Below are positions 1-64,000 of a stretch of DNA of 64,000 bases, piece after piece; positions within the stretch are counted from its first letter, which is position 1; each line of letters starts with the position of its first letter. The translations under genes and the position numbers were made by a program. The notes beneath the pieces were generated by a model. The model made no database searches, had not been told where the DNA came from, and saw nothing but the letters and a program-made list of their open reading frames with translations. The DNA comes from Pyropia yezoensis (lineage: Eukaryota; Rhodophyta; Bangiophyceae; Bangiales; Bangiaceae): contig CM020618.1 in NCBI GenBank assembly GCA_009829735.1, positions 17,531,346 through 17,595,345 of the forward strand, given 5' to 3'.

Positions 1-190
1 GGTCAGACCGCCCCCTCCCTCCCCACCCCCGCCGCCCCTCCCTCACAACCAGGCCCCCCCCCAAAGCCCCCCCCTTCACAACCTCCCCTCTCCCCCCCTG
101 CACCGCATCATGTTTGACACTCCCTGCCGCCGCGCCAGTGGCCCCCCCCCTCGCCCCCCACGTCACGCCCCACCCCCTCCCCCTCCCGCC
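1..190. other. C-rich flank, no gene seen
   Basis: Pyrimidine-rich sequence with runs of C, downstream of the gene that ends at 191. No gene or RNA is supported here. Confidence 0.5.
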
Positions 191-1405
191 TCACACGAGC
201 AGGCCGACGAGACGGGCGACGCCGCGGGCGAGCCCCGACCCCCCCCCCAGCAGCCCATCCCCCTCAGACACCCATCCACCCACAGCGAGGCCCGCCACAA
301 ACGACACGCCCGCCCACACCACCACCGCCGCGGCGGCAGCTACCACCCGCGACGCGGGGGGGGGCTTGGCCCGCCGCCCGCCGCCGCCGCCGCCGCCGCC
401 GGCCACGACCGCGCCGCTCAAGTCAGCGTCGCCGCCCGCCGCCGCCGCCGAGGCCCACACAAAGCGGGAGCCCCCGCCCGCCCCCTGGGACGACCCCGCA
501 TCACGTCTCCTCCACACACTGGGGGTGCCGCCGCCGTCGCCGCTGCTGCCGCCGCCGCCGCCGTCGGCCGTTCCGTCCCAGCCGTGCTGCGGCGCCCCCC
601 CCCCACGGAGCCAGCGCCACCAGCCCGCCACCCTCCCCGCCGCGGGGACGTCACCCCCGCCCCCCGCCTCCCCGCCCCCCGGCGGCAGCAGGTCCACCTC
701 CACCAGCTCATAGTAGCAGATGCTGTCGGCGCTGTTCGCCCCCCCACCCGCCGCGGCGCCCCGCCCGGCGCCACGGGCGGCGGCGCGGGAGCCGCCGCCG
801 CCGAGCGCCGCCACGGCAGCCGCCAGCTCGGCCAGCCGCGCCGGCGACGGCAGTGGCGGCAGGTCCCCGGCGCCCACCGCCACCATCCGGCCATCGGTGG
901 CGTGGCGGGGGCCCCCACGCCCGTTGACCGCCCCGCCGCCGCAGCCGCCGCCGCCGTCACCGCCACCGCTGCCGCCGTCACCGTCGCCGTCGCCATACAC
1001 GTCCACCACCACCGACGCGGGGGAGCCCGGCAGCGAGTCCTTGACCGTCGGCGCCGTCTGCCGCGGCGGGGGCGGGCCGAGGGACTGCCGCCGCGACGAC
1101 GCAGACGGGCGGCGCGTGGGGGGGGTGACGGGCGACGACAGCGGCGCGGGGGGGGCGGCCGCCGCCGCCGACGCCGGCACCGGCCCGTAGCGGGCCATCC
1201 CCGCGGCCGCGCCGGCCATCCGCCGTGGCGGCGACGCGCCGCGCCCAGCCACCAACGCCAACGACGACGGTGGCGGGGGGGGGCCGACGGGCGGCGGCAC
1301 GCCACTGCCAGAGCGACTGGCGGCGCCCCGCCCGCCGCGAGGGCGGGGCAGGTGGTACGGGAGGCCCCCCGCGGGTGACGGCGGGCGGCCCATCACCATG
1401 GCCAT
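191..1405 (-). CDS. Hypothetical low-complexity protein with C-terminal membrane anchor
   Basis: About 404 residues if it starts at the ATG at 1405 (MAMVMGRPP), where real-looking coding composition begins; the frame stays open to 1660 but that part reads like leader sequence. The body is Gly/Pro/Ala/Ser-rich with poly-Gly tracts. A more ordinary patch reads SICYYELVEVDLLPPGG. Near the C terminus there is one hydrophobic stretch (AAAAAVVVWAGVSFVAGLAV) followed by a short tail, which fits a tail-anchored or single-pass membrane protein. No known domain is recognised. Overlapping frames on both strands are open because of the GC content, so coding status rests mainly on the terminal hydrophobic segment and the ordinary patch. 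Confidence 0.4.
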   Translation of the reverse strand: MAMVMGRPPSPAGGLPYHLPRPRGGRGAASRSGSGVPPPVGPPPPPSSLALVAGRGASPPRRMAGAAAGMARYGPVPASAAAAAPPAPLSSPVTPPTRRPSASSRRQSLGPPPPRQTAPTVKDSLPGSPASVVVDVYGDGDGDGGSGGGDGGGGCGGGAVNGRGGPRHATDGRMVAVGAGDLPPLPSPARLAELAAAVAALGGGGSRAAARGAGRGAAAGGGANSADSICYYELVEVDLLPPGGGEAGGGGDVPAAGRVAGWWRWLRGGGAPQHGWDGTADGGGGGSSGDGGGTPSVWRRRDAGSSQGAGGGSRFVWASAAAAGGDADLSGAVVAGGGGGGGGRRAKPPPASRVVAAAAAVVVWAGVSFVAGLAVGGWVSEGDGLLGGGSGLARGVARLVGLLV

Positions 1406-3018
1406 GGTGCCGCGACGGGCGGAACGCCCGATGCCGGGGAAAGGTGAGCGGATGGGGGAGGGGGGAGGGGAGAGCCGGAACCGCAGGGGAGCAGATGACG
1501 GGCGCGCGGTGGGGGTGGGGAAGGGGCGTAAGGGAGGTGGGAACAGAGGGCGGCTGCGCCGCAGTGGCCGTCGGCACAATCGACACGAGGGACGGCACAC
1601 AGGGAAGGCGGGGGTAGGTGGAGGGCGGTCGCTGCAAGGAAAGTCACGGCCGCAGCCCACCCCGTGAGCGGCGGCACGCCGGCACTGCCGCCGGAAGTGC
1701 GCTCTTATACGCTCACCCCCCTACCTCCCTCCCTCCCTCCCTGCCACCCCCCCACTATGCCCCTCCCTGGCAGGCGCCGCCAGACGGGGGGGCGCCCGGC
1801 GCCACGCGGGCGAAACAGAACCGCCCCCCGCCCCCCGTCGTCTTGAGGGCCGCGCCCGCGGCGGTCGCGACACCGCCACGGTCTCCCGGGTGGAATTCCG
1901 GTAGCGTGCCCCCGCGCACCGCCGCGGGCGGCGGCCAGCCGGCGTGCCGCCATTGAAACAGACACTGCCCACCCCCCACCCCCTCCCCCCGCCCGCCGCC
2001 TTGCCGCCGCCACGATCATCAGCCAGCCCGGCCGCCCACCCAGCCGCCCGCCGGGCCGCCCGTCCTTACAGACCCCCAGCCCCCTCTGACATGGGGAGGC
2101 GGAAGGGGCCGGGTGGGGGCAGTAGGAGAAAGGCAACGGGGTCCACACACCACCGTTGCACCACCTCCCCCCCCCCCCACACTTCTGCTCCCGGTCGACC
2201 CCTAGCAGCGGCGCGGCGCCATATCGAAGGCCGGCGGCCGTCCGCCACAGCCCGCCTGCCAGCGTGCCCGCCTGCCCGCTTGCCCGCCTGCACGCCCACT
2301 CGCCCACCTACTCGCCCGCCCGACCGCACGTGAAGAGCCGCAGGGGACTGTCTAAATTCCAGCCGCCACCGCCGTCATCTTCATCGCCGCCGCCGTCGTC
2401 GTCATCGCCGCCACAGCCGTCGTCACCGCCGCCGTCATTGCCGGCCGCCGCTGCCACACGGCGCCGGCCGCGGCGGGCAATCCCAACACCCCACGGTGCG
2501 TCGTCGAAAGAAAGCTCTCTCTGCCTCCCCCACGCAGCGGAGCGGGTGGAATTCCGGTGGGCACGCTGTGGCGGCGGTGGCCGTGTCGCCACGGCGGGAA
2601 TGCCCGCGGGGCCGACGCCACGACCAGGACGCTGGGTGGGACGGGCACGAAGCAGAAGGCGCTGTCGCTCGCGGTCGTGGCAGTGGGGGGCTCAAATTTC
2701 ACGCCAGCAGAGCGACTGAGTCCAGCCAAAGTGGCCGAACTTTCCCTTTCACATCCACGTGGTTAGGGAGTTTTACTACCAATCTATGAAAACAACATTT
2801 ACACGTGGCCTGGTAGCTAGCGGCGGTGGTGGTGGCGTACCACTCCACTCGCGTGCTTCCAGCCGCCAAACCACCCTCCCGCCCCAGTCACCGCGCCACT
2901 GACAACCGCTTCTGCTCTCCCGCCACCGCCAACGCGGACGGCCCATTCCCCCTTTTTTCGCTCCTTCCCCCTCCTTTCGCCCATTCCCTGACCCCAACTG
3001 CACCCACGCTCGCCGCGG
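1406..3018. other. GC-rich intergenic region with a repeated 15-mer
   Basis: Lies between the - strand gene ending at 191 and the + strand oxidase gene, so it should hold two divergent promoters. It holds polypyrimidine tracts, (CGCC)n-like stretches at 2030-2330 and a GCC/GTC-rich block at 2360-2470. The 15-mer GGGTGGAATTCCGGT occurs at 1888-1902 and again at 2544-2558. A CCAAT box-like site lies at 2779-2783. No convincing gene is seen. Confidence 0.5.
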
Positions 3019-4050
3019 ATGAGCGCGGCGCAGTCCCTTGGCCGTATCGCCGCCGCCGCCACGCGCCTCTCCGGCGCGTGTGCGGGCGTGGCTTCGTTTG
3101 CGCCGCCCCCCCTGTGCGGCGTCCGCTTTGGTGGCAGCGGCAGCTTTGGTGGTGGCGGCGGCGGCGCCCTCTCCTCGCGGCGGACGCTCTCCCGTGGCAG
3201 CGGCGGCGGCGGCGTCTGCGGCGTCGGCGGCGTCGGCACCTCCTCATCCCCGCGGTGGGACGTTCGCCGGACCTCTAGCCGGTGGGTAGCGACGGCGACA
3301 CCCCTCCCGCCATCCCCCTCCCCCCCGCCCCCGCCGTTAGGGACCATGGCGGCGGCCGCCCCCGCTGACGCGACCAAGTCCATCTCTGACTTTCGGGAGT
3401 CCTACTCGGAGACCCCCCTGGACGAGGCCACCGTCGACGCGGACCCGATTGCCCAGTTCCGTGCCTGGTTTGACGACGCTGTCCGCGCGGGGGTGACCGA
3501 GCCCAACGCCATGTGCCTCTCCACCGTCTCGGCGGCGGGCACCCCCGCCGGGCGGTACGTGCTGCTCAAGGGCGTCGACGAGCGGGGCTTTGTGTGGTAC
3601 ACCAACTACACCAGCCGCAAGGCGGCCGACCTGGACGCTGTGCCGGCCGCGGCGCTGACGTTTTGGTGGCCCGAGCTGGAGCGCTCGGTCCGCATCGAGG
3701 GCGGCGCCGCCCGCGTGCCCGCCGCCGAGAGCGACACGTACTTTGCGTCACGGCCGCCGGGGAGCCGCCTCGGCGCCTGGGCCAGCGACCAGAGCTCCCC
3801 CGCCGCCGACCGTGGGGTCATGGAGGCCCGCATGGCCGCGCTCGAGGCCGAGTACTACGGGCCGGCCGGCGCCGCGGGGGGGGGGGAACCGATCAAGGAC
3901 ATCCCGCGGCCGCCGCACTGGGGGGGGTACCGCCTGACGCCAACGCTGGTGGAGTTTTGGAAGGGCCGCAAGAGCCGCGTGCACGACCGTCTGTGCTACA
4001 AGCGCGAGGCAGGAGGGGAGGGGTGGACCATGACCCGCTTGCAGCCGTGA
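3019..4050 (+). CDS. PNPO: Pyridoxamine/pyridoxine 5'-phosphate oxidase
   Basis: FMN-dependent enzyme that oxidises pyridoxine or pyridoxamine 5'-phosphate to pyridoxal 5'-phosphate in the vitamin B6 salvage pathway. The 343-residue single-exon frame holds the FMN-binding split barrel (PNAMCLSTVS, then RYVLLKG and FVWYTNYTSRKA, residues about 160-205). It also holds the family's C-terminal signature (PPHWGGYRLTP, then EFWKGRKSRVHDR and a final RLQP). The conserved core starts near a second ATG at 3346 (residue 110), which has a good start context (GGACCATGG) and alone gives about 234 residues, close to bacterial PdxH. The first 109 residues are Ala/Gly/Ser/Arg-rich with few acids and could be an organelle-targeting peptide. 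Two alternative starts giving two locations are possible but unproven. Confidence 0.93.
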   Translation: MSAAQSLGRIAAAATRLSGACAGVASFAPPPLCGVRFGGSGSFGGGGGGALSSRRTLSRGSGGGGVCGVGGVGTSSSPRWDVRRTSSRWVATATPLPPSPSPPPPPLGTMAAAAPADATKSISDFRESYSETPLDEATVDADPIAQFRAWFDDAVRAGVTEPNAMCLSTVSAAGTPAGRYVLLKGVDERGFVWYTNYTSRKAADLDAVPAAALTFWWPELERSVRIEGGAARVPAAESDTYFASRPPGSRLGAWASDQSSPAADRGVMEARMAALEAEYYGPAGAAGGGEPIKDIPRPPHWGGYRLTPTLVEFWKGRKSRVHDRLCYKREAGGEGWTMTRLQP

Positions 4051-4601
4051 GAGGGTCGCGCGGAGAGCCGATGAGCCGCCAAGACCACGAGCGGCGGTCA
4101 GAGCGGCGTATGTAGATGTTGGACCGGCGAGCCACAGGAAAGTACGCTTCCACCGGCCAATGAAGTTTCCGACCACATGACATTTTGTAGACTTCAATTA
4201 CTCAGATTCCGGAATGTTCTGTGTGGGTGGCTTCCCTGCTGTCTTGCCCCAGCGCGCCCCTCTTGCGCATGCGACGTTCGCGCCGACGCGCCACTCGCGA
4301 CGCCTGGGGCGTTGGACTCGCGGGGCGCGTTGTCGACGACGCACCCGGCTTGCTGTTGCCAGCTTGAGCCCCGTCCACCGCGCTGTGCATCGCAGCACTG
4401 TTGGTGAGCAAGTTGGGGCGGCTCAACGTCCGTCTTCGGCAGGGTCACCAGCCTCTGCTTGTCCCTACCCCTGTTACCTATTTTCACCCGAGAGCTCTGC
4501 CCGTCGCCTGCACACGCGCACCTGGTGGCAGGGGATCATTGTTGGGGTCCGGCCGGGGGCAGGGGAGCCTGCTGCCGGTTGCTTCCGCCCGTGCCGGCGC
4601 C
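4051..4601. other. Intergenic region, probable promoter of the EH-domain gene
   Basis: 550 bp between two + strand genes. It contains a GGCCAAT-type CCAAT element near 4155 and a locally AT-richer stretch at 4170-4220. No gene is seen. Confidence 0.4.
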
Positions 4602-7372
4602 ATGTACGGCCAGCCCGGCGGCTTTGGGGGCGGCGCCATGTACCCGGGTGGCATGATGGGCGCGCCGCCGCCACAGGCGCCGCCGCCGCCGGGCGATGGC
4701 GGCGCGGGGGGGTACCCGTCCTATGGGGGGGGGGCGGCCCCGCAGATGGGGCCGAACGGCCTGTACATGGCGCCGCCGCCCGATGGGCCGCCGCCGCATG
4801 GTACGTTAGGTGGGGATGGGCGGAGGGAGGGAGGGTGTTTTCGCCATGGCCGTGCTGCTTGGACTACAGGGGCGGGGGTACTCCCCGGGAGCCAGGGTAC
4901 TCCCTTGGACAACTGGTTTTTTTTTTTTCCTCGGCATGCGTGGAGGCGTGGCGGGTAGGGGAGAGTTGCGCGTTTGATACTCTGTTTGGTGGGGGGGCAC
5001 TGCGTGCGTGCGTGTGCTTCACGGCGATGGGCGGCTGCTGACATGCGTCCTTCTTTTTCTGCGTTGCACTTCGGCTTGTTCGTTGATTGCCCTGTCGATT
5101 GATCCCTGACACCGTGTCGAACCTGCTTCCTCTTGGCGGCTCAGAGGCCCAGCAGTACATGCGTCTCAACGTCGCGGAGGATCTCAAGTATTCCGAGCTG
5201 TGGAACGAGGCATCCCCCGACGGCAAGCCCATTGGCGGTGCCGCCGCGGTGGGCTTCCTCTCCCGCGCCTCCCGGGTGTCCCGCTCCCAGCTGCGCCTCA
5301 TCTGGTCCATCGCCGACCACACGAAGGCCGGCTCCCTGGACCGTGACACCTTTTTCATTGCCCTGCGGCTGGTGGCGCTGGGCCAGCGCGGGGCGGACAT
5401 CTCGGTCAATGGCCTGCGCTCCTTTGCGGGCCTCCACCTCGTTCCGGACATTGGGCCGCCGCCCGCGGCGGCGGCGCCCAAGGAGCCCCCGTCCGTGCCT
5501 GCAGGGGGCGGGGGTGCCCCTGGCAGTGGCACTGGCTTTTCGTGGACGATTGAGCCTGCCGAAGCGGAAAAGTACGACGCCTTTTTTACGAACTTGGACG
5601 CCAAGCGCACCGGCTATGTCACTGGTGCGGTTGCGGGCCCCTTTTTTGGCAGCAGCGGCCTCCCACGCCCGGTGCTCAAGCGGGTGTGGCAGCTGGTGGA
5701 CGTGCGCCACGACGGGCGGTTGGACCGCTCCCAGTTTCGTGCGGGCATCCACCTGGTCACGGGCCTTCGCACCCATCGGCTGACCGTCGAGGCGCTCCCG
5801 CCGGCACTAGACCCAGAGGGCGCCCTCTGGGTTCGAGTGCGGGGGGAGGAGCCACCGCCACGGGCTCCTGTGGCGGTCGTGCCACCTCAAGGGGGGGTGG
5901 GCGGCAGCAGTGCGAGTCTTCTAGACGGGGGGAGCCTCCTCGACGGGCCCGGACCAGGGCCAGTCACCCCACGGGGTGGGCCCCCCATGGGTGAGGTAGA
6001 CTTGCTGGGGATCGGTGGCGGCGGCGGCGGGGGCGGCGGGGGGGGCGGCGGCGGCGGCGCGGGTAATGGGGCCGAAGCGCGCGCGTCATGGCAGGAAAAC
6101 CCCGAGACGCTTCGGGAAGACCTACGGGCGACCAAGATGGAGGCGGCACGTGCCAAGCAACAGCTGGAAGCCATGCAGGCCCAGATGCAGGCGATGCAGC
6201 TGGCGATGCAGCAGCAACAGCACGGTGGGCGAGCACCTGCGAGTCAGCCTCCCCCTCCTCCCGGCCCGTCGTCCCCGCGGGGCGCTGGGAATGCGGACCT
6301 GTTTGGTGTGGGCGACGACACTACCACGCTGGGCGGCGGTGGAATGGGCGGCGGTGGAATGGGCGGCGGTGGAATGGGCGGCGGTGGAATGGGCGGCGGT
6401 GGAATGGGCGGCGGTGGAATGGGCGGCGGTGGAATGGGCGGCGGTGTGTTGGGTGGTGGTGGTGGTGGTGGTGGTGAAGGTGCGATGGGCGGCGGACAGA
6501 TGGGCATGGGCGGTGGCATGGGCGGTGGCATGGGCGGTGGCATGGGCGGCATGGGCGGCGGAGGCATGGGTGGCGGTGGCATGTCGGGCTTTGGTGGCCC
6601 CTCTCCTTCGGGTATGCCTCCTTCTCCGCGGGGCGCCTCCGGCGGTGTGAGTGGCGGCAACAGGGGCGGTGGAATGATGGGTGGCGGCGGAGGCATGGGT
6701 GGTTTTGGGGGCGCCTCCTCTCCGGGCAAGCCATCCTCCCCGCGGGGCGAGTCGGCCCCGATGCCCCCCCCCGCTGGGGCCGTCCGGTCGCATGTTGACT
6801 ATGGCGGTCCCTCCTCCGGCACCTCCTACGATGACCGTCATGCCTACTCATCGACCGGCAGCCGCGGTGACAGCAGCAGCCTGGGCCACGCCACGTCGCC
6901 CCGCGCTGCTCCACCGCGGCCGTTGCCGCCGGCGGGTGGCGGCAAGCCCGGCGGCGGCGCGGCCAAGGCGGCGGTTCCGCCGGCCGCCGCGGCCGCTGCC
7001 ACGGGCGTGGCGCGGGGCGCCAAGTCCCTCCTCGGCGGCGCCGCGCGTGTGGCCGCAGGCGCCGCCCGCACCGCGGCGGCGGGCACCAAGTCGGCGGGTG
7101 CGAGCTTGGCCAAGGCCAAGAGCGGCAGCCGGCCATCGTCCGGGGCGCCGCCGCCGCCGCGGGCGGGTGACTCGGATAGCGTCAGCTCGGACGATGACTT
7201 TTGGGGGTCGGACGATGGCTTCGGAGGGGGGGACGGGGGGGGTGGAGGCGCCGCCGGGGTGGGAGGGGGTGGCCCCGGGGTGGCGCCAAGAGCACCCGCG
7301 CCAGGTGGGGCGGCGGCGCCACCGCAGGCGCCGGCCAAGGGGGGGGGGGGTCTGGACGACTGGGCGTTTTGA
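4602..7372 (+). CDS. EH-domain endocytic scaffold protein (two exons)
   Basis: Exon 1 runs 4602-4800 and exon 2 5145-7372; the intron (344 nt) has donor GTACGT and acceptor CTCAG, and the split codon gives Glu. The product has about 808 residues. Exon 1 encodes a Gly/Pro/Met-rich head. Two EH (Eps15 homology) modules follow. The first runs about 5150-5430 (SRSQLRLIWSIAD, DRDTFFIALRLVA). The second runs about 5545-5780 (LKRVWQLVDVRHDG, LDRSQFRAGIHLV). EH domains bind NPF peptides in endocytic adaptors such as Eps15, Ede1 and Pan1. A predicted coiled coil with Gln-rich heptads lies at about 6095-6230. Then comes a long Gly/Met region with a perfect five-residue repeat, an Ala-rich stretch, and an acidic tail with aromatic residues (SDDDFWGSDDGF and a C-terminal DDWAF). 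The acidic-aromatic motifs could bind clathrin adaptors or Arp2/3; that is inference. Confidence 0.82.
6332..6451 (+). repeat. 15-bp coding minisatellite (MGGGG repeat)
   Basis: Seven or more identical copies of a 15-bp unit (GGGCGGCGGTGGAAT) encode MGGGG in the EH-domain protein, followed by degenerate GGT and GGCAT-rich copies to about 6580. Array lengths of this kind usually vary between strains. Confidence 0.9.
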
Positions 7373-8955
7373 GACGCTGGCGCCCCCGAGCTGGGCGACT
7401 CGCGGCGCTTGTCCCCACCCGCCGACAGGTGGGCTGGCAGCCGCCCTGCGGGGACCCCATGGAACGCGGTTTGTGCTGCGCGGTTTGTGCGGAGCGGTTG
7501 TTTGCTGAGCGGTCTTTCACTGGTGCATAACGCTGTCCATGCATGCACCCCATTTTCTTCTTCTCCTATCGTATTCGCGTCCTTCGTGTGACCCCCATAT
7601 TTTGAAGGTCGGGCCCGACACGGCCACCAGGCTGCACTAAGCCGAAGTTCCTGTCCCAGGCAGATGCTCTGCGGATGAGAAAGACCAAGTCGACAACAAA
7701 AAAACACCTACGACGCCCCCACGCAATAAAAAGAGAACAGGCTGCAAGCAAGGTCCACGACTGACAAGGCGGGCACGCCACGTCCGGATGCGACCGCAGT
7801 CAACAGCCGCCGCACCGGCGAGGTCCCCGCTACACACAACCCGACCGTCGGCACGCCACCCGGGTGGGCAGCGAGCGCAACCCGCGAGGAGAATCCGACG
7901 CACTGCGCCACCGACCCCTGTCCGCGCCGCCCGCAGTGGCAACGGCGCGGCGCGGAAACCCCCGCCCAACCCCCCCCCCTTCCCCGCCCCGGCCGGGGCG
8001 GGAGCCCCCATGGCCGCACGCGCGGCTGTGTGCACGGCGACTACCCCTCGGTCGACGCGTCCCAAACCGCGGCGCTGCAGGCGTGCCGCGCCCGCAGGGG
8101 CGGCCGACACAACGGTCCCTCTGCGAACACTTCCGAGTGCTCGGCCGCGCGCTCGCCGCTGCCGCCATAGCCAAATGCGACGCTACCGTCACCGCACCGG
8201 CATGGAGGCGCCCTCATACGGCTAGTGCCGAAGCCGCCCTATGTCAAGCGGCGCCGCCACCACCGCACCGGCTGGGCGCCCGCCGCCACCGACCGCGCTG
8301 CTGGGTGCTGCTGGCGCGCCCCCGCTCCCGCTTCGGTCCGGCGACACTGTCACCCCCAGCCGCCGACGCCGCTGCCGCCCCTGACGCGCCCCTTGCCGCC
8401 AGGCAGAGGTCGCACCGTCGCTGCAGCCGCCGCCCGCCCGCCCGCCCACGCACTCATGGCGCCGACATCGACGCCAGTGGCAGCGATGCCAACCCCCTCC
8501 AAGGGGCAACCCCGTAACCGCGTGCGAGTAGATGCGCGCGAGCGCCCGCGGAGGCGCGCTGCCTGGCCTCCACATGTGGCTGTCCCGGTCACCATCACGG
8601 TCAACACGGCGGTGCACGGGCGGCGACACGCGTCGAAGGGGGCACCACCAACCTCCGCGGCGCACGTCCTTGCCAAACACCGATGACCCTCTGCTTGGGT
8701 CTGTCATCACAGTGACTCATCTGCGGCGTGCGCGCGAGCGCGCGCCCACGCGCTGCCCACACTCTGGCCCCCCACACTCCCCTACTAGCACTCCCGCTAC
8801 ACGGCGCCCGGCTCCCAGGAAAGGGCAACAAGCGAAACAAGAAGCCGTGAGGAGAAACATCCCCCACTTCCTCCCGTGCCGTTGCCCCCGCACACCCTCA
8901 CGCACGCGCACGCGCTGCACACGCACCCCCCATGCACCACCCCACCCTCGCAATG
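7373..8955. other. Intergenic region between convergent genes, no gene supported
   Basis: About 1.6 kb between the ends of the EH-domain gene (+) and importin alpha (-). Several long frames are open on both strands (for example 7864-8517 +), but they are Arg/Pro/Ala-rich, overlap each other and show no domain, so I treat them as products of the GC content. An AATAAA-like site lies near 7725. Confidence 0.4.
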
Positions 8956-11153
8956 TTAATGCTGCATGCTGCCCGCCTCACCCGTGGGGGGGGTGTCGAA
9001 GGTGAAGGGCGCTGCAGGGAGAGCCCCCCCTTCCGTGGCGTTACCGCCGGACGCCCCCCCCGCGGGCGCCTCAAAGTTGAACCCCGCCGCGGGTTCCCCA
9101 AAGTTGAACCCCCCCTCGGGGGCGGTAACCCTCACCCCCCCGAGGCCATCGCCCGGCACCCCAAACGAAAACTGCCCGTTGGCCGTCGCAGGCTGCAGCC
9201 CCGCCACGTCGGTTTCCTCGTCCGCTGCAAAGTGCACCTCCAGTATCCGCACCGCCTTGTCGTACACATCTTGGTTGGCGTGCGTTTGGAGGAGCTCCAG
9301 CTTGTCCAACCCACCGGCGGCTTCCACCTCTTCGGCGTACTGGTTCCCACAAAGCGCGTCGTCGGTGGCGCCACGAAGGCGCTCCCCTGCCTTGAGGATG
9401 TTCTCCAGGCCCTCGAGCGCCACCGAAATGATCCGCGCGTCCTGGGCGTCAAGCAGGTTGCACAGCGGCTCGATGGCGCCAGCTGCCACCAGCGCCGCAA
9501 TCTGCGCGACACTACCGCCCGACGTGGCGTTGCTGATCGCCCATGCGGCCTCCTTCTTGATGTCAAATTCGGCGGTGAGGAGGAGCTCGACCAGCGGCGG
9601 CAGCAGGCCCGCGTAAATGATCGCGCCAATCTGTTCTTGGTTGCCCGCAGTGATGTTCGACACGGTCCAACACGCCTCCTTGCGGATGCTCTTCTTGGGC
9701 GACGTCAGCAGCGCCATCAATGCCGGGCCCGCGTTGCTGTTGATCACCACCTGCGTCTGGACATCGTCCCCTGTCACCACGTTGCCCACTGTACGCAGGG
9801 CGGGGGTCTGCACAGCTACCGAGGGGTGCAGGAGGAGCTCCACCAGGCGCTTGATCACCCCCGATTCGACAACCGCCCGGATCTTGACGTCGTTCCCGTC
9901 CGACAGGTAGCTGAGTGCCCACGCCGCGTCGGTCAACACCTCGTCATCGTCAAAGTAGACCAGGTGGGCAAGCGTGGCCAGCGCCGGGCGGACGGCCTCA
10001 AAGTCTGGCTGCGGCTTGCCGCGGCACAGGTTGGAGAGCGTCCACGTAGCGTTGCGGAGCATAGTGATCTTGCTGTTGCCCGTCAGCTGCGCGAGCAGCG
10101 GCGGCAGCGCCCCCGCCGCAAGCACCGCGTCCCGGCAGCGCGGGGAGTCGCCCGCCATGTTGCCCAGCGCCCACACCGCCTGCTCCCGCACATCGTCATT
10201 CGGGGACTCGAGGAGGCGCACAAAAACGGGCACCGCCCCCGCATCCATCACCACCGCAGTGTGGGCAGAGGTGCCCGATGCGATGTTGGTCAGCGCCCAA
10301 GCCGCTTCAAACTGGAGCTGCGGCAGGGACTCACACTGAAGGAACTCGACAAAACGCGGGACCACCCCCTGCGCAATCACCGCGTCAATGGGCGGGTTCC
10401 GTTCTGGTGGGGCAGAGGAAAGAACAAGATCAGCAAAGAGGGGTCGTGCAGAGCGGCGTGGCCGACACAATCGAGCAGGCGTAGGACATGAGAGAAAACA
10501 AGGCAACGAGAAAAAGTTAGCAATGAGCCAGGCCAGAGACAAGGCACCAGGCAGGCACCGATCAAGGCGCGCACACAAGCAGCCCAGCACGCGCGGCAAC
10601 ACCCGCCAACGCCAGGCGGCACCAGAAGCGCATGGTTCACTTGGCAACCAGCCCAGTTGGACAGCCCCCTCGTTCTCTCTCTCGCGCGCACCCGCGCCAA
10701 CAACGCTCCCAACCCCGCCACTCGCCACCCTCTTCGCCATTACAACATACCCATGGACAACAACTTGCGAAACTCGAGCGTGCACTGCGTCTGCTCCGCC
10801 CCGTTGGCGCCCATAACCCCCCGCACCATCTCGGGGAGGCGCTCCAGCCCATACCCTGCCTCTGCCGCTTGCGCCCCATCGACGTCGGCGGCAGCGGCGG
10901 TGGACCCACCCACTGCCCCCGATGCGGACGCAGCGGCGGCGGCCGCAGCAGCGGCAGCAGCAGACGCAGCAGCATCGCCACCCGCCCCACCGGCGGCGGC
11001 GGTCTCGCGGCGCTTCTTCATCAGGTTCTCCTCGCGCTTGGCCTTGCGGATCTCCACCTGGTGGTCCTCCCGCTTGCGACGCGCCTCCTCCCCGTCAATG
11101 GCCTTTTTGAAGCCCGCCCGCCGCACCTCTTGCTTGCTCAGGCGGGAAGACAT
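8956..11153 (-). CDS. IMPA: Importin subunit alpha (two exons)
   Basis: Nuclear import adaptor that binds classical nuclear localisation signals and docks on importin beta. Exon 1 is 11153-10751 and exon 2 10403-8956; the 347-nt intron has donor GTATGT and acceptor CACCAG, and the join reads [15 protein letters not shown], matching the family. The product has 616 residues. Exon 1 encodes the importin-beta-binding domain ([19 protein letters not shown], then basic repeats). A poly-Ala linker follows, unusually long for the family. Exon 2 encodes ARM repeats with the NLS-binding Trp/Asn pairs ([66 protein letters not shown]). The C terminus has four GxFxF-type motifs (GQFSFG, GGFNFG, AGFNFE, PFTFD), where relatives usually show one. 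Typical family length is about 520-550. Confidence 0.96.
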
Positions 11154-12366
11154 GGTGGTCGGCGCCCAGGAAGACGACGAAAGAGAGAAACAAAGGGGAG
11201 GGGGGGGCGAAGTGGTCGGGAAGTAGTAATGGGGGGCAGGGGGAGTGGGGACGGGGGGAACGGGGGGAAGGAACTCGGGTGCGCAGCGATCAGGACCGTC
11301 AGGAGCGCTCAGCGCGGGCGCCGCCTCGTCCACAAGCCGATAACTTCCGGCAGCGCTGGCCGCAACGGCAAAAGCGTCACCGCCAGCGACGCGGGTGACC
11401 AGCAAGCAGCACCTGGGGGAGCGTCTAGCGCAACGCCAGAGGCGCGGGGGGAAGAGGGGGGGGGGTTGCACAATAGGGCACGTCGGGCGAGATAGAGACA
11501 CGGAGAGGAGGCAGGCGTAGCGGACTGCCACGCGCCCCTCGCACCTCGCAGGGCCAGGACCTGCACAGGCGCGATAAAAAAAAAATCGGTGGCACAAACG
11601 GGGCGGTGTCGCGACACCGAGCGCCGCCTCACCCTCTGTTGCCCACGGATGGGCTCCTACAAAATATCCGGCGGGACGGCCACGCGAGCGAGTGTGTCTG
11701 CAAGGCCATGGGTGTCCACCGCGGGAACGGGCCAGTCGCGCGCCGCAGAGATTGCTTTTTTTCGAATTTTCGGGACGCCTCCCCACGGCCCTGGCGAGCG
11801 AGAGCGCCAGCGAGGCACGCGTGGCTGCGCCTGCGAACGTGCGCACTCGGGATCGCCACCCGGATCATGCGATTGGGTACAGTTCACTCGTATCCGGTCA
11901 TTAGGAAGAGAGGACCGTCCGCCGTACTGTCAACGCCAGGCGTCATTGGCTGGCCCAGGCACTCCCCCCCCTCCCCTTCCCAACAGCGTCACCACCGCTA
12001 CAAGCGCCACGCGAAGCACAGCGTGAAGCAGAGAAGAATCAGAAGCAGAAAAACAACAGGGTTAGGGTGTATGAGGAGCTCATAGCTCTTCTGATGGAAG
12101 GCGACAAGATAACGCTTCTGATGGTAGGCGACACGACTTGTCTCTCCCGAGGTCTGGCCCGTAAGGTGCCTGTTTTCTTTATTGAGCATCCACTCCACGC
12201 TCGTTCTCAGTTGAGAACTGCGATGCCGCCCGTAGGGCAGACGCGGCAGGAGAAGCTAGGCAACCACGCTGCACGCCCCGCACGTCAACGCCTCGTTGCC
12301 CTATCGGCGCTCTTCCGCCCGTCTCTGCTCCCTCCCTCCCGACCTACCGCTTCCCCCCCCCCCTTC
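11154..12366. other. Importin alpha promoter region and intergenic DNA
   Basis: Upstream of importin alpha (-) and downstream of the GT61-like gene (-). It holds a perfect 16-bp palindrome at 11604-11619. A 19-bp direct repeat (CTTCTGATGG then AGGCGACA, one mismatch) lies at 12088-12106 and 12115-12133. A 7-bp inverted repeat lies at 12203-12218. No gene is seen. Confidence 0.4.
11604..11619. promoter_or_regulatory. 16-bp perfect palindrome upstream of importin alpha
   Basis: CGGTGTCG followed by its exact reverse complement, about 450 bp upstream of the importin alpha ATG. A dyad this exact could be a dimeric transcription-factor site; that function is inferred. Confidence 0.3.
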
Positions 12367-14811
12367 CTAATTCAAGTCGGGTAGCCGGTACACCGCCCCT
12401 TCCCCCCGCACCGTCATCCAGCCGTCGGGGTTGGCCGCCCACAGGGCGTCAAGGTAGTCAATGGCGCGGCCGAGGCGGCCCCGAAACGCCCGCCGCGCGG
12501 CGCCGTCCAGCACCAGCGTCACGTCCCGCAGGTCATTGTCAATGCACCGCCGCTGGTGGCCCGGCGCGTCGCACGGCAGCACCTGTCCCGTCGGGGAGGT
12601 GCCCACCGCCGAGTAGCGGAGGCCCGCGTTGCCCCCCGCTTCGTACCAGCTGGTCCACCGGTAGCCGTGGGGGATGAGCTCAATCAGGGCCCCCCCCGCG
12701 GGCACCCACGCACAGTTGACCAGGTTGGCGCCGTGGATGCCAATGACCAGCCCCGCCCGCCGGGCGACGCCCACCTGCACGTCCAGGGCGGACAGCTCGT
12801 CCAGCGCAACGGTGAGCAGGGTCAGGCCCCGCGTGCGCGCCGCGTCCCGGATGATGGCGGCAAAGGCGGCGGCCGAGTCGTCGTCGAAGTGCCGCTTGGA
12901 GCTGGGCGCCCGGGAGAGCACCAAGATGGACCGGGGGGGGACAGCCAGCCGCAGCGTGTCACCCTCAGCAGAAGGGGGGGGGGCGCCCCCGGCCGCGGGG
13001 GGGGGGGCGGGGCGCCCGGCCGCCGGGGAGGTGGCCGCCGATGCAAAGAGCGCGCGGACGGTGGCCCACGGGTGGGGGGGCCTGGTCAGGGACGAAGGCC
13101 AGGGGGGCTCTTGTGGCCGGTTGACGGCGCCGTCTGTGGCGGTCTCTGGCGCCCACGCGGCGGGCCAGGTGGGAAGCCCCGCGGCGGCGGCGGCAGACAC
13201 CACCCCCGCCGCCGGTGGGTGCAGCCGCAGCGTATCATCCGGGTGGACCGTCGGGGGCAGCCCCGCTGCGGCGTAGACGGCTTCGCGCAGCGCCAGCGCC
13301 TCGCGTGGCACCGCCGGCACGTGTGCGTCGGCGGCCGCAACGGCGGGGGCCACAACGGGGGCGTCAGAGCCCCACGTGTGGGCATCGGTGAAGCTGCCAT
13401 CCACGCCGGGCAGGACGGCCCGGCGAAAGCACTCGACGCCCCCGCCGGCGCCCGGGTGGGCATTGGCCACCCCGACGGACCGGGGGCCCCCGGCGGCGGC
13501 AACGGCCGCCAGCGACGCGCGCATCACGCCCCGGTTCCAGGGGCTGTCAAAGACGGCGGGGGAGACAAAGTAGATGGCGGCGGTGGGGAAGGGCCGTCCA
13601 TCGGGGGGTTTGTCGGTGGCGGGACGTGCCGCCGCGGGGTCGTTGGCGTCGTCGCCACCCGGCGGCGCCGCCGTGACCGCCCCCGCGGCGACCGCGGCGG
13701 CGCGCACCGCGCGCGCGACGGCGGCGGCGACGGCCGTCTCGGGCGGTACGTACTGGGCCAGGTGGTGGAGGGCGTGGGACACCATCACCCACCCGCGGAG
13801 CCAGTGGCACAAGTTTTTTTCCGAGTGCGCGTAAGGTGGAACCACAACCGTAAGACCGTCGTGCCACCGCGCGGGAGGGGGGGGCAGGTGCGTCTTTCCC
13901 CCCGACGCCGACACCTGCGAGCCGACCACGCCCGCCACACCCGCCGCGTCGGGGGCGGCGGTGGCCACGGCGCCCTCCTTGCCACCGTACTTGCGCCACA
14001 CGTGGCGGGCGCGAAAGTAGGCGCACGCGCCCGCGTCGGCGAGGGGGTCCTCCCATCCCCCGCCGTCGCCGTCGCCGCCGCTGTCGACGTCGCCGTCGTC
14101 GTAGTCGACGGTGCCGGCGGCAGCACCCCCCCCTTTGCCTTCTGTGCCAGCAGAGGAGGGCACAGACTCCGCCGTGCTCGTCCGCAGGGAGGAGGGTGAC
14201 GGCGGCACGTGCGCCGGTCGTACCGGCCGTCCCGCCGCGTCGACCGAGTGGCAACTGACGGATGGGGAGAAGAGCGTCAGCGCCGTCGCCGCCGCCTCAC
14301 GCGGCCCGCTTGCCCCCGCCGCCGCTGGCGAAAAGCACACGGGCCCCGTCACGCAGTAGGCGCGCGACCCGTTGGCCCACAGCCGGTGGACCACCTCCAT
14401 CGCACTGCTGCGGGGCCGCATCGGCCCGTCGGGGGCGTCCATGGTTGGGCCGACCAGGTAGCAGCGGGTGTCACCGCCGGGCACGGCAGGACGGGTGCCC
14501 CACGGTGGGGGCAGGCCACCGCCGTCGCTGTCGCCGTCGCCATTGTCGATGGTGGTGGCCGCAGCGCCATCCGCCCCGGCCCGGCCGTCTGCGGTGGCCA
14601 AACCAAACGGCGTCAGCACCCGCAGGGGCGGCACAGCAACAAACGCCACAAACACCGCCGCCGCAAACGCGGCGGCGGTGGCGGCCACCGGTGCGCGCCG
14701 CCGCAGGGGAGGGGCGCGCATGTTGGTGGCGGTCGTGGCAGCCGCGGCGGCGGGACCTCTACCCCTGGCGGCGGCGGCGGGGGGCGAGGAGCTCCTCGCC
14801 TGCCGGCGCAT
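12367..14811 (-). CDS. GT61-like (DUF563) glycosyltransferase, type II membrane protein
   Basis: 814 residues, no intron seen. A short cytoplasmic head (basic, Ala/Pro-rich) is followed by one hydrophobic segment (VAATAAAFAAAVFVAFVAV, residues about 42-60), as in Golgi type II transferases; ATG 14721 (residue 31) is a possible alternative start. The lumenal part has family hallmarks. A NLCHWLRGWV patch lies mid-protein. Near the C terminus come ILVLSRAPSSKRHF and GLVIGIHGANLVNCAWVP, followed by ALIELIPHGY, which match the conserved G-HGA-L and E-P block of GT61 enzymes (plant xylosyl/arabinosyl transferases, animal EOGT). The sugar donor and acceptor cannot be told from the sequence. Cell-wall polysaccharide or glycoprotein decoration is the likely role. 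Long Gly/Ala/Asp-rich insertions separate the conserved blocks. Confidence 0.85.
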   Translation of the reverse strand: MRRQARSSSPPAAAARGRGPAAAAATTATNMRAPPLRRRAPVAATAAAFAAAVFVAFVAVPPLRVLTPFGLATADGRAGADGAAATTIDNGDGDSDGGGLPPPWGTRPAVPGGDTRCYLVGPTMDAPDGPMRPRSSAMEVVHRLWANGSRAYCVTGPVCFSPAAAGASGPREAAATALTLFSPSVSCHSVDAAGRPVRPAHVPPSPSSLRTSTAESVPSSAGTEGKGGGAAAGTVDYDDGDVDSGGDGDGGGWEDPLADAGACAYFRARHVWRKYGGKEGAVATAAPDAAGVAGVVGSQVSASGGKTHLPPPPARWHDGLTVVVPPYAHSEKNLCHWLRGWVMVSHALHHLAQYVPPETAVAAAVARAVRAAAVAAGAVTAAPPGGDDANDPAAARPATDKPPDGRPFPTAAIYFVSPAVFDSPWNRGVMRASLAAVAAAGGPRSVGVANAHPGAGGGVECFRRAVLPGVDGSFTDAHTWGSDAPVVAPAVAAADAHVPAVPREALALREAVYAAAGLPPTVHPDDTLRLHPPAAGVVSAAAAAGLPTWPAAWAPETATDGAVNRPQEPPWPSSLTRPPHPWATVRALFASAATSPAAGRPAPPPAAGGAPPPSAEGDTLRLAVPPRSILVLSRAPSSKRHFDDDSAAAFAAIIRDAARTRGLTLLTVALDELSALDVQVGVARRAGLVIGIHGANLVNCAWVPAGGALIELIPHGYRWTSWYEAGGNAGLRYSAVGTSPTGQVLPCDAPGHQRRCIDNDLRDVTLVLDGAARRAFRGRLGRAIDYLDALWAANPDGWMTVRGEGAVYRLPDLN

Positions 14812-16625
14812 CGTCGGCTGGGCTAGGCAGAGAGCGGCTCATGTGTTGAGGGGCTGCGCGAGAGCGCCGGTGAGGCTCTCCGCCGGGTGCTCCCTCAACG
14901 ACGAGGGTCATCGCCGCCCCTCTTGCTACCCACCCTCGTCGGTGGCACCGGGCAAGCCGCCGTCGCGGGCAACCTTCTTCTCAGCCGCTGTCGCTCACTC
15001 TGCCGGTAGGTTCTATCGCCCCACCCATCATACGGGGCGGCGTTTCCGCCCCCCCCCCACCTCCCTCACACCCGCTGGCGCTGGGGATGAAGCCGCCATT
15101 CCCCCCCCCCCCCCGTTCTCTTCCCCTAAAACACAAATTGGTGGGGAGGACAGGGGGGAAGAGCGGGGGGCGGGGGGGGCGGGGGAGTTGAGGTCATCAT
15201 CAAAAGGGGAGGGCGGGGAGGGCGGGGAGGGCGGGGAGGGTGAGGGAGTTGGGCACATCGTCAAAAGAAGGGGAGCGAGCGGCTGAGAGAGGGAACGCAG
15301 GGTGGCCCAGCGATGCGCGTTGGACAATGGCGTAAACCATCAGCGGCAGTCTCCCGACGTCCCCACCGCCCCTCGCCGCCCTCCCACGATTCATTGCCTC
15401 CCCGTCCAACGCGCTAGCGGGGGGCGCGTGGCGACCGGATGCACTTGGGCGGTCAACGCAGCTGACTCGCCGGCCGCCACGGCGTCGTCCTCGCCCCACG
15501 TCCCTCCCCCACCCGCCTGATCTCATGCCCCGAAGGCCGCTGGTCCAAGGAGGCGGCGAGCGGAAGCGCAGGGTCAGGCAGTGTCAGGCACCACTACCAA
15601 CCACGCCGGCGGGTGTATGCCCGAAAATCCAGCGCGGCGTTGGGCGACTGCGCGGCCCCCCTCCCTCCCCTCGGCCGCTTCACGGCGGCCAATTCGCGGG
15701 CGCCTGTTTGTTCGATCCGAAAGGGAGGGAACGAAGCTCATTTTCTGTCCGAAATTGGCGGGGGGTTCCGTCCGTAGTCGCCGTGGCTTCAGACGCTCGC
15801 CGCGCTTTGACGCCCGCTGCCACAAGCCCGCCGCCGTCGCCCAATGTGGCGGTGTGGGGCACGGCGTTGGCGGCGGAGTGGGCGCAGCGCGGGCGTCCCG
15901 CCAAGCGGGCGAAAACGGGACGGCGGTGACAACGGCTACGGCGGAGGCGGTGGCGGTGGCGGCGGCGACGGCAAGCCCGGCGCCCGCGGGACCGCGATCG
16001 TACTGTTGCCGCAGCCACTGACAGACGCCCCCGCCCGACGGCGGCGGCCGCGACGGTGGCCCCGCCCGGCCGCCCGCTGCATTTGGCCACCCCCGCCACC
16101 GCCAGGGGGTGCGGGCGGCGGTCGCGACGGCAGAGCAATGGTGACGGCGGCGGCACGCCAGGCGTGCGTCATGGCGACAGCGGGACAACCGCCGGCAGAG
16201 GGTCGTCGGCGCCCATAGGAGGTCGCCAATGACGGGGGATGGGGAAGGGCGTGGCGGAGTCGTCGAGGGGGAGGGCGGAGGTGTTGAGGGTGGGAGCGGT
16301 AGGTACGTAGAAAAGGGACTGGGGTGGGGATGACTGGGGTTTGCGAAGGGGGGCCAGGTGGCATCTGCCAGCGCCCCCAAGGCGGCCGCGGCGGAGACGG
16401 GAGCTGCATCATTTACGGGACGCGGCGGGTCGCGGAGGCTGACGGGCGAGACGAAGCGAAGAAAAAAAAACATGCAGATGTGATCCTACGCACTACACCC
16501 TCGACGCGTGCACATCGCAGCGTGAGCTGAGAGTAGCAACGCAGCGTCAGCTGGGAGTAGCACACGACGCGCGCGGCGGCTACGTCGGTTGAAGACAAAC
16601 CACGGTACCGCAAAACACGACCGTT
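14812..16625. other. Intergenic region, no gene supported
   Basis: About 1.8 kb. It holds a G-rich tandem array (unit GGGGAGGGC, four copies) at about 15206-15240 and a GGN-rich stretch at 15940-15975. Frames at 15574-16473 (-) and 15844-16218 (+) are open but show no domain and are typical of GC-rich shadow frames. The AT-richer segment at 16450-16620 probably holds the 3' end of the ribosomal protein mRNA. Confidence 0.4.
15206..15240 (+). repeat. Short G-rich tandem repeat, quadruplex-prone
   Basis: Four near-perfect copies of the 9-mer GGGGAGGGC in a row, giving at least four G-tracts of three or more, so a G-quadruplex is possible on the + strand. Confidence 0.7.
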
Positions 16626-17558
16626 CTATGCCGTCAGGATGCACACCCCACCCACCTCGCGGATCTTCTTCTCCGCAAGCTTGGAAAAGAACTTGGCCTT
16701 CACAATGACCGGCTGCCGGGGCAGCTGGCCCTTGCCCAGAACCTTGAAGTAGCCCGACTGAGTCACATCGATGACGGGTGCCACGTCCGTCTTCGTGGCG
16801 TGCTCCTTCCTCACTTCGTCGCTCACAAGCGTCCAGAGGCTGCACCATAGAAAATGAAGAGTTACCAGACGGGCGCGCGTGAAGACAAGCCAGCAGCAGA
16901 GTCAGTAATAAAACCCCTGACGGCGTGACCTGCAGCTCCATCTGCAACTACAACACACACCCAGGGTCGCACAGTAGGTCCCCGTCCACCTTGACGCGTC
17001 CAGAAGCACACCATGAAACAACCCATCATGACCATGAACACAACAACGTACCGATCAATGTTCATGGTCGGGCAGAAGTACTTCTGGTCCGTCTTGTGGA
17101 AGTGCCGCATGCCCACCTTCCCGAAGTACCCAGGATGGAACTTGTCGAACAGGATCCGGTGGTGGTGGAGACCACCGGCGTTACCACGACCGGCAGGATG
17201 CTTGCGGTGCTTGCCGACGCGACCATGGCCGGCGGACACGTGCCCCCGCTTTTTGCGGTTCTTGTGCAGACGGGTCGGCTATACAATCCAAGGGAACCAG
17301 GCATGACGAGAGGAAAAGCATGCGTGTGGGGGAACACAATGCCCAGGGGTGTAGGGATACAAAAATACAGTCAGCACGGTGACCCCGCAGGTACCATCCG
17401 GCAGCAGCCCTTCCGGCAGAGGCATCGCTCAGGACGAGGGGGTCCAGGCAAGCGGCACGATGGCCACAACGGCCGCGTAGCACTCGAGCGTCTCCATGTC
17501 GCAGTCGAGCAACAAAGCAGCTCCACGTCGCTCACACGCTGCGCAGGTGACATACCAT
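16626..17558 (-). CDS. RPL27A: 60S ribosomal protein L27a (uL15), three coding exons
   Basis: Component of the large cytosolic ribosomal subunit. Exon 1 contributes only the ATG (17558-17556) followed by donor GTATGT. Exon 2 is 17278-17052 and exon 3 is 16839-16626. Introns are 277 and 212 nt, both GT-AG (donor GTACGT for the second). The joined product has 147 residues, against 148 in human. It begins [20 protein letters not shown], continues [19 protein letters not shown] and [14 protein letters not shown], and ends [17 protein letters not shown] then GGVCILTA. All blocks match the eukaryotic L27a family. Splitting right after the start codon is common in ribosomal protein genes and places intron 1 next to the promoter. 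Confidence 0.97.
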
Positions 17559-18219
17559 GATGAAGTACGGGTTGGGACGACAACGGACGTGGGCGGGACG
17601 GCACGTTGGACGTCGAAGACGCCGTCAACGACCACGACGACCTCCGACTGCTTCGGAATAGCAGGGCGACGGCCTGGACGTGATCGCACCCGGAGTGGAT
17701 GTCGGGGTGAGCCCAATATCGGACGCCGACCACCAGCGGAAGTAAATAATCGATTGTTTAACTCCACGACGGTGACGGACAGATGTCCCGATCGTTCTTC
17801 CGCCCTATTCTTGCTGGACAATTGTTGACAGGGGACGACCCCTTGAAGACTTACCTGTGCCTGACTTACGCACGAACGTTGTGGCCCACGTTTACGGTGC
17901 ATTTTTTCTCAACATATTCATAGGACCGGATAAAGAGAGAAGACAGGTGTGCTCTTCTCAGTGCCTTGACTGATGAGCTATCTGCGGCACACATCCACAT
18001 CAGGGATGCCTGCAGGCGGGTACAGCGCGCCTACCTCTGCGCAACAGTTGCAGGCTAATCACACCCTGTGTGTCTGACAGGGAAAGAGGAAGAAAGATGG
18101 GGCAGTATCTTCCCAGCCAAGGACTCCCGCGGTGACAGGACCCGCAACGGCGCTAATCAAGAGCACAGACCTCCGCCGGCCCGCCCACACGCATGCACAC
18201 GCCACCTGCCCGACCCCGC
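17559..18219. promoter_or_regulatory. RPL27A upstream region
   Basis: About 660 bp between the RPL27A start codon and the 3' end of the upstream aspartokinase gene, both on the - strand. AT-richer than its surroundings around 17740-17930. It should hold the RPL27A core promoter and 5' UTR; no specific box is convincing. Confidence 0.4.
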
Positions 18220-21156
18220 TCACATCTCTGCCGTCGACGGGGCGCCTAGGTGGGCGGCCAGCCGCAACAGGTCGGCAAACACCCCAGCCGCCGTCACCGC
18301 CGCACCCGCGCCCGGCCCCTGGATGACCAGCGGCTGCGCGTCGTAGCGGCGAGTGCGGAACGACACGATGTTGTCGCTGCCCTGCAACCGCCCAAACGGA
18401 TGGTCAGCCCGGTACCGCCGGAGCTCAACGGTACACTTCTTGGCGGGCACGTCAATGACGCCCACGTAGCGAAGGAGTTCCCCGGCTGTGGCAGCCTCGG
18501 CCGCCATCTCGGTGAGAGAGGCGTCAAAGTCGGGGAGGCGGCGGGTAAACTCGTCAACCGGCACGGCGGCAGTGTCGGCCAGCTCGGCGGGGACCAGCGA
18601 CTCGACTGACACGTCGGCCAGCTCTACGGTGATGCCAATCTCCCGCGCGAGGATCACCACCTTGCGGGCCACATCAGTGCCGGCAAGGTCGTCCCGCGGG
18701 TCGGGCTCGGTAAAGCCCTCCGACGCCGCCCGGCTGACAATGGACGAGAAGGTCGTGTCGGGGGTGAACTCGTTGAAGATGTAGCTGAGGGTGCCCGAGA
18801 AGATCCCTTCGATGCGCGTAAACGTGTCCCCTGTACGCAGCAGGTCCCGAATGGTCGAGATGATGGGCAGCCCCGCACCCACGTTGGCCTCGTAAAAGAA
18901 GTGCGTGTTGAGCCGCTGCTGCGCATCCCGGATGGCCGTGTACAGGGCGGTGGTGTCCGAGTTGGCTTTCTTGTTGGGCGTAATGATGTGGATGCCCGCC
19001 GCGAGCCACCGCGGATAATAGGGCGACAACGCCTCGGAGGCGGTACAGTCAAAGATGACCGCGTGCGGGAGCGTCGCGTCCAGGATGTGATCGGAAAAGA
19101 CGTCCAGGTCAAGGGGCACCGTCGCGCCCTCGGTCGCCAGCTCGCCAGCCCAGTTGTCCAGGTCCAGTGCGTCGGGCGCGAGAAGCATCTTGCGGCTGGT
19201 GGCAAGCCCCCGCACGCGGATGTCCACGCCAAAGTCTGCCCGCAATGCCGCGGCCTGGGACTGGATCTGCTCCAGTAGGGTGCCACCCACCAAGCCTGTG
19301 CCAACCACCCCAACAGACAGCGTCTGGTCGGACAAGTAGAACGCCGAGTGGCACGCCCGCACCGCCCGCTGCTCGTCCGACCGCGCAACCACAACACTAA
19401 TGTTGTTCTCCGAGGAGCCCTGCGAGATGGCCCGGATGTTGACGCCAGCTTTGGAGAGCGACGCAAACAGGCGGGCGCTCATCCCAGGCTGGTGCTGCAT
19501 CCGTTCGCCGACCATGGCCAAAATGGAGCAGTGGGACAGCAGCTCCACCGACGAGATGAGGCGTTCCGCCAGCTCGGCACGAAATGCGGCACGCACCACT
19601 GCGAGCGCCGTCTCTCCGTCGCCACCGGGCACGGCGACGCACAGCGAAAACTCAGACGACGCCTGCGCAATGAGAATCACCGAGATGCCCGCAGCGGAGA
19701 GGGCGCCAAAGAGCGTCGACGCAATGCCCGGCACGCCAATCATGCCCGTGCCCTCGAGGTTGATGAGCGACACGTCCGAGACGGTCGAGAAGCCCTTGAC
19801 GCCGCTCATCTGGCGGGAGCGCGCAAGGGCGTTGGCCGACACTGGTGGGGAAGGTGCGTCGCCCGCATCGGCCGCCCCCTCCTTCTCGTCCCCAACGGCA
19901 CTGACAAAGGTGCCGACCGCCCCGGGCTCCAGTGTCGACCGGATCCGCAGTGGAATGCCCATGTCGATCGCCGGCGTCATGGTGTCGGGGTGGAGCACCC
20001 GGGCACCAAAGTAGGCCAGCTCCGCCGCCTCCTTGTACGTCAGCCGCGGAATCACGACCGCGTCGCGGACCACCCGCGGGTCGGCCGAGTAGACCCCCGC
20101 CACGTCCGTCCAGATGGTCACCTCAGACGCACACAGCAAGCGCGCAAAGGAGCTCGCAGAGTAGTCTGAGCCGTCCCGCCCGAGCGTCGTCGGCACCCCC
20201 TCGGGGTCTGCGCAAATAAAGCCTGTGGCCACCACCAGCACCGTCGGGTTGGAGCGGGTCCACTCGGTGAGCTTGTCCCGCGACGAGTCCCAGTCAACGA
20301 CCCGGCGGATGGAGCGGCCCAGCGACGGGGACGCGACGAGCACGTCCCGCGCGTCGAGCCAGGAGCACGGTGCGCTCTTGACACCCGCCACAGCCTCGCC
20401 GACGGCCGCCGCAACGCTGTCGTCCCCCCCCTGCCGGAGGACCCCCCACAGCAGCTGCGCCGACCACAGCTCCCCGTGGCCAACGACCAGCTCGCATATG
20501 CGCTCCGACGCGGAGCGCGCAATCCACGCCGCCCGCAGCAGGTCACGGATGTCCCGGAGGCCCGACGAGAGGCTGGCGAGGAAGGACGCGCGCGCCCCCG
20601 GCTGCAGCAGCTCATCCGCGAGGCGCTCGTGCTGCTCCCGCAGCGCGTCGAGGCCCTCGAGGTAGTGGGCGCCGCTGGAGCGGTCGCGCGCCGCGCTGAC
20701 GAGCGCCTCAAGCGCGTCGGTGACACCGCCGACGGCCGACACGACCACAAACAGCTTGTGGGTGCTCACCTCCTTGGCCTCTGCTCGCAGGATCGAGGCG
20801 ACGTTGCGAAAGGCCGCCGCGTCAGCGAGGGAGGTGCCCCCAAACTTGTGCACCCGCCACGACGCGCCGTTAGCGTCGGCGCCCAGGACGGAGCAGCCCG
20901 CCGCTTCGCCCAGCGGCGCGGGCGGCGAGCCCGCCGTCATGCGGGAGGGGGTGGGGGTGGCAGCAGCCGACGCCGACGCTGCGGCCGCAGCGGCCGCCGC
21001 CGTTGCCGAGGCCCCATGGTGGCAGCGGCCACGCACCACCGCCGCGGCGGGGGGGGTAAAGGCGGATGCGGCCGCCGCGACGCTGCCGCCACGACGGGCG
21101 GGGGGGGCGGCGACCAGCGGCAGGGCGGCGGCAAACGCCACTGCAGGGGGAGCCAT
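18220..21156 (-). CDS. AK-HSDH: Bifunctional aspartokinase-homoserine dehydrogenase, probably plastidic
   Basis: Catalyses the first and third steps of the aspartate pathway to threonine, methionine and isoleucine. Start chosen at ATG 21156 (context TTGGCCATGG); the frame stays open to 21243. This gives 978 residues. The first about 95 residues are Ala/Pro/Ser/Arg-rich, like a plastid transit peptide. Next comes the aspartokinase domain (VHKFGGTSLADAAAFRNVA, VVVSAVGGVTDALE, later TLGRDGSDYSA). Two ACT domains follow (around GIASTLFGALSAAGISVILI and SARLFASLSKAGVNIRAI). The C-terminal part is homoserine dehydrogenase (SVGVVGTGLVGGTLL as the NAD(P) site, then NKKANSD and GIFSGTLSYIFNEF). ACT domains usually mediate feedback inhibition by threonine. 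No intron is seen. Plant enzymes are about 910-920 residues, so the extra length is mostly N-terminal. Confidence 0.96.
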   Translation of the reverse strand: MAPPAVAFAAALPLVAAPPARRGGSVAAAASAFTPPAAAVVRGRCHHGASATAAAAAAAASASAAATPTPSRMTAGSPPAPLGEAAGCSVLGADANGASWRVHKFGGTSLADAAAFRNVASILRAEAKEVSTHKLFVVVSAVGGVTDALEALVSAARDRSSGAHYLEGLDALREQHERLADELLQPGARASFLASLSSGLRDIRDLLRAAWIARSASERICELVVGHGELWSAQLLWGVLRQGGDDSVAAAVGEAVAGVKSAPCSWLDARDVLVASPSLGRSIRRVVDWDSSRDKLTEWTRSNPTVLVVATGFICADPEGVPTTLGRDGSDYSASSFARLLCASEVTIWTDVAGVYSADPRVVRDAVVIPRLTYKEAAELAYFGARVLHPDTMTPAIDMGIPLRIRSTLEPGAVGTFVSAVGDEKEGAADAGDAPSPPVSANALARSRQMSGVKGFSTVSDVSLINLEGTGMIGVPGIASTLFGALSAAGISVILIAQASSEFSLCVAVPGGDGETALAVVRAAFRAELAERLISSVELLSHCSILAMVGERMQHQPGMSARLFASLSKAGVNIRAISQGSSENNISVVVARSDEQRAVRACHSAFYLSDQTLSVGVVGTGLVGGTLLEQIQSQAAALRADFGVDIRVRGLATSRKMLLAPDALDLDNWAGELATEGATVPLDLDVFSDHILDATLPHAVIFDCTASEALSPYYPRWLAAGIHIITPNKKANSDTTALYTAIRDAQQRLNTHFFYEANVGAGLPIISTIRDLLRTGDTFTRIEGIFSGTLSYIFNEFTPDTTFSSIVSRAASEGFTEPDPRDDLAGTDVARKVVILAREIGITVELADVSVESLVPAELADTAAVPVDEFTRRLPDFDASLTEMAAEAATAGELLRYVGVIDVPAKKCTVELRRYRADHPFGRLQGSDNIVSFRTRRYDAQPLVIQGPGAGAAVTAAGVFADLLRLAAHLGAPSTAEM

Positions 21157-21875
21157 GGCCAAAGACGCCACCACCACAGGCAGCGCAGGGGGCCTGGGAC
21201 ACTCACCAACACCAATGACCAACACAGGCACAGCCGCGCACACAAAGCTGGCTGAGGAAGGGGGGCGGGGTTAGCGCCGCGCCGCAGCTGCACCGCAATG
21301 TATCGGGAGACACGACGGCCCCGCGCGGCGATGAGCACGGCGTCCGTCGGGCGGGCCAATCTCGCGGATCTTGGCCGTCGAGGTCGTCCATGGGCGGGGA
21401 TCTCGGTGGCGTTCCGGCCCCACCACGGTTTACGGAAATCTCTGCCGGGAATCGGCGCCAAGTCTGGCGGGTCACCGGCGCACCCTGCGAGGTGGCCGAC
21501 ACATGGGACTGCACTGTGGCGAGAGCGGCCCACCACCATAACATATGCACCACGGCGAGATAGGAGATAGTGACGTAGTGTACACTCTGTATGTGCAGTA
21601 TCACACATGTGGATACATACACACAAAAAAGAAACAAAAAGCGTGCGACTTTTGCGAAGCGGTGATGCCCAGCAGACAAGAGCTTTTTACCAGCCAGCCT
21701 CCCACCCAAAGGGGCGGGGTCCAAAGGTGTGTGTGGCCGAAACAAACCACAGCTGGCGGGGACCCCCCGTTGATCACCGAAAGTCAGGACGAGCGGCCCG
21801 CCCCCCCGAGGCGGCGGGCGCCCGCAGTCAGTGCCGACCCCCCCCCCACGCCCGACCGCCCGCCGGGGCGCCCGC
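21157..21875. promoter_or_regulatory. Upstream region of AK-HSDH
   Basis: Lies between the AK-HSDH start and the 3' end of the next - strand gene. It holds an AT-rich patch at 21560-21650 with TGTGGATACATACACAC-like sequence, the likely 3' end of the neighbouring transcript or core promoter. No gene is seen. Confidence 0.4.
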
Positions 21876-23702
21876 TTACGCCCTCTTGCCCGCCCCCCAG
21901 CGGCGCTGCCACCACACCCACCGGCGTGGGTGGTAGGGCGGGTGCTGCCCGGCGACCGCGTGCACCCCCCCCCCCCGCCGGCGGGCGCACGACGACGACC
22001 GCCCGCCGCCCGCCGCGGCGGCCGCCCGCACCGTCGACGTGACGCGGAGGGCCTCGCTCATAAAGCTCACGTAGTCATCGAGCCACTCGTCGGGGGAGGC
22101 GTCGGCCGGGGGGGCCAAGGCCGCGGCGGGCGCCGCCACCGTCAGCTCCCGGGCGGCGGGCGACAGCGGCGGCGGCGGCGGCGGCAGCCGCCCCACCCCC
22201 TCCCCGGGTAGGCTGACGCCCCGCCGGGCAATCGCCTGGCGGAACCGCCCTCCCGCCGGCGCCGCCGCGGGGGGTGCCCCCTGCGGCAGCGCCGGCGGGG
22301 GTGTCGCGGCGGGCGTGGCAGCGGCCGCCGCATCGTTGTGGGACAGCCACCCGCCCGCGGCGGGGGAGGACGGGGCAGACGCGCCGGGGGAGCCCGTCAC
22401 CGATGACGACCCGTACGACGCGGTGGGGGAGGTGCCTGGGGGGGTGGCCACCGGCGTGACCGCCGCGGGCTGCGGCGGCGTCGCCCACACCTCTGCCGCC
22501 GCCCAGGGGGACAGGGAAGAGGGGGAGGCCTCGAGGGCGCCGGCGCCAGCAGCGGCCGAGGGCCCCCCGGGGGGAAGACAAGCATCCGCCGCCTCCCGCG
22601 AGGCGTCTGCTCGCCGCCGCCGCAGGCGGGCGGCGGCACCGTCAACGGCGGCGGAAAAGCCTTCGGAGCGGCGGCCAACGACGGTGACGCGGCGGCCAAA
22701 GGCGGCGGGCGCCAGCAGCTCGTCATAATCCGACGGCGTCCGCAGCGCGCTCGACCGCCGCCGGCCGTCGGTCGGCCACGCGGCCGCCGCCGGGTCGGCG
22801 GGTGCGACCGAGGGGGACGGCGGCGCCGACGATGTCGACCCCCTCCGTGTGGTCACAGTTGTCACGGCCCCTTTGGCGCCGCCGTCGGCGGCGGGCGCAA
22901 CGGTCGGCGTCGGGGGCGCCGACCGTCGGCGCGGCCGGTTGGCGGTGCCGTCGCCGCCGCCGTCGACGCCCCGCGCGGGCGGGTGGTGGTAGGGGGCGCC
23001 CCGGCCACCGCCGTCGCCGCCGACCCCGGGGGTGCCCCGAAGGACCAGCGCCTGCGGCCCGACACGGGGCGACGGCGGCGGGCGGGCGGCGGGCGACGGC
23101 GGTGGGCGGGCGGCGGGCGACGGCGGCGGGCCGCCCCCACGGGCGGCCGGCCGCGCCGGCGGCGGCGACGGCGGCAGCGGTGACGGCGCCGGTGACGGGA
23201 AGGGCGCCGCCGCCGGCGACGGCGGCGGAGACCTCGGCGGCGCTTCCAGCATCAGCCGCCCGCTGCGGCCGACGAGCGTAGACCCGCGGGTGGTCATGGC
23301 CGGCCGGTCGTGCGGGGCTCCCGCCTCGACCCGGCCGTCGCGGGGGAAGGGAGACGACGACGGCACCGGCGCCGGCGCCGCCGACGGCGGCAGCGACCGC
23401 TGCGGCGCTTCCAGCATCAGCCGCCCGCTGCGGCCGACGAGCGTAGACCCGCGGGTGGTCATGGGCGGCCGCTCGTCGGCCCCCCCCCCCGGGGGCGCCG
23501 CCGCCCCTTTCCCCCCCCGCGACCGGGCGGCGGCGGCCGCATCGAGCGCCGCCCACGTGTCGAGCGACAGCGACGCCGACGCGGCGGGCAGCGACAGGGA
23601 CGAGTCCCACGCGGAGAGGCTCTCGCTGCCCCGCGCGTGGCGGCGGGGGGGGGTGGGCGGCGGGGGGGCGCCGCGGAGGCACGCGGCAAACATGGCTGGC
23701 AA
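21876..23702 (-). CDS. Hypothetical disordered protein with a duplicated 21-residue motif
   Basis: 608 residues starting MPAMFAACLRG. No known domain. Most of it is Ala/Pro/Ser/Gly/Arg-rich and probably disordered. One motif (MTTRGSTLVGRSGRLMLEAP) occurs twice, and its 63-bp DNA is identical in both copies (23237-23299 and 23402-23464) while the DNA between differs. Other non-repetitive patches are GSESLSAWDSSLSLPAAS near the start, LRTPSDYDELLAPAAFGRR in the middle and DEWLDDYVSFMSEALRVTST near the end. These patches break the low-complexity pattern and argue that the frame is coding. The basic Ser/Thr-rich motif could be a phosphorylation or docking site; that is inference. Confidence 0.5.
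   Translation of the reverse strand: MPAMFAACLRGAPPPPTPPRRHARGSESLSAWDSSLSLPAASASLSLDTWAALDAAAAARSRGGKGAAAPPGGGADERPPMTTRGSTLVGRSGRLMLEAPQRSLPPSAAPAPVPSSSPFPRDGRVEAGAPHDRPAMTTRGSTLVGRSGRLMLEAPPRSPPPSPAAAPFPSPAPSPLPPSPPPARPAARGGGPPPSPAARPPPSPAARPPPSPRVGPQALVLRGTPGVGGDGGGRGAPYHHPPARGVDGGGDGTANRPRRRSAPPTPTVAPAADGGAKGAVTTVTTRRGSTSSAPPSPSVAPADPAAAAWPTDGRRRSSALRTPSDYDELLAPAAFGRRVTVVGRRSEGFSAAVDGAAARLRRRRADASREAADACLPPGGPSAAAGAGALEASPSSLSPWAAAEVWATPPQPAAVTPVATPPGTSPTASYGSSSVTGSPGASAPSSPAAGGWLSHNDAAAAATPAATPPPALPQGAPPAAAPAGGRFRQAIARRGVSLPGEGVGRLPPPPPPLSPAARELTVAAPAAALAPPADASPDEWLDDYVSFMSEALRVTSTVRAAAAAGGGRSSSCARRRGGGVHAVAGQHPPYHPRRWVWWQRRWGAGKRA
23237..23464 (-). repeat. 63-bp perfect direct repeat inside a coding frame
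   Basis: Two identical 63-bp copies (23237-23299 and 23402-23464), offset by 165 bp. The intervening sequence is not repeated. Both copies are in the same frame. Confidence 0.9.
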
Positions 23703-24030
23703 CGTCGGCGGTGGCGAACACGGGCGAGGGCGGGGTCACGCAGGGACGGAGGTCGCCAACAATGGCGGTGGGGGGGGGGGGGGGAGCGAGCTCCCGAGCG
23801 CCGACGCCCGCCCGCAACGGTGGATGAGCGGGGCGGAGGAAGCGGACACAAAAGAGTTGGGGGAGGTCGGGGGGGGAGGGGAAGGGGTGCCGCCGTGGCG
23901 GGTGTAGTCGGTGGAAGGAGGGGCACCCGGTGAGCAGCCCTGGTGTCGGCTGGGGAGGTGGTCAAGTATGCAGGGCCCTCCCCGCCGATAGCCGTGGCAG
24001 AGCGTATACTGTAGTCCACAGCCGTGGAAA

Positions 24031-24093
<63 letters not shown>
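24031..24093 (+). repeat. 63-base pure G homopolymer
   Basis: Sixty-three consecutive G, flanked by GCCGTGGAAA and CCACCACC. Either a real quadruplex-forming tract or an assembly/sequencing artefact. Confidence 0.9.
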
Positions 24094-24095
<2 letters not shown>

Positions 24096-24580
24096 ACCAC
24101 CTTGTGACGTGCGCCAGCGGTGGGAGGGCGGGGGCGGTGGGGGGGGGGAGGTTCTGCGGGCCAGCCCCGACACGCAGACGATGGCCGCCGCCCACCGACG
24201 TGCAGACCAACCGAAGCGGCGGGGGTGGCACACCACGCCGGCTGGCGGGGACGGGGGCGAGCGCTCTCGGTGTATGGACGGCCACACCCCCGCCCCAACC
24301 GGTCCCTCTTCTCTCCACCCCCATTGCAATGCGCATGCGCGGATGGCACCGCCGGGGAGGGGGGGGGGGGGCGTGGCGTCGCGTGGATGGAGTGGATTTT
24401 GGGGGGTGCGCCACCGCCAACGGTGGTGTGGGGGAAACGGTGACGGGGGGGGGAGGGGGAGCTCCCGGAGGGGGGCGTAGTGCGACCCGGCACGTGCACC
24501 ACCCACGCGCGCGACAGCGGCGGAATATGGCGCGGCCTTCCACCGAGAGGCGTGGGAGGGAGAAAAGGGCGGGGGTGGCG

Positions 24581-24581
<1 letters not shown>

Positions 24582-24615
<34 letters not shown>
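24582..24615 (+). repeat. 34-base pure G homopolymer
   Basis: Thirty-four consecutive G, about 490 bp after the first long G run, in the same strongly G-skewed stretch. Confidence 0.9.
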
Positions 24616-24616
<1 letters not shown>

Positions 24617-27490
24617 GGGTGGGGGGCGGCGCCAGCCTGCAGAGACCGACGACGCCCTCGCTGGGCCTCCGCCGCAATGGAACGGACCGCGCGCGCCACC
24701 CCCTCTCGAGGGGGGGAAGGGAGGGGTGCCCTGGGGGGGGGGGCCGCCAGCTGCAACGGCGCTCCGTTGGCATCTGGGACACGGCGCACCCAGAGGCACC
24801 ACCCGACACCCCACCGCGGCGCCGACCGTCAGCACGGGGGTGGGGGCGTGGGGCTTGGGTTCCCGCGTGCGCCCACCGGGCGTCCCGCCTTGCAGTGGAC
24901 GGTGTGCCACCGACTTGCGCGACGGCGCGAATGAGAAGGGAGAGACTGAGACACACACACACACAGCAAGGGAGGCTGCCGGGCGAGGCGCAGGCGGCAC
25001 AGCCTTGCACGCACCCCCCCTCCCTCCGCGCGGGACTCTGCGGGCGCCGGGCCTCCACACGGTGCGCGGCGCCGCCCCAAAAGGATGGGACAGGACGACC
25101 GGCGGTGGATCCGAGGCCCGGGGCGCCCAGCTGGCAGGGGCCCCTGAAAGGATCCCCCGCCGTGCCAGGAGGAAACTGATGACATGCGATGTTGCGGCCG
25201 AGATGGAAGGGGGCTCCAGCCAGCCATCGGGTGCGGTATGTATGGGCGCCGCCAGGGGGGTGAGTAGCAGCCATCACGGTCACTTGTCTAAGGTGGCATG
25301 CCGGGGTGCGGGAAGGATTGGCACGGCGCGTCCTTTCGGGGGGTGGGCTTGCAACGCCCCTTTCGGTGGGGGCCTCCCCAAGCCGCCACCCAATCTCAGG
25401 GCGAGTTGGGCCCCCTCGTCCCTCACTGGGGAGCCCCCGTGCGCTGGCAGTGGCATTGATCGGCGGGCGGGCGCGCTCGGGGGGGGGCGCCGCTGTCGGG
25501 CGTGCAATCCTTTCCGCGACCTCGTTGGTCGGGGACACCGAGCGGGATTTTCACATCACCGCGTGCGGCGGTCTGCGCAGCGATCAATTGCAAGAGCGTA
25601 TTTCCCGAACCGCCAGTCTGGTGATCTGTACTGTACTTATAATACAATGACAAAGTATTTCCACGCCCACCAGGCTGGACCAGGTCACAATTCTCCAAAC
25701 GCATGATCACGCGACCCAGATGTACTCGGCTGGCTCACCAGGGTTTCTTGGGCTTTTGTATACCCGTCTGGCACCAGTTTACAACCAGAGGCACCACATT
25801 ACAACCACTGTAAGGGGCTGTCCTTCACAGTGTCTTCATAGAGAGGGTGCTTTCGCACCCCCCAAAAGCCCCCTCCTTAGCACTTCCAGCTGCCACTGTT
25901 CGGCATAAACAATCGTGGCGTGTCAAGATGCCCATGGACAGAAGCGCCAGGTCAGCGGCTCTCCAGCGGTGTCTCGTTCGTTTTCATCGGCGCCTTGGTT
26001 GACGAGAAGTGGGCGGTTGAGTACTTCTGGGTGTGTGGGGTTGAGCGGCCAGAAGAGATCAAATATCTGATTAAATCGCTGCCACAGCCATCTTCAGGGC
26101 ACCTACCTACCTCCCCCCCCCCTATATGTCGACCTCGCGGCGTCCTCCCCCCGCTCGTTCATGTGCCTGCGGTAGAGAATCGCCCCTTTCCCCCTTCCTC
26201 GTGCACATCGGCGTCAGCCGTGCCCACCCCTCCTCGATATCAACACCAGCGTCTGCTCCCCCCCTTCCTCAACCGTGTCGGCGGAGGCTCACACCCCTCC
26301 CCGCTTGATCCCGCAATAATTCTCGAGACATCCTCTAACGGGATGTTGCGGGGTGTTTATGGCGTCAGGAGGCGGGGCGGGAAGAGCGCGGGGGGACGGG
26401 GTAGGGCTGCCTAACGTGCATGGGGTGCGATTGTTAAAATCAAATCTGGCATTCTCTTTTTAAGCGCTGTTCGAGAGCAACGCGCCCTCGTGCCCAACGC
26501 GTCCTGAAGCGCCTGAGGCGCGATCACTGTTTGCGTTCGGGCTTTAGGTTCAATCACTTACTGCTTCTTTATCCCGGAAAACCCACATGCCAGCACGAAT
26601 CAACAGGTGCACACAGAACAATCACCTTCAAGCCGGCGGAACAACCTTTCCTGTGAGCACATTCTATTGGTCATTCTGCCTTCGATGTTCGGCAGTACTG
26701 TACGCCTTCGATGCTCGGGCTCCGCACATCGAAGGCAGATGCCGAACATGGAAGGCTGTGGTTTTCACCTCACTCCTATCATCACTTTCCTGTACTCTTA
26801 TACCTGAACGGTTTTCAGAACGATTCCGAGAATGGGCGCTTGTCATTCTTGTCAACTTTTTTTTTTTTTTTTTTTCCTCGTGACTCTCGAACAGTTCGCA
26901 GAACGTTGCAACGTTTCTTGTTGAACTGCCATAAGTCTCTACCGGAGAAGCAGTTTCAGGGATGTTCCTGAAAACGTGTTGAATGCAATTTCATCGTTTC
27001 GTTGACCTTGAGAACTCTTCGTTTTCTTCAGTTTTGGAACCCTTCTGCAAAACCTTGTTAGTCTCGCACGCCACAGTGTGGCAGCGGCGGCGAGCCACTA
27101 CGAGCCGCCGCCGCAGCCGCTGCCGCTGCCGGCAACAGCCTTCAGCCCGTGCGCGTTAGTAGGACCGGCAGCTGCCGGCGGTCCCGGAGGTCAGGGCGGG
27201 ACTCGCCCGCAGGGCGGGACACGGCTACCTTTTCTCGACCGTTCTGCCACCCCCGCCCCTCCGCCGCTTTGCTGCCCATTTTTTATTTTACGACCAACAA
27301 CCATGTGGAGCGTCGTGGCACACCCTTTCCAACACCACCTGGACGCGCTTGCTCTGGGGTATGGTCCCTCGTGGACGTGGCGACAGTGACGGGCTGGTGG
27401 CGAATGGACGGGCGGTGTCGTCCGCTGGGCGTGGGCTTCCTTGACAGGGACTGGGACGGCCTAGATGTAGCAATATGGTTGTCCGTATTG

Positions 27491-27827
27491 TGACCCTAAT
27501 ATTAGGGGGGCTACTTCTAATCCTTAACTTCAATTTGAGAGCCCGAGCTGGTCACGGTATCTATAAGTTACGTATGACCAGAGGGACTTGCATCTTGGGG
27601 TGGAGGGTAGTTAGTAGTGTCTCCGAGGGTTTATAACGAGGGGGCCGGTGGCGAATCCACCGCCGGCCAAGGTAGAACAACAAACCCCTCCCATTTGGGC
27701 TCCCATCTTGGTCCCGTGGCTTGCGCTCCAAGGACAGCAACCTTGGCCTCCCGGTGACGTTGGTGCCGATCCCCCTTGGTGAGTGTTCCCTGAGAGTGGA
27801 CGTGCGACGGATTCCTATTGTGCTACA
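27491..27827 (+). repeat. 5' LTR of element A
   Basis: 337 bp, TG...CA ends (TGACCC to GCTACA), followed at once by the primer-binding site. It holds a TATAA box at about 27632 and a perfect 14-bp palindrome at 27494-27507. The left border is inferred from the TG end and from similarity to the bases after the polypurine tract. Confidence 0.7.
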
Positions 27828-27828
27828 T

Positions 27829-27845
27829 TGGTGGAGCAGCAGGGG
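27829..27845 (+). other. Primer-binding site of element A
   Basis: TGGTGGAGCAGCAGGGG directly after the LTR, beginning with TGG as expected for pairing to a tRNA CCA end. The same sequence occurs at the matching place in element B, which supports both borders. The matching tRNA would begin GGAGCAG. Confidence 0.75.
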
Positions 27846-28046
27846 ACGGGTTTCCGTCACCCTTGTGGTGACGCCGTCTTCGGCCCTGGCACACGGATAG
27901 GGATCCGGTCCTTTTCTTGTACTCGTGGTGTTGCGACCTGATCGATTGTGTTGAGCTTTTACCTGTGACTGTGACCTACTGTTACTCTCCCCAATCTACC
28001 CCCTCGCTCTCGTATTCGTGGTGATCGTTGCGTCGGTTGACTGATT

Positions 28047-30236
28047 GTGACTATGTCTACCCAAGAGACGGGGAACGTTCAAGATGACGGATCGGCGTCG
28101 ACGCCGACTCCGGAGGTGACTACGGGAACCGGGATCGGGAACCCGATCGATAACATTGAGACGCCAATGCTTTCCGGTGCCGGATCGACGTTTGGCACGG
28201 CTCGGACGGCAGGAGGCGGGGGCCCGCCTCAACTGTCGTCGACCGACCTCACTCCGCCGCCTCCTTCACCAGGGGATTCCCTGATGGCATCATTGGCCCG
28301 CATCGAGGCCCGGTTTTCCGGGCTCGACGCCCGTCAAGATCGGACGGAGGACGCAATGGCAGTGTTGATGTCAACACGGCACACGACGGGACCCCGTCGT
28401 GTTCCTCCCACACCGGTACGGTTCGAACCGGCCGGACTACTTTCGGAGTCCACCAGGGTCAATCCCGGGGTTGCTACTCCTGGACAACCCCCGGACACAA
28501 GGGGGTATGGGTCCGACTCGTCGGCAGAGTTGGAACGGAGTCACACGGAGCGATACGCTCGGAGCACCCGAAGCGGACTCCGCGGACACGACCCGGCGGA
28601 TACGTACGCCGGGGGAGAGTCGGTTATTGGGGGAGGGGGTACCCTCTCGCAGTACCCCCACGACGAAGGAGGCCAGGCAACTCGGGTTCCCGAGGTGCCG
28701 ACGCCTGAAGTACCATCTTCAGTGGTGGAAGCTATGACCGCGCAGGTAACTGCGAGCCTACTGAAGCGGATGGAGTCCGATGAGTTCGCTCATCAACTGG
28801 CTAAGCGACTGGATATCCAGGACGCTGACACGGAGATCGTCAACGAGGTCTTCCGGTCGGTTCTTACTCCGGAACGTAATCGTTTGGAGGACCGCTCTAC
28901 CACCGTATCGGAATCGATGCGTACTACGTCGCATCGGGCGATCCGCTCTATGCAGACCCTTATGAAGGGAGTCCCTATGTTCGGGGGGCCGAACGGACGC
29001 CCGTTGGCAGTCATCGGCTTCTTGACTAGCTTCAAGGCAGCCTCAGACAAGGCGCTCGTTAACGAGGGGCTGGCCCTGGAGATCCTCCCGTTCTTTGTTG
29101 ATGAACGGGTGCGAGGCATTCTTCGCCAGGCATCCCCGATGCCGGGAATGAGGGTCGCGGCCACCCCCATGGATTACCGTGGGATATTGAAGGAGCTGCT
29201 GAGCAGCTACCTCAGTGAGGACAAGTGCGAGGACCACTATCGGGCTCTTCGCACCGCCACCGCCCAGTTCTGGGAGGATGAGAAGATGTTTGGATGCCGG
29301 ATCCAAGAGCTCGACTACGAGCTGGGGAAGCTCCTCGGAGAAGGGGAGCTACGTGCCATCCTGTTCGCAGGAGTACCCAACTACGTGCGGATATCCGCAC
29401 GGGGCGCCAACACGGCACGGACGAACTTCAGTCGACTGATGCATATGTGCAAGTCCCTAGGGGACGCCTACCGGGTTCTACACCCGGAGTGTGCCTTGGC
29501 CCCGAAGCCCAAGGGTGAGGGAGGCAAGCCCAGTCTTACCCCGGTACCGAGGCAAGAGAAGGTGGAACGTAAGGCCGCACCAGTACTGGTGGCGACCGAA
29601 CATACCCCTATTGGTGAGGATGACCCTCTAATCGACCAACAGGGCCACCTGTTGCTACCGGCGACGCCGGTGATTGATGAACATGGTACGGTAGCGTACA
29701 TCGCCCCGGCTGGAACCCAGTTCCAGGTCAACGAAGGAACGGGACGGCGCGTCCCGTATGTGCGGACTACGGGGTACTCCCCGGTGACGGGTAACCCTCA
29801 CCAACCCTTGCCAACATGGGCGGTGCGCACGGAGGCACCTCCGCAGATTGCGGGCCGACCCAACCGGTTGGGGGAGTCCATGTTCCGGTTGACCCAAGGA
29901 CCCAAGGCCTACCAGGGAGCAGGCACTCGGGCGCCCGAGGGAGGCAACCGTAGCTACGGGGCTACCCCGATGCGAACTCAAGGGGGGACCGGCACGTCCG
30001 GGTGTATGTTGTGTGGGGATCCCCAGCACTGGGTGTCTTCCTGCCCACTCATCCCCGAGGAGTCTCGGCGGGCAGCGGCGCAACGCAAGGCATCCACCGG
30101 GGGGTATCCCGCCCGAGCACCCGGACCCGCACCGGGTAGGCAGCCAGCTCCAGGTGGAGTACTGGCCGTCGAGGGGGCACCTCCTCAGCCGGATGTCCCG
30201 GCGGACAGCACCCTACCAAGGGCGGGAAACGAGTAA
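28047..30236 (+). CDS. Element A gag
   Basis: 729 residues from the first in-frame ATG (a second ATG lies two codons on). The N-terminal third is Thr/Pro/Gly-rich. The middle is a retrotransposon gag (capsid-like) region. Near the C terminus there is one CCHC zinc knuckle (CMLCGDPQHWVSSC, about 30002-30045), which binds nucleic acid. Pol starts a few bases downstream. Confidence 0.9.
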   Translation: MTMSTQETGNVQDDGSASTPTPEVTTGTGIGNPIDNIETPMLSGAGSTFGTARTAGGGGPPQLSSTDLTPPPPSPGDSLMASLARIEARFSGLDARQDRTEDAMAVLMSTRHTTGPRRVPPTPVRFEPAGLLSESTRVNPGVATPGQPPDTRGYGSDSSAELERSHTERYARSTRSGLRGHDPADTYAGGESVIGGGGTLSQYPHDEGGQATRVPEVPTPEVPSSVVEAMTAQVTASLLKRMESDEFAHQLAKRLDIQDADTEIVNEVFRSVLTPERNRLEDRSTTVSESMRTTSHRAIRSMQTLMKGVPMFGGPNGRPLAVIGFLTSFKAASDKALVNEGLALEILPFFVDERVRGILRQASPMPGMRVAATPMDYRGILKELLSSYLSEDKCEDHYRALRTATAQFWEDEKMFGCRIQELDYELGKLLGEGELRAILFAGVPNYVRISARGANTARTNFSRLMHMCKSLGDAYRVLHPECALAPKPKGEGGKPSLTPVPRQEKVERKAAPVLVATEHTPIGEDDPLIDQQGHLLLPATPVIDEHGTVAYIAPAGTQFQVNEGTGRRVPYVRTTGYSPVTGNPHQPLPTWAVRTEAPPQIAGRPNRLGESMFRLTQGPKAYQGAGTRAPEGGNRSYGATPMRTQGGTGTSGCMLCGDPQHWVSSCPLIPEESRRAAAQRKASTGGYPARAPGPAPGRQPAPGGVLAVEGAPPQPDVPADSTLPRAGNE

Positions 30237-30244
30237 GAGGAAGG

Positions 30245-33200
30245 ATGACCGGGGGGCGCTGGGGTTACCCAAGCAAGCCACCCCGGAGTACCGCGGGGAA
30301 AGCCCCACGGAGAGCGCGGTTGAGCCGACGCCGCATCAACCCCCGGGTACACCTTCCGGCCCCGACGACACGGCGTCAGGGGATTGATGACCAACCTCCA
30401 AGGTTGGGAGGAGAGGACGGGAAGCCCCGTCACGTTGAACCAGACAAGGGCCCTGTTCAGGATGCCCGAGCTACACCGGATATCGGTTTAGGACATGTGT
30501 TGTTTACCTTGGAGAACTTCAAGGTATCAGCCACACTGGGGGTTGACCCCCAGTCGACACGATCGTACTACCCTGTACTGGACACAGGGGCTGGACCCAA
30601 CCTTATCCGGAAGGATACCCTCCCGGACAAGTGGCTTCCACGAGTCAGAGTGACTCGGGGACCCACCATCAAGGACGCGAATGGTCGACTCATTCGTACG
30701 ACCGCAGCGATGTCGCTGCAGGTTACCATCGGGGATCTCACCACGGAAGTTGACTTCCTGGTATGTGAAACGCTATCGGTGCCCTGCATACTGGGGTGCA
30801 CCTTCATCAACGTTCACGTTGATGCAATCCGGCCAGGCCGGAGGACCGTCGAGCTTCAAGAAGCCGACGGGACGAAGCGAGGACATACGGCTATCGTCAG
30901 GGACCTGACGCTACAAGGAAGCCACGTTAACGTGGCTGAGGTGTACGCAAGCGTCGAGCCGAAGACACTTCGGTTGGCCAAGCGAACTCGCTTTGAGCCG
31001 TTGTCAGAGACAGTCCTCCCGGTTAACTGCGACCTCGCAGGCATCTGCAGAGTCCAGTCCAACCTACGGACGTACAAGCGCCATGGGTTGACCATGGCCA
31101 ACGGTCTCATAGACCTCCCAGCAGGAGGGTCGTCCCTCCTAGTGATGGCGAACTATCGCCGTAAGGCAGTCACCCTCCCGAAGGGAACTATCCTCGGGAT
31201 TGCCGAACTCTACGAAGGAGATATCCTTACCCCTGATAAGGAAGGTCAAGTGGAACCACTTGAAGTACTGGCGGTCGCCGAGACCACCGAGCGACAGCAA
31301 CCCGATGACGGGAAGCCTAACCCATCGGCGGCTCCGGCGGACCTGCCGCCAAAGGACCAAGAGGCCTTGAAGGCACTGGCCGAGGCTGACCTCGACCACC
31401 TTCCCCCTTCGGTAGCCGAAGGGGTACGACGGATGCTAAGAAAGCATGACGTTATGTGGACAGGCGGGGCCTTGGGGACCATTGGGGCAACCCAACATCG
31501 TATAGACCTGGTACCAGGCGCACGACCCGCCCGCTCACAACCGCACCGAGCGGGACCTATGCAACGAGAGATCGTTGATGGAGAAGTGAAGAGGATGAGT
31601 GAAGCTAAGGTGATCCGACCTTCGATGTCGGAATGGGGTGCCCCAGTCGTTATTGTGCCGAAGAAGGATCAAACCCCTCGGTTTTGCATCGATTATCGAC
31701 GCCTCAACTTGGTTACCAAGAAGGACTCATACCCTTTACCAAGGATGGATGAATGCATCGACTCCCTGGGGGAGGCTACGGTGTTTACCACCATCGACTG
31801 CAATGCCGGATACTGGCAGATCCCGGTGGCGGACGAGGATATCCCCAAGACGGCATTCGTCTGTCACAGTGGAGTGTACGAGTTCCTAAGGATGCCCTTC
31901 GGATTGTCCAACGCCCCCGCTACATTCCAGCGGGCTATCGACATCATACTGTCGGGGGTGAAGTGGCGTAACTGCCTAGTGTACCTCGATGACGTCATCG
32001 TCTTCTCGCGTAGCATGGATGACCATGTGCAACATGTGGACGAGGTACTCACCCTCTTGAGGAACGCCGGGGTAACCCTGCGTCTGAAGAAGTGCGCCTT
32101 CTTCCAACAGACGGTCGAGTATCTGGGCCACCAGATAACCCCTGGTAAACTAGGGGTACTCGAAGCCAATACCCGGGCACTCCGGGATGCCCGGTTCCCT
32201 AACACCCAGACGCAGCTCAAGAGCTTCCTGGGAATGTGCAATGTATACCGACGGTTCGTCAAGGACTTCGCTCGGATAGCTAAACCGTTAACGGTTCTTA
32301 CGAGCAGTACCTTACCCAAGGTACTCCAACCCCCTTCGCCTAGCGAAGAGGAGGCATTCGAGTCGCTGAAGCGAGCCCTACTAGCCCCACCCGTCCTTGC
32401 GTTACCGCATAGACGGGGTACCTTCGTCATCGATGTCGATGCGTGTGATACACAAGTGGGATGCACCCTGTTACAGGGAGAGACGTTGATAGGTACCGAC
32501 AACGTTATCCCGGACCTACGTCCGGTAGGGTACTTCAGCCGGACACTCAACCCGGCTGAGCGGAACTATAGTGCCACCGAGCGTGAATGCCTCGGAGTTA
32601 TATGGGCAGTGCAACTGCTCCGTCCATACCTGGAGGGCTCCAGGTTCATCGTGAGGTCCGACCACGAACCCCTACGATGGCTCCTCAACCTTGGTGACAA
32701 GGATTCCGATAGCCATGGGAGGCTAGCCCGATGGAGGCTGAAGATGGCCGAGCACGACTACCGCACGGTGTATAAGGCTGGGTCAACCCACCACCTCGGA
32801 GACGCGTTGTCTCGACTCGACACCCCGAGCGGGGATACCCGCCCGGTGGACGAGGACATCCCGGTGGTACCGGTGTGCATGGTGGGTAATGCTACCCAGG
32901 GTATGGTTGACCATACCATGGCACACCTTGCGTGCCCATTGACCCTCGCGGACTTCCGCGAGGCACAGGCCAACGACGATGACTGTAGACGTCATCGTGC
33001 TAACCTCCTGGCCGGTACGGCCGGCATCTTCTCCGAGAACGAAGACGGACTCATATACCGGCGGGCACCCGCCGATGGACGACATCAAGTCGTGGTTCCC
33101 GTGTCCTTACGGCAAGCCGTCATGGAACGAGAACATGAGAACCCTACAGCCGGACACCCGGGGGGTTCACGTATGTTCGCAGCAATGCGAAGGTTCTTCT

Positions 33201-34138
33201 ACTGGCCAGCAATGGCCGTCGACGTGGTCGACCACGTAAGGGGATGCCACCCCTGTGCACGTAACCGCATGAGTCTACATAGGCAGGCGTCTGCCATGAA
33301 GCTATTCCCACCTGATGGGCCCAACGAACAAGTCGCTATCGACATACTCGGGCCACTTCCGATAACGGAAGAAGGGAACAGGTACATCCTGGTCATGTCT
33401 GACCGATTCACTAAGCTGTCAAGAGCGGCAGCCATCCCGAATGATACGGCATACACGATCATGAACGCAGTGGTTGACCACTGGATCAGTGCATACGGAG
33501 TCATGAAGCAACTCCTCTCCGATAACGGAGCAAACCTTACGTCGGCATTCTGCACAAAGGTCCTGGGCATGTTCGGTATCGAACCACGTCGGGCATCCGA
33601 CTACCACCCGCAGTCCAACGGGCAGGTGGAGCGGTTCAACCGCACCATCTTAAAGATGCTACAGTGCTACGTGGCCGAGCACACGAACACTTGGGACAGG
33701 CTTCTGTCCGTACTCACCCTGGCATACAATGCCAGGCCACATCGGAGCACAAACATTGCTCCGCTGGAGTGGGTCATGCCACTAGGCGTCGGTAACCTGA
33801 CGCTGCCACCCGGCAGGTGCACTCGGTATGATACACCGAAGGGCCGACCCGCCGAACGCATCCACCTAGCTTGGTTGGCCAAGCTATCGTGGATGATTCC
33901 TAAGCTCAAGGGTGCCCTTGACAGAACACAACTTCGATATAAGAAGAACTTCGACGCCCGACTACGGGTGCGCAACGCAACCCTGGTAACAGGTGACTGG
34001 GTCTATATCAGACACCAGAAGTTCCGAGGGAACAAGCTTATGCAACCGGTCAAGGGACCGTACCAGATCCTCCACAGAGATGACCACTCTGTTATCTTAC
34101 ACTCCGATACGGGAGATTCAACGCATCAGCATGAATGA
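30245..34138 (+). CDS. Element A pol (protease, RT, RNase H, integrase)
   Basis: 1,297 residues. Aspartic protease DTGAGPNLI near 30580. Reverse transcriptase with FCIDYRRLN, the FGLSNAPATFQR block and the catalytic YLDD (about 31981-31992). RNase H with DVDACDTQVG. Integrase with an HHCC zinc module (HENPTAGHPGG to CHPCARNR, about 33130-33260) and a DDE core (AIDILGPLP, SDNGANLTSAF, then the Glu region). Typical gypsy domain order. Confidence 0.95.
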   Translation: MTGGRWGYPSKPPRSTAGKAPRRARLSRRRINPRVHLPAPTTRRQGIDDQPPRLGGEDGKPRHVEPDKGPVQDARATPDIGLGHVLFTLENFKVSATLGVDPQSTRSYYPVLDTGAGPNLIRKDTLPDKWLPRVRVTRGPTIKDANGRLIRTTAAMSLQVTIGDLTTEVDFLVCETLSVPCILGCTFINVHVDAIRPGRRTVELQEADGTKRGHTAIVRDLTLQGSHVNVAEVYASVEPKTLRLAKRTRFEPLSETVLPVNCDLAGICRVQSNLRTYKRHGLTMANGLIDLPAGGSSLLVMANYRRKAVTLPKGTILGIAELYEGDILTPDKEGQVEPLEVLAVAETTERQQPDDGKPNPSAAPADLPPKDQEALKALAEADLDHLPPSVAEGVRRMLRKHDVMWTGGALGTIGATQHRIDLVPGARPARSQPHRAGPMQREIVDGEVKRMSEAKVIRPSMSEWGAPVVIVPKKDQTPRFCIDYRRLNLVTKKDSYPLPRMDECIDSLGEATVFTTIDCNAGYWQIPVADEDIPKTAFVCHSGVYEFLRMPFGLSNAPATFQRAIDIILSGVKWRNCLVYLDDVIVFSRSMDDHVQHVDEVLTLLRNAGVTLRLKKCAFFQQTVEYLGHQITPGKLGVLEANTRALRDARFPNTQTQLKSFLGMCNVYRRFVKDFARIAKPLTVLTSSTLPKVLQPPSPSEEEAFESLKRALLAPPVLALPHRRGTFVIDVDACDTQVGCTLLQGETLIGTDNVIPDLRPVGYFSRTLNPAERNYSATERECLGVIWAVQLLRPYLEGSRFIVRSDHEPLRWLLNLGDKDSDSHGRLARWRLKMAEHDYRTVYKAGSTHHLGDALSRLDTPSGDTRPVDEDIPVVPVCMVGNATQGMVDHTMAHLACPLTLADFREAQANDDDCRRHRANLLAGTAGIFSENEDGLIYRRAPADGRHQVVVPVSLRQAVMEREHENPTAGHPGGSRMFAAMRRFFYWPAMAVDVVDHVRGCHPCARNRMSLHRQASAMKLFPPDGPNEQVAIDILGPLPITEEGNRYILVMSDRFTKLSRAAAIPNDTAYTIMNAVVDHWISAYGVMKQLLSDNGANLTSAFCTKVLGMFGIEPRRASDYHPQSNGQVERFNRTILKMLQCYVAEHTNTWDRLLSVLTLAYNARPHRSTNIAPLEWVMPLGVGNLTLPPGRCTRYDTPKGRPAERIHLAWLAKLSWMIPKLKGALDRTQLRYKKNFDARLRVRNATLVTGDWVYIRHQKFRGNKLMQPVKGPYQILHRDDHSVILHSDTGDSTHQHE

Positions 34139-34415
34139 TGTCACACCTGCTCCGAAGCCGGAACAGCCTCAGCCGGTACCGGCTGGGTTGCTACATGAAG
34201 CCCTTACAACCCACCGATCAGATGACCCGGTGGGACCGGATGGCATTCCATACCAAGTAGAGAGCGTGGTCGGACACACACCCGACCCGGACCTACCAGG
34301 ACCCTGGTACGTCAAGGTTATGTGGGTCGGATACGACTCACCCACCTGGGAACAGGCGGCAAACATACCCCGCCAACTCCTCATGCCTTACATGAGGCGA
34401 CGACGCCTACTGTAA
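34131..34415 (+). CDS. Element A chromodomain-coding part
   Basis: Encodes a chromodomain (YQVESVVGH, WYVKVMWVGYDSPTWEQ, about 34250-34400) directly after the integrase part, the position expected in chromoviruses. The aromatic and Trp residues of the histone-mark-binding fold are visible. Confidence 0.75.
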   Translation: MNDVTPAPKPEQPQPVPAGLLHEALTTHRSDDPVGPDGIPYQVESVVGHTPDPDLPGPWYVKVMWVGYDSPTWEQAANIPRQLLMPYMRRRRLL

Positions 34416-34493
34416 CAACCCAACCGATACCGACTTCGGCTGTTGGGGGGTGAGGCTTATACCTACTAAGTAGGGTGTGACATGGGTACGGCA

Positions 34494-34589
34494 GACTTAG
34501 GTTTCTAAGTCAAATCAGACTTAGGTTTCTAAGTCGAACCAAGCTTAGGTAACTAAGTAGAGCTAAGCTTAGGTAACTAAGTAAAACCT
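34494..34589 (+). repeat. Four 24-bp tandem repeats, each a hairpin
   Basis: Four copies in two pairs. The first two hold GACTTAG-GTTT-CTAAGTC (34494-34511, 34518-34535). The last two hold CTTAG-GTAA-CTAAG (34544-34557, 34568-34581). Each unit is a perfect stem with a 4-nt loop. Located in the non-coding 3' region of element A. Confidence 0.9.
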
Positions 34590-34658
34590 GAACCTTAATA
34601 AGTTAACTTAAAGGTAAAGGCTAACTCCGATAATATCGAAGTAACTAGGGGCTTACAC

Positions 34659-34714
34659 GGAGGATGACCTCCCCAAGCCAAGACACCAAGTGAGGGAGGA
34701 TGACCTCCCCAAGC
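34659..34714 (+). repeat. 20-bp direct repeat with hairpin
   Basis: GGAGGATGACCTCCCCAAGC at 34659-34678 and again at 34695-34714. Each copy folds as GGAGG-ATGA-CCTCC. Confidence 0.9.
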
Positions 34715-34893
34715 ATGAACCAACCGGAAGAAGTTGGACGGGAGGCAAGGCACCACTGAGCCAGAAGGGGTGCTCCCCAGGGCAGCAAACAGAGGCAAGC
34801 AATGCCCCCAAAGGGGGATGAGTTTATACTCACTACTACCCGGCTACCATAAGGGTTGCCGGGGCCCTCTCCCGCACAAACAATAGCACTCCT

Positions 34894-35201
34894 CAGTGGG
34901 TAGACCCACTGCCCGAGGGAGGCCACTCACGCGTAAGCGCGTATACCTCCGTGCTCCACCGGTCGGCAATGTCACGACGGTCGACCACCGAGTTACCTCG
35001 GTGCATAGCTGGACGAGGGTGCTGCGGCCAGCCTCCACGTCCTCCAGAGCTTTCTGGAGGCGGTCCAGCACGCCACCGAAGCAACGCGCTGACCCAACCA
35101 GCGCAGCACCTGGGGGGTATCCCCCAGCTAACAGAGAGACCCCCACGCATGCGCGGGTACAAGGGCGTCAACGCCCTCATACCAGAGACGGGACCCCCGT
35201 C
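34894..35201 (+). repeat. Array of short tetraloop hairpins in element A 3' region
   Basis: Perfect stems: 34894-34911 (7 bp, loop TAGA), 34929-34942 (5 bp, TAAG), 34986-35003 (7 bp, TTAC), 35041-35060 (8 bp, GCTT), 35110-35127 (7 bp, GTAT), 35163-35176 (6 bp, loop CA) and 35187-35201 (6 bp, loop ACC). Stem sequences differ from one another, so this is not one repeat copied. Confidence 0.85.
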
Positions 35202-35230
35202 ATGTAGGACAGGGGCGGGAGGTGACACTG

Positions 35231-35730
35231 NNNNNNNNNNNNNNNNNNNNNNNNNNNNNNNNNNNNNNNNNNNNNNNNNNNNNNNNNNNNNNNNNNNNNN
35301 NNNNNNNNNNNNNNNNNNNNNNNNNNNNNNNNNNNNNNNNNNNNNNNNNNNNNNNNNNNNNNNNNNNNNNNNNNNNNNNNNNNNNNNNNNNNNNNNNNNN
35401 NNNNNNNNNNNNNNNNNNNNNNNNNNNNNNNNNNNNNNNNNNNNNNNNNNNNNNNNNNNNNNNNNNNNNNNNNNNNNNNNNNNNNNNNNNNNNNNNNNNN
35501 NNNNNNNNNNNNNNNNNNNNNNNNNNNNNNNNNNNNNNNNNNNNNNNNNNNNNNNNNNNNNNNNNNNNNNNNNNNNNNNNNNNNNNNNNNNNNNNNNNNN
35601 NNNNNNNNNNNNNNNNNNNNNNNNNNNNNNNNNNNNNNNNNNNNNNNNNNNNNNNNNNNNNNNNNNNNNNNNNNNNNNNNNNNNNNNNNNNNNNNNNNNN
35701 NNNNNNNNNNNNNNNNNNNNNNNNNNNNNN
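35231..35730. other. Assembly gap of 500 N
   Basis: Exactly 500 N, which suggests a placeholder or scaffolding estimate. It falls just inside the 3' LTR of element A. Confidence 0.99.
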
Positions 35731-35905
35731 AGTACCTCCAGCTTCTCACGTTCTTTTCGTGTACTGTTGCCCGTGGTTGGCCTTTTTTTCTTCTTTGGTT
35801 CAATCGCGTGGCTCTCTTACTGACCTGCAATGCACCTCACGACTGAGCTTACCGTGTGTCATTGTTTGAATGTGGACGTAGCTGCCGATCACTGGTCCCT
35901 CGCCC

Positions 35906-38540
35906 TTGCATGCGGAGCCCGTCACGGAGGTGGCCAGACGATTGCGGCATTTTATTGCACCCAACCCGCAGTTTGGCACCGGGCTGTTCGAGAGGCGCTT
36001 TGGCGTCAACCCGGTACCTGCTGCTGTACGTGAACTGCACGCGTTTCGGATGGACGCCCGCGGCACTGGGTACGTGATGGGCTCTCCTGGTCGTGGCAAG
36101 ACGCTGCTCCTGCTCCTGCTGCTCCTGTCTATTGTGAAGGAGCCGGACCTGGTTATGTCGCTGACCCGGGCGATGCGGGACTGGTGCAAAGTCTACCCGT
36201 CTATGTGCTGTCGTTCACGGGATTACCAAGGTCACTGCTGATGACCACGTGCTTGCCTGGATTGACAAACGCTTACCGCTTCTCGTGCGCATCATCTTCG
36301 TGGAGTCCTGGGATCCGACTTCCACGAGCAACACCTTTGGCATGTATCGGGACCATGTGCTCAAGCTGCTGACCGAGGGACGTGTCAGCGTCGCCGAAGT
36401 CGAGGTGGTTGCCACCAACCTCGTGCAGGCTCGGCTGCTGCCGTCGTCGACGAATGGGATGCGTGGGCTCTTGCTCATTGATGAGCTGCCCCGTCTTTCT
36501 TTTGCTACCCTGTCCAATGATGAGTGCGAGAATTTGCTGGAGCGGCTGCAGAATCTTAGCAGGGACAAGGGCGTGCTGCAGCGCATGTTTGTTGGAGGCG
36601 AAGGGGCGGCTGGACTGGCATCTTCAGCGACGGACACGGCAACGACAAGGCCGTCAGCCGCTCTCGAGCAGTTGCTACCAGCGTCGCAGGCGGCGGCGAC
36701 AGCTACCACGGCAGAAGCGGTGGCTACGACGACGGCCGCGGCAATATCCGCAGCGAAGACGGCCACTAGAACCGACGCGGAGTCGACTTCCTTGACGGGC
36801 GAGAAGAACGCGGCGGGCGCATCTGCTGCAGCAGTCGCAGACGCCCTCAGGCGGGACCGGGCAAAGCCGATCACGAGCGTTGAAGAGAACCACACCTCGC
36901 TACCTGAAGACCCAGTCATGGTGACAGCTGAGGCAGTGCGGAAAGCGGTCTGTGATTGGTGTGAAGCGCTGCGCATTCGCCCGGTGATGACTGCGTTCAA
37001 TGAGCGCTTTGCTGAGCGGCAAGCTGGCGCGCGGACGGGGTCTCTGTCAACAGTCAGGGAAGTCGTCCGGATTCCCCTTCTACCTCTGGAGGAGGTACAA
37101 GATCAACAACGTCGCCGCCTTCTGGACCTGAGGGTTGCCCTACGCCGGTCTACTGCTGTGGGACAGCGGCGGCTGCTGCCTGTTGGAACTGTAGCAAGGC
37201 ATCTTGCGTTGCTCACGCTGGGTCATCCTCGGGCGGCCATCGTGCTTGATGGTGCTGTCGAGGCGTCGAGCGACGGCGACCACTTCTTCTCCATCCTCGT
37301 TGATGCCCTCGCACCATCGGGCCTATCCGTGGCCCAAAAGAGCGTCAACATCTTGGCCCAGCACCCGCTGGTGATGGCTGTCGGCCTGCTCAATTACGAC
37401 GCGCCCTCGTCTGGCACGTTGACGGAGGAGCTGTCTTGGAACACGGTCTTTGGGGAGGGCGCTCTCATGCAGCGGCCAAGCAGGCGATCCAAGACCCGGA
37501 ACCCCACCATCATCGTGACATTCTTCTTGGCGGCACTGGAGGCCAGGCTGCAGATGGACCTGGCGTCGGCCATCGCGGGCTCTGGCACAGCTGCCAATTA
37601 CGTTCTTCCTGCCTCTGACAAGTTCGGCGCAAGTAGTCAGCCAGAGCACTTTGTGGTGGCGGCGGACCTCGACGGCGGAGAGGAGGATTTTCACGAGGAC
37701 TCGGTGGAGGCAACTGTCTACGACATATCCGGGGACGACGGCGGGTTGTACGCTGCGTGCAACGAGGTGCGACGCGCTCTGCTCGTCGGTGATGTTCCTG
37801 TGGCGTGGGAGAACCTCTTCCTGTGGACCGAGGTGCTGCTGAGCTGCTGCCGGGCACTCCTGTGTCGAAACCAGGCTGCTCTGCACGCGTCGGGGCCTCT
37901 TCCGTACTGCAAGTACTCGTTGCGAAAGCTGTATCCCGCACCTGACCGCCTCACGGGCCAGGCGCGGTGGCTGTCACAAGCTGCTGTGGACGCGTCGATC
38001 GCTTGCCGTGGCGTCGTCTACTTCTCATCCATCCCGCAGCTTCTTCAAGACTACTCCGAAGAGGACCTGCTTCGGCATGTGTGGAGGCCGTGGAGCTCCA
38101 CCTTCCCAGGCATCGACGGTATCACGTTCTTACGCTGCGTGCGTGGTGCCAAAGGAGGGCCTCGGACAGGTGAACTCGTGGCGAGAGCGGAGCAGTACAA
38201 GAGCGGTGAGCGGCTGGTGCCTAACGAGGACATTTCCAATTCCTGCTCCTCTCTGCGTGGTCTGTTCGGACCTGAGTTGTGGAAGCAGTGGGAGCGGCGC
38301 ACTGCCCTTATCATCACAACGCGTTCTCAAGCGCCTACAAGGCTGGACTTGCGCACCCACAAGCCTACGTTTGCGATTGAGAGCGTGATTGTGGTGGACG
38401 TCGACTCTATGGATAAGGCGTACGGTAATACTATCGCTACATTCGCGGTGTGTGCCGACTCGCTGTTTGGCACGCACGTCGTGTCGCGGCCAAGCCTGGG
38501 CCAGCCACCGAACAAGCGTCATCGGCGCGCCTCTTCGTGA
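35906..38540 (+). CDS. P-loop NTPase-like protein, possibly Crinkler/RHS type
   Basis: Two segments seem to belong together. The first (35906-36241) holds a Walker A motif (GSPGRGKT, 36080-36103) with a following poly-Leu helix. The second (about 36165-38540, over 760 residues) holds a Walker B-like GLLLIDELP and a long C-terminal part with no known fold (for example TFPGIDGITFLRCV). They lie in different reading frames; a short intron could link them, but I did not resolve the junction. The layout recalls the P-loop NTPases of the Crinkler-RHS class described in oomycetes, trypanosomes and other eukaryotes. That assignment is tentative. An Ala/Thr-rich linker follows Walker B. The gene starts 175 bp after the gap and next to element A, so it could belong to a mobile unit. 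Confidence 0.55.
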
Positions 38541-39492
38541 CACCTTTGCGCACTGCCGGCAGCAGCGTCCAATGTCGCGCCGCACGCGCCACCGCCGCCC
38601 CTCTGGCGGGTGTCGCCGCCATTGACCGCGCCGTCCTTCCCCTGTACGTTCTGTTTGGGGCGCGCCTCGGCCCCGCTTTGGCCGCGGCCGTCCACTTTGG
38701 CGTTGTTTCGGGGCAGATTGTGGTGGGCTCTACATGGCGCGCGGAGCACAGGCGTAGACGGCCCGCACAGAGGCGGGAGAGGCGTAAGCGCCCAGCATGC
38801 GGGTGATGGTGATGACACAATGATGGCGGCGGCGTCGCCGGTGGCGGGCACCCCGTCGTCGCCGCCGCCCTCTTCCGCCGCACGAAGGACGCGATGGCGG
38901 TAGTGGCCGCGGCGGTGGCCGCCCGACCCGTCGACGGTGCCTTCCCTCCGGCGTCGTGAGACACTGCGGAAGCGACATTGCGCACGTGGCGTCGCCGATC
39001 ACCAAGACTGTGTGCGTCCCACCGCCGTCACGGCAGCGGCGGCGTCGCCGACGGACGGCGTCCCGTCGTCGCCACCACCCTCCCCATGGCTGTGGGCGGC
39101 ACGGCCGCGATGATGGCGATGGCATCACCGACGGACGGCGTCCTGTCGTCGCCACCACCCTCCCCGCCGGGGCTTGACCGCGATGGCGGTGGCGGCCGCT
39201 GCAGACGGGTTGTCTGGCTAGTACGCAGGCGGCCTTGTTTTGGCTGGAGCACACGGCCGCCGGGCGAAGGGGGACCCTGGTAGGCGCATGTCCCCACAGA
39301 CCCTGCACTATCGATATTTCCACGTGTCCGTCTTGGTTGACCCCCGTTCGGTGACGAGTGTTCGCGCGAGGCGCGTAGCTCCACAGCCGCTTTATCGATC
39401 CCTTTCCCGCCTCCCCCCGCTGCATACGTCAAGCAGTCATCTCACCCCCACTCGCTTTCCCCCCCCCGCCCCCCCCTGCACCTGGCGAACGG
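38541..39492. other. Intergenic region with an 80-bp-period repeat
   Basis: Between two convergent genes. Rich in GTCGTCGCC and GGCGG motifs, with a 37-bp near-perfect repeat at 39048 and 39128. No gene is seen. Confidence 0.5.
39048..39164 (+). repeat. 37-bp repeat, 80-bp period
   Basis: Copies at 39048-39084 and 39128-39164 differ at one base. Related, more degenerate sequence lies around 38840-38880. Confidence 0.85.
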
Positions 39493-42400
39493 TCACTCCC
39501 GCACCTCTGCGTACTCCCCGCCACCCCCTCCCACCCCCCCCACGTGCTCCTCGTCGCCCTCCACGGCGGCCAGCCCGCCCGCCAGCAGTGCCTCCAGCTG
39601 CGCCTTCCCCACGACGCGCACGCCCGCCGAGGCGGCGCGGCGGAGCTTGGCCGCCGCCGACCGCGACGCGCCCGCCACCAGCACGCCCGTGCGGGGGGTG
39701 AGTGTGGTGCGGACGGTGCCGCCGCCGGCGGCGACCGCTGCCGCCGCGTTGGCGCGCGTACGGCCGGTGAGGCCGCCGGTGAAGGCAACGGTGACGCCGT
39801 CCAGCGGGGCTGCTGGTGGCGGGGGGCAGGCGTCCGAAGCGACCGCGGCCGTGGCTGCGCCTGCGCCTGCGGCAACGGCCGGCGACAGCGGCGGTGGCGG
39901 TGGCGGCGACGGCGGGGACGGCGGCTCCCCCTCTCCCGCCCCCGCCGCCGCTGTAACCTCGGCCGCCGCCGCCGCGACCAGCGCCGCCTCGTCGGCGCCC
40001 GCAACGCCCGCGGCGACCAGCCGGGCCATCTCCGTAGCCACCGTCGGGTGGCGAAAGAGCGCGCCAATCGCCGCCGCCGACGGGGCGCCAATGCCCGGTA
40101 GTGCCAGCAGCGCCGCCGCCCCGTCGGGCGCGCCTGACACGGCGTTCACAGCCGCCAGGCGCGCCGCCTGACGCGCCAGCACCTGCGCCGTCACGACGCC
40201 GACGCCAGGGGGACCCAGCGCGTGGACAATGGCGGCCAGGGGGCGGGCGGTGCGGCCGGTCGCGAGCGCGGCGGTGAGGGCAACGGCGGTCCTGGCGCCG
40301 GAGGGGGGGTGTGGTGCCGGCGCCAGCCAATGACGGGGCTGCTGAGAGGGGAGGGAGGGAGGGAGGGAGGGAGGGAGGGGGGGGGTGCCGGCGCCAGCCA
40401 ATGGCGGGGCTGCTGAGAGGGGAGGAAGAAGGGGGGGGGGGGGCTCATCTGGAGGTGTCCGCCGGAGTGGTCGAGTGGATCGCCTCCCACGAAGGTCCCT
40501 CCCCGCCCACTCGTGCGACGCCGAGCACTCGGCCCGGCGTCTCGCCCAGCAGCAATCTGTGGACGAGGGGCATGGGAGGCGGCCAAAGGAGGGGCGGAAC
40601 AGGGTGGGGGGCATGTGTGCGGTGGGGGGGGGGTTGGGGGGGGGGGGGGCACTTGCGGGTGCCCCGGCGACAAGGGATAAACCGACAGCACTCAGAGCCA
40701 CAAGGACTGCAGCAACCTGCGCTGCCGCCATCAAGCCAGCGTCGACGCCGCCCGGCCCGCCGAGCACACCCGCAGCACCACCACAGTCGGCCGCACCACC
40801 ACTGTTGGCACGGCCAGCCCCGGGATGGCCGCGGCGGTGACGGCGTCGGCGGTGAGGGCGTAGAGGTCGGCGGGGGAGGCGACGAGGCCCGCGTCGACCA
40901 GCCGCCGCGCGGTAGCGGCGCCGAGGCCGCAGATGTCCACGCAGGCGGGGCGGCCAAAGTGGGCCACCCGCCCGACCACCTGCGCGGCACAGCCGCCGGC
41001 GTTCGTGCACCGCGCCACCGCCACCGCGCCGCCGCGGCGGGGGGGGCGGCCGCGTGGGCCGCGTCCCGGGCGGCCGCCGCGCCGTCGGCGACCTCTTCCG
41101 CCGTCCCGTCGGCGCCATCGCCACCGCCGCCGCCGTCCCTGTCAGTGACATGCACCGGGGATCTACACGCAGGGCACGTGGCGAGGGGGGCGACGGGCAC
41201 CCCCCCCGGCGGCGGCGCGTGGACGGCGACAATCTTCGTGATGACGTGCCCCCCGCGGGCAACGGTGACGAGTGCGCCCACCGCCACGCCCAGCCGGCCC
41301 GCGCCGGCGCGGCCATAGTTGTGCAGCGTCGCTCGGGCCACCGACACCCCCCCCAGGGGGAGCGGCGGCGCCAGTACCGCCACCGGCATCAGCACCCCCG
41401 CCCGGGACACCTGGTGGTCCACCCCGACGAGGCGGGTGACGCCCGCGGCGGCGGCAAACTTGAGCGCCACCGGCGCCCGCGGGGAGCGGGCGGTGGCGCC
41501 CGCCGCGGCGGCCGCCGCCGCGTCGTCGAGGCGCACCACCACGCCGTCCACGTCCAGGGGGAGGCCCCCGCGCACCGCCGCCACGTCGGCGGCAAACGCC
41601 ACCGCCGCCGCCGCGTCAGCGCAGGGACGCCAAAGGGGCATGGGCGTAAAGCCGGCGGCAGCCAGCCACCGCAGCAGGTCCGTGTGGGTGTCGGTGACGG
41701 CGGCCGTCACTGGGCGGCCGTCGGTATCACGGCTGTCATTCGCATCGCCGCCGCCGCGGCTGCCCCCGCCACCGCCGCCACCGCCGTCGCTGCCGCCGCC
41801 GCCGCCGCCGTCGCCGCCGGCGTTGACACCCCCCGCGGAGGCCCCCGCCAGCGCCGCCGCCGAATAGGCCACCGCCGCATAGGGCGCAAACGACAGCCGC
41901 CGACTGGCGGCAGCAGCCGGGTTATGCAGCTGGAGCGCCCCCGCCGCCGCGTTGCGCGCATTCGCAAGCCGCGGCCCCGGGCGGGCGTTGAACGCCGCCA
42001 GCGCCGCCCGCTCCATCTACACCTCCCCGCGAATGTCCACGACCACAGGGCCATCCACGGCGCCGCCGCCGCCGCGGCCACTGCCGCCGCCGCTGCCGCT
42101 GGCCTCCATGACGGCCGCCGCCACGCGGGTCGCCGCCGCCGCCGCTGCGGCGGGCGGCAGTGCCGCCGGCACGGAGCCCGCGTCGACCAGCGCCGCCCGC
42201 ACATTGGCCGCCACGTCGTCGCCGGTGGTCCCCTCGCCGCTGGTGGCGGCGGACGCCAGGACGCCGTCGACGTAGCGGAGGGAGAGGGTGACGCCGTCGA
42301 CTTGGAGGTCCGCCACCAGCGCCGGCGGCGGACCGCCGTCGACGCCGGGGGGGGCCCCGCGGGCGGCCCAGGCAACGACCTCGTCGGCCGCGTAGGTGTT

Positions 42401-42790
42401 TGTGAGGGAGAGCATGGGCACCACGTGCGCCGCGGCGGAAGAAGGGGGCGCCCGACGCGCGGGAGGGGGAGGCCGGGGCTGCCGCCGGTTTGGCAGCCGG
42501 GGATGGGGGTGGGGGGGGGGGGGCGAATGGGGGAACAGGGAGCGCCCCCGAAGTCGGTGCCGCTGCGCCAGAGGCCGCGTCGATGGCCGATGACGCGGCG
42601 ACCGCTGATGGAGTCCCCGCCGCCGCGGCGGCGTCCAAGGCGACGGAGGCGGCCGCCGCCGCCGCGGCCGCCGCGTGGCTGACCCGCCCCGCCGGGGAGC
42701 GCACGTCCACCCACCCCGGCTCCGCCACGTCAACGCCCGCAACGTGCGCCAGCAGCGCAGCGCAGCTCTGGCCGACAGTATCTGGGGTAG
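39493..42790 (-). pseudogene. ligA: Bacterial-type NAD-dependent DNA ligase relic (LigA)
   Basis: Full LigA domain order is visible on the - strand. Adenylation domain: PMLSLTNTY about 42405, DLQVDGVTLSLRY, EGTTGDDV, IRGEV, then ARNAAAGALQL and DVDGVVVRLDD. OB fold: QVSRAGVLMPVAVL, SVARATLHN. Zinc finger: CPAC and CTNAGGC. HhH: LLALPGIGAPSA. BRCT: GVTVAFTGGLTGRTR, 39510-39820. LigA seals nicks using NAD. Key residues are changed. The adenylated Lys of KxDG is Gln (codon 42302-42304). Lys of DGVVxK is Arg. Arg of TRGDG is Ser. The second Arg after NAAAG is lost. A TAG (42017-42019) replaces the Tyr of GEVYM, with homology resuming in frame. The frame changes near an 8-G run at 41039-41046. An intron is likely at about 40295-40810. 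The N-terminal exon(s), up to about 42790, are uncertain. Either a pseudogene or a dead enzyme. Confidence 0.8.
40313..40426 (+). repeat. 42-bp direct repeat within the likely LigA intron
   Basis: GGTGCCGGCGCCAGCCAATG followed by CGGGGCTGCTGAGAGGGGAGG-type sequence at 40313-40354 and 40385-40426, separated by a (GGGA)n run. One mismatch seen. Confidence 0.8.
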
Positions 42791-43957
42791 GGTATGGGGG
42801 GGAGAGGTGGGCGTAGCTGGGGCACGGGAATGAATGGTAGGTCGGATGAGTGGAGCGTAGATGGGGAGCCATCGTCACCTTTTTGAATCGAGACCCTCCT
42901 CGATGAGGCCGAGCGGCCAATTCGAGATCCCATCGTAATTTGGCATTCGGTGGGCTTCGGTGGGAGTGACGTCCAGAGATGGGGCCTCTCGATGGCCGGT
43001 GCAGCGATGGGAGGACCAGGCATCGGAGGATCGACGAGCACTGTAAAGGTCTGGACGGAGCACGGATGACCAGGACGCGAGCAGGACCCCGCCTGGGCAA
43101 GGTGCTGCGCATTGCGGGACGGCTACAGCGAGCGCACGGTCCCGTACGGGTTTTTCCGTCGTCAGCGTCGAAAGTGCGGAGCGACGCGAACATGGGGAGG
43201 ACGCGCTGCACAAGACGGGCACTGCAGACACTGCTGACGCGTCCTGAGGCATGAACGGAGCAGGGAGAACGACGCAAGGCACCGTATATAGGCGTGAACA
43301 GTGCACCGGCGCGCTCATGATGGGCGCGTTAAGGCTCGACGTCAGACGAACGGTGCCGCTGTCACGCGCCCAGCACGCTGGCCTGCGGTGTGCACTACGA
43401 ACAACGAGGGCGCGGTCGAGGGGCCCCCACAGCCGCGTTTGCGAACGTGAAACGAACAACAGCGGCGCTGCGACCGCAGCACACCCGCATCGTGGACCCC
43501 CCTCCGAGCAGGGCTGTCGAGCGCCGGGAATGGCGGCGTGCTCCGTCGCTCGCAAAGAGAACAGCGAAGGGGTGGCTCCACAAAAGCACACGAGGGACAT
43601 GACAGGCAAACAAGACGTCGCGACGTGCCCACATCGGACGCGTCGGAACAAGCTACAGAAACAATGGCATCGGAGAGGCACCGCAAGCGCGGCTCACCGA
43701 CGCATTCCACACACACGCACACAAACACAGACGTCCACGCACGCAGCACAGCCCCATGACAGCAAGCATTCGAACTCAAAATGATCTCGGCCCGGAAGAG
43801 GTGTACGTGGAAAACAGATCGCGAGAGACGGCGGCGCAGACGTACTGGGGCTGACCGCCGCGACAAGGCCGTCCGCTTACATCGCACGGCCTGCGCTCAG
43901 CACCCAAGATGGCATTGCGGCGCGCAATGGCGCATTCCGGCTGGCGCAGCATCACTG
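42791..43957. other. Intergenic region, no gene supported
   Basis: About 1.2 kb between the LigA relic and the poly-Gln gene. Frames at 42875-43681 (-) and 43251-43784 (+) are open but Cys/Arg/Ser-rich without domains. It shares an ATCGTCACCTTT word with the reverse complement of 63,670-63,690. Confidence 0.4.
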
Positions 43958-44020
<63 letters not shown>

Positions 44021-46087
44021 CTCTTCCTGGATAGCGTCGTTGAGCCACGTCGGGTACTTGACCTCCTCGTCCGCCTGCCGCTTGTACCAGATCTTCACTT
44101 GCATGTCTTCCTCCGTGTTGATGACGGCGCGGTTTGCGTCGGATCCGTCCGTCAGGGCGAGGCCATTGTGCACGTCGCTGTCCTTCTTCAAGAAGCCGTG
44201 CACGCGGATGAGCTCGGCGCGCCAGCGCACGTACCATCCCGGCTCGGTGCCCGTGCGAGGCTTGTTGACGGTGCCGGTCTTAACGCACTCGAGGTAGTAC
44301 CGTACGAAGCACGACGCCAACGCGTAGAAGCCAATGGATGCGCGCACGACGCGTCCAGCCCCGACAATGTCACCGTCTTCCACGCGGTGAAGGGCTCCAA
44401 GGAAGGCGTACATGCTCACCATCGCCTCGCAGATGGCCTTCTGCCGGTCGTCGGAGTCCGTGTAGCGGTTGTTGGCCAAGCACTGCAGCACCTGCCGCTT
44501 AGAGAGCTTCTCCATGCTGACGTTGACCGTCTTGAAATAGGCCAGCAGAACACGCTTCTTGAGGGCCTCAATGATATGCGGCAGTACCGCCTTCAACGGC
44601 GTCTCGGCCCGCACCGTCTGTCGCGCGACCTTGCCATTGTCCTTTTTTTTGATGGCGGTGCCCTTCGTGGGCTTGATGATGTCCGAGGAGAGCCAATCGT
44701 TGACAGCCGCATCGTCGGCTCCGAGCTGCTCCTTCACGCACTCTTTGATCTTTTCGCTGTAAGAAGCCCCGTCCATGTACACCTCAGCGCTCGTCCGCGA
44801 GTTCTTGATAGACTGCGTCAAAAACTCCGACAGCTTGCGCCTAATGGAAAGCATGTGGTGTTGGCCGACGACCATCGCAGAAGTGCGCGCGTTGTCCGCA
44901 GCGCGCGCCTTGAGGGATGCCGTCTTGACGTCGCCCTTGACGTCGCCATCTTTGCTCCCCACCTTTCACACCTTGGGACGAGACGCCAAGTCGTGGGCAC
45001 CAAGAGCAACACGTGCACCCACAGCGGGCCCGCCACTGCCGTCCGCTCGCGGCACGCCAGTGTCACCAGCGTCGCTACCATCCTCCTCTTCGCTGCCGCT
45101 GGCTGGCAATCGGCTCTGCATGGCCTCCACGGCGCCGGCCACAGTCGTGCGCAAGCCGGAGATGGCGCGGCTCATGGCCTCCACAGCAGAGCCATGGCTT
45201 TCCACCTTCTGGGTCACACCCGAGAATGCTTCGGCGAGGTCTCCGACCTTGGACACAACGTCAGCGACACGACTGGTCAGAACCCCGACGCGCTTGCAGA
45301 CCTGCTCCAGCTTGGTGGCGTGCTCATCAGCGGTGACGTTTGCAGCGTCCAGCGGCGCAGAAGGAGGTGTTGAGCTAGGAACGGCAGCGGGAGACCGTGC
45401 CGTGGGCCCCCCGGCCTCGGGCGCGATCGCCGGGGACGCCGGAGGTCCGCTGAGGCCCATAGTCGGGACAGGCGCGCTGGGCCGAGCAAACGAGCCCGTG
45501 AAGGGGCTCGCAATAGTGGCTGCATCAGGTACGTCTCGCAACGGGCGTGTGTGACCCAACGCATGTGCGGCGGGTGGACCGCGTGCGGCGCCACCGGCGC
45601 GTACAACTGGCGAAGCAATCTTGCGCGTCTTGCCCTTGGAAGAGTTGCGGGGACGCGCAGGAGGCCCGGAAGGCGGGCGTGCCGATGTCGCCGACGACGG
45701 CAACACAGGCGCAGTGGTGGTGGGCGCGCCCGAGGTGGGCATCGGCGCGTACCGCGGCGGGACCAGCGCCTCGAGCGGGGGCTCACTGTACGCCGCCGTC
45801 GCGGACCCCAGACCCAGAAGCAGGGGCTCTTGACCCTCGGTGGGAGAAGCACGCGGTGCAGGAGGCACAACAATACGCGTGTACGGCGCGTTGGAAGCAC
45901 GTGAGGGGGGAGGCGGTAGAGTGACCCCCTCCAGAGACGAGCCAGCCGCTTCATTCAGTGCCCGATCAGACGCGAAGAGGATGCCATTCTCACCGTGCCC
46001 GCCGGGCGCACCGTCACTGCGACCAGCAATAGACCCTGCGACGAGACGTTCATCAAGGACACCCCAGGCGCCGTCCATGGCCGACAT
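43958..46087 (-). CDS. Hypothetical coiled-coil protein with C-terminal poly-Gln
   Basis: Two consecutive frames in the same register, 46087-44966 (373 residues from MSAMDGAWG) and 44962-43958 (up to 334 residues), are separated by a single TGA at 44966-44968. They are either two proteins (the second perhaps from MVVGQHHML) or one broken by a stop. The upstream part is Pro/Ser/Ala-rich with a basic patch (SKGKTRKIASPVVRAGG), then a heptad region typical of a coiled coil (KLEQVCKRVGVLTSRVADVV), then an acidic stretch. The downstream part is a helical, Lys-rich domain of unknown family (LPHIIEALKKRVLLAYFKTV, ICEAMVSMYAFLGALHRVED) and ends EEK plus 19 Gln. It faces the transposase gene at 48.6 kb, so it may be a second gene of that transposon; this is inference. 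Confidence 0.55.
43961..44017 (-). repeat. CAG repeat, 19 pure copies
   Basis: Nineteen uninterrupted CTG on the + strand, read as CAG (Gln) on the - strand, ending right before the TAG stop. A likely length-variable microsatellite. Confidence 0.97.
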
Positions 46088-48588
46088 GTCGCTGCGCGCT
46101 GCCCACCCGTGAGTGCAAAGGGCGTGCCGCACGTGCGTCGGGATCCCACGAGTGGAGGAGAGGATGTGCGTACTCTGGGAGCATGCGGCGCACAGGACCA
46201 CATCGGTGCCCTTGAATTGGCCATTGCGTAGTCTTGTCCTGTCGCGGCGCACTTCAGGGAGGACCGCGGCACGCATCTGCCGGGCGCATGGCGCTTGCAC
46301 GGATTGCGCGCGCGCGCGCTCATCCATGACCCACACAGGCGAACTGGCGACATAAGCGGCGTCAGAAGCCCGCCCACGTGCTCCCGCGCGCTCGAAGTGA
46401 GAGTGCATCCGAAAAGTGCGCCGCGCGCGCCGGAGGGTACGGTGCTCCCGCGAGTGGGCCGCGGCGTCGTCGCTCGCAGCGCACAAACCTCCCAGGAAGG
46501 GATCACAAGCCCAACCGCAGTGTGATGCCAACTGCGCCGAGGGCTCGCGCAAAGCAAAACCAGGTGCACCCCATCACACGCACACAAAAACTGGTGCGGA
46601 AGCGCGCCCAAACGAAGAACATACAGTAGTGTACCGTGCCGCCAGTCTGCAGGAAGCTGGTGAATGATTCGCCGTTCCCGAAGGCCGTTGGACGCACGTC
46701 TTCCAGCAAAGCACTCTGCATATGGTGGAGATTGGTTTCGCACCGTGGCGTCCTCGGGCCTGCCTCGTTGGGCCGGCGATTGCCTTGACCGTCGTGAACG
46801 CCACGGACGACGCGCACAGTGCGGAGCCGATGGCGCGGCGATTGCTTTCGCCTTGCTCGCCGCCAGTGTCACGAGGAGTTGATTGGGCTTCGCGTGCCGC
46901 GACACGCCGTGGGCCGGCGGCGCAACCGCAAAAAGCAGCATGCTCTGGAGCAGGACCAGTGCGGCCTTGTGGCCTTTTGCTGCGGGGAGGCGGCGGCCGA
47001 GGTTCCCGAGTCGAGCGTTGAAGGCTCCAGGTGCAAGCGTGTCTCAACGTCTAACAGTATGTTGCGAGAACAAGTACGTTCACGGAAGTAACTCGTAACA
47101 TTGAGCGACGGACACAATAGTATTTAGAACATTATCAACTGCAGACTTCCTCAGCCTCGTGAATGGAACCAATTCTGTCCTCCAGTGTCGAGCACACATT
47201 ATAGCGAGCCGATGCACGCAAAGCGGCGGGGGACGCGCTGGCACCGTCACCGCTTGTCAAAACGGCCGCACTCGCGCCCGCCTTCCGACCGGCCGCGACG
47301 GCCGCGTCGCCATCGGCGGCGGCGGCGATGGCGGCGACGGTGCCTGTCTCGGCACACCCACGCACGGCCACGGCCGCCGACGCGGGCGCAAGGGCGAAGT
47401 CGTCAACCAGCCGCCGCGACCGGCGCCACCACACCCTGCCCGCCCCGCCCACAAGAAAGCTCTTCGCGGCTCTGTGGCGGCCAACCGCGGCAGCGCTCGC
47501 CCGCCCAGCGGCGGCGACGGATGTTGCGGCCAATGTAACGACGAAGAGGCACCCCGGAGACCGCCCGGGGTGTTGCGTACGAGACGTTGTCGGGGCAGAC
47601 GCGTTGACGTCGAAAAGCGGTCGCCAGTGGCGAGCGTCGCGTCTCCAACAGCGAAGCGACTGTCGAGCACACGTCTGCATGGGACTATGATAGTAATGTG
47701 TTAATTGTTCGTGGTTAGGACATCGTATTGTGGCGACAAGCTTCTTCGATTCGAACAAGTTTTTGCGCACAAATGTATGTCTGGATTATAATGACGTGGA
47801 CGGAAAAAATGTTCCAGAATCTGACAAAGAGAATCTCGCGCTCTGGCCGACGGGCGCGGTCTGCTGTCTTGGTCGCGCGGTGGAGATATCCGTCGTGACC
47901 AGCCACAGTCGCGCAGCCTCTTGTGCTGGTCCGTGCTGTTTTCGTTAGGCACACGGCCGTCGGCGTCCCAGCCTTCTCGACCCTTCGTTTGCAGCCCGCC
48001 TGGGGCGTCGCCGTGCCTATTCTGGAGGGCCTCACCGGTAGGGCAGGTCTGTGGTGTGTGCGCACACTGCCGGTTTTTGCGTGCCCTGTCCGTCTTTCTG
48101 CTCGCACTGTCCGTGCGATTGGCGAGCACTGTTCGCGATTCTCCCCATCTAGGAGTGGTCCTTGTGGTCCGAACTGTGCTCGGTGGACTTGCGCGTGTCC
48201 AGCGCGCTCAACACTGGCGCCCGCTGTCCGCGCAGGCGGCCTTGCTTTCAGACGTAGCCCTTCGTACGACGCGTTGACGCTGTCAGCGCGCGGTGCGCCC
48301 TCTCCGGAACGAGCTGCGGCTCTTTTCGTCGGGAGCGTGGGCGGGATCATCTAGCGGATTTCTCCACGGCGTGCTACACACCACAGCCGAGACCTGTGCC
48401 ACGACGCTGGTATATGGTGCGTTACGTTCCTCTCGTGCTCTCTTGTTCTACGTAGGTTTGTGAGCCGCATCTGCCACGACGAAGTGATCCACTACGCTCT
48501 CGTGTGCCTGGAGGGGCGAACGAGTGCCGCATCCGGCAGTGCGGTCGCGCCGCTCACTGACACCGGCGTTGTGTTCTGTGTTCGTTTC
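46088..48588. other. Region between divergent transposon-associated genes
   Basis: 2.5 kb. It should hold promoters and 5' leaders for the poly-Gln gene (-) and the transposase gene (+). The - strand frame 47135-47770 (211 residues, ending RIGSIHEAEEVCS) has a fairly ordinary composition near its end and might be a gene, but no domain is seen. The + strand frame 47923-48354 is similar. A splice acceptor (CTACGTAG) at 48455 suggests a possible upstream leader exon for the transposase gene. Confidence 0.35.
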
Positions 48589-51500
48589 ATGGTGGATACG
48601 GACCGCCGCGACATGCGCCTGCATTTGTGTTCAGACTGGGCCATGCCGGATTCGCTTGCACCGCACAGGGCGCTCACGTGTCGCGTGTGCACGCGGACGT
48701 TTCGCCTGGCACACAACCGTGCGCTGCATATGAGAAGAGCGCATAGTGTGTCAGCCTCAGCTCGTCCGCGGCATCCAGCACGTGTACAAGCCGATGCCCC
48801 CGATGGCGGTTCTGGTGCATCCTCTTTAGTTCTTGACCGTGCTCAACCTCCTCAGCCTTCACCATCGGCGCCCTCTCCATTATCCAGCGCCGGCCACACT
48901 CCGCTTCCTCGAGTACAGCCGCCCGTTCCGGATGTAGACCGTCGTGGCATTGTCGATGCCGGCGCGAGATCGTCTCGTCCGGCGCAAAACGTGCCCCTCC
49001 GACTTGGGGGGCAGAGTACGACGGACAACGCAGCCATCTTTGACGACCACATGTCGGGCTCGACGGCGTACACCGCCATGGACATCCCGGACGATTTACA
49101 ACCAGCGACTAAAAAGCAGCGGACCAACACCGGCGCGACCGTGCCGCGCGGCCATCAGCGGCAGTATGCAACGCTCTCCACACATGTGCGGTCCGTGTAC
49201 GAAGACATGAACGATTGCGAGCGCACTACGCCTATCGTGACCCCAAGCAAGCGCTGTCGTCCCGGACGGTTCAACTCATATCGCCTACGGGCTCTGGAGC
49301 GCTTTGCGATACAGTGCGGTGGAGCCGGCCTTTCCCTGGAATGGCAAGAGCGCCTCTATGACCTGTTGGATACGTGGGACGGTACAAAACCGGGCATGGC
49401 TCACGACCACGGCCACCACCAGAGGCTGCGCGACGCGTTTCCGTCTGCCAACGCGTTCAAGGACGCCATCCGGGGCGACGTGGACGACGCCGTCTTGGAG
49501 GACGGGTGGCGCAAGTGCGTAATGGACCTGGAAGGTCTGTCGGTCACTACGTTTTTGTGCCCCGCGCTTGATGTGCTGCTGGCGGCACTTCGGGACGCGA
49601 ACGAGGTTCAGTACTGGAGCGGACAGAACGGGCCGGCGTCTCCCACTGCCATGCGCGAGACCCCATTCGATGGGGACGCGTTCAGAAAGAACGAGGAGGC
49701 GGTTATGACGCAGCATGGACCAGACAGCTTTGTGCTAGGCCTGCACTTGTTCAGTGATGCCAGTCACATCTCGGAGTCGGGAGGTAAGCGTGAGCCCTTC
49801 TGCGCCGTGACTCAACGCGGTGAGCACTCGAGAGCTCCTTATCTGTCTCGTGTGACGGCCTCGAGCTTACAACTGACAGCGTGTGTTGTTTTCGAACTCT
49901 CTTGCCTTTTTCAATGACTGAAGCGCACCAGCTTCATCCCTTGCGCGCGCGTGTGATCAACGACGTTTCGGGTGCAGCGGTCTGGGTCACACTCGCATAT
50001 TTGCCCATCATTAACAAGCAGAAGGAGGCTGCGGCCGACGACCGGGCTCGTCAACGTCGTGCAGATTTATTGCAGCGCGTCCTCTACCTCGTCTTTCGGA
50101 GCACTATCGTGGCCAGCCACGAAGGCATCGACTTTCTCGTTGGGGACCGCACGCTGCGTGCGTTCCCGCGCATTTTGCTGTACCTGGCGGACCTCCCAGA
50201 GGAGAAAAGTGTCTTGTGCCTCAAGTCCGGCTCTTGCGCGAGGCCTTGCTCTAAGTGCGACGTTCACCGGAAGGATGCATCCTGTTTAGCGGCACTCGAC
50301 GCGAGAGACAGGGACGTCATCCGCACTGTGTCAAAGCAGCTGGAGGGCGCCCGTCACAGGCTTTCGCAACAACAAGGACAACGGAGGGCTTACCTGGAGG
50401 CATCAGAAAGCGTGCACAGCACCGTCCCCGCGCTGGCAAGTATGGCCGGCCTTGGGACGGAGCCCTTTCTAATGTACAACATGATCGGCTTCGACATATT
50501 GCACGTACGTAATGTGGGAATCGTGGGGCCTGGGCGACACGTTGTTCACCGTGGAGCAGTCTGTGTGATGTGTGCATCTTCGGGCATGGTCGAGAGGATG
50601 TGCGGCGAGGAGCTGTCTGTGTGAGCCTCGTCCTCACTTGCCACGGTGCGTACCTGACTGTCACCATATGCACCGATTGTCCTTCCCGCGCATTTAGAGC
50701 TGCACAGGTTCTGGACCTGGGTGTCACCAGGACCCTTGTGCACCGTCTACTGCGCGTCTTCCCACACATCTGCAAGAACCATGTACCACTTTGCGGCAGC
50801 ATCGCCGCTACGTGCAGGATCGCCAACATGAGACTGCTATTCCTGGGTCGTCGCAACAAGGCGCCGAGTATATCACCCGGGTAAGTCTACAACGCTCATT
50901 CTCTTGCCTTGATCGGCGCCTTTCTCACGGTTTTGACCGTCTGCCCCGGTATTCCTGAGTGGCGTCTGACCGGCACTGCGTCCGTAGTATGCCTACATAC
51001 CGCTGGTGTGCCACGGCTTTTCTGGTGTGTCCATGGAGCAGGTACATTGTTCACATGATCTAGAAGCAAGCGTCTTTCACAGGTGCTGAGCAGCGTGCAG
51101 GTGTGTCCATCTTGCCTTCTATTGTTTATGGATTATTCGGTCTTGGGCGGCGACGGCATCAGGCTCGGCAGCCTGCACCTTCCCCGCAGGACCGCCCACA
51201 GCGGTCAAAGGGTCGGTCGAGAGCCAGCCGCGCTGCACCTGTCGGGAATGAGGACCTCAACACGGGGGACGCTCTGTTCCACATTGATGTTGAGGACGAA
51301 GACGACCTGCTGCCTGCCAATTTCACGTTTGACTGGGCGGCATACCGCGCTCACTTTGGTGACACGCCCTTGGAGGACGCTGTCACGTCCATGTTCGCCG
51401 AGTACGCCGTCCTGTACGGCCGCATTGCCGGATGGATCACGTCCGCAACGCCCAAGCCGACGACGTTGCAAGAGGCGAGGGACATTGCCCACCACGCCGA

Positions 51501-52044
51501 GGATTTCGTCGTCAAGCTCGTTACCCCCATCCTCGGCGCCGTGCAGACCCCCAAGATTCACAAGCTCCTTCGGCACACCTTTGATGCCATCAACCTACAC
51601 GGCAACCTCCAGAATGCCAACACAGGCAGCAACGAGACGGGGCATAAGCTCGACAAGCCGTTTTATCGTCGCACGAACAAGACTCTGGCGGACTTCACTC
51701 TTCAAATAGTCCGGCAGGCCCAAGGCTCACGGGCTCTTCTGAAGCGCCATGCGGCGGAAGACGCGGCTCTGGAATCGAGCGTCCGTGCCCAGCCCGGCGG
51801 TGGCCCTGAAGCCGGTCATGGATGTGCACCCGGTCGCGGTCGCGCGGATGTCCCGCCCTCTGCGGCCAATGAGCCCACGGCATCGGTTGCGCGCGGCGCA
51901 CCTCATCCTCGACAATATGGGGGTGACGCAGCGAGTGCGGCAGGTGCTGCGCCTCGTGGTGGTGCGCATGCCGCAGCCGATAGGAGTCCTGCTGCCGGAG
52001 ATGCCGCCGCTAATTCTGCACCCCGCGTACGGCTGCGACGCAGG
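48589..52044 (+). CDS. CACTA/Plavaka-like transposase gene, 5' part (four exons)
   Basis: Exon 1, 48589-49783, has a C2H2 finger (CRVCTRTF to HMRRAH, about 48680-48745) and ends at LFSDASHISESG with donor GTAAGC. Exon 2, 49924-50504, carries AYLPIINKQKEAAADDR, then FLVGDRTLRAFPRILLYLAD, PEEKSVLCLKSG and a Cys cluster, and ends GFDILH with donor GTACGT. Exon 3, 50708-50880, reads VLDLGVTRTLVHRLLRVFP and ends at donor GTAAGT. Introns 1 and 2 are 140 and 203 nt with matching phases. The last exon starts between about 51100 and 51230 (unresolved) and reads QTPKIHKLLRHTFDAINLHG then GSNETGHK. The order SD block, fP-L-Y-aD-PE, Cys cluster and GxD-LH recalls Plavaka and other CACTA-superfamily transposases. 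It is interrupted at 52044 by element B. Confidence 0.65.
52040..52044 (+). repeat. Target-site duplication of element B, left copy
   Basis: GCAGG directly before the left LTR; the same five bases follow the right LTR at 61697-61701. Confidence 0.9.
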
Positions 52045-52616
52045 TGTGGTATAAAACTCGATCCTCTCAGACACGTGTCAATATCCCTCGGGGGAAAGGG
52101 ACAGGTAACGCAGAAAGGGGAACTACGAGAATGGTATGCCTGTTGCCTCACGTGCCTGCTTGCAGGGCAAACAGATACGCACGGTAGTGCACACGGGGAA
52201 GAGGAAAGCAAACGCGCAGTTGTCTTTTTCCCTGAGGGCGCGGGCCGAGGGCGCCTCGCTGTCCCTCTTAACGTGCATCTGGGGGAACCCCGGCACGTTG
52301 GCCCGGTAGCCCCCCCATAACCCCGAGTGGCCCCGACCCGAGTCTAACCTCGTCAGGTCGGGGGCCACTATCACTACTAATTCTATTCCCACTCACTAAT
52401 CTCACACTCAAATTCTCTCAAATCAAGTCCCTCACAAATATGCAAAAACACATCAGAAATCCCTCTCTCGCGTGTGGATAGCGTAGTCCACCGCATCCCA
52501 GTGTCGGGCACGGGCCACGGCCGCCAACCATCGCCACACGGCGGGCGTGTTCTGGCACCTGGTGCCCTCTGGTTGCAGTCCCGGGTCGGCGCCAAGTCGG
52601 GGCCAGGGATGCTACA
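52045..52616 (-). repeat. 3' LTR of element B (left end)
   Basis: 572 bp, offset 9,080 bp from its partner, with no difference seen. On the + strand it starts TGTGG with TATAAAA at about 52050. On the - strand it is preceded by a polypurine tract (AGGGAGGGAG) at about 52617-52630. Confidence 0.95.
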
Positions 52617-52803
52617 TAGCTCCCTCCCTAGTCCGGCACGTCCTCGGGCCGAACCAGGTGCCACCGTGCACAGCCTCGAGCACGTCCACACCGGTGCCGA
52701 GGTCGAGCGTCTTCACCCGGTCACGATCACCTGCCCCGATTCTGCCCCTCCCCCCCCTCCGCTCCTTCACCTTGGCCCTCTCGTTCCCCGGAGTCTGGAC
52801 GGT

Positions 52804-54921
52804 ATGTCCAGTTCCGAGATCCAAGCTGGGCCCGTGGTTCCGGCGGCGAGTGTTGCGGAGGAGAACTCGGGTCGTCGTGCCCCTCTCCTGCCTCCGGTTC
52901 CTCGGATGTCGGTGCCGGCGCCGGTCGCCACGGCGGGGACGGATCGAGTTCCCCCGGCTTCCGCGATGCACCCGGTCGAGGCCCCCCCGGAGGGTCTCCC
53001 GGAGATGCTTCTTGGGCAGGACCCTCTGGCGGCCCGGCGTTACTCCACGGTGGTCGGCAACGCCGGCGCGGCCCAGTGCCAGCAGGATTGCATGGACCTC
53101 TGGCGCAAGGAACTCCAGCGCGGGGTCTTGACCGAGATGGACAAGGCACGTCTTCATACGGCGGACCAGATGCGCCTGGCACAAGACCGCTCCCAGAGCT
53201 TCTCGGGTTCCTCTTGGGCTGCTCGTCTGGAGGATCTCCCCTTCGCGCTGGTACTGGATCTACCCTTGACCGAGCGTCGCGTGTCCGCGTCCGTTCTCCG
53301 GTGGCCGGAGGAGGAAGGGTACGTCCACCGGGCGCTCAAGGTCTGGGACGAGGCGCTCAAGGGGTCGGGAAGCTTGAACTGCGACCCCCGTCCGAGCATG
53401 GTCGCTCTGGAGCCGCCTTTCTTGACCCGGAAATACTCCAAGTTGTCGCCGGCACGGGAGCAGGGTGAGCGACGCGGGCGTCAGCGTGACTTCCTTGTGA
53501 GCTGCAACCACCAGGAGTTCTGGAAGCTGGACAAGGCCAACCGGGCGGCATACTACCCCAAGGTCATCCCGCAGCAGCAGGAAGTCGAGATCCCGGTCGG
53601 GTTTGCTCCTTCCAGCATCCCTTGCACCTGGTACTTCTTGGACGCCTTGACTCAGGCGTCGATCAAGGGCTTCTTCCACTCAATCCCGTACATGATGTAC
53701 ACGTCCGAGATGACAGTCTTGGCGGCCAACCACTGGCTTCATGAGGTCTTGGTGTCCAACCGGCTTTGGTTTCTCCCTGACCTCCTGATGGTCTGGATTG
53801 TCGACAAGTTGACCGTCGACTTCCTGTGCAGCCAGGACGAGGAGTACAAGGAGCTCTTCCAGGCGATGATCGACTTCCGGCGTCTGGTGCCGGTGCATGA
53901 CCGGAACTTCTTGAACGCGATTGCCGACCAGAACCGCCCGCGTCGGGATGGCTTCGGTTGGGCGCAGGTGGTCTACCAGTCTTCTCCGGCCAAGGTGCAG
54001 CTGGCGACGCCGCTTCCGGCGTGGCCGCAGCTAGGTAGCTTTCCTGCTCCGGCCGCCCTTGATCTTCTGCCAGTTGGGCCGCCGGTGCAGGAATCGGGAT
54101 GGGCCGCGGCGGTCGGTCGGGCGTCTGCGGCGGCTCCGCTTCCTCCGGTTGCCCCTGTCGCCCCGGTCGCCTCGCCTGAACCGTCACCGGCGCGTCCGCG
54201 CCCTGTTCCTGCTGTGCCGGTACTTCAAGCTCCTCCGGCACCGCGCTTGTCTGCGGCGAGTCTGGGAGTGGCCGTGCGGTCGCCGACTACTCCGGTCGCT
54301 CTACCCCGGACGCCTTCTTCCAACGCCGGCGGCGCTGTGCCTCCGCTGGAGTTGGGCACTCCGGTCTCGGGGGCCGTTGTGGACCGTCCGGTAGTGTCAT
54401 CCTCAGGCCGGTTCGAGATTCCGGCGCCGACTCTGCGCCTTACCCGCTTCCGGGTGCCTGACTGGTACCTGAACCAAGGTGGTCCAACATGCGACCAGTA
54501 CGACGTCGGCATGATTGAAGACCAGCTGGGTCGTCTTCCGGTGCAGGTTGAAGGCGTCGGGTCCTCTCTGGTGCTGGGTACTTACGCCAGCGTCTTGAAC
54601 GACGTGGTCGACCGGGTGTTTGCTTGCGCGGACAGCGGCCAGATGTCGAACAACCCGGTGGTTGGCGAACTTCTGACGACTTTGACGCGGCATGGCTTGG
54701 CCCAGCAGTGGTCAGAGACCTTCACGGGCTTCCAGCGGCGCCGACGGACATATCTGGATGAGCGGGAGCCACCGGCAACTACTGGTACTACTCCGATGGC
54801 GTCATACCGGGATGCGCCGCGTCCACCGCACTACGTCATCCCGTCTTCCTCCGGTTCCCGTCGTACCGCGGAGGCAGCGCCGGAGGACACTCCCTCGGCT
54901 CAGCGTCCGCGCCGAGAGTAG
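52804..54921 (+). CDS. Element B extra frame, antisense to gag-pol, unknown product
   Basis: 705 codons from ATG 52804 (MSSSEIQAGPVV); the frame is open back to 52474, inside the LTR. It occupies the space between the end of pol and the LTR but runs in the opposite direction. The N-terminal third is Pro/Ala-rich. The middle is an ordinary folded-looking domain rich in Trp, Phe and Leu (PCTWYFLDALTQASIKGFF, NHWLHEVLVSNRLWFLPDLL). A Pro/Ala linker follows, then a second domain (LRLTRFRVPDWYLNQGG) and a basic, Ser-rich tail. No known family is recognised. Tat-lineage gypsy elements in land plants are known to carry extra frames here, in either direction. The + strand TATAAAA of the adjoining LTR could drive it; this is inference. 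Confidence 0.75.
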   Translation: MSSSEIQAGPVVPAASVAEENSGRRAPLLPPVPRMSVPAPVATAGTDRVPPASAMHPVEAPPEGLPEMLLGQDPLAARRYSTVVGNAGAAQCQQDCMDLWRKELQRGVLTEMDKARLHTADQMRLAQDRSQSFSGSSWAARLEDLPFALVLDLPLTERRVSASVLRWPEEEGYVHRALKVWDEALKGSGSLNCDPRPSMVALEPPFLTRKYSKLSPAREQGERRGRQRDFLVSCNHQEFWKLDKANRAAYYPKVIPQQQEVEIPVGFAPSSIPCTWYFLDALTQASIKGFFHSIPYMMYTSEMTVLAANHWLHEVLVSNRLWFLPDLLMVWIVDKLTVDFLCSQDEEYKELFQAMIDFRRLVPVHDRNFLNAIADQNRPRRDGFGWAQVVYQSSPAKVQLATPLPAWPQLGSFPAPAALDLLPVGPPVQESGWAAAVGRASAAAPLPPVAPVAPVASPEPSPARPRPVPAVPVLQAPPAPRLSAASLGVAVRSPTTPVALPRTPSSNAGGAVPPLELGTPVSGAVVDRPVVSSSGRFEIPAPTLRLTRFRVPDWYLNQGGPTCDQYDVGMIEDQLGRLPVQVEGVGSSLVLGTYASVLNDVVDRVFACADSGQMSNNPVVGELLTTLTRHGLAQQWSETFTGFQRRRRTYLDEREPPATTGTTPMASYRDAPRPPHYVIPSSSGSRRTAEAAPEDTPSAQRPRRE

Positions 54922-55066
54922 TAGTTGGAGGCAGGGAGGGTGAGGGTCTTGGGAGAAGCGAGGAGGGAAGAGGCGGAGAGAAGGGTTGCTCGAGCGGGTG
55001 CTTGGTTTCCTTGATTGTTCCATGCTTGCATTGCGTGTTCTCCTTGATATACCCGTTCCCTTCTTC

Positions 55067-58000
55067 TCAATCCTCTTGTTCCGCATCCGTTGCGGGTGAG
55101 CTCGTCTCGTCCCGAGGGTCTTGGTTGGCCCCGTCCTCTTGGTCCTCCTCCGTGTCCGACTCCAGAATCTTGCCGGCTCTGGCCACTGGAGTGCCCTCGA
55201 TCCCGTTCCGTCGCGTGTAGGCACAGACGTCCGCGATGGGTAGCCGGTTTGAGGGTTCCCATGTATCATCTGCTGGGTTAAAGCCGAACCAGCGTACTCG
55301 CAGGTACAGGCGTCCATCTCTCCAGGCATGGTCGACAAACTTGACGTAGACAAATTCCCGACCTTCTTCTTGGGATAGCCAGGGTATCGCAGTCCGCTTA
55401 CGCCGGGTCAAGTCCCGTTGGCTTGGCGGTGGAGCTCGGGTGACATGGTCGCTGCTCACCCGGTACGGAGAGCCATCCACGTCTAGAAGGAAGGTCCAGC
55501 CATCCGTATTGAGAATCTCATAAGGTCCATCCGTCTTAGAGTCCAGTTTCCCCCGGGTCTTGCTATGGTTGTCCACAAAAACCCAGTCGCCACCACCCAG
55601 TTCCTTGTTCTTTTCCCGGACACCCTTGTCATAGTCCCGCTTGTATCGCTCCTGGGTCTTTGAAATTGACTCCTTGACTCTTGGGAGCAGGAGCTTTAGT
55701 TGTTCCAGGAACTCATCCTTTGCCTTGGGACCTGACTTCAGTGCAGGCTGGAGACCATCCGGTATTCTTTCCAGGGAGAAGTTGGTCAGCCGCCTTGGGG
55801 TGACAAAGTCGAGTGGAGCGACTCCCGTTGTCCGGTGAACTCGGGAGTTGTAGGCTAGAGTGAGGACAGCCAGGAGCTCGTCCCAGTCTTCTTGGTGCTC
55901 CTCCACGTAGTGCCGTAGCATGTCCACTAGGGTCCGGTTGAATCGTTCCACCTGGCCGTTCGTTTGAGGGTGGTACGTCGTGGTGTACAAGTTCTTGATG
56001 CCCATCAGGTCACAGACTCCTTGGAAGAACAGGGATGCAAACTGGGGACCGTTGTCGGTTAAGACGGAGTCTGGAGGGCCGTAGGCAGCTATCCAGTACT
56101 CGCAGAAGGCCGACGTGACATCCAGAGCCGTGATGGTTCTCAACGGGATTGCTCGAGTGAACTTGGAGAACCGGTCACAAATGATGAGCAGGTATATGTT
56201 GCCACTGGAGGTCTCAGGTAGGGGCCCCAGGATGTCCATGCTTAAGCTTGCAAAGGGCTCCGCCGCAGGGAATAGGCGTAGCTTAGAAGTCTTCTTCCTC
56301 TGGGACAACCGGTTCCTTGCACAAGAAATACAAGCCTCCAGGCACTTATGGACGTCACTGGCCATGGTTTCCCAGTAATAGTGTCGTCTCATGGAAGCAT
56401 ACATCCGATTGATACCAGGATGTCCGGCCTGGGGAGACGAGTGCTCCAGGCGTAGGATGTCAGTCCGTAGGCTCCGGGGTACGTAGACTTGAGTTGCCCC
56501 ATCGAAGGGTGACACCCGTACCAGGAGTCCGTCTGTAGACTCGGAGAAGCGACTGTTCCGGTTCAGGTCCATTTGGTGGCGAAGCTCCAAGCATTGAGGG
56601 TCCGTCAATTGTGCCTCCAGCATCCGGTGAATGGTTACCGGTTGATGAGCGTCAGGTGTCTCGTACAGGGGAGCGTGCCAGCCACGTCCGACATTCGGGA
56701 GGATAAAGCAAGGTATTTCCTCCGGGATAGGACCGGTATCGGCTGCGGGGGTCTCCAGCCTGGACATGGTGTCGGCGCAGTGGTGCTCCCTCCCTGCTCT
56801 GGTGCACACCTTGTACTTGAACTCCGAAAGGCGTAGGCGCCACCGGGCGACCCTTCCTTGACTGCTGTCCATGCATAGCAGCCACCTTAGACTGGCGTGG
56901 TCCGTCCGGATGAGGAACTCTTGTCCTTCAAGATATGGACGTAACAGGAAGCAAGCCCAGACGACCGCCAAGCACTCGCGCTCGGTCGTGGAATAGTTCT
57001 TCTCGGCTGGAGTCAAGACGCGACTGTAGTAGCCTATCGGGAGGAAGTGCCCATCAGGTTGCTGCTGGAGTAGTGAGCACCCCACCTGGACGCCACAGGC
57101 ATCAGTCTCCAGAACAAACTGGCCCTCCCGCTTGGGTAACGCCAGTACTGGAGTGGTGGTCAGGCGCTTCTTGAGCTCTTCGAAGGCTGCTGTCTGCTTC
57201 TCGTCGAACACCGGGAGTTGTGCTGGAAGCTTCTTGCTAGTAAGCTTGGTCAAGGGCCGGGCAATCAGAGCGTAGTCCCGTACGAACCGGCGGTAGACGT
57301 TGCACATACCCAGGAAGCTCTTGAGTTCCGTCTGGGTTTTAGGTTGCCGTGCCTGCCGGAGGGCCTTGATGTTCTTCTCATTGACTCGGAGCTCCCCCGG
57401 ACTCAGCACGTGCCCCAGGTACTCCACCTCAGTCTCAAACAGGTGGCACTTCTCGGCCTTGAGGGTAACTCCAGCCTTGGACAGGAGGGCCAGGACTTCT
57501 CGAAGGTGCTCCAGGTGTTCCGCTGGGGTCTTGGAGAAAACGATGATGTCGTCCAGGTAGACCAAACATGTTCTCCACCTTAGCCCCGACAGGATGATGT
57601 CGATGGCTCTCTGGAAGGTTGCCGGAGCATTAGTGAGACCAAAAGGGAGACGCTTGCACCGGAACAGTCCCATGTGGCACGTGAAGGTAGTCTTGTCCTT
57701 GTCCTCGTCAGCCAGAGGGATCTGCCAGTAACCGGCATTACAATCCAGCGTCGAGAAGAGGGTGGCATCACCAAGAAAGTCGAGGCAATCATCCATCCGG
57801 GGTATCGGGTATACATCCTTGACTGTCATCTCGTTCAGGCGTCTGTAGTCAACGCAGAAACGGAAGTGACCGCCAGGTTTCGGGACGACTACCACCGGGA
57901 AAGCCCACTCGCCATCAGACGGCTCGATAACATCCATCTTGAGCATCTTGTTAACCTGCTTCTCAATCTCATCCCGGCGATGAGGTCCAGCCCGGTATGG

Positions 58001-59026
58001 TTGCATGTGCACTGGTTTGGCATCTGGCTTGAGTTGAATCCGGTGTAGGGTGGCGTCCATCTTGCCCAGCTCTCCGGACCACAGGTGCCGATATTCCTGG
58101 AGAAGCTTCTCCAGTGCCTCCTTCAAGTCGGGAGGGACGTTTTCTTGGTTGACCTTCGGCATCCCGGGCGGTGCTTGTTCCGGCTTCGGAGTAGTACGGC
58201 CAGCCTGCTCTTGTTCCGGAGATACGTCTAAGGCCGTCAAGTTGGATGCCAGCTCTTGTTGCAGGTTGAAGAGGTCTTCCTTGCTCATAGCGCGGGCGGA
58301 CCCCCGGTAAGGCTCTGCTGTACCAACTCGAGTGCCCTTGGCGAGGGTTATTGGCTTCCGGCTCACGTTGACGATCAGCACCGAGAACGGAGTGTGCCTC
58401 TCCACCTTCTTGTGATGTCCGTGGGCTAGGTATAATCGGTGTTTCGCCAGAAACTCCTTGCGTCCGTAGATCAGGCATTGACCTGCAGTCCGGGTCGTGA
58501 CTTGAACCTTGGTCTCCGAGCGAGGAGGTAGGAGCACCGGTTTGATGAGGGTCAAGGTAGAGGGTGGGATGCGTTCCTTCTGGTTCTTGGCCACACGAAC
58601 CTTGGTGTCTAGGTGCTCCAGCACTGGTGACACAAACCCATGGTTGAACTGCACCTTTCCTTCTCCGGGTAGGATGCTCTTGACATGCTGCTTCTGGAAG
58701 TCCCAGCCTAGGATGAGGGGGACTGATAAGGTCTTGACTACTAGAAAGGGAAAAAGCATTGGTTCATTGTTGACATAGATGGCGACGGGAAGACGGCCAA
58801 GCGGTCGTAGGGTTTGACCTGATGCGTCCACAATCCGGGTCTTGGTAGGCGCTCTCCAGGCATGTCGACGCCAGCCCGGAGGTAACAGGTTCTCAGTGAT
58901 GACGCTTGGTCCGGCTCCCGTGTCGACCACCGGCGTAACAGCTTGGGGGAGGCTATCCCCCACACGCATACGAGCATTAATCTTGAGGTTTTCCTTACGC
59001 AGGACGAGCAAGGTCCCCTTGAACAA
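55067..59026 (-). CDS. Element B pol (protease, RT, RNase H, integrase, chromodomain)
   Basis: 1,319 residues. Protease VVDTGAGPSVI near the start. RT with FCVDYRRLN, FGLTNAPATFQR and YLDD (about 57550-57565). RNase H ETDACGVQVG. Integrase HHCC (HSSPQAGHPG to CISCARNR) and DDE core (SMDILGPLP, TDNGPQFAS). C-terminal chromodomain (EFVYVKFVDH, RVRWFGFNPADDTWEP, about 55220-55370). Closely related in layout to element A pol, but the chromodomain is continuous with pol here. Confidence 0.96.
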   Translation of the reverse strand: MFKGTLLVLRKENLKINARMRVGDSLPQAVTPVVDTGAGPSVITENLLPPGWRRHAWRAPTKTRIVDASGQTLRPLGRLPVAIYVNNEPMLFPFLVVKTLSVPLILGWDFQKQHVKSILPGEGKVQFNHGFVSPVLEHLDTKVRVAKNQKERIPPSTLTLIKPVLLPPRSETKVQVTTRTAGQCLIYGRKEFLAKHRLYLAHGHHKKVERHTPFSVLIVNVSRKPITLAKGTRVGTAEPYRGSARAMSKEDLFNLQQELASNLTALDVSPEQEQAGRTTPKPEQAPPGMPKVNQENVPPDLKEALEKLLQEYRHLWSGELGKMDATLHRIQLKPDAKPVHMQPYRAGPHRRDEIEKQVNKMLKMDVIEPSDGEWAFPVVVVPKPGGHFRFCVDYRRLNEMTVKDVYPIPRMDDCLDFLGDATLFSTLDCNAGYWQIPLADEDKDKTTFTCHMGLFRCKRLPFGLTNAPATFQRAIDIILSGLRWRTCLVYLDDIIVFSKTPAEHLEHLREVLALLSKAGVTLKAEKCHLFETEVEYLGHVLSPGELRVNEKNIKALRQARQPKTQTELKSFLGMCNVYRRFVRDYALIARPLTKLTSKKLPAQLPVFDEKQTAAFEELKKRLTTTPVLALPKREGQFVLETDACGVQVGCSLLQQQPDGHFLPIGYYSRVLTPAEKNYSTTERECLAVVWACFLLRPYLEGQEFLIRTDHASLRWLLCMDSSQGRVARWRLRLSEFKYKVCTRAGREHHCADTMSRLETPAADTGPIPEEIPCFILPNVGRGWHAPLYETPDAHQPVTIHRMLEAQLTDPQCLELRHQMDLNRNSRFSESTDGLLVRVSPFDGATQVYVPRSLRTDILRLEHSSPQAGHPGINRMYASMRRHYYWETMASDVHKCLEACISCARNRLSQRKKTSKLRLFPAAEPFASLSMDILGPLPETSSGNIYLLIICDRFSKFTRAIPLRTITALDVTSAFCEYWIAAYGPPDSVLTDNGPQFASLFFQGVCDLMGIKNLYTTTYHPQTNGQVERFNRTLVDMLRHYVEEHQEDWDELLAVLTLAYNSRVHRTTGVAPLDFVTPRRLTNFSLERIPDGLQPALKSGPKAKDEFLEQLKLLLPRVKESISKTQERYKRDYDKGVREKNKELGGGDWVFVDNHSKTRGKLDSKTDGPYEILNTDGWTFLLDVDGSPYRVSSDHVTRAPPPSQRDLTRRKRTAIPWLSQEEGREFVYVKFVDHAWRDGRLYLRVRWFGFNPADDTWEPSNRLPIADVCAYTRRNGIEGTPVARAGKILESDTEEDQEDGANQDPRDETSSPATDAEQED

Positions 59027-59154
59027 ACAGGGTGTCCAGGCGGCTACCGGTTGAGCAGGTAACTGCCGTCCTTTCTCCCGGCACGCAAGGGGAGAACAGG
59101 TAGAAGTACCCTGCCGTTGGAGATTCGGGAAGACACTTGGGGAGAGCGCCTGAC

Positions 59155-60915
59155 CTACTCGTTTCCCGGCTCCGAGGAGTCCTTAGAGGTTTCGGTCTCC
59201 AGGTCAAAGTCCGTAGGAGCTTCCCTTGCCAGAGCCTCCGTGATGCTCTGTAAGGTTGCCACTCGGATGGCATGTACCTGTGCCTTGTCCATCTTGGAGG
59301 GTGCCCGCCGGTCAGCCCAGTTGACCGCCTTTGCAAACACCAGTCCTTGACGCTTGAGTTTCTCCTGGAGATCCTCGGGAATGGTCGGGCACTGGTAGGA
59401 CATATGATCCTCCTTCTGGCACAGCCAGCAAGACCGGAACCGCTGGTTCCTGATCTGCTTGGGGGCGACCAGGGAAGGTTGCTCCTTAGAAACGAAGCCG
59501 CCCCACTTGTCCCTTGACTCCATGGGTGAGGCCTCGCCAACTGCGAGTACCGGTACAGGGTTATCACCTCCCTTATACTTGTCGGGTCCGGGACGAACTC
59601 GCGACAACGGCTTGGGGGTTGATACCATAGGGGCCTGGAGGGCCTTGGCTTGCCGGTGCTTGCCCTGGGTGTAGGCCATCAACTGCTGGAAGGTATGTTC
59701 TTGATGTTCCTGGTTGTAGTTCTCCGCATCCACTTGAAGATATTCAGGAAGCCCCTCCGAGAAGATCATCTTGAGCCTGTCCTCAGGGTAAACGTTGCCA
59801 CAAGCATCGCTCATCTCCCGGACACGACGGGCGAACGCCTCTGGAGTCTCTTGTCTCTCCATGGTTGCCCGGTTCAGCCTACCGACTGCCTTACGCAGGG
59901 AGTCCGCGTCTGCGTAGTTGGACAGGAGCCAGTTGACCGCCTCCGGATAACTCGCGACGGTACGTCCAACAATGTGCCCGGCAGAGTCTGGTAGAACCTG
60001 TGCAAACCGCTGTTCCGCTTCTCCGGTCATGAAGTTAACCAGGAGATAGAGAGCCTTGCCCTCGGACACATCGTTGTCATTGCATGCCTTGACAAACCGG
60101 CGCAGGAAGGCAAAGATAAGCGCCGGTCTCTTCCCGGAAAACTTAGGATGCCCCCCAAAGCTCGGCTGCATTCGCCGGTTCAGGGATGCCATCTTCTTGG
60201 CCATCTTCCGGGTGTAACCTTGGTCTTGGTTCTCCAGCCGGTAGTTACCCCAATACGTGACCTTGTTCAGGGTGGCATCTCCCACTTGGTGGGCAGGGAA
60301 GTCGAACTCGACTAGCCTGCGCCGGGTAGGACCGGGAGATGCATCCCAGTCATATCCCTCCTCAGAGCTGGAGGAACTGGTCTCGCTGGTGCTAGAGCGG
60401 CGGCAACGACGCCGACCCCTACGGCTGCTCCGGTCACCGGTCTTGGAGCTCCCCGCCCCATAGGACGCAAGGGGAGGAAAAGCTTGGCCGGTCCCAGGAG
60501 TCGAAGTCTCAGGAAGACCCGTAGAACCAGTCATAGCGGTGCCTCTGGCACTGCTAGTGCCCACAGGAAGAGGTGTATACACCCAGCTGCCATGTGTGGG
60601 TCCAGGAGTAAACACACCAGGGGCTATCCCTGGAGGTTGAAGAGTAGAACCGACAGGAGGGAGACGTCTGCTGCGAGCGGACTCAAACGCCGTTGACCCC
60701 GGGGTGGCTCCCACAGGAGGAACAGCCGGAGGAACGGGAGCAGGCGGTACTTGGCCGCCTGTAGACTCCAGTCCACTACCGGATGTCACGCCCAGGTCTG
60801 CTTCACCCGTAGGGAGAACGCCGGGTTGGGCACCGTCCCCCGCGGTGACCAGGGATGCGTCAAGGGACGCGGGGTCTACCCCTTCGGGCACCGTCGTGCC
60901 AGGGAGGGTAGCCAT
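59155..60915 (-). CDS. Element B gag
   Basis: 586 residues starting MATLPGTTVPEG. Pro/Gly/Thr-rich N terminus, Ser/Arg-rich linker, a capsid-like gag region (ALIFAFLRRFVKACNDND, FARRVREMSDACGNVY), and one CCHC zinc knuckle (CWLCQKEDHMSYQC, about 59388-59430). Confidence 0.92.
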   Translation of the reverse strand: MATLPGTTVPEGVDPASLDASLVTAGDGAQPGVLPTGEADLGVTSGSGLESTGGQVPPAPVPPAVPPVGATPGSTAFESARSRRLPPVGSTLQPPGIAPGVFTPGPTHGSWVYTPLPVGTSSARGTAMTGSTGLPETSTPGTGQAFPPLASYGAGSSKTGDRSSRRGRRRCRRSSTSETSSSSSEEGYDWDASPGPTRRRLVEFDFPAHQVGDATLNKVTYWGNYRLENQDQGYTRKMAKKMASLNRRMQPSFGGHPKFSGKRPALIFAFLRRFVKACNDNDVSEGKALYLLVNFMTGEAEQRFAQVLPDSAGHIVGRTVASYPEAVNWLLSNYADADSLRKAVGRLNRATMERQETPEAFARRVREMSDACGNVYPEDRLKMIFSEGLPEYLQVDAENYNQEHQEHTFQQLMAYTQGKHRQAKALQAPMVSTPKPLSRVRPGPDKYKGGDNPVPVLAVGEASPMESRDKWGGFVSKEQPSLVAPKQIRNQRFRSCWLCQKEDHMSYQCPTIPEDLQEKLKRQGLVFAKAVNWADRRAPSKMDKAQVHAIRVATLQSITEALAREAPTDFDLETETSKDSSEPGNE

Positions 60916-61104
60916 GTTGGTCTCTTGACAGCCACAGTCCAGTTACCTGCGTGTCCAAAGATCGCAAGACCACAAGAGAGGGGTTGGAGAGCCAGGAATG
61001 GGGTTCCCGTGAACGGGTGCAAATAATTCCCAAACCACAGAAAAAGACAGAATAGGAACAACGCAACCGCTGCTCCCAAATGTCTCTTCTCAAACACTCC
61101 AATC

Positions 61105-61121
61105 CCCTGCTGCTCCACCAA
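61105..61121 (-). other. Primer-binding site of element B
   Basis: Read on the - strand just inside the 5' LTR: TGGTGGAGCAGCAGGGG, identical to element A. Confidence 0.8.
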
Positions 61122-61124
61122 ATA

Positions 61125-61696
61125 TGTGGTATAAAACTCGATCCTCTCAGACACGTGTCAATATCCCTCGGGGGAAAGGGACAGGTAACGCAGAAAGGGG
61201 AACTACGAGAATGGTATGCCTGTTGCCTCACGTGCCTGCTTGCAGGGCAAACAGATACGCACGGTAGTGCACACGGGGAAGAGGAAAGCAAACGCGCAGT
61301 TGTCTTTTTCCCTGAGGGCGCGGGCCGAGGGCGCCTCGCTGTCCCTCTTAACGTGCATCTGGGGGAACCCCGGCACGTTGGCCCGGTAGCCCCCCCATAA
61401 CCCCGAGTGGCCCCGACCCGAGTCTAACCTCGTCAGGTCGGGGGCCACTATCACTACTAATTCTATTCCCACTCACTAATCTCACACTCAAATTCTCTCA
61501 AATCAAGTCCCTCACAAATATGCAAAAACACATCAGAAATCCCTCTCTCGCGTGTGGATAGCGTAGTCCACCGCATCCCAGTGTCGGGCACGGGCCACGG
61601 CCGCCAACCATCGCCACACGGCGGGCGTGTTCTGGCACCTGGTGCCCTCTGGTTGCAGTCCCGGGTCGGCGCCAAGTCGGGGCCAGGGATGCTACA
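61125..61696 (-). repeat. 5' LTR of element B (right end)
   Basis: 572 bp, apparently identical to 52045-52616. Followed on the + strand by the second GCAGG copy. Confidence 0.95.
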
Positions 61697-61701
61697 GCAG
61701 G
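61697..61701 (+). repeat. Target-site duplication of element B, right copy
   Basis: GCAGG, matching 52040-52044. Confidence 0.9.
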
Positions 61702-62274
61702 GTCTTTCATTCCCAGATGACCATTGGTGTCCTCTCTCGTCGTCCAGGCTTGGGCAGACTGGCAGAATTGATCGGGCAAGCGGCCACCGACAAAGTACGA
61801 GTCGTCAATGCTGTTTACATCGCGGCTCGCCTGGACTGCGGCGCGCGTATGCGGCAAGTGGTACGGGCCGCATCTTCTTTCCGGCAGAAGCCGTGGTATG
61901 ACGCTGTACTATACGACGGAAGCCACGACGATGAGATGCTGGTTGGTGAGGTGCGCGCCATTGTCCGCGAAAGTACGCAGGACATCGCGGTCATCTGCAC
62001 CTGGGAGCCAGCTACGTCACCCCCCGGGTGCCCATTCGCTGCCAGAAGCTGCACGCGCCTGAAATGGGCCACCCCGGACAACCCGGACGAGGGCGACTGG
62101 TGCTTGCGTGCGGTTCCTGTGCGTTCTATCCGCCGGCTGGTTCACGTCGTGCCGGACTTCTCAACTCTGCCGAGGGCACGCGGCGTGGAAGCGCTACCTG
62201 CGGGACGTCGCGCACCCGTCGCACAGGCCAGACAGATGCGCTACTTTCTCAACGACTTTTACCCGTGGGGTTAG
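61702..62274 (+). CDS. CACTA/Plavaka-like transposase gene, 3' part
   Basis: Resumes after element B in the same reading frame as the left part and runs to a TAG at 62272-62274. It encodes VFHSQMTIGVLSRRPG, then a basic/aromatic region (RQKPWYDAVLYDGS), DEMLVGEVRAIVRESTQDIA and VPVRSIRRLVHVVPDF. The block of beta-rich segments ending in a LVHVVPDF-type motif resembles the C-terminal region of CACTA-superfamily transposases. No start codon of its own is expected. Confidence 0.65.
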   Translation, partial: VFHSQMTIGVLSRRPGLGRLAELIGQAATDKVRVVNAVYIAARLDCGARMRQVVRAASSFRQKPWYDAVLYDGSHDDEMLVGEVRAIVRESTQDIAVICTWEPATSPPGCPFAARSCTRLKWATPDNPDEGDWCLRAVPVRSIRRLVHVVPDFSTLPRARGVEALPAGRRAPVAQARQMRYFLNDFYPWG

Positions 62275-62558
62275 GCTGACGCACGTCACTGCTTCTACTT
62301 CCTTGCACCGGTGACCCCGCGTTGTGCAGCTGTCGCGTGCGCGCTCAATGGCGCCGTCCTAGAGGGACCACGAGCGACGGCGCTTGACGCGCCACTTGCT
62401 TCACGCGGCCGCGTTCGAACTCGTCCACCGCGTCAACGTTTGACACTATCGGTAAAAATGTTCAAAAGAGACAGTCTGCCTGTCTCACACGCAACAACCC
62501 TCAGCCCTCCACTCACACCCATCCCGGCGTCACTCCGCCACGGCCGCCGCCGCGCTCA
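62275..62558. other. Short spacer between convergent genes
   Basis: 284 bp between the transposase stop and the small - strand gene. No feature seen. Confidence 0.4.
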
Positions 62559-62978
62559 TCACAGGTCGCACACCCGCACACCGGCGCCGTCGCGTGCAGT
62601 GCGCGGCGAAGCGCCAGAAGCATCGTCGGCGGTGCCGTCCACGCCAACGGCTGCGCTCGGCTCGCTCCACGCCTCCACGGACTCCGTGGAGGCCGAAGAG
62701 GACGAGGAAGACCACGCAGGGGCACGAAGGTGCCGTCGCACACGGCGCTCCGGTAGAAGAGGAACAAAGGACACGCGCTTTGCGCGGAACATGCGCACAA
62801 CGCCAGGGGGAACCCGGACGAGAACGCGGTTGGGCAGTAGACGGCACGCAAAGCTGGCCACGTCGTCAGTCGCATGGCGCGGGATGTACCCTACGACCCA
62901 GGAACCGGACCGCGACGACACCCGAACGCGCGAACCGAGAGGGAAGCGGCGAGACCACCAGGTCTGCTCGCGATCCAT
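62559..62978 (-). CDS. Small SH3/Tudor-like basic protein, unknown family
   Basis: 139 residues from MDREQTWWSRRFPLG; the frame stays open to 63191 but the upstream part looks non-coding. The first about 75 residues read like a small beta barrel (GSRVRVSSRSGSWVVGYI, VLVRVPPGVVRMFRAKRV), followed by a Ser-rich acidic tail. Such barrels occur in chromatin and nucleic-acid-binding proteins, but I cannot name a family. It is convergent with the transposase gene, 284 bp away, so it may be an accessory gene of the same transposon. Confidence 0.45.
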   Translation of the reverse strand: MDREQTWWSRRFPLGSRVRVSSRSGSWVVGYIPRHATDDVASFACRLLPNRVLVRVPPGVVRMFRAKRVSFVPLLPERRVRRHLRAPAWSSSSSSASTESVEAWSEPSAAVGVDGTADDASGASPRTARDGAGVRVCDL

Positions 62979-64000
62979 GATAAAGGGAGAAGGAGGTGAC
63001 GCGCGTGGACACGCGAGGTGTCGGTGGACGAGGGGGTCTCCACCGGGTGGGAGGGGCCGGTGGGCGTCTGCCGTTGTCGGGCGCAGTCGCAAGAGCACCG
63101 CGCCGCGAAGAAGGAAGAGGGTCCGCAGCAGCGCGGGTGCCGCGGTGAGGCACGTGAGCGTGAGCGTGCCAAGCGGGCGGGTCGCGTGCACAACCAGCGA
63201 ACAGCACCTGAGCGCTGAAGCGCCTCTCTGACTCTACGAGAGAATTTTCAAATACGGGCCGGCAAAGGTGCCGGCACGACGAAGTACTGCTCCTGGCCGT
63301 TCAACAGGGAGAGGTCGCCCTCAGGGCGTCTGGTGCCGACGCCACCCGGGCTGTGCGTTCGCCCTGCCCTCGTCCCCGACGCGCACTTCATGGCCAAGTC
63401 GATGGCGTTTCGGCAATGGGCAACAGCCCACGGCTTACTGCACCTGCTGTCCAATGGGACCCCGGCCCACAACGGGAGCCCAACGATCGCATTCCGCCGG
63501 CCTAACGCGAGCTCGGCCTGAGCAGGGCCAGGTCATCGACGAGGCAATCGTATCGGTGGGTTCGGTGGGGCTGCCGATGGCCCCACCGAGCTACCATCGA
63601 CGCCCCCCTCGATTTCACGATCCCCATCGAAAGGCCTCGATTGCTCTCGATCGGCTACGATCCTGAAAACGTCCAAAGGTGACGATCGCGACTCGGTGGA
63701 GGTGTGATGGATCTGTAGCATGGTTGGCAAAATGTGTGTATTTTTAGAGTCGCCTTTGATTGGAGTATGCTTTGATTAACGACAGTTTTAATTAATCGCC
63801 GATGTGTCAGTTTTTATACCTTTTTTGATTGTGTACTATATACATGAGAAACTATGCGCCTCCCACAATGCGCCACCAAGAATAAGCGTGGTTGGGCGCC
63901 ATCCAAGCAGACGCAGTACAACGTTAGAGCACCAATGATGTCCTCCTTGCGCGTCTTCTACCCCTCCTCCTTCCCAACGAGCTACGAAAATGGCTTCGGG
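62979..64000. other. Window end, no gene supported
   Basis: Contains a cluster of CGAT/ATCG words at 63540-63680 and an AT-rich stretch at 63720-63850 (TTAATTAA and TATATA-like). Possibly the outer end of the DNA transposon. No terminal inverted repeat could be confirmed by eye. Confidence 0.4.

Follow-up and report, generated by a model that had tools for sequence, protein, structure and literature searches.

Why is a retrotransposon of the red alga Pyropia yezoensis filled with short perfect inverted repeats, in its genes as well as between them? The element, which we call A, lies in a window of 64,000 nucleotides (the whole stretch of DNA that we analysed), and it is a Ty3/gypsy retrotransposon of about 10.8 kb with hundreds of copies in this genome. 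We propose that its repeats are family-specific recognition hairpins that are maintained by selection, mainly via synonymous sites. Judging from the sequence, we give this proposal about an even chance of being right.

Element A and its inverted repeats

Full-length copies of A reach about 10.8 kb (for example, LTR starts at C1:249187 and 259647, with the LTR end at 260009). The LTR has TG...CA ends, and five of the seven full-length flank pairs show a 5-bp target duplication, while two show none. A single pol contains reverse transcriptase (RT), RNase H, and integrase, in the order that is seen in Ty3/gypsy elements, and the closest solved structure is Ty3 Gag-Pol (7q5b). At the end of the integrase, where elements of the chromovirus branch have a chromodomain, the match to a chromodomain scores 18.7 bits in A (the cut-off is 25.1; the window copy has it out of frame) and 20.5 bits in a second element (B), which is also below the cut-off. 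A sequence-only reading of the window had placed A at 27491-35230. This interval lies inside the element, but the true start is 27466, and 35230 is the edge of an assembly gap, not the end of A. The parts of A, and B, are:

27466..27828, + strand: 5' LTR of A (TGTAGC...GCTACA, 363 bp), with matches at 17 other loci (96.7-99.7% identity)
28047..30236, + strand: first ORF of A, 729 amino acids, with no match in Pfam; gag by position alone
30245..34138, + strand: pol ORF of A, with protease-like (below cut-off), RT, RNase H, and integrase regions
34140..34415, + strand: chromodomain-like stretch of A, a weak Pfam match below cut-off; its frame differs from that of pol in the window copy
34139..35230: 3' region of A, past pol up to the gap
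35231..35730: assembly gap of 500 N; other copies of A run on past 35230
55067..60915, - strand: element B, a related control without the excess, with pol at 55067-59026 (chromodomain match below cut-off) and an upstream ORF at 59155-60915

Within 27491-35230 there are 52 perfect inverted repeats with a stem of at least 7 bp and a loop of 0-5 nt (32 with stem 7, 13 with stem 8, 6 with stem 9, and 1 with stem 10). The sequence-only reading had found about 39 by eye, so the excess that it described is real and larger. All 15 of the examples that it listed are present where it placed them, although the one at 32944-32963 has stem 9 and loop 2 instead of 8 and 4. Dinucleotide shuffles averaged 2.84 such repeats (standard deviation 1.59, maximum 8 in 100 shuffles). 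For stems of at least 8 bp, we found 20 in A against 0.67 in the shuffles, and for stems of at least 9 bp, 7 against 0.12. If we preserved the protein and the codon usage instead (300 shuffles each), then gag had 14 repeats against 1.7 and pol had 26 against 2.1. The comparison that the earlier reading had called for, with shuffles that keep dinucleotides or amino acids, thus puts the count in A far above both. The repeats lie in coding and non-coding parts alike, as it had claimed, and they are common to 24 aligned rows from 20 genomic stretches, so other copies of the family do share the stems. Mirror repeats were not raised in A (1 against 3.4 expected), and direct repeats were only mildly raised, in A (24 against 15.6) as in B (27 against 16.5).

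Besides A, the shuffle test for stems of at least 7 bp covered B and two host stretches of the window. B has 2 repeats in 55067-60915 compared to 2.3 in shuffles. The host stretches are near background, with 3 against 3.5 at 46000-54000 and 9 against 6.5 ± 2.6 at 8900-16500. Both types of shuffle lead us to reject an artefact of codons or composition in A. Together with the related control B and the sharing across 24 aligned rows, they leave hardly any room for doubt that the repeats are not due to chance, to an assembly error, or to base composition or codon use.

The 2-kb bin with the most inverted repeats outside of A (8, a count made without a shuffle comparison) is at 22001-24000, with a GC content of 0.805.

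Most hairpins of A share a core

The stems had been described as differing in sequence. This is true of their arms but not of their centres: most hairpins of A share the core G-N4-C, with a loop of about D-Y-R-H (5'-G-D-Y-R-H-C-3'). In the window element, 70 of the 91 tetraloop hairpins with a stem of at least 5 bp are closed by 5'-G, compared to about one third in shuffles. If we add 1,684 bases of another copy, there are 90 G-N4-C hairpins with stems of at least 5 bp (4.7 expected), and 23 with other closing bases (7.7 expected). In these 90 hairpins, the first loop position is C only twice (against 201 of 762 G-N4-C sites with stems of 1-2 bp), and the loop centre is Y-R in 53 (against 222 of 762). 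The core consensus is its own reverse complement. (When loops were compared between strands, the background was itself strand-asymmetric.)

The stems are mostly 4-7 bp long and of arbitrary sequence, and A has about one hairpin per 80-110 nt. G-N4-C hairpins with stems of at least 5 bp number 22 in the first ORF, 33 in pol, and 14 in the 3' region, which has the highest density of A's parts; the 5' LTR (27466..27828) has none. There is no excess at stems of 1-3 bp, and at 4 bp or more there are 136 sites against about 18 by geometric expectation. Pairing of third codon positions with third codon positions is avoided (7 of 55 hairpins, p = 0.003 against 0.31). Examples are:

28381..28402: G-GACC-C core, 9-bp stem around a 4-nt loop
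29384..29401: G-ATAT-C core, 7 bp
30535..30554: G-TTGA-C core, 8 bp
30805..30824: G-TTCA-C core, 8 bp
32944..32963: G-ACTT-C core, 8 bp; the same in the relatives L045 and L042
33867..33886: G-TTGG-C core, 8 bp
34494..34581: four spaced hairpins in one series, with loops GTTT, GTTT, GTAA, and GTAA and inner arms CTTAG/CTAAG

At pairs 2-5, sites with a single wrong pair numbered 13, 22, 12, and 46, where chance extension would give 11.8, 11.5, 10.8, and 46.0. The excess of one-mismatch 5-bp forms is about 13, beside 90 perfect ones, so the hairpins of A are mostly perfect and not decayed. For 6-bp stems, it is about 19 beside 46.

Could these hairpins reflect selection for a structured genomic RNA overall, either as genome-scale ordered structure or as a shield against small RNAs? 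The folding energy of the sense strand is clearly below shuffles in A and in three related families (z = -1.7 in A, -1.4 in L034, -1.9 in L040, and -2.5 in L043) and weakly so in the family L036 (-0.4), compared to 0.2 in B and 0.1 in L044. Also, 6 of the 13 wrong pairs at pair 2 of the 5-bp stems, which adjoins the closing pair, are G.U, and this hints at wobble tolerance next to the loop. However, the stems of A show no overall preference for G.U, whose enrichment is about as small as that of A.C. The antisense strand folds about as well (-1.30 ± 0.18 against -1.69 ± 0.26 for sense in A, and similarly in other families), and L036, though rich in inverted repeats, is not below L030 (-0.9). 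The excess is confined to short loops, as pairing in A across loops of more than about 15 nt is at the background level. A also has its core motif. The compact RNA fold suggested by the sequence-only reading is not supported by the G.U, strand, and loop-range tests or by the family-specific core, which that reading missed; we disfavour it and consider it improbable. Because G.U is not preferred, a role for the hairpins at a DNA stage is at least as likely as one at an RNA stage.

Related families, chromosomal DNA, and integration

Dense short perfect hairpins cover the genes and non-coding parts of A and of no fewer than four related Ty3/gypsy families in P. yezoensis. (Two complementary RT-motif patterns gave 2,421 exact matches in 107 Mb; in viral contigs there were 6 pattern matches, none of them a relative.) The four families besides A that show the excess do so with different loop sizes or cores; it is absent from three others, and there is a mild rise in L030. 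That other families carry other loop sizes and closing bases is shown with fewer data than the core of A: the cores of L040, L043, L034, and family C are from a scan of loop sizes and bases, made on one copy per family (4-5 kb; two copies for C). In L040, the loop is of 3 nt; 14 of 19 hairpins have A as the closing base, and 13 of 19 have C as the second pair. In L043, the loop is of 4 nt; of 38 hairpins, 20 have T at the first central position and 22 have A at the second. L034 and C have no sharp core. Stem positions shared between families number 2 for A and L034 (0.98 expected), 0 for A and L036 (0.65 expected), and 5 for L034 and L036 (0.52 expected). These five could be conserved, but we do not take them as such, as some of them fall in conserved protein motifs and most differ in their loops. 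A shared core in one family, with other patterns or few hairpins in its relatives, suggests an unrecognised layer of information on top of the genes.

The hairpins might function in the integrated DNA, as cruciforms or hairpins recognised by a host protein of chromatin or recombination. Watson-Crick pairing without an overall G.U preference and a self-complementary core would fit. But families that share this genome differ from one another or have no excess, so a host factor alone is insufficient, and the A family shows no constraint on its variants: shared variants occupy 17 of 908 stem columns and 146 of 6853 other columns, which is no significant depletion in the stems. We think that this is unlikely. 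With the stems of the window copy alone, third-position variants were at 12 of 203 sites in stems against 188 of 1797, which was not confirmed with stems called in any copy.

The cores might instead be targets of the element's own integrase, or landing pads for nested insertion. The target consensus of retroviral integration is symmetric and weak, with a Y-R centre, which the core of A resembles, and one copy of A is flanked on both sides by A-LTR sequence (L052/L053). By eye, 3 bases separate the centre of this nested site from the closest centre of an inverted repeat. A 5-bp duplication implies that the target is centred on a base, while the core hairpins of A are centred between bases. This mismatch leads us to reject integrase landing sites, for A only, and they are very improbable overall.

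Origin, upkeep, and meaning of the hairpins

The stems are maintained between subfamilies of A. In 2 kb aligned to relatives that are 10% diverged, 8 of 10 hairpins of L045 and 9 of 10 of L042 are unchanged in A, and 8 of 14 hairpins of A are unchanged in L045 and 9 of 14 in L042, where about 35% would be expected (0.34-0.36 with shifted masks). With stems called in one sequence, third-position divergence in stems was 0.113-0.187, and 0.236-0.245 with shifted masks, in seven of eight ordered comparisons (five of eight with a fraction of at most 0.05). The exception is L038-L039, with 0.139 against 0.155 even unpooled. If we pooled stems called in either sequence, then the reduction was significant in none of the eight comparisons.

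The main rival explanation is that during reverse transcription the growing strand folds back at a family-specific spot (in A, where a terminal C pairs with G across four bases), copies a few bases of its own arm, and returns. Perfect stems would then be made or repaired without having a function. Fold-back copying is known in principle for DNA polymerases (PMC8794818, PMC8604942). It predicts mostly perfect Watson-Crick stems with no overall G.U preference and few decayed forms, as we see. The effect is about equal on both strands, and the trait broadly tracks the RT tree, which is weakly supported. However, 24 of 36 polarised stem gains are single substitutions, 12 per arm. Of the 12 gains with two or more changes, 9 are in both arms and 3 are one-armed; L041, which aligns poorly in its last part, contributes 5 of the 12, and without it the counts are 4 of 7 and 3 of 7. 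These cases are few. Similarly, 15 stems are longer in some row of A than in the window copy, and for 14 of them the difference is a single base. (The single three-change case, L014 at 28451-28470, lies amid other clusters of changes and may be recombinant.) The excess begins at 4 bp and not already at 2-3. Stems do not lose conserved residues more often than the rest of the sequence: the deviating residues were 0 of 21 in stems against 19 of 252 outside in A, and 1 of 36-39 against 13-19 of 237-239 in L034, L036, and L039, and none of these differences is significant. The stems thus carry no visible protein cost. Template switching, which the sequence-only reading had named as a possible cause, is in our view less probable than recognition, given how the gains arose.

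If the hairpins are recognition sites, then each would be one of about a hundred equivalent sites. The partner may be encoded by the same element, with Gag/nucleocapsid or reverse transcriptase as the likeliest candidates, and it would read the sites on a single-stranded replication intermediate (genomic RNA or first-strand cDNA), perhaps for packaging, condensation, or pausing. The number of sites may matter more to selection than any single site does, so that positions would turn over between families while the density stays. The proposal asks selection to maintain about a hundred sites simultaneously, a demanding condition that counts against it, as do the lack of constraint on variants within the A family and the unreduced divergence with pooled stems. 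The one-mismatch minority and the mild rise in L030 weaken recognition and fold-back copying about equally. More tentatively, there may be a hairpin code: sister families would each write about 100 copies of their own address of loop and closing pair over their genes via synonymous bases, and the element's own machinery would read it on single-stranded RNA or cDNA and so distinguish its own molecules from those of its sisters. The address would shift when families split, keeping neighbours separate.

Full-text searches of the literature gave no description of such hairpin arrays, and searches on red-algal elements and ordered RNA structure listed nothing on point. The dispersed packaging signals of RNA viruses are many sequence-structure motifs with a common recognition feature (PMC6281560), such as stem-loops with an RGAG motif in the loop in HBV (PMC7612645), and A likewise has many dispersed stem-loops with a shared motif. 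Unlike them, A is an LTR retrotransposon, and its shared feature includes the closing pair. The G.U tolerance expected of packaging signals that are read as RNA is not seen in A overall, apart from a hint that is confined to pair 2 (6 of 13). In the mitochondria of Nematomorpha, there are coding palindromes of up to 284 bp (PMC6649704). As in A, these are perfect repeats inside coding genes with few imperfect ones, with gains and losses between species, and they use the degeneracy of the code. The stems of the window element are at most 10 bp, lie on a 43.6-Mb contig, and have a core; the Discussion of that paper makes no mention of a core common to the palindromes. Template-switch hairpins and quasi-palindrome correction also give perfect stems and compensatory changes (PMC8794818, PMC8604942), but one-armed changes of several bases are in the minority here, and the relevant parts of those papers do not mention a family-specific core. 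Yeast Ty3, from the same superfamily, also has short palindromes: there are six candidates at the 5' end of its genomic RNA (in the 5' UTR and GAG), one of which is needed for dimerisation in vitro (PMC11381356). In contrast, A has about a hundred hairpins over its body and no core hairpin (stem of at least 5 bp) in the LTR.

If reverse transcriptase made these hairpins by copying, then they would visibly record a mutational mechanism that has gone unnoticed and is able to fill coding sequence with perfect stems. If the element itself reads them, then protein-coding sequence would carry a second code, with a separate key for each family, and this would explain how crowded related elements could avoid packaging or copying one another. 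Either way, the origin and upkeep of perfect stems in coding sequence, which were left open for Nematomorpha (PMC6649704), become testable in one genome with many families and hundreds of copies.

Perfect inverted repeats in element A

Element A is a Ty3/gypsy element that begins at 27466 of the window. Its pol matches the RT, RNase H, and integrase of the Ty3/gypsy type as well as the Ty3 polyprotein. Full-length copies are about 10.8 kb, and the copy in the window is interrupted at 35231 by a gap of 500 Ns. The features we refer to are:

27466-27828, LTR of element A (363 bp)
28047-30236, first ORF of A, called gag from its position
30245-34138, pol of A
34139-35230, 3' region of A
55067-60915, minus strand, element B, a related element used as a control

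A sequence-only reading had claimed that A is unusually rich in short perfect inverted repeats. Our recount of 27491-35230 bears this out: there are 52 with stems of at least 7 bp and loops of 0-5 nt, versus 2.84 ± 1.59 in 100 shuffles that preserve dinucleotides (maximum 8). The excess persists if the amino acids are kept by permuting synonymous codons (300 shuffles each), with 14 versus 1.7 in gag and 26 versus 2.1 in pol. Element B has no excess like A's (2 versus 2.3), and two further regions of the window have 3 versus 3.5 and 9 versus 6.5 ± 2.6. The excess in A is limited to short loops and fades at about 10-15 nt. Mirror repeats do not rise in A, and direct repeats rise no more than they do in B. 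(Outside of A, the top 2-kb bin is 22001-24000, with GC of 0.805 and a raw count of 8 perfect inverted repeats with stems of at least 7. The genome of Pyropia yezoensis is reported to be 65% GC, PMC7423979.)

Copies of A and other families

The exact 29-base start of A's LTR occurs 725 times in the genome. We fetched 10 pairs of flanks: three belong to 3' LTRs, which have the element itself on one side, and seven are full-length copies, five with a 5-bp target duplication and two with none. Other copies are 98.0-99.4% identical to the window's A in long alignments. The question of whether they share the stems can be answered: the stems are common to 24 aligned rows (20 fetched stretches), with 929 instances unchanged, 74 pair changes, and 251 not covered.

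Some copies have unusual surroundings or structures (C1 is a contig of the host genome, G000). A full-length copy (L052/L053, C1:7369854 and 7380735) has A's own LTR on both flanks and the target duplication atcca, so it inserted into another A LTR. Two other full-length copies (L054/L060, C1:5692309 and 5728112) have identical 25 bases 5' of the 5' LTR, and a matching duplication is present in only one of them; this is perhaps a duplicated or recombined segment. Among the first 100 places listed, C1:807782-819260 is a tandem array of LTR-containing units, with 13 A LTR starts in one orientation at steps of about 880 bp (and one double step), and C1:833890 and C1:1581223 have three LTR starts each, spaced about 2,030 bp apart. 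In stretch L014, three closely spaced clusters of differences at element positions 28334-28501 suggest recombination with another subfamily; one cluster creates a 9-bp stem that is perfect in L014 and has three mismatches in the window copy. At 34140-34415 the window copy has a chromodomain-like stretch that is out of frame with pol. Downstream of pol, L010:8318-10000 (minus strand) is an antisense reading frame that stays open for 561 codons or more and has no significant Pfam match. This protein has 12 relatives, and the seven that are named are all hypothetical proteins of Pyropia vietnamensis (42-58% identity); the elements may therefore carry it as a conserved antisense gene.

We fetched and counted 17 further stretches (L029-L045). 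Those rich in perfect inverted repeats are A's relatives L041, L042, and L045 (86-90% DNA identity to A) and, besides this group, L034, the C family (L035-L039), L040, and L043. No excess was found in L044 (61% amino-acid identity to B) or in L029 and its near-copies L031, L032, and L033. L030 is intermediate: it has 2 versus 1.3 expected with stems of at least 7, and with stems of at least 6 it has 11 versus 5.2 ± 2.1 (loops of 0-5) and 13 versus 4.9 ± 2.0 (loops of 6-11). A single origin of the trait is compatible with the RT-integrase tree, in which the deciding node has support of 0.489, four sequences are degraded, and L030 is left out.

Form of the hairpins

If the loop is 4 nt, 70 of A's 91 hairpins are closed by 5'-G...C-3', versus about one third in shuffles. 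With stems of at least 5, this G-N4-C core occurs 90 times versus 4.7 expected (counted over the window element and a further 1,684 bases from a second copy). Loop position 1 is C in 2 of these 90, versus 201 of 762 G-N4-C sites with stems of 1-2, and the loop centre is Y-R in 53 of 90, versus 222 of 762. A's odd and longer loops are also in excess, without the closing preference. The window has 70 core hairpins in A's 7,765 bp versus 67 in the remaining 55,735 bp. Within A there are 22 in gag, 33 in pol, 14 in the 3' region, 1 in the leader, and none in the LTR (Poisson probability 0.035 at 9.2 per kb). (In the 3' region, 34494-34581 contains four spaced near-identical hairpins with inner arms CTTAG/CTAAG and loops GTTT or GTAA.)

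Each rich family has its own range of loops. L040 has loops of 3, with A-T closing in 14 of 19 and C outside the closing pair in 13 of 19; L043 has loops of 4 and 6 whose centre is rich in T-A; and a scan of loop sizes and bases found no sharp core in the C family or L034. These four sets are small and were found by scanning, and more copies are needed.

Selection or copying

The length excess of A's stems begins at 4 bp. With one wrong pair, 5-bp stems number 13, 22, 12, and 46 (at pairs 2-5) versus 11.8, 11.5, 10.8, and 46.0, and 6-bp stems number 4, 11, 6, 20, and 44 versus 3.2, 3.1, 2.9, 12.4, and 44.0. The perfect counterparts number 90 and 46, so decayed forms are present but are a minority. 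At pair 2, the wrong pair is G.U in 6 of 13. Across positions 2-5, G.U is at 0.07-0.10 versus 0.10 expected and A.C is at 0.12-0.14 versus 0.14. For 7-bp stems pooled across five rich families, perfect stems are up 11.4-fold, those with one G.U 2.9-fold, one A.C 2.4-fold, and another mismatch 1.9-fold. Both strands have similarly low folding energies. Mostly perfect pairing without a preference for G.U is what fold-back copying would give; we consider it a possible, if less likely, source of the stems.

The gains of stems, polarised by means of three A lineages and three C lineages, favour stepwise selection, because they are mostly single substitutions (24 of 36; 12 in the left arm and 12 in the right) and the multi-change gains mostly touch both arms (9 of 12). 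L041, which aligns poorly in one part, contributes five of these 12; if it is left out, both arms are touched in four of seven.

We also compared conservation across 2 kb aligned among A, L045, and L042. The core hairpins of L045 and L042 are unchanged in A in 8 of 10 and 9 of 10 cases, and those of A are unchanged in 8 of 14 (L045) and 9 of 14 (L042), versus 0.34-0.36 for shifted masks. For stems called in one sequence, third-position divergence was 0.113-0.187 versus 0.236-0.245 in seven of eight comparisons and 0.139 versus 0.155 for L038-L039; the fraction from this test was 0.05 or less in five of eight. Pooled stems showed no significant drop in any of the eight. Variants within the A family showed no constraint at stems, which is expected if most of them arose after insertion, and which also counts against strong selection. 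Conserved residues were lost at 0 of 21 positions in A's stems versus 19 of 252 outside (not significant), so there is no extra loss. Third codon positions are paired with third positions in 7 of 55 coding core hairpins, versus a proportion of 0.31 (p = 0.003).

Going by what the cited reports describe, the nearest system in function is dispersed packaging signals (PMC6281560), the nearest in look is the coding palindromes of Nematomorpha (PMC6649704), and the nearest mutational model is template-switch hairpins (PMC8794818). A's hairpins fail one tested feature of each, so we place them under none of the three. Among the best matches listed from the full text of open-licence papers, we found no description of elements of this kind. 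We think there is about an even chance that the hairpins are recognition sites that are kept by selection.
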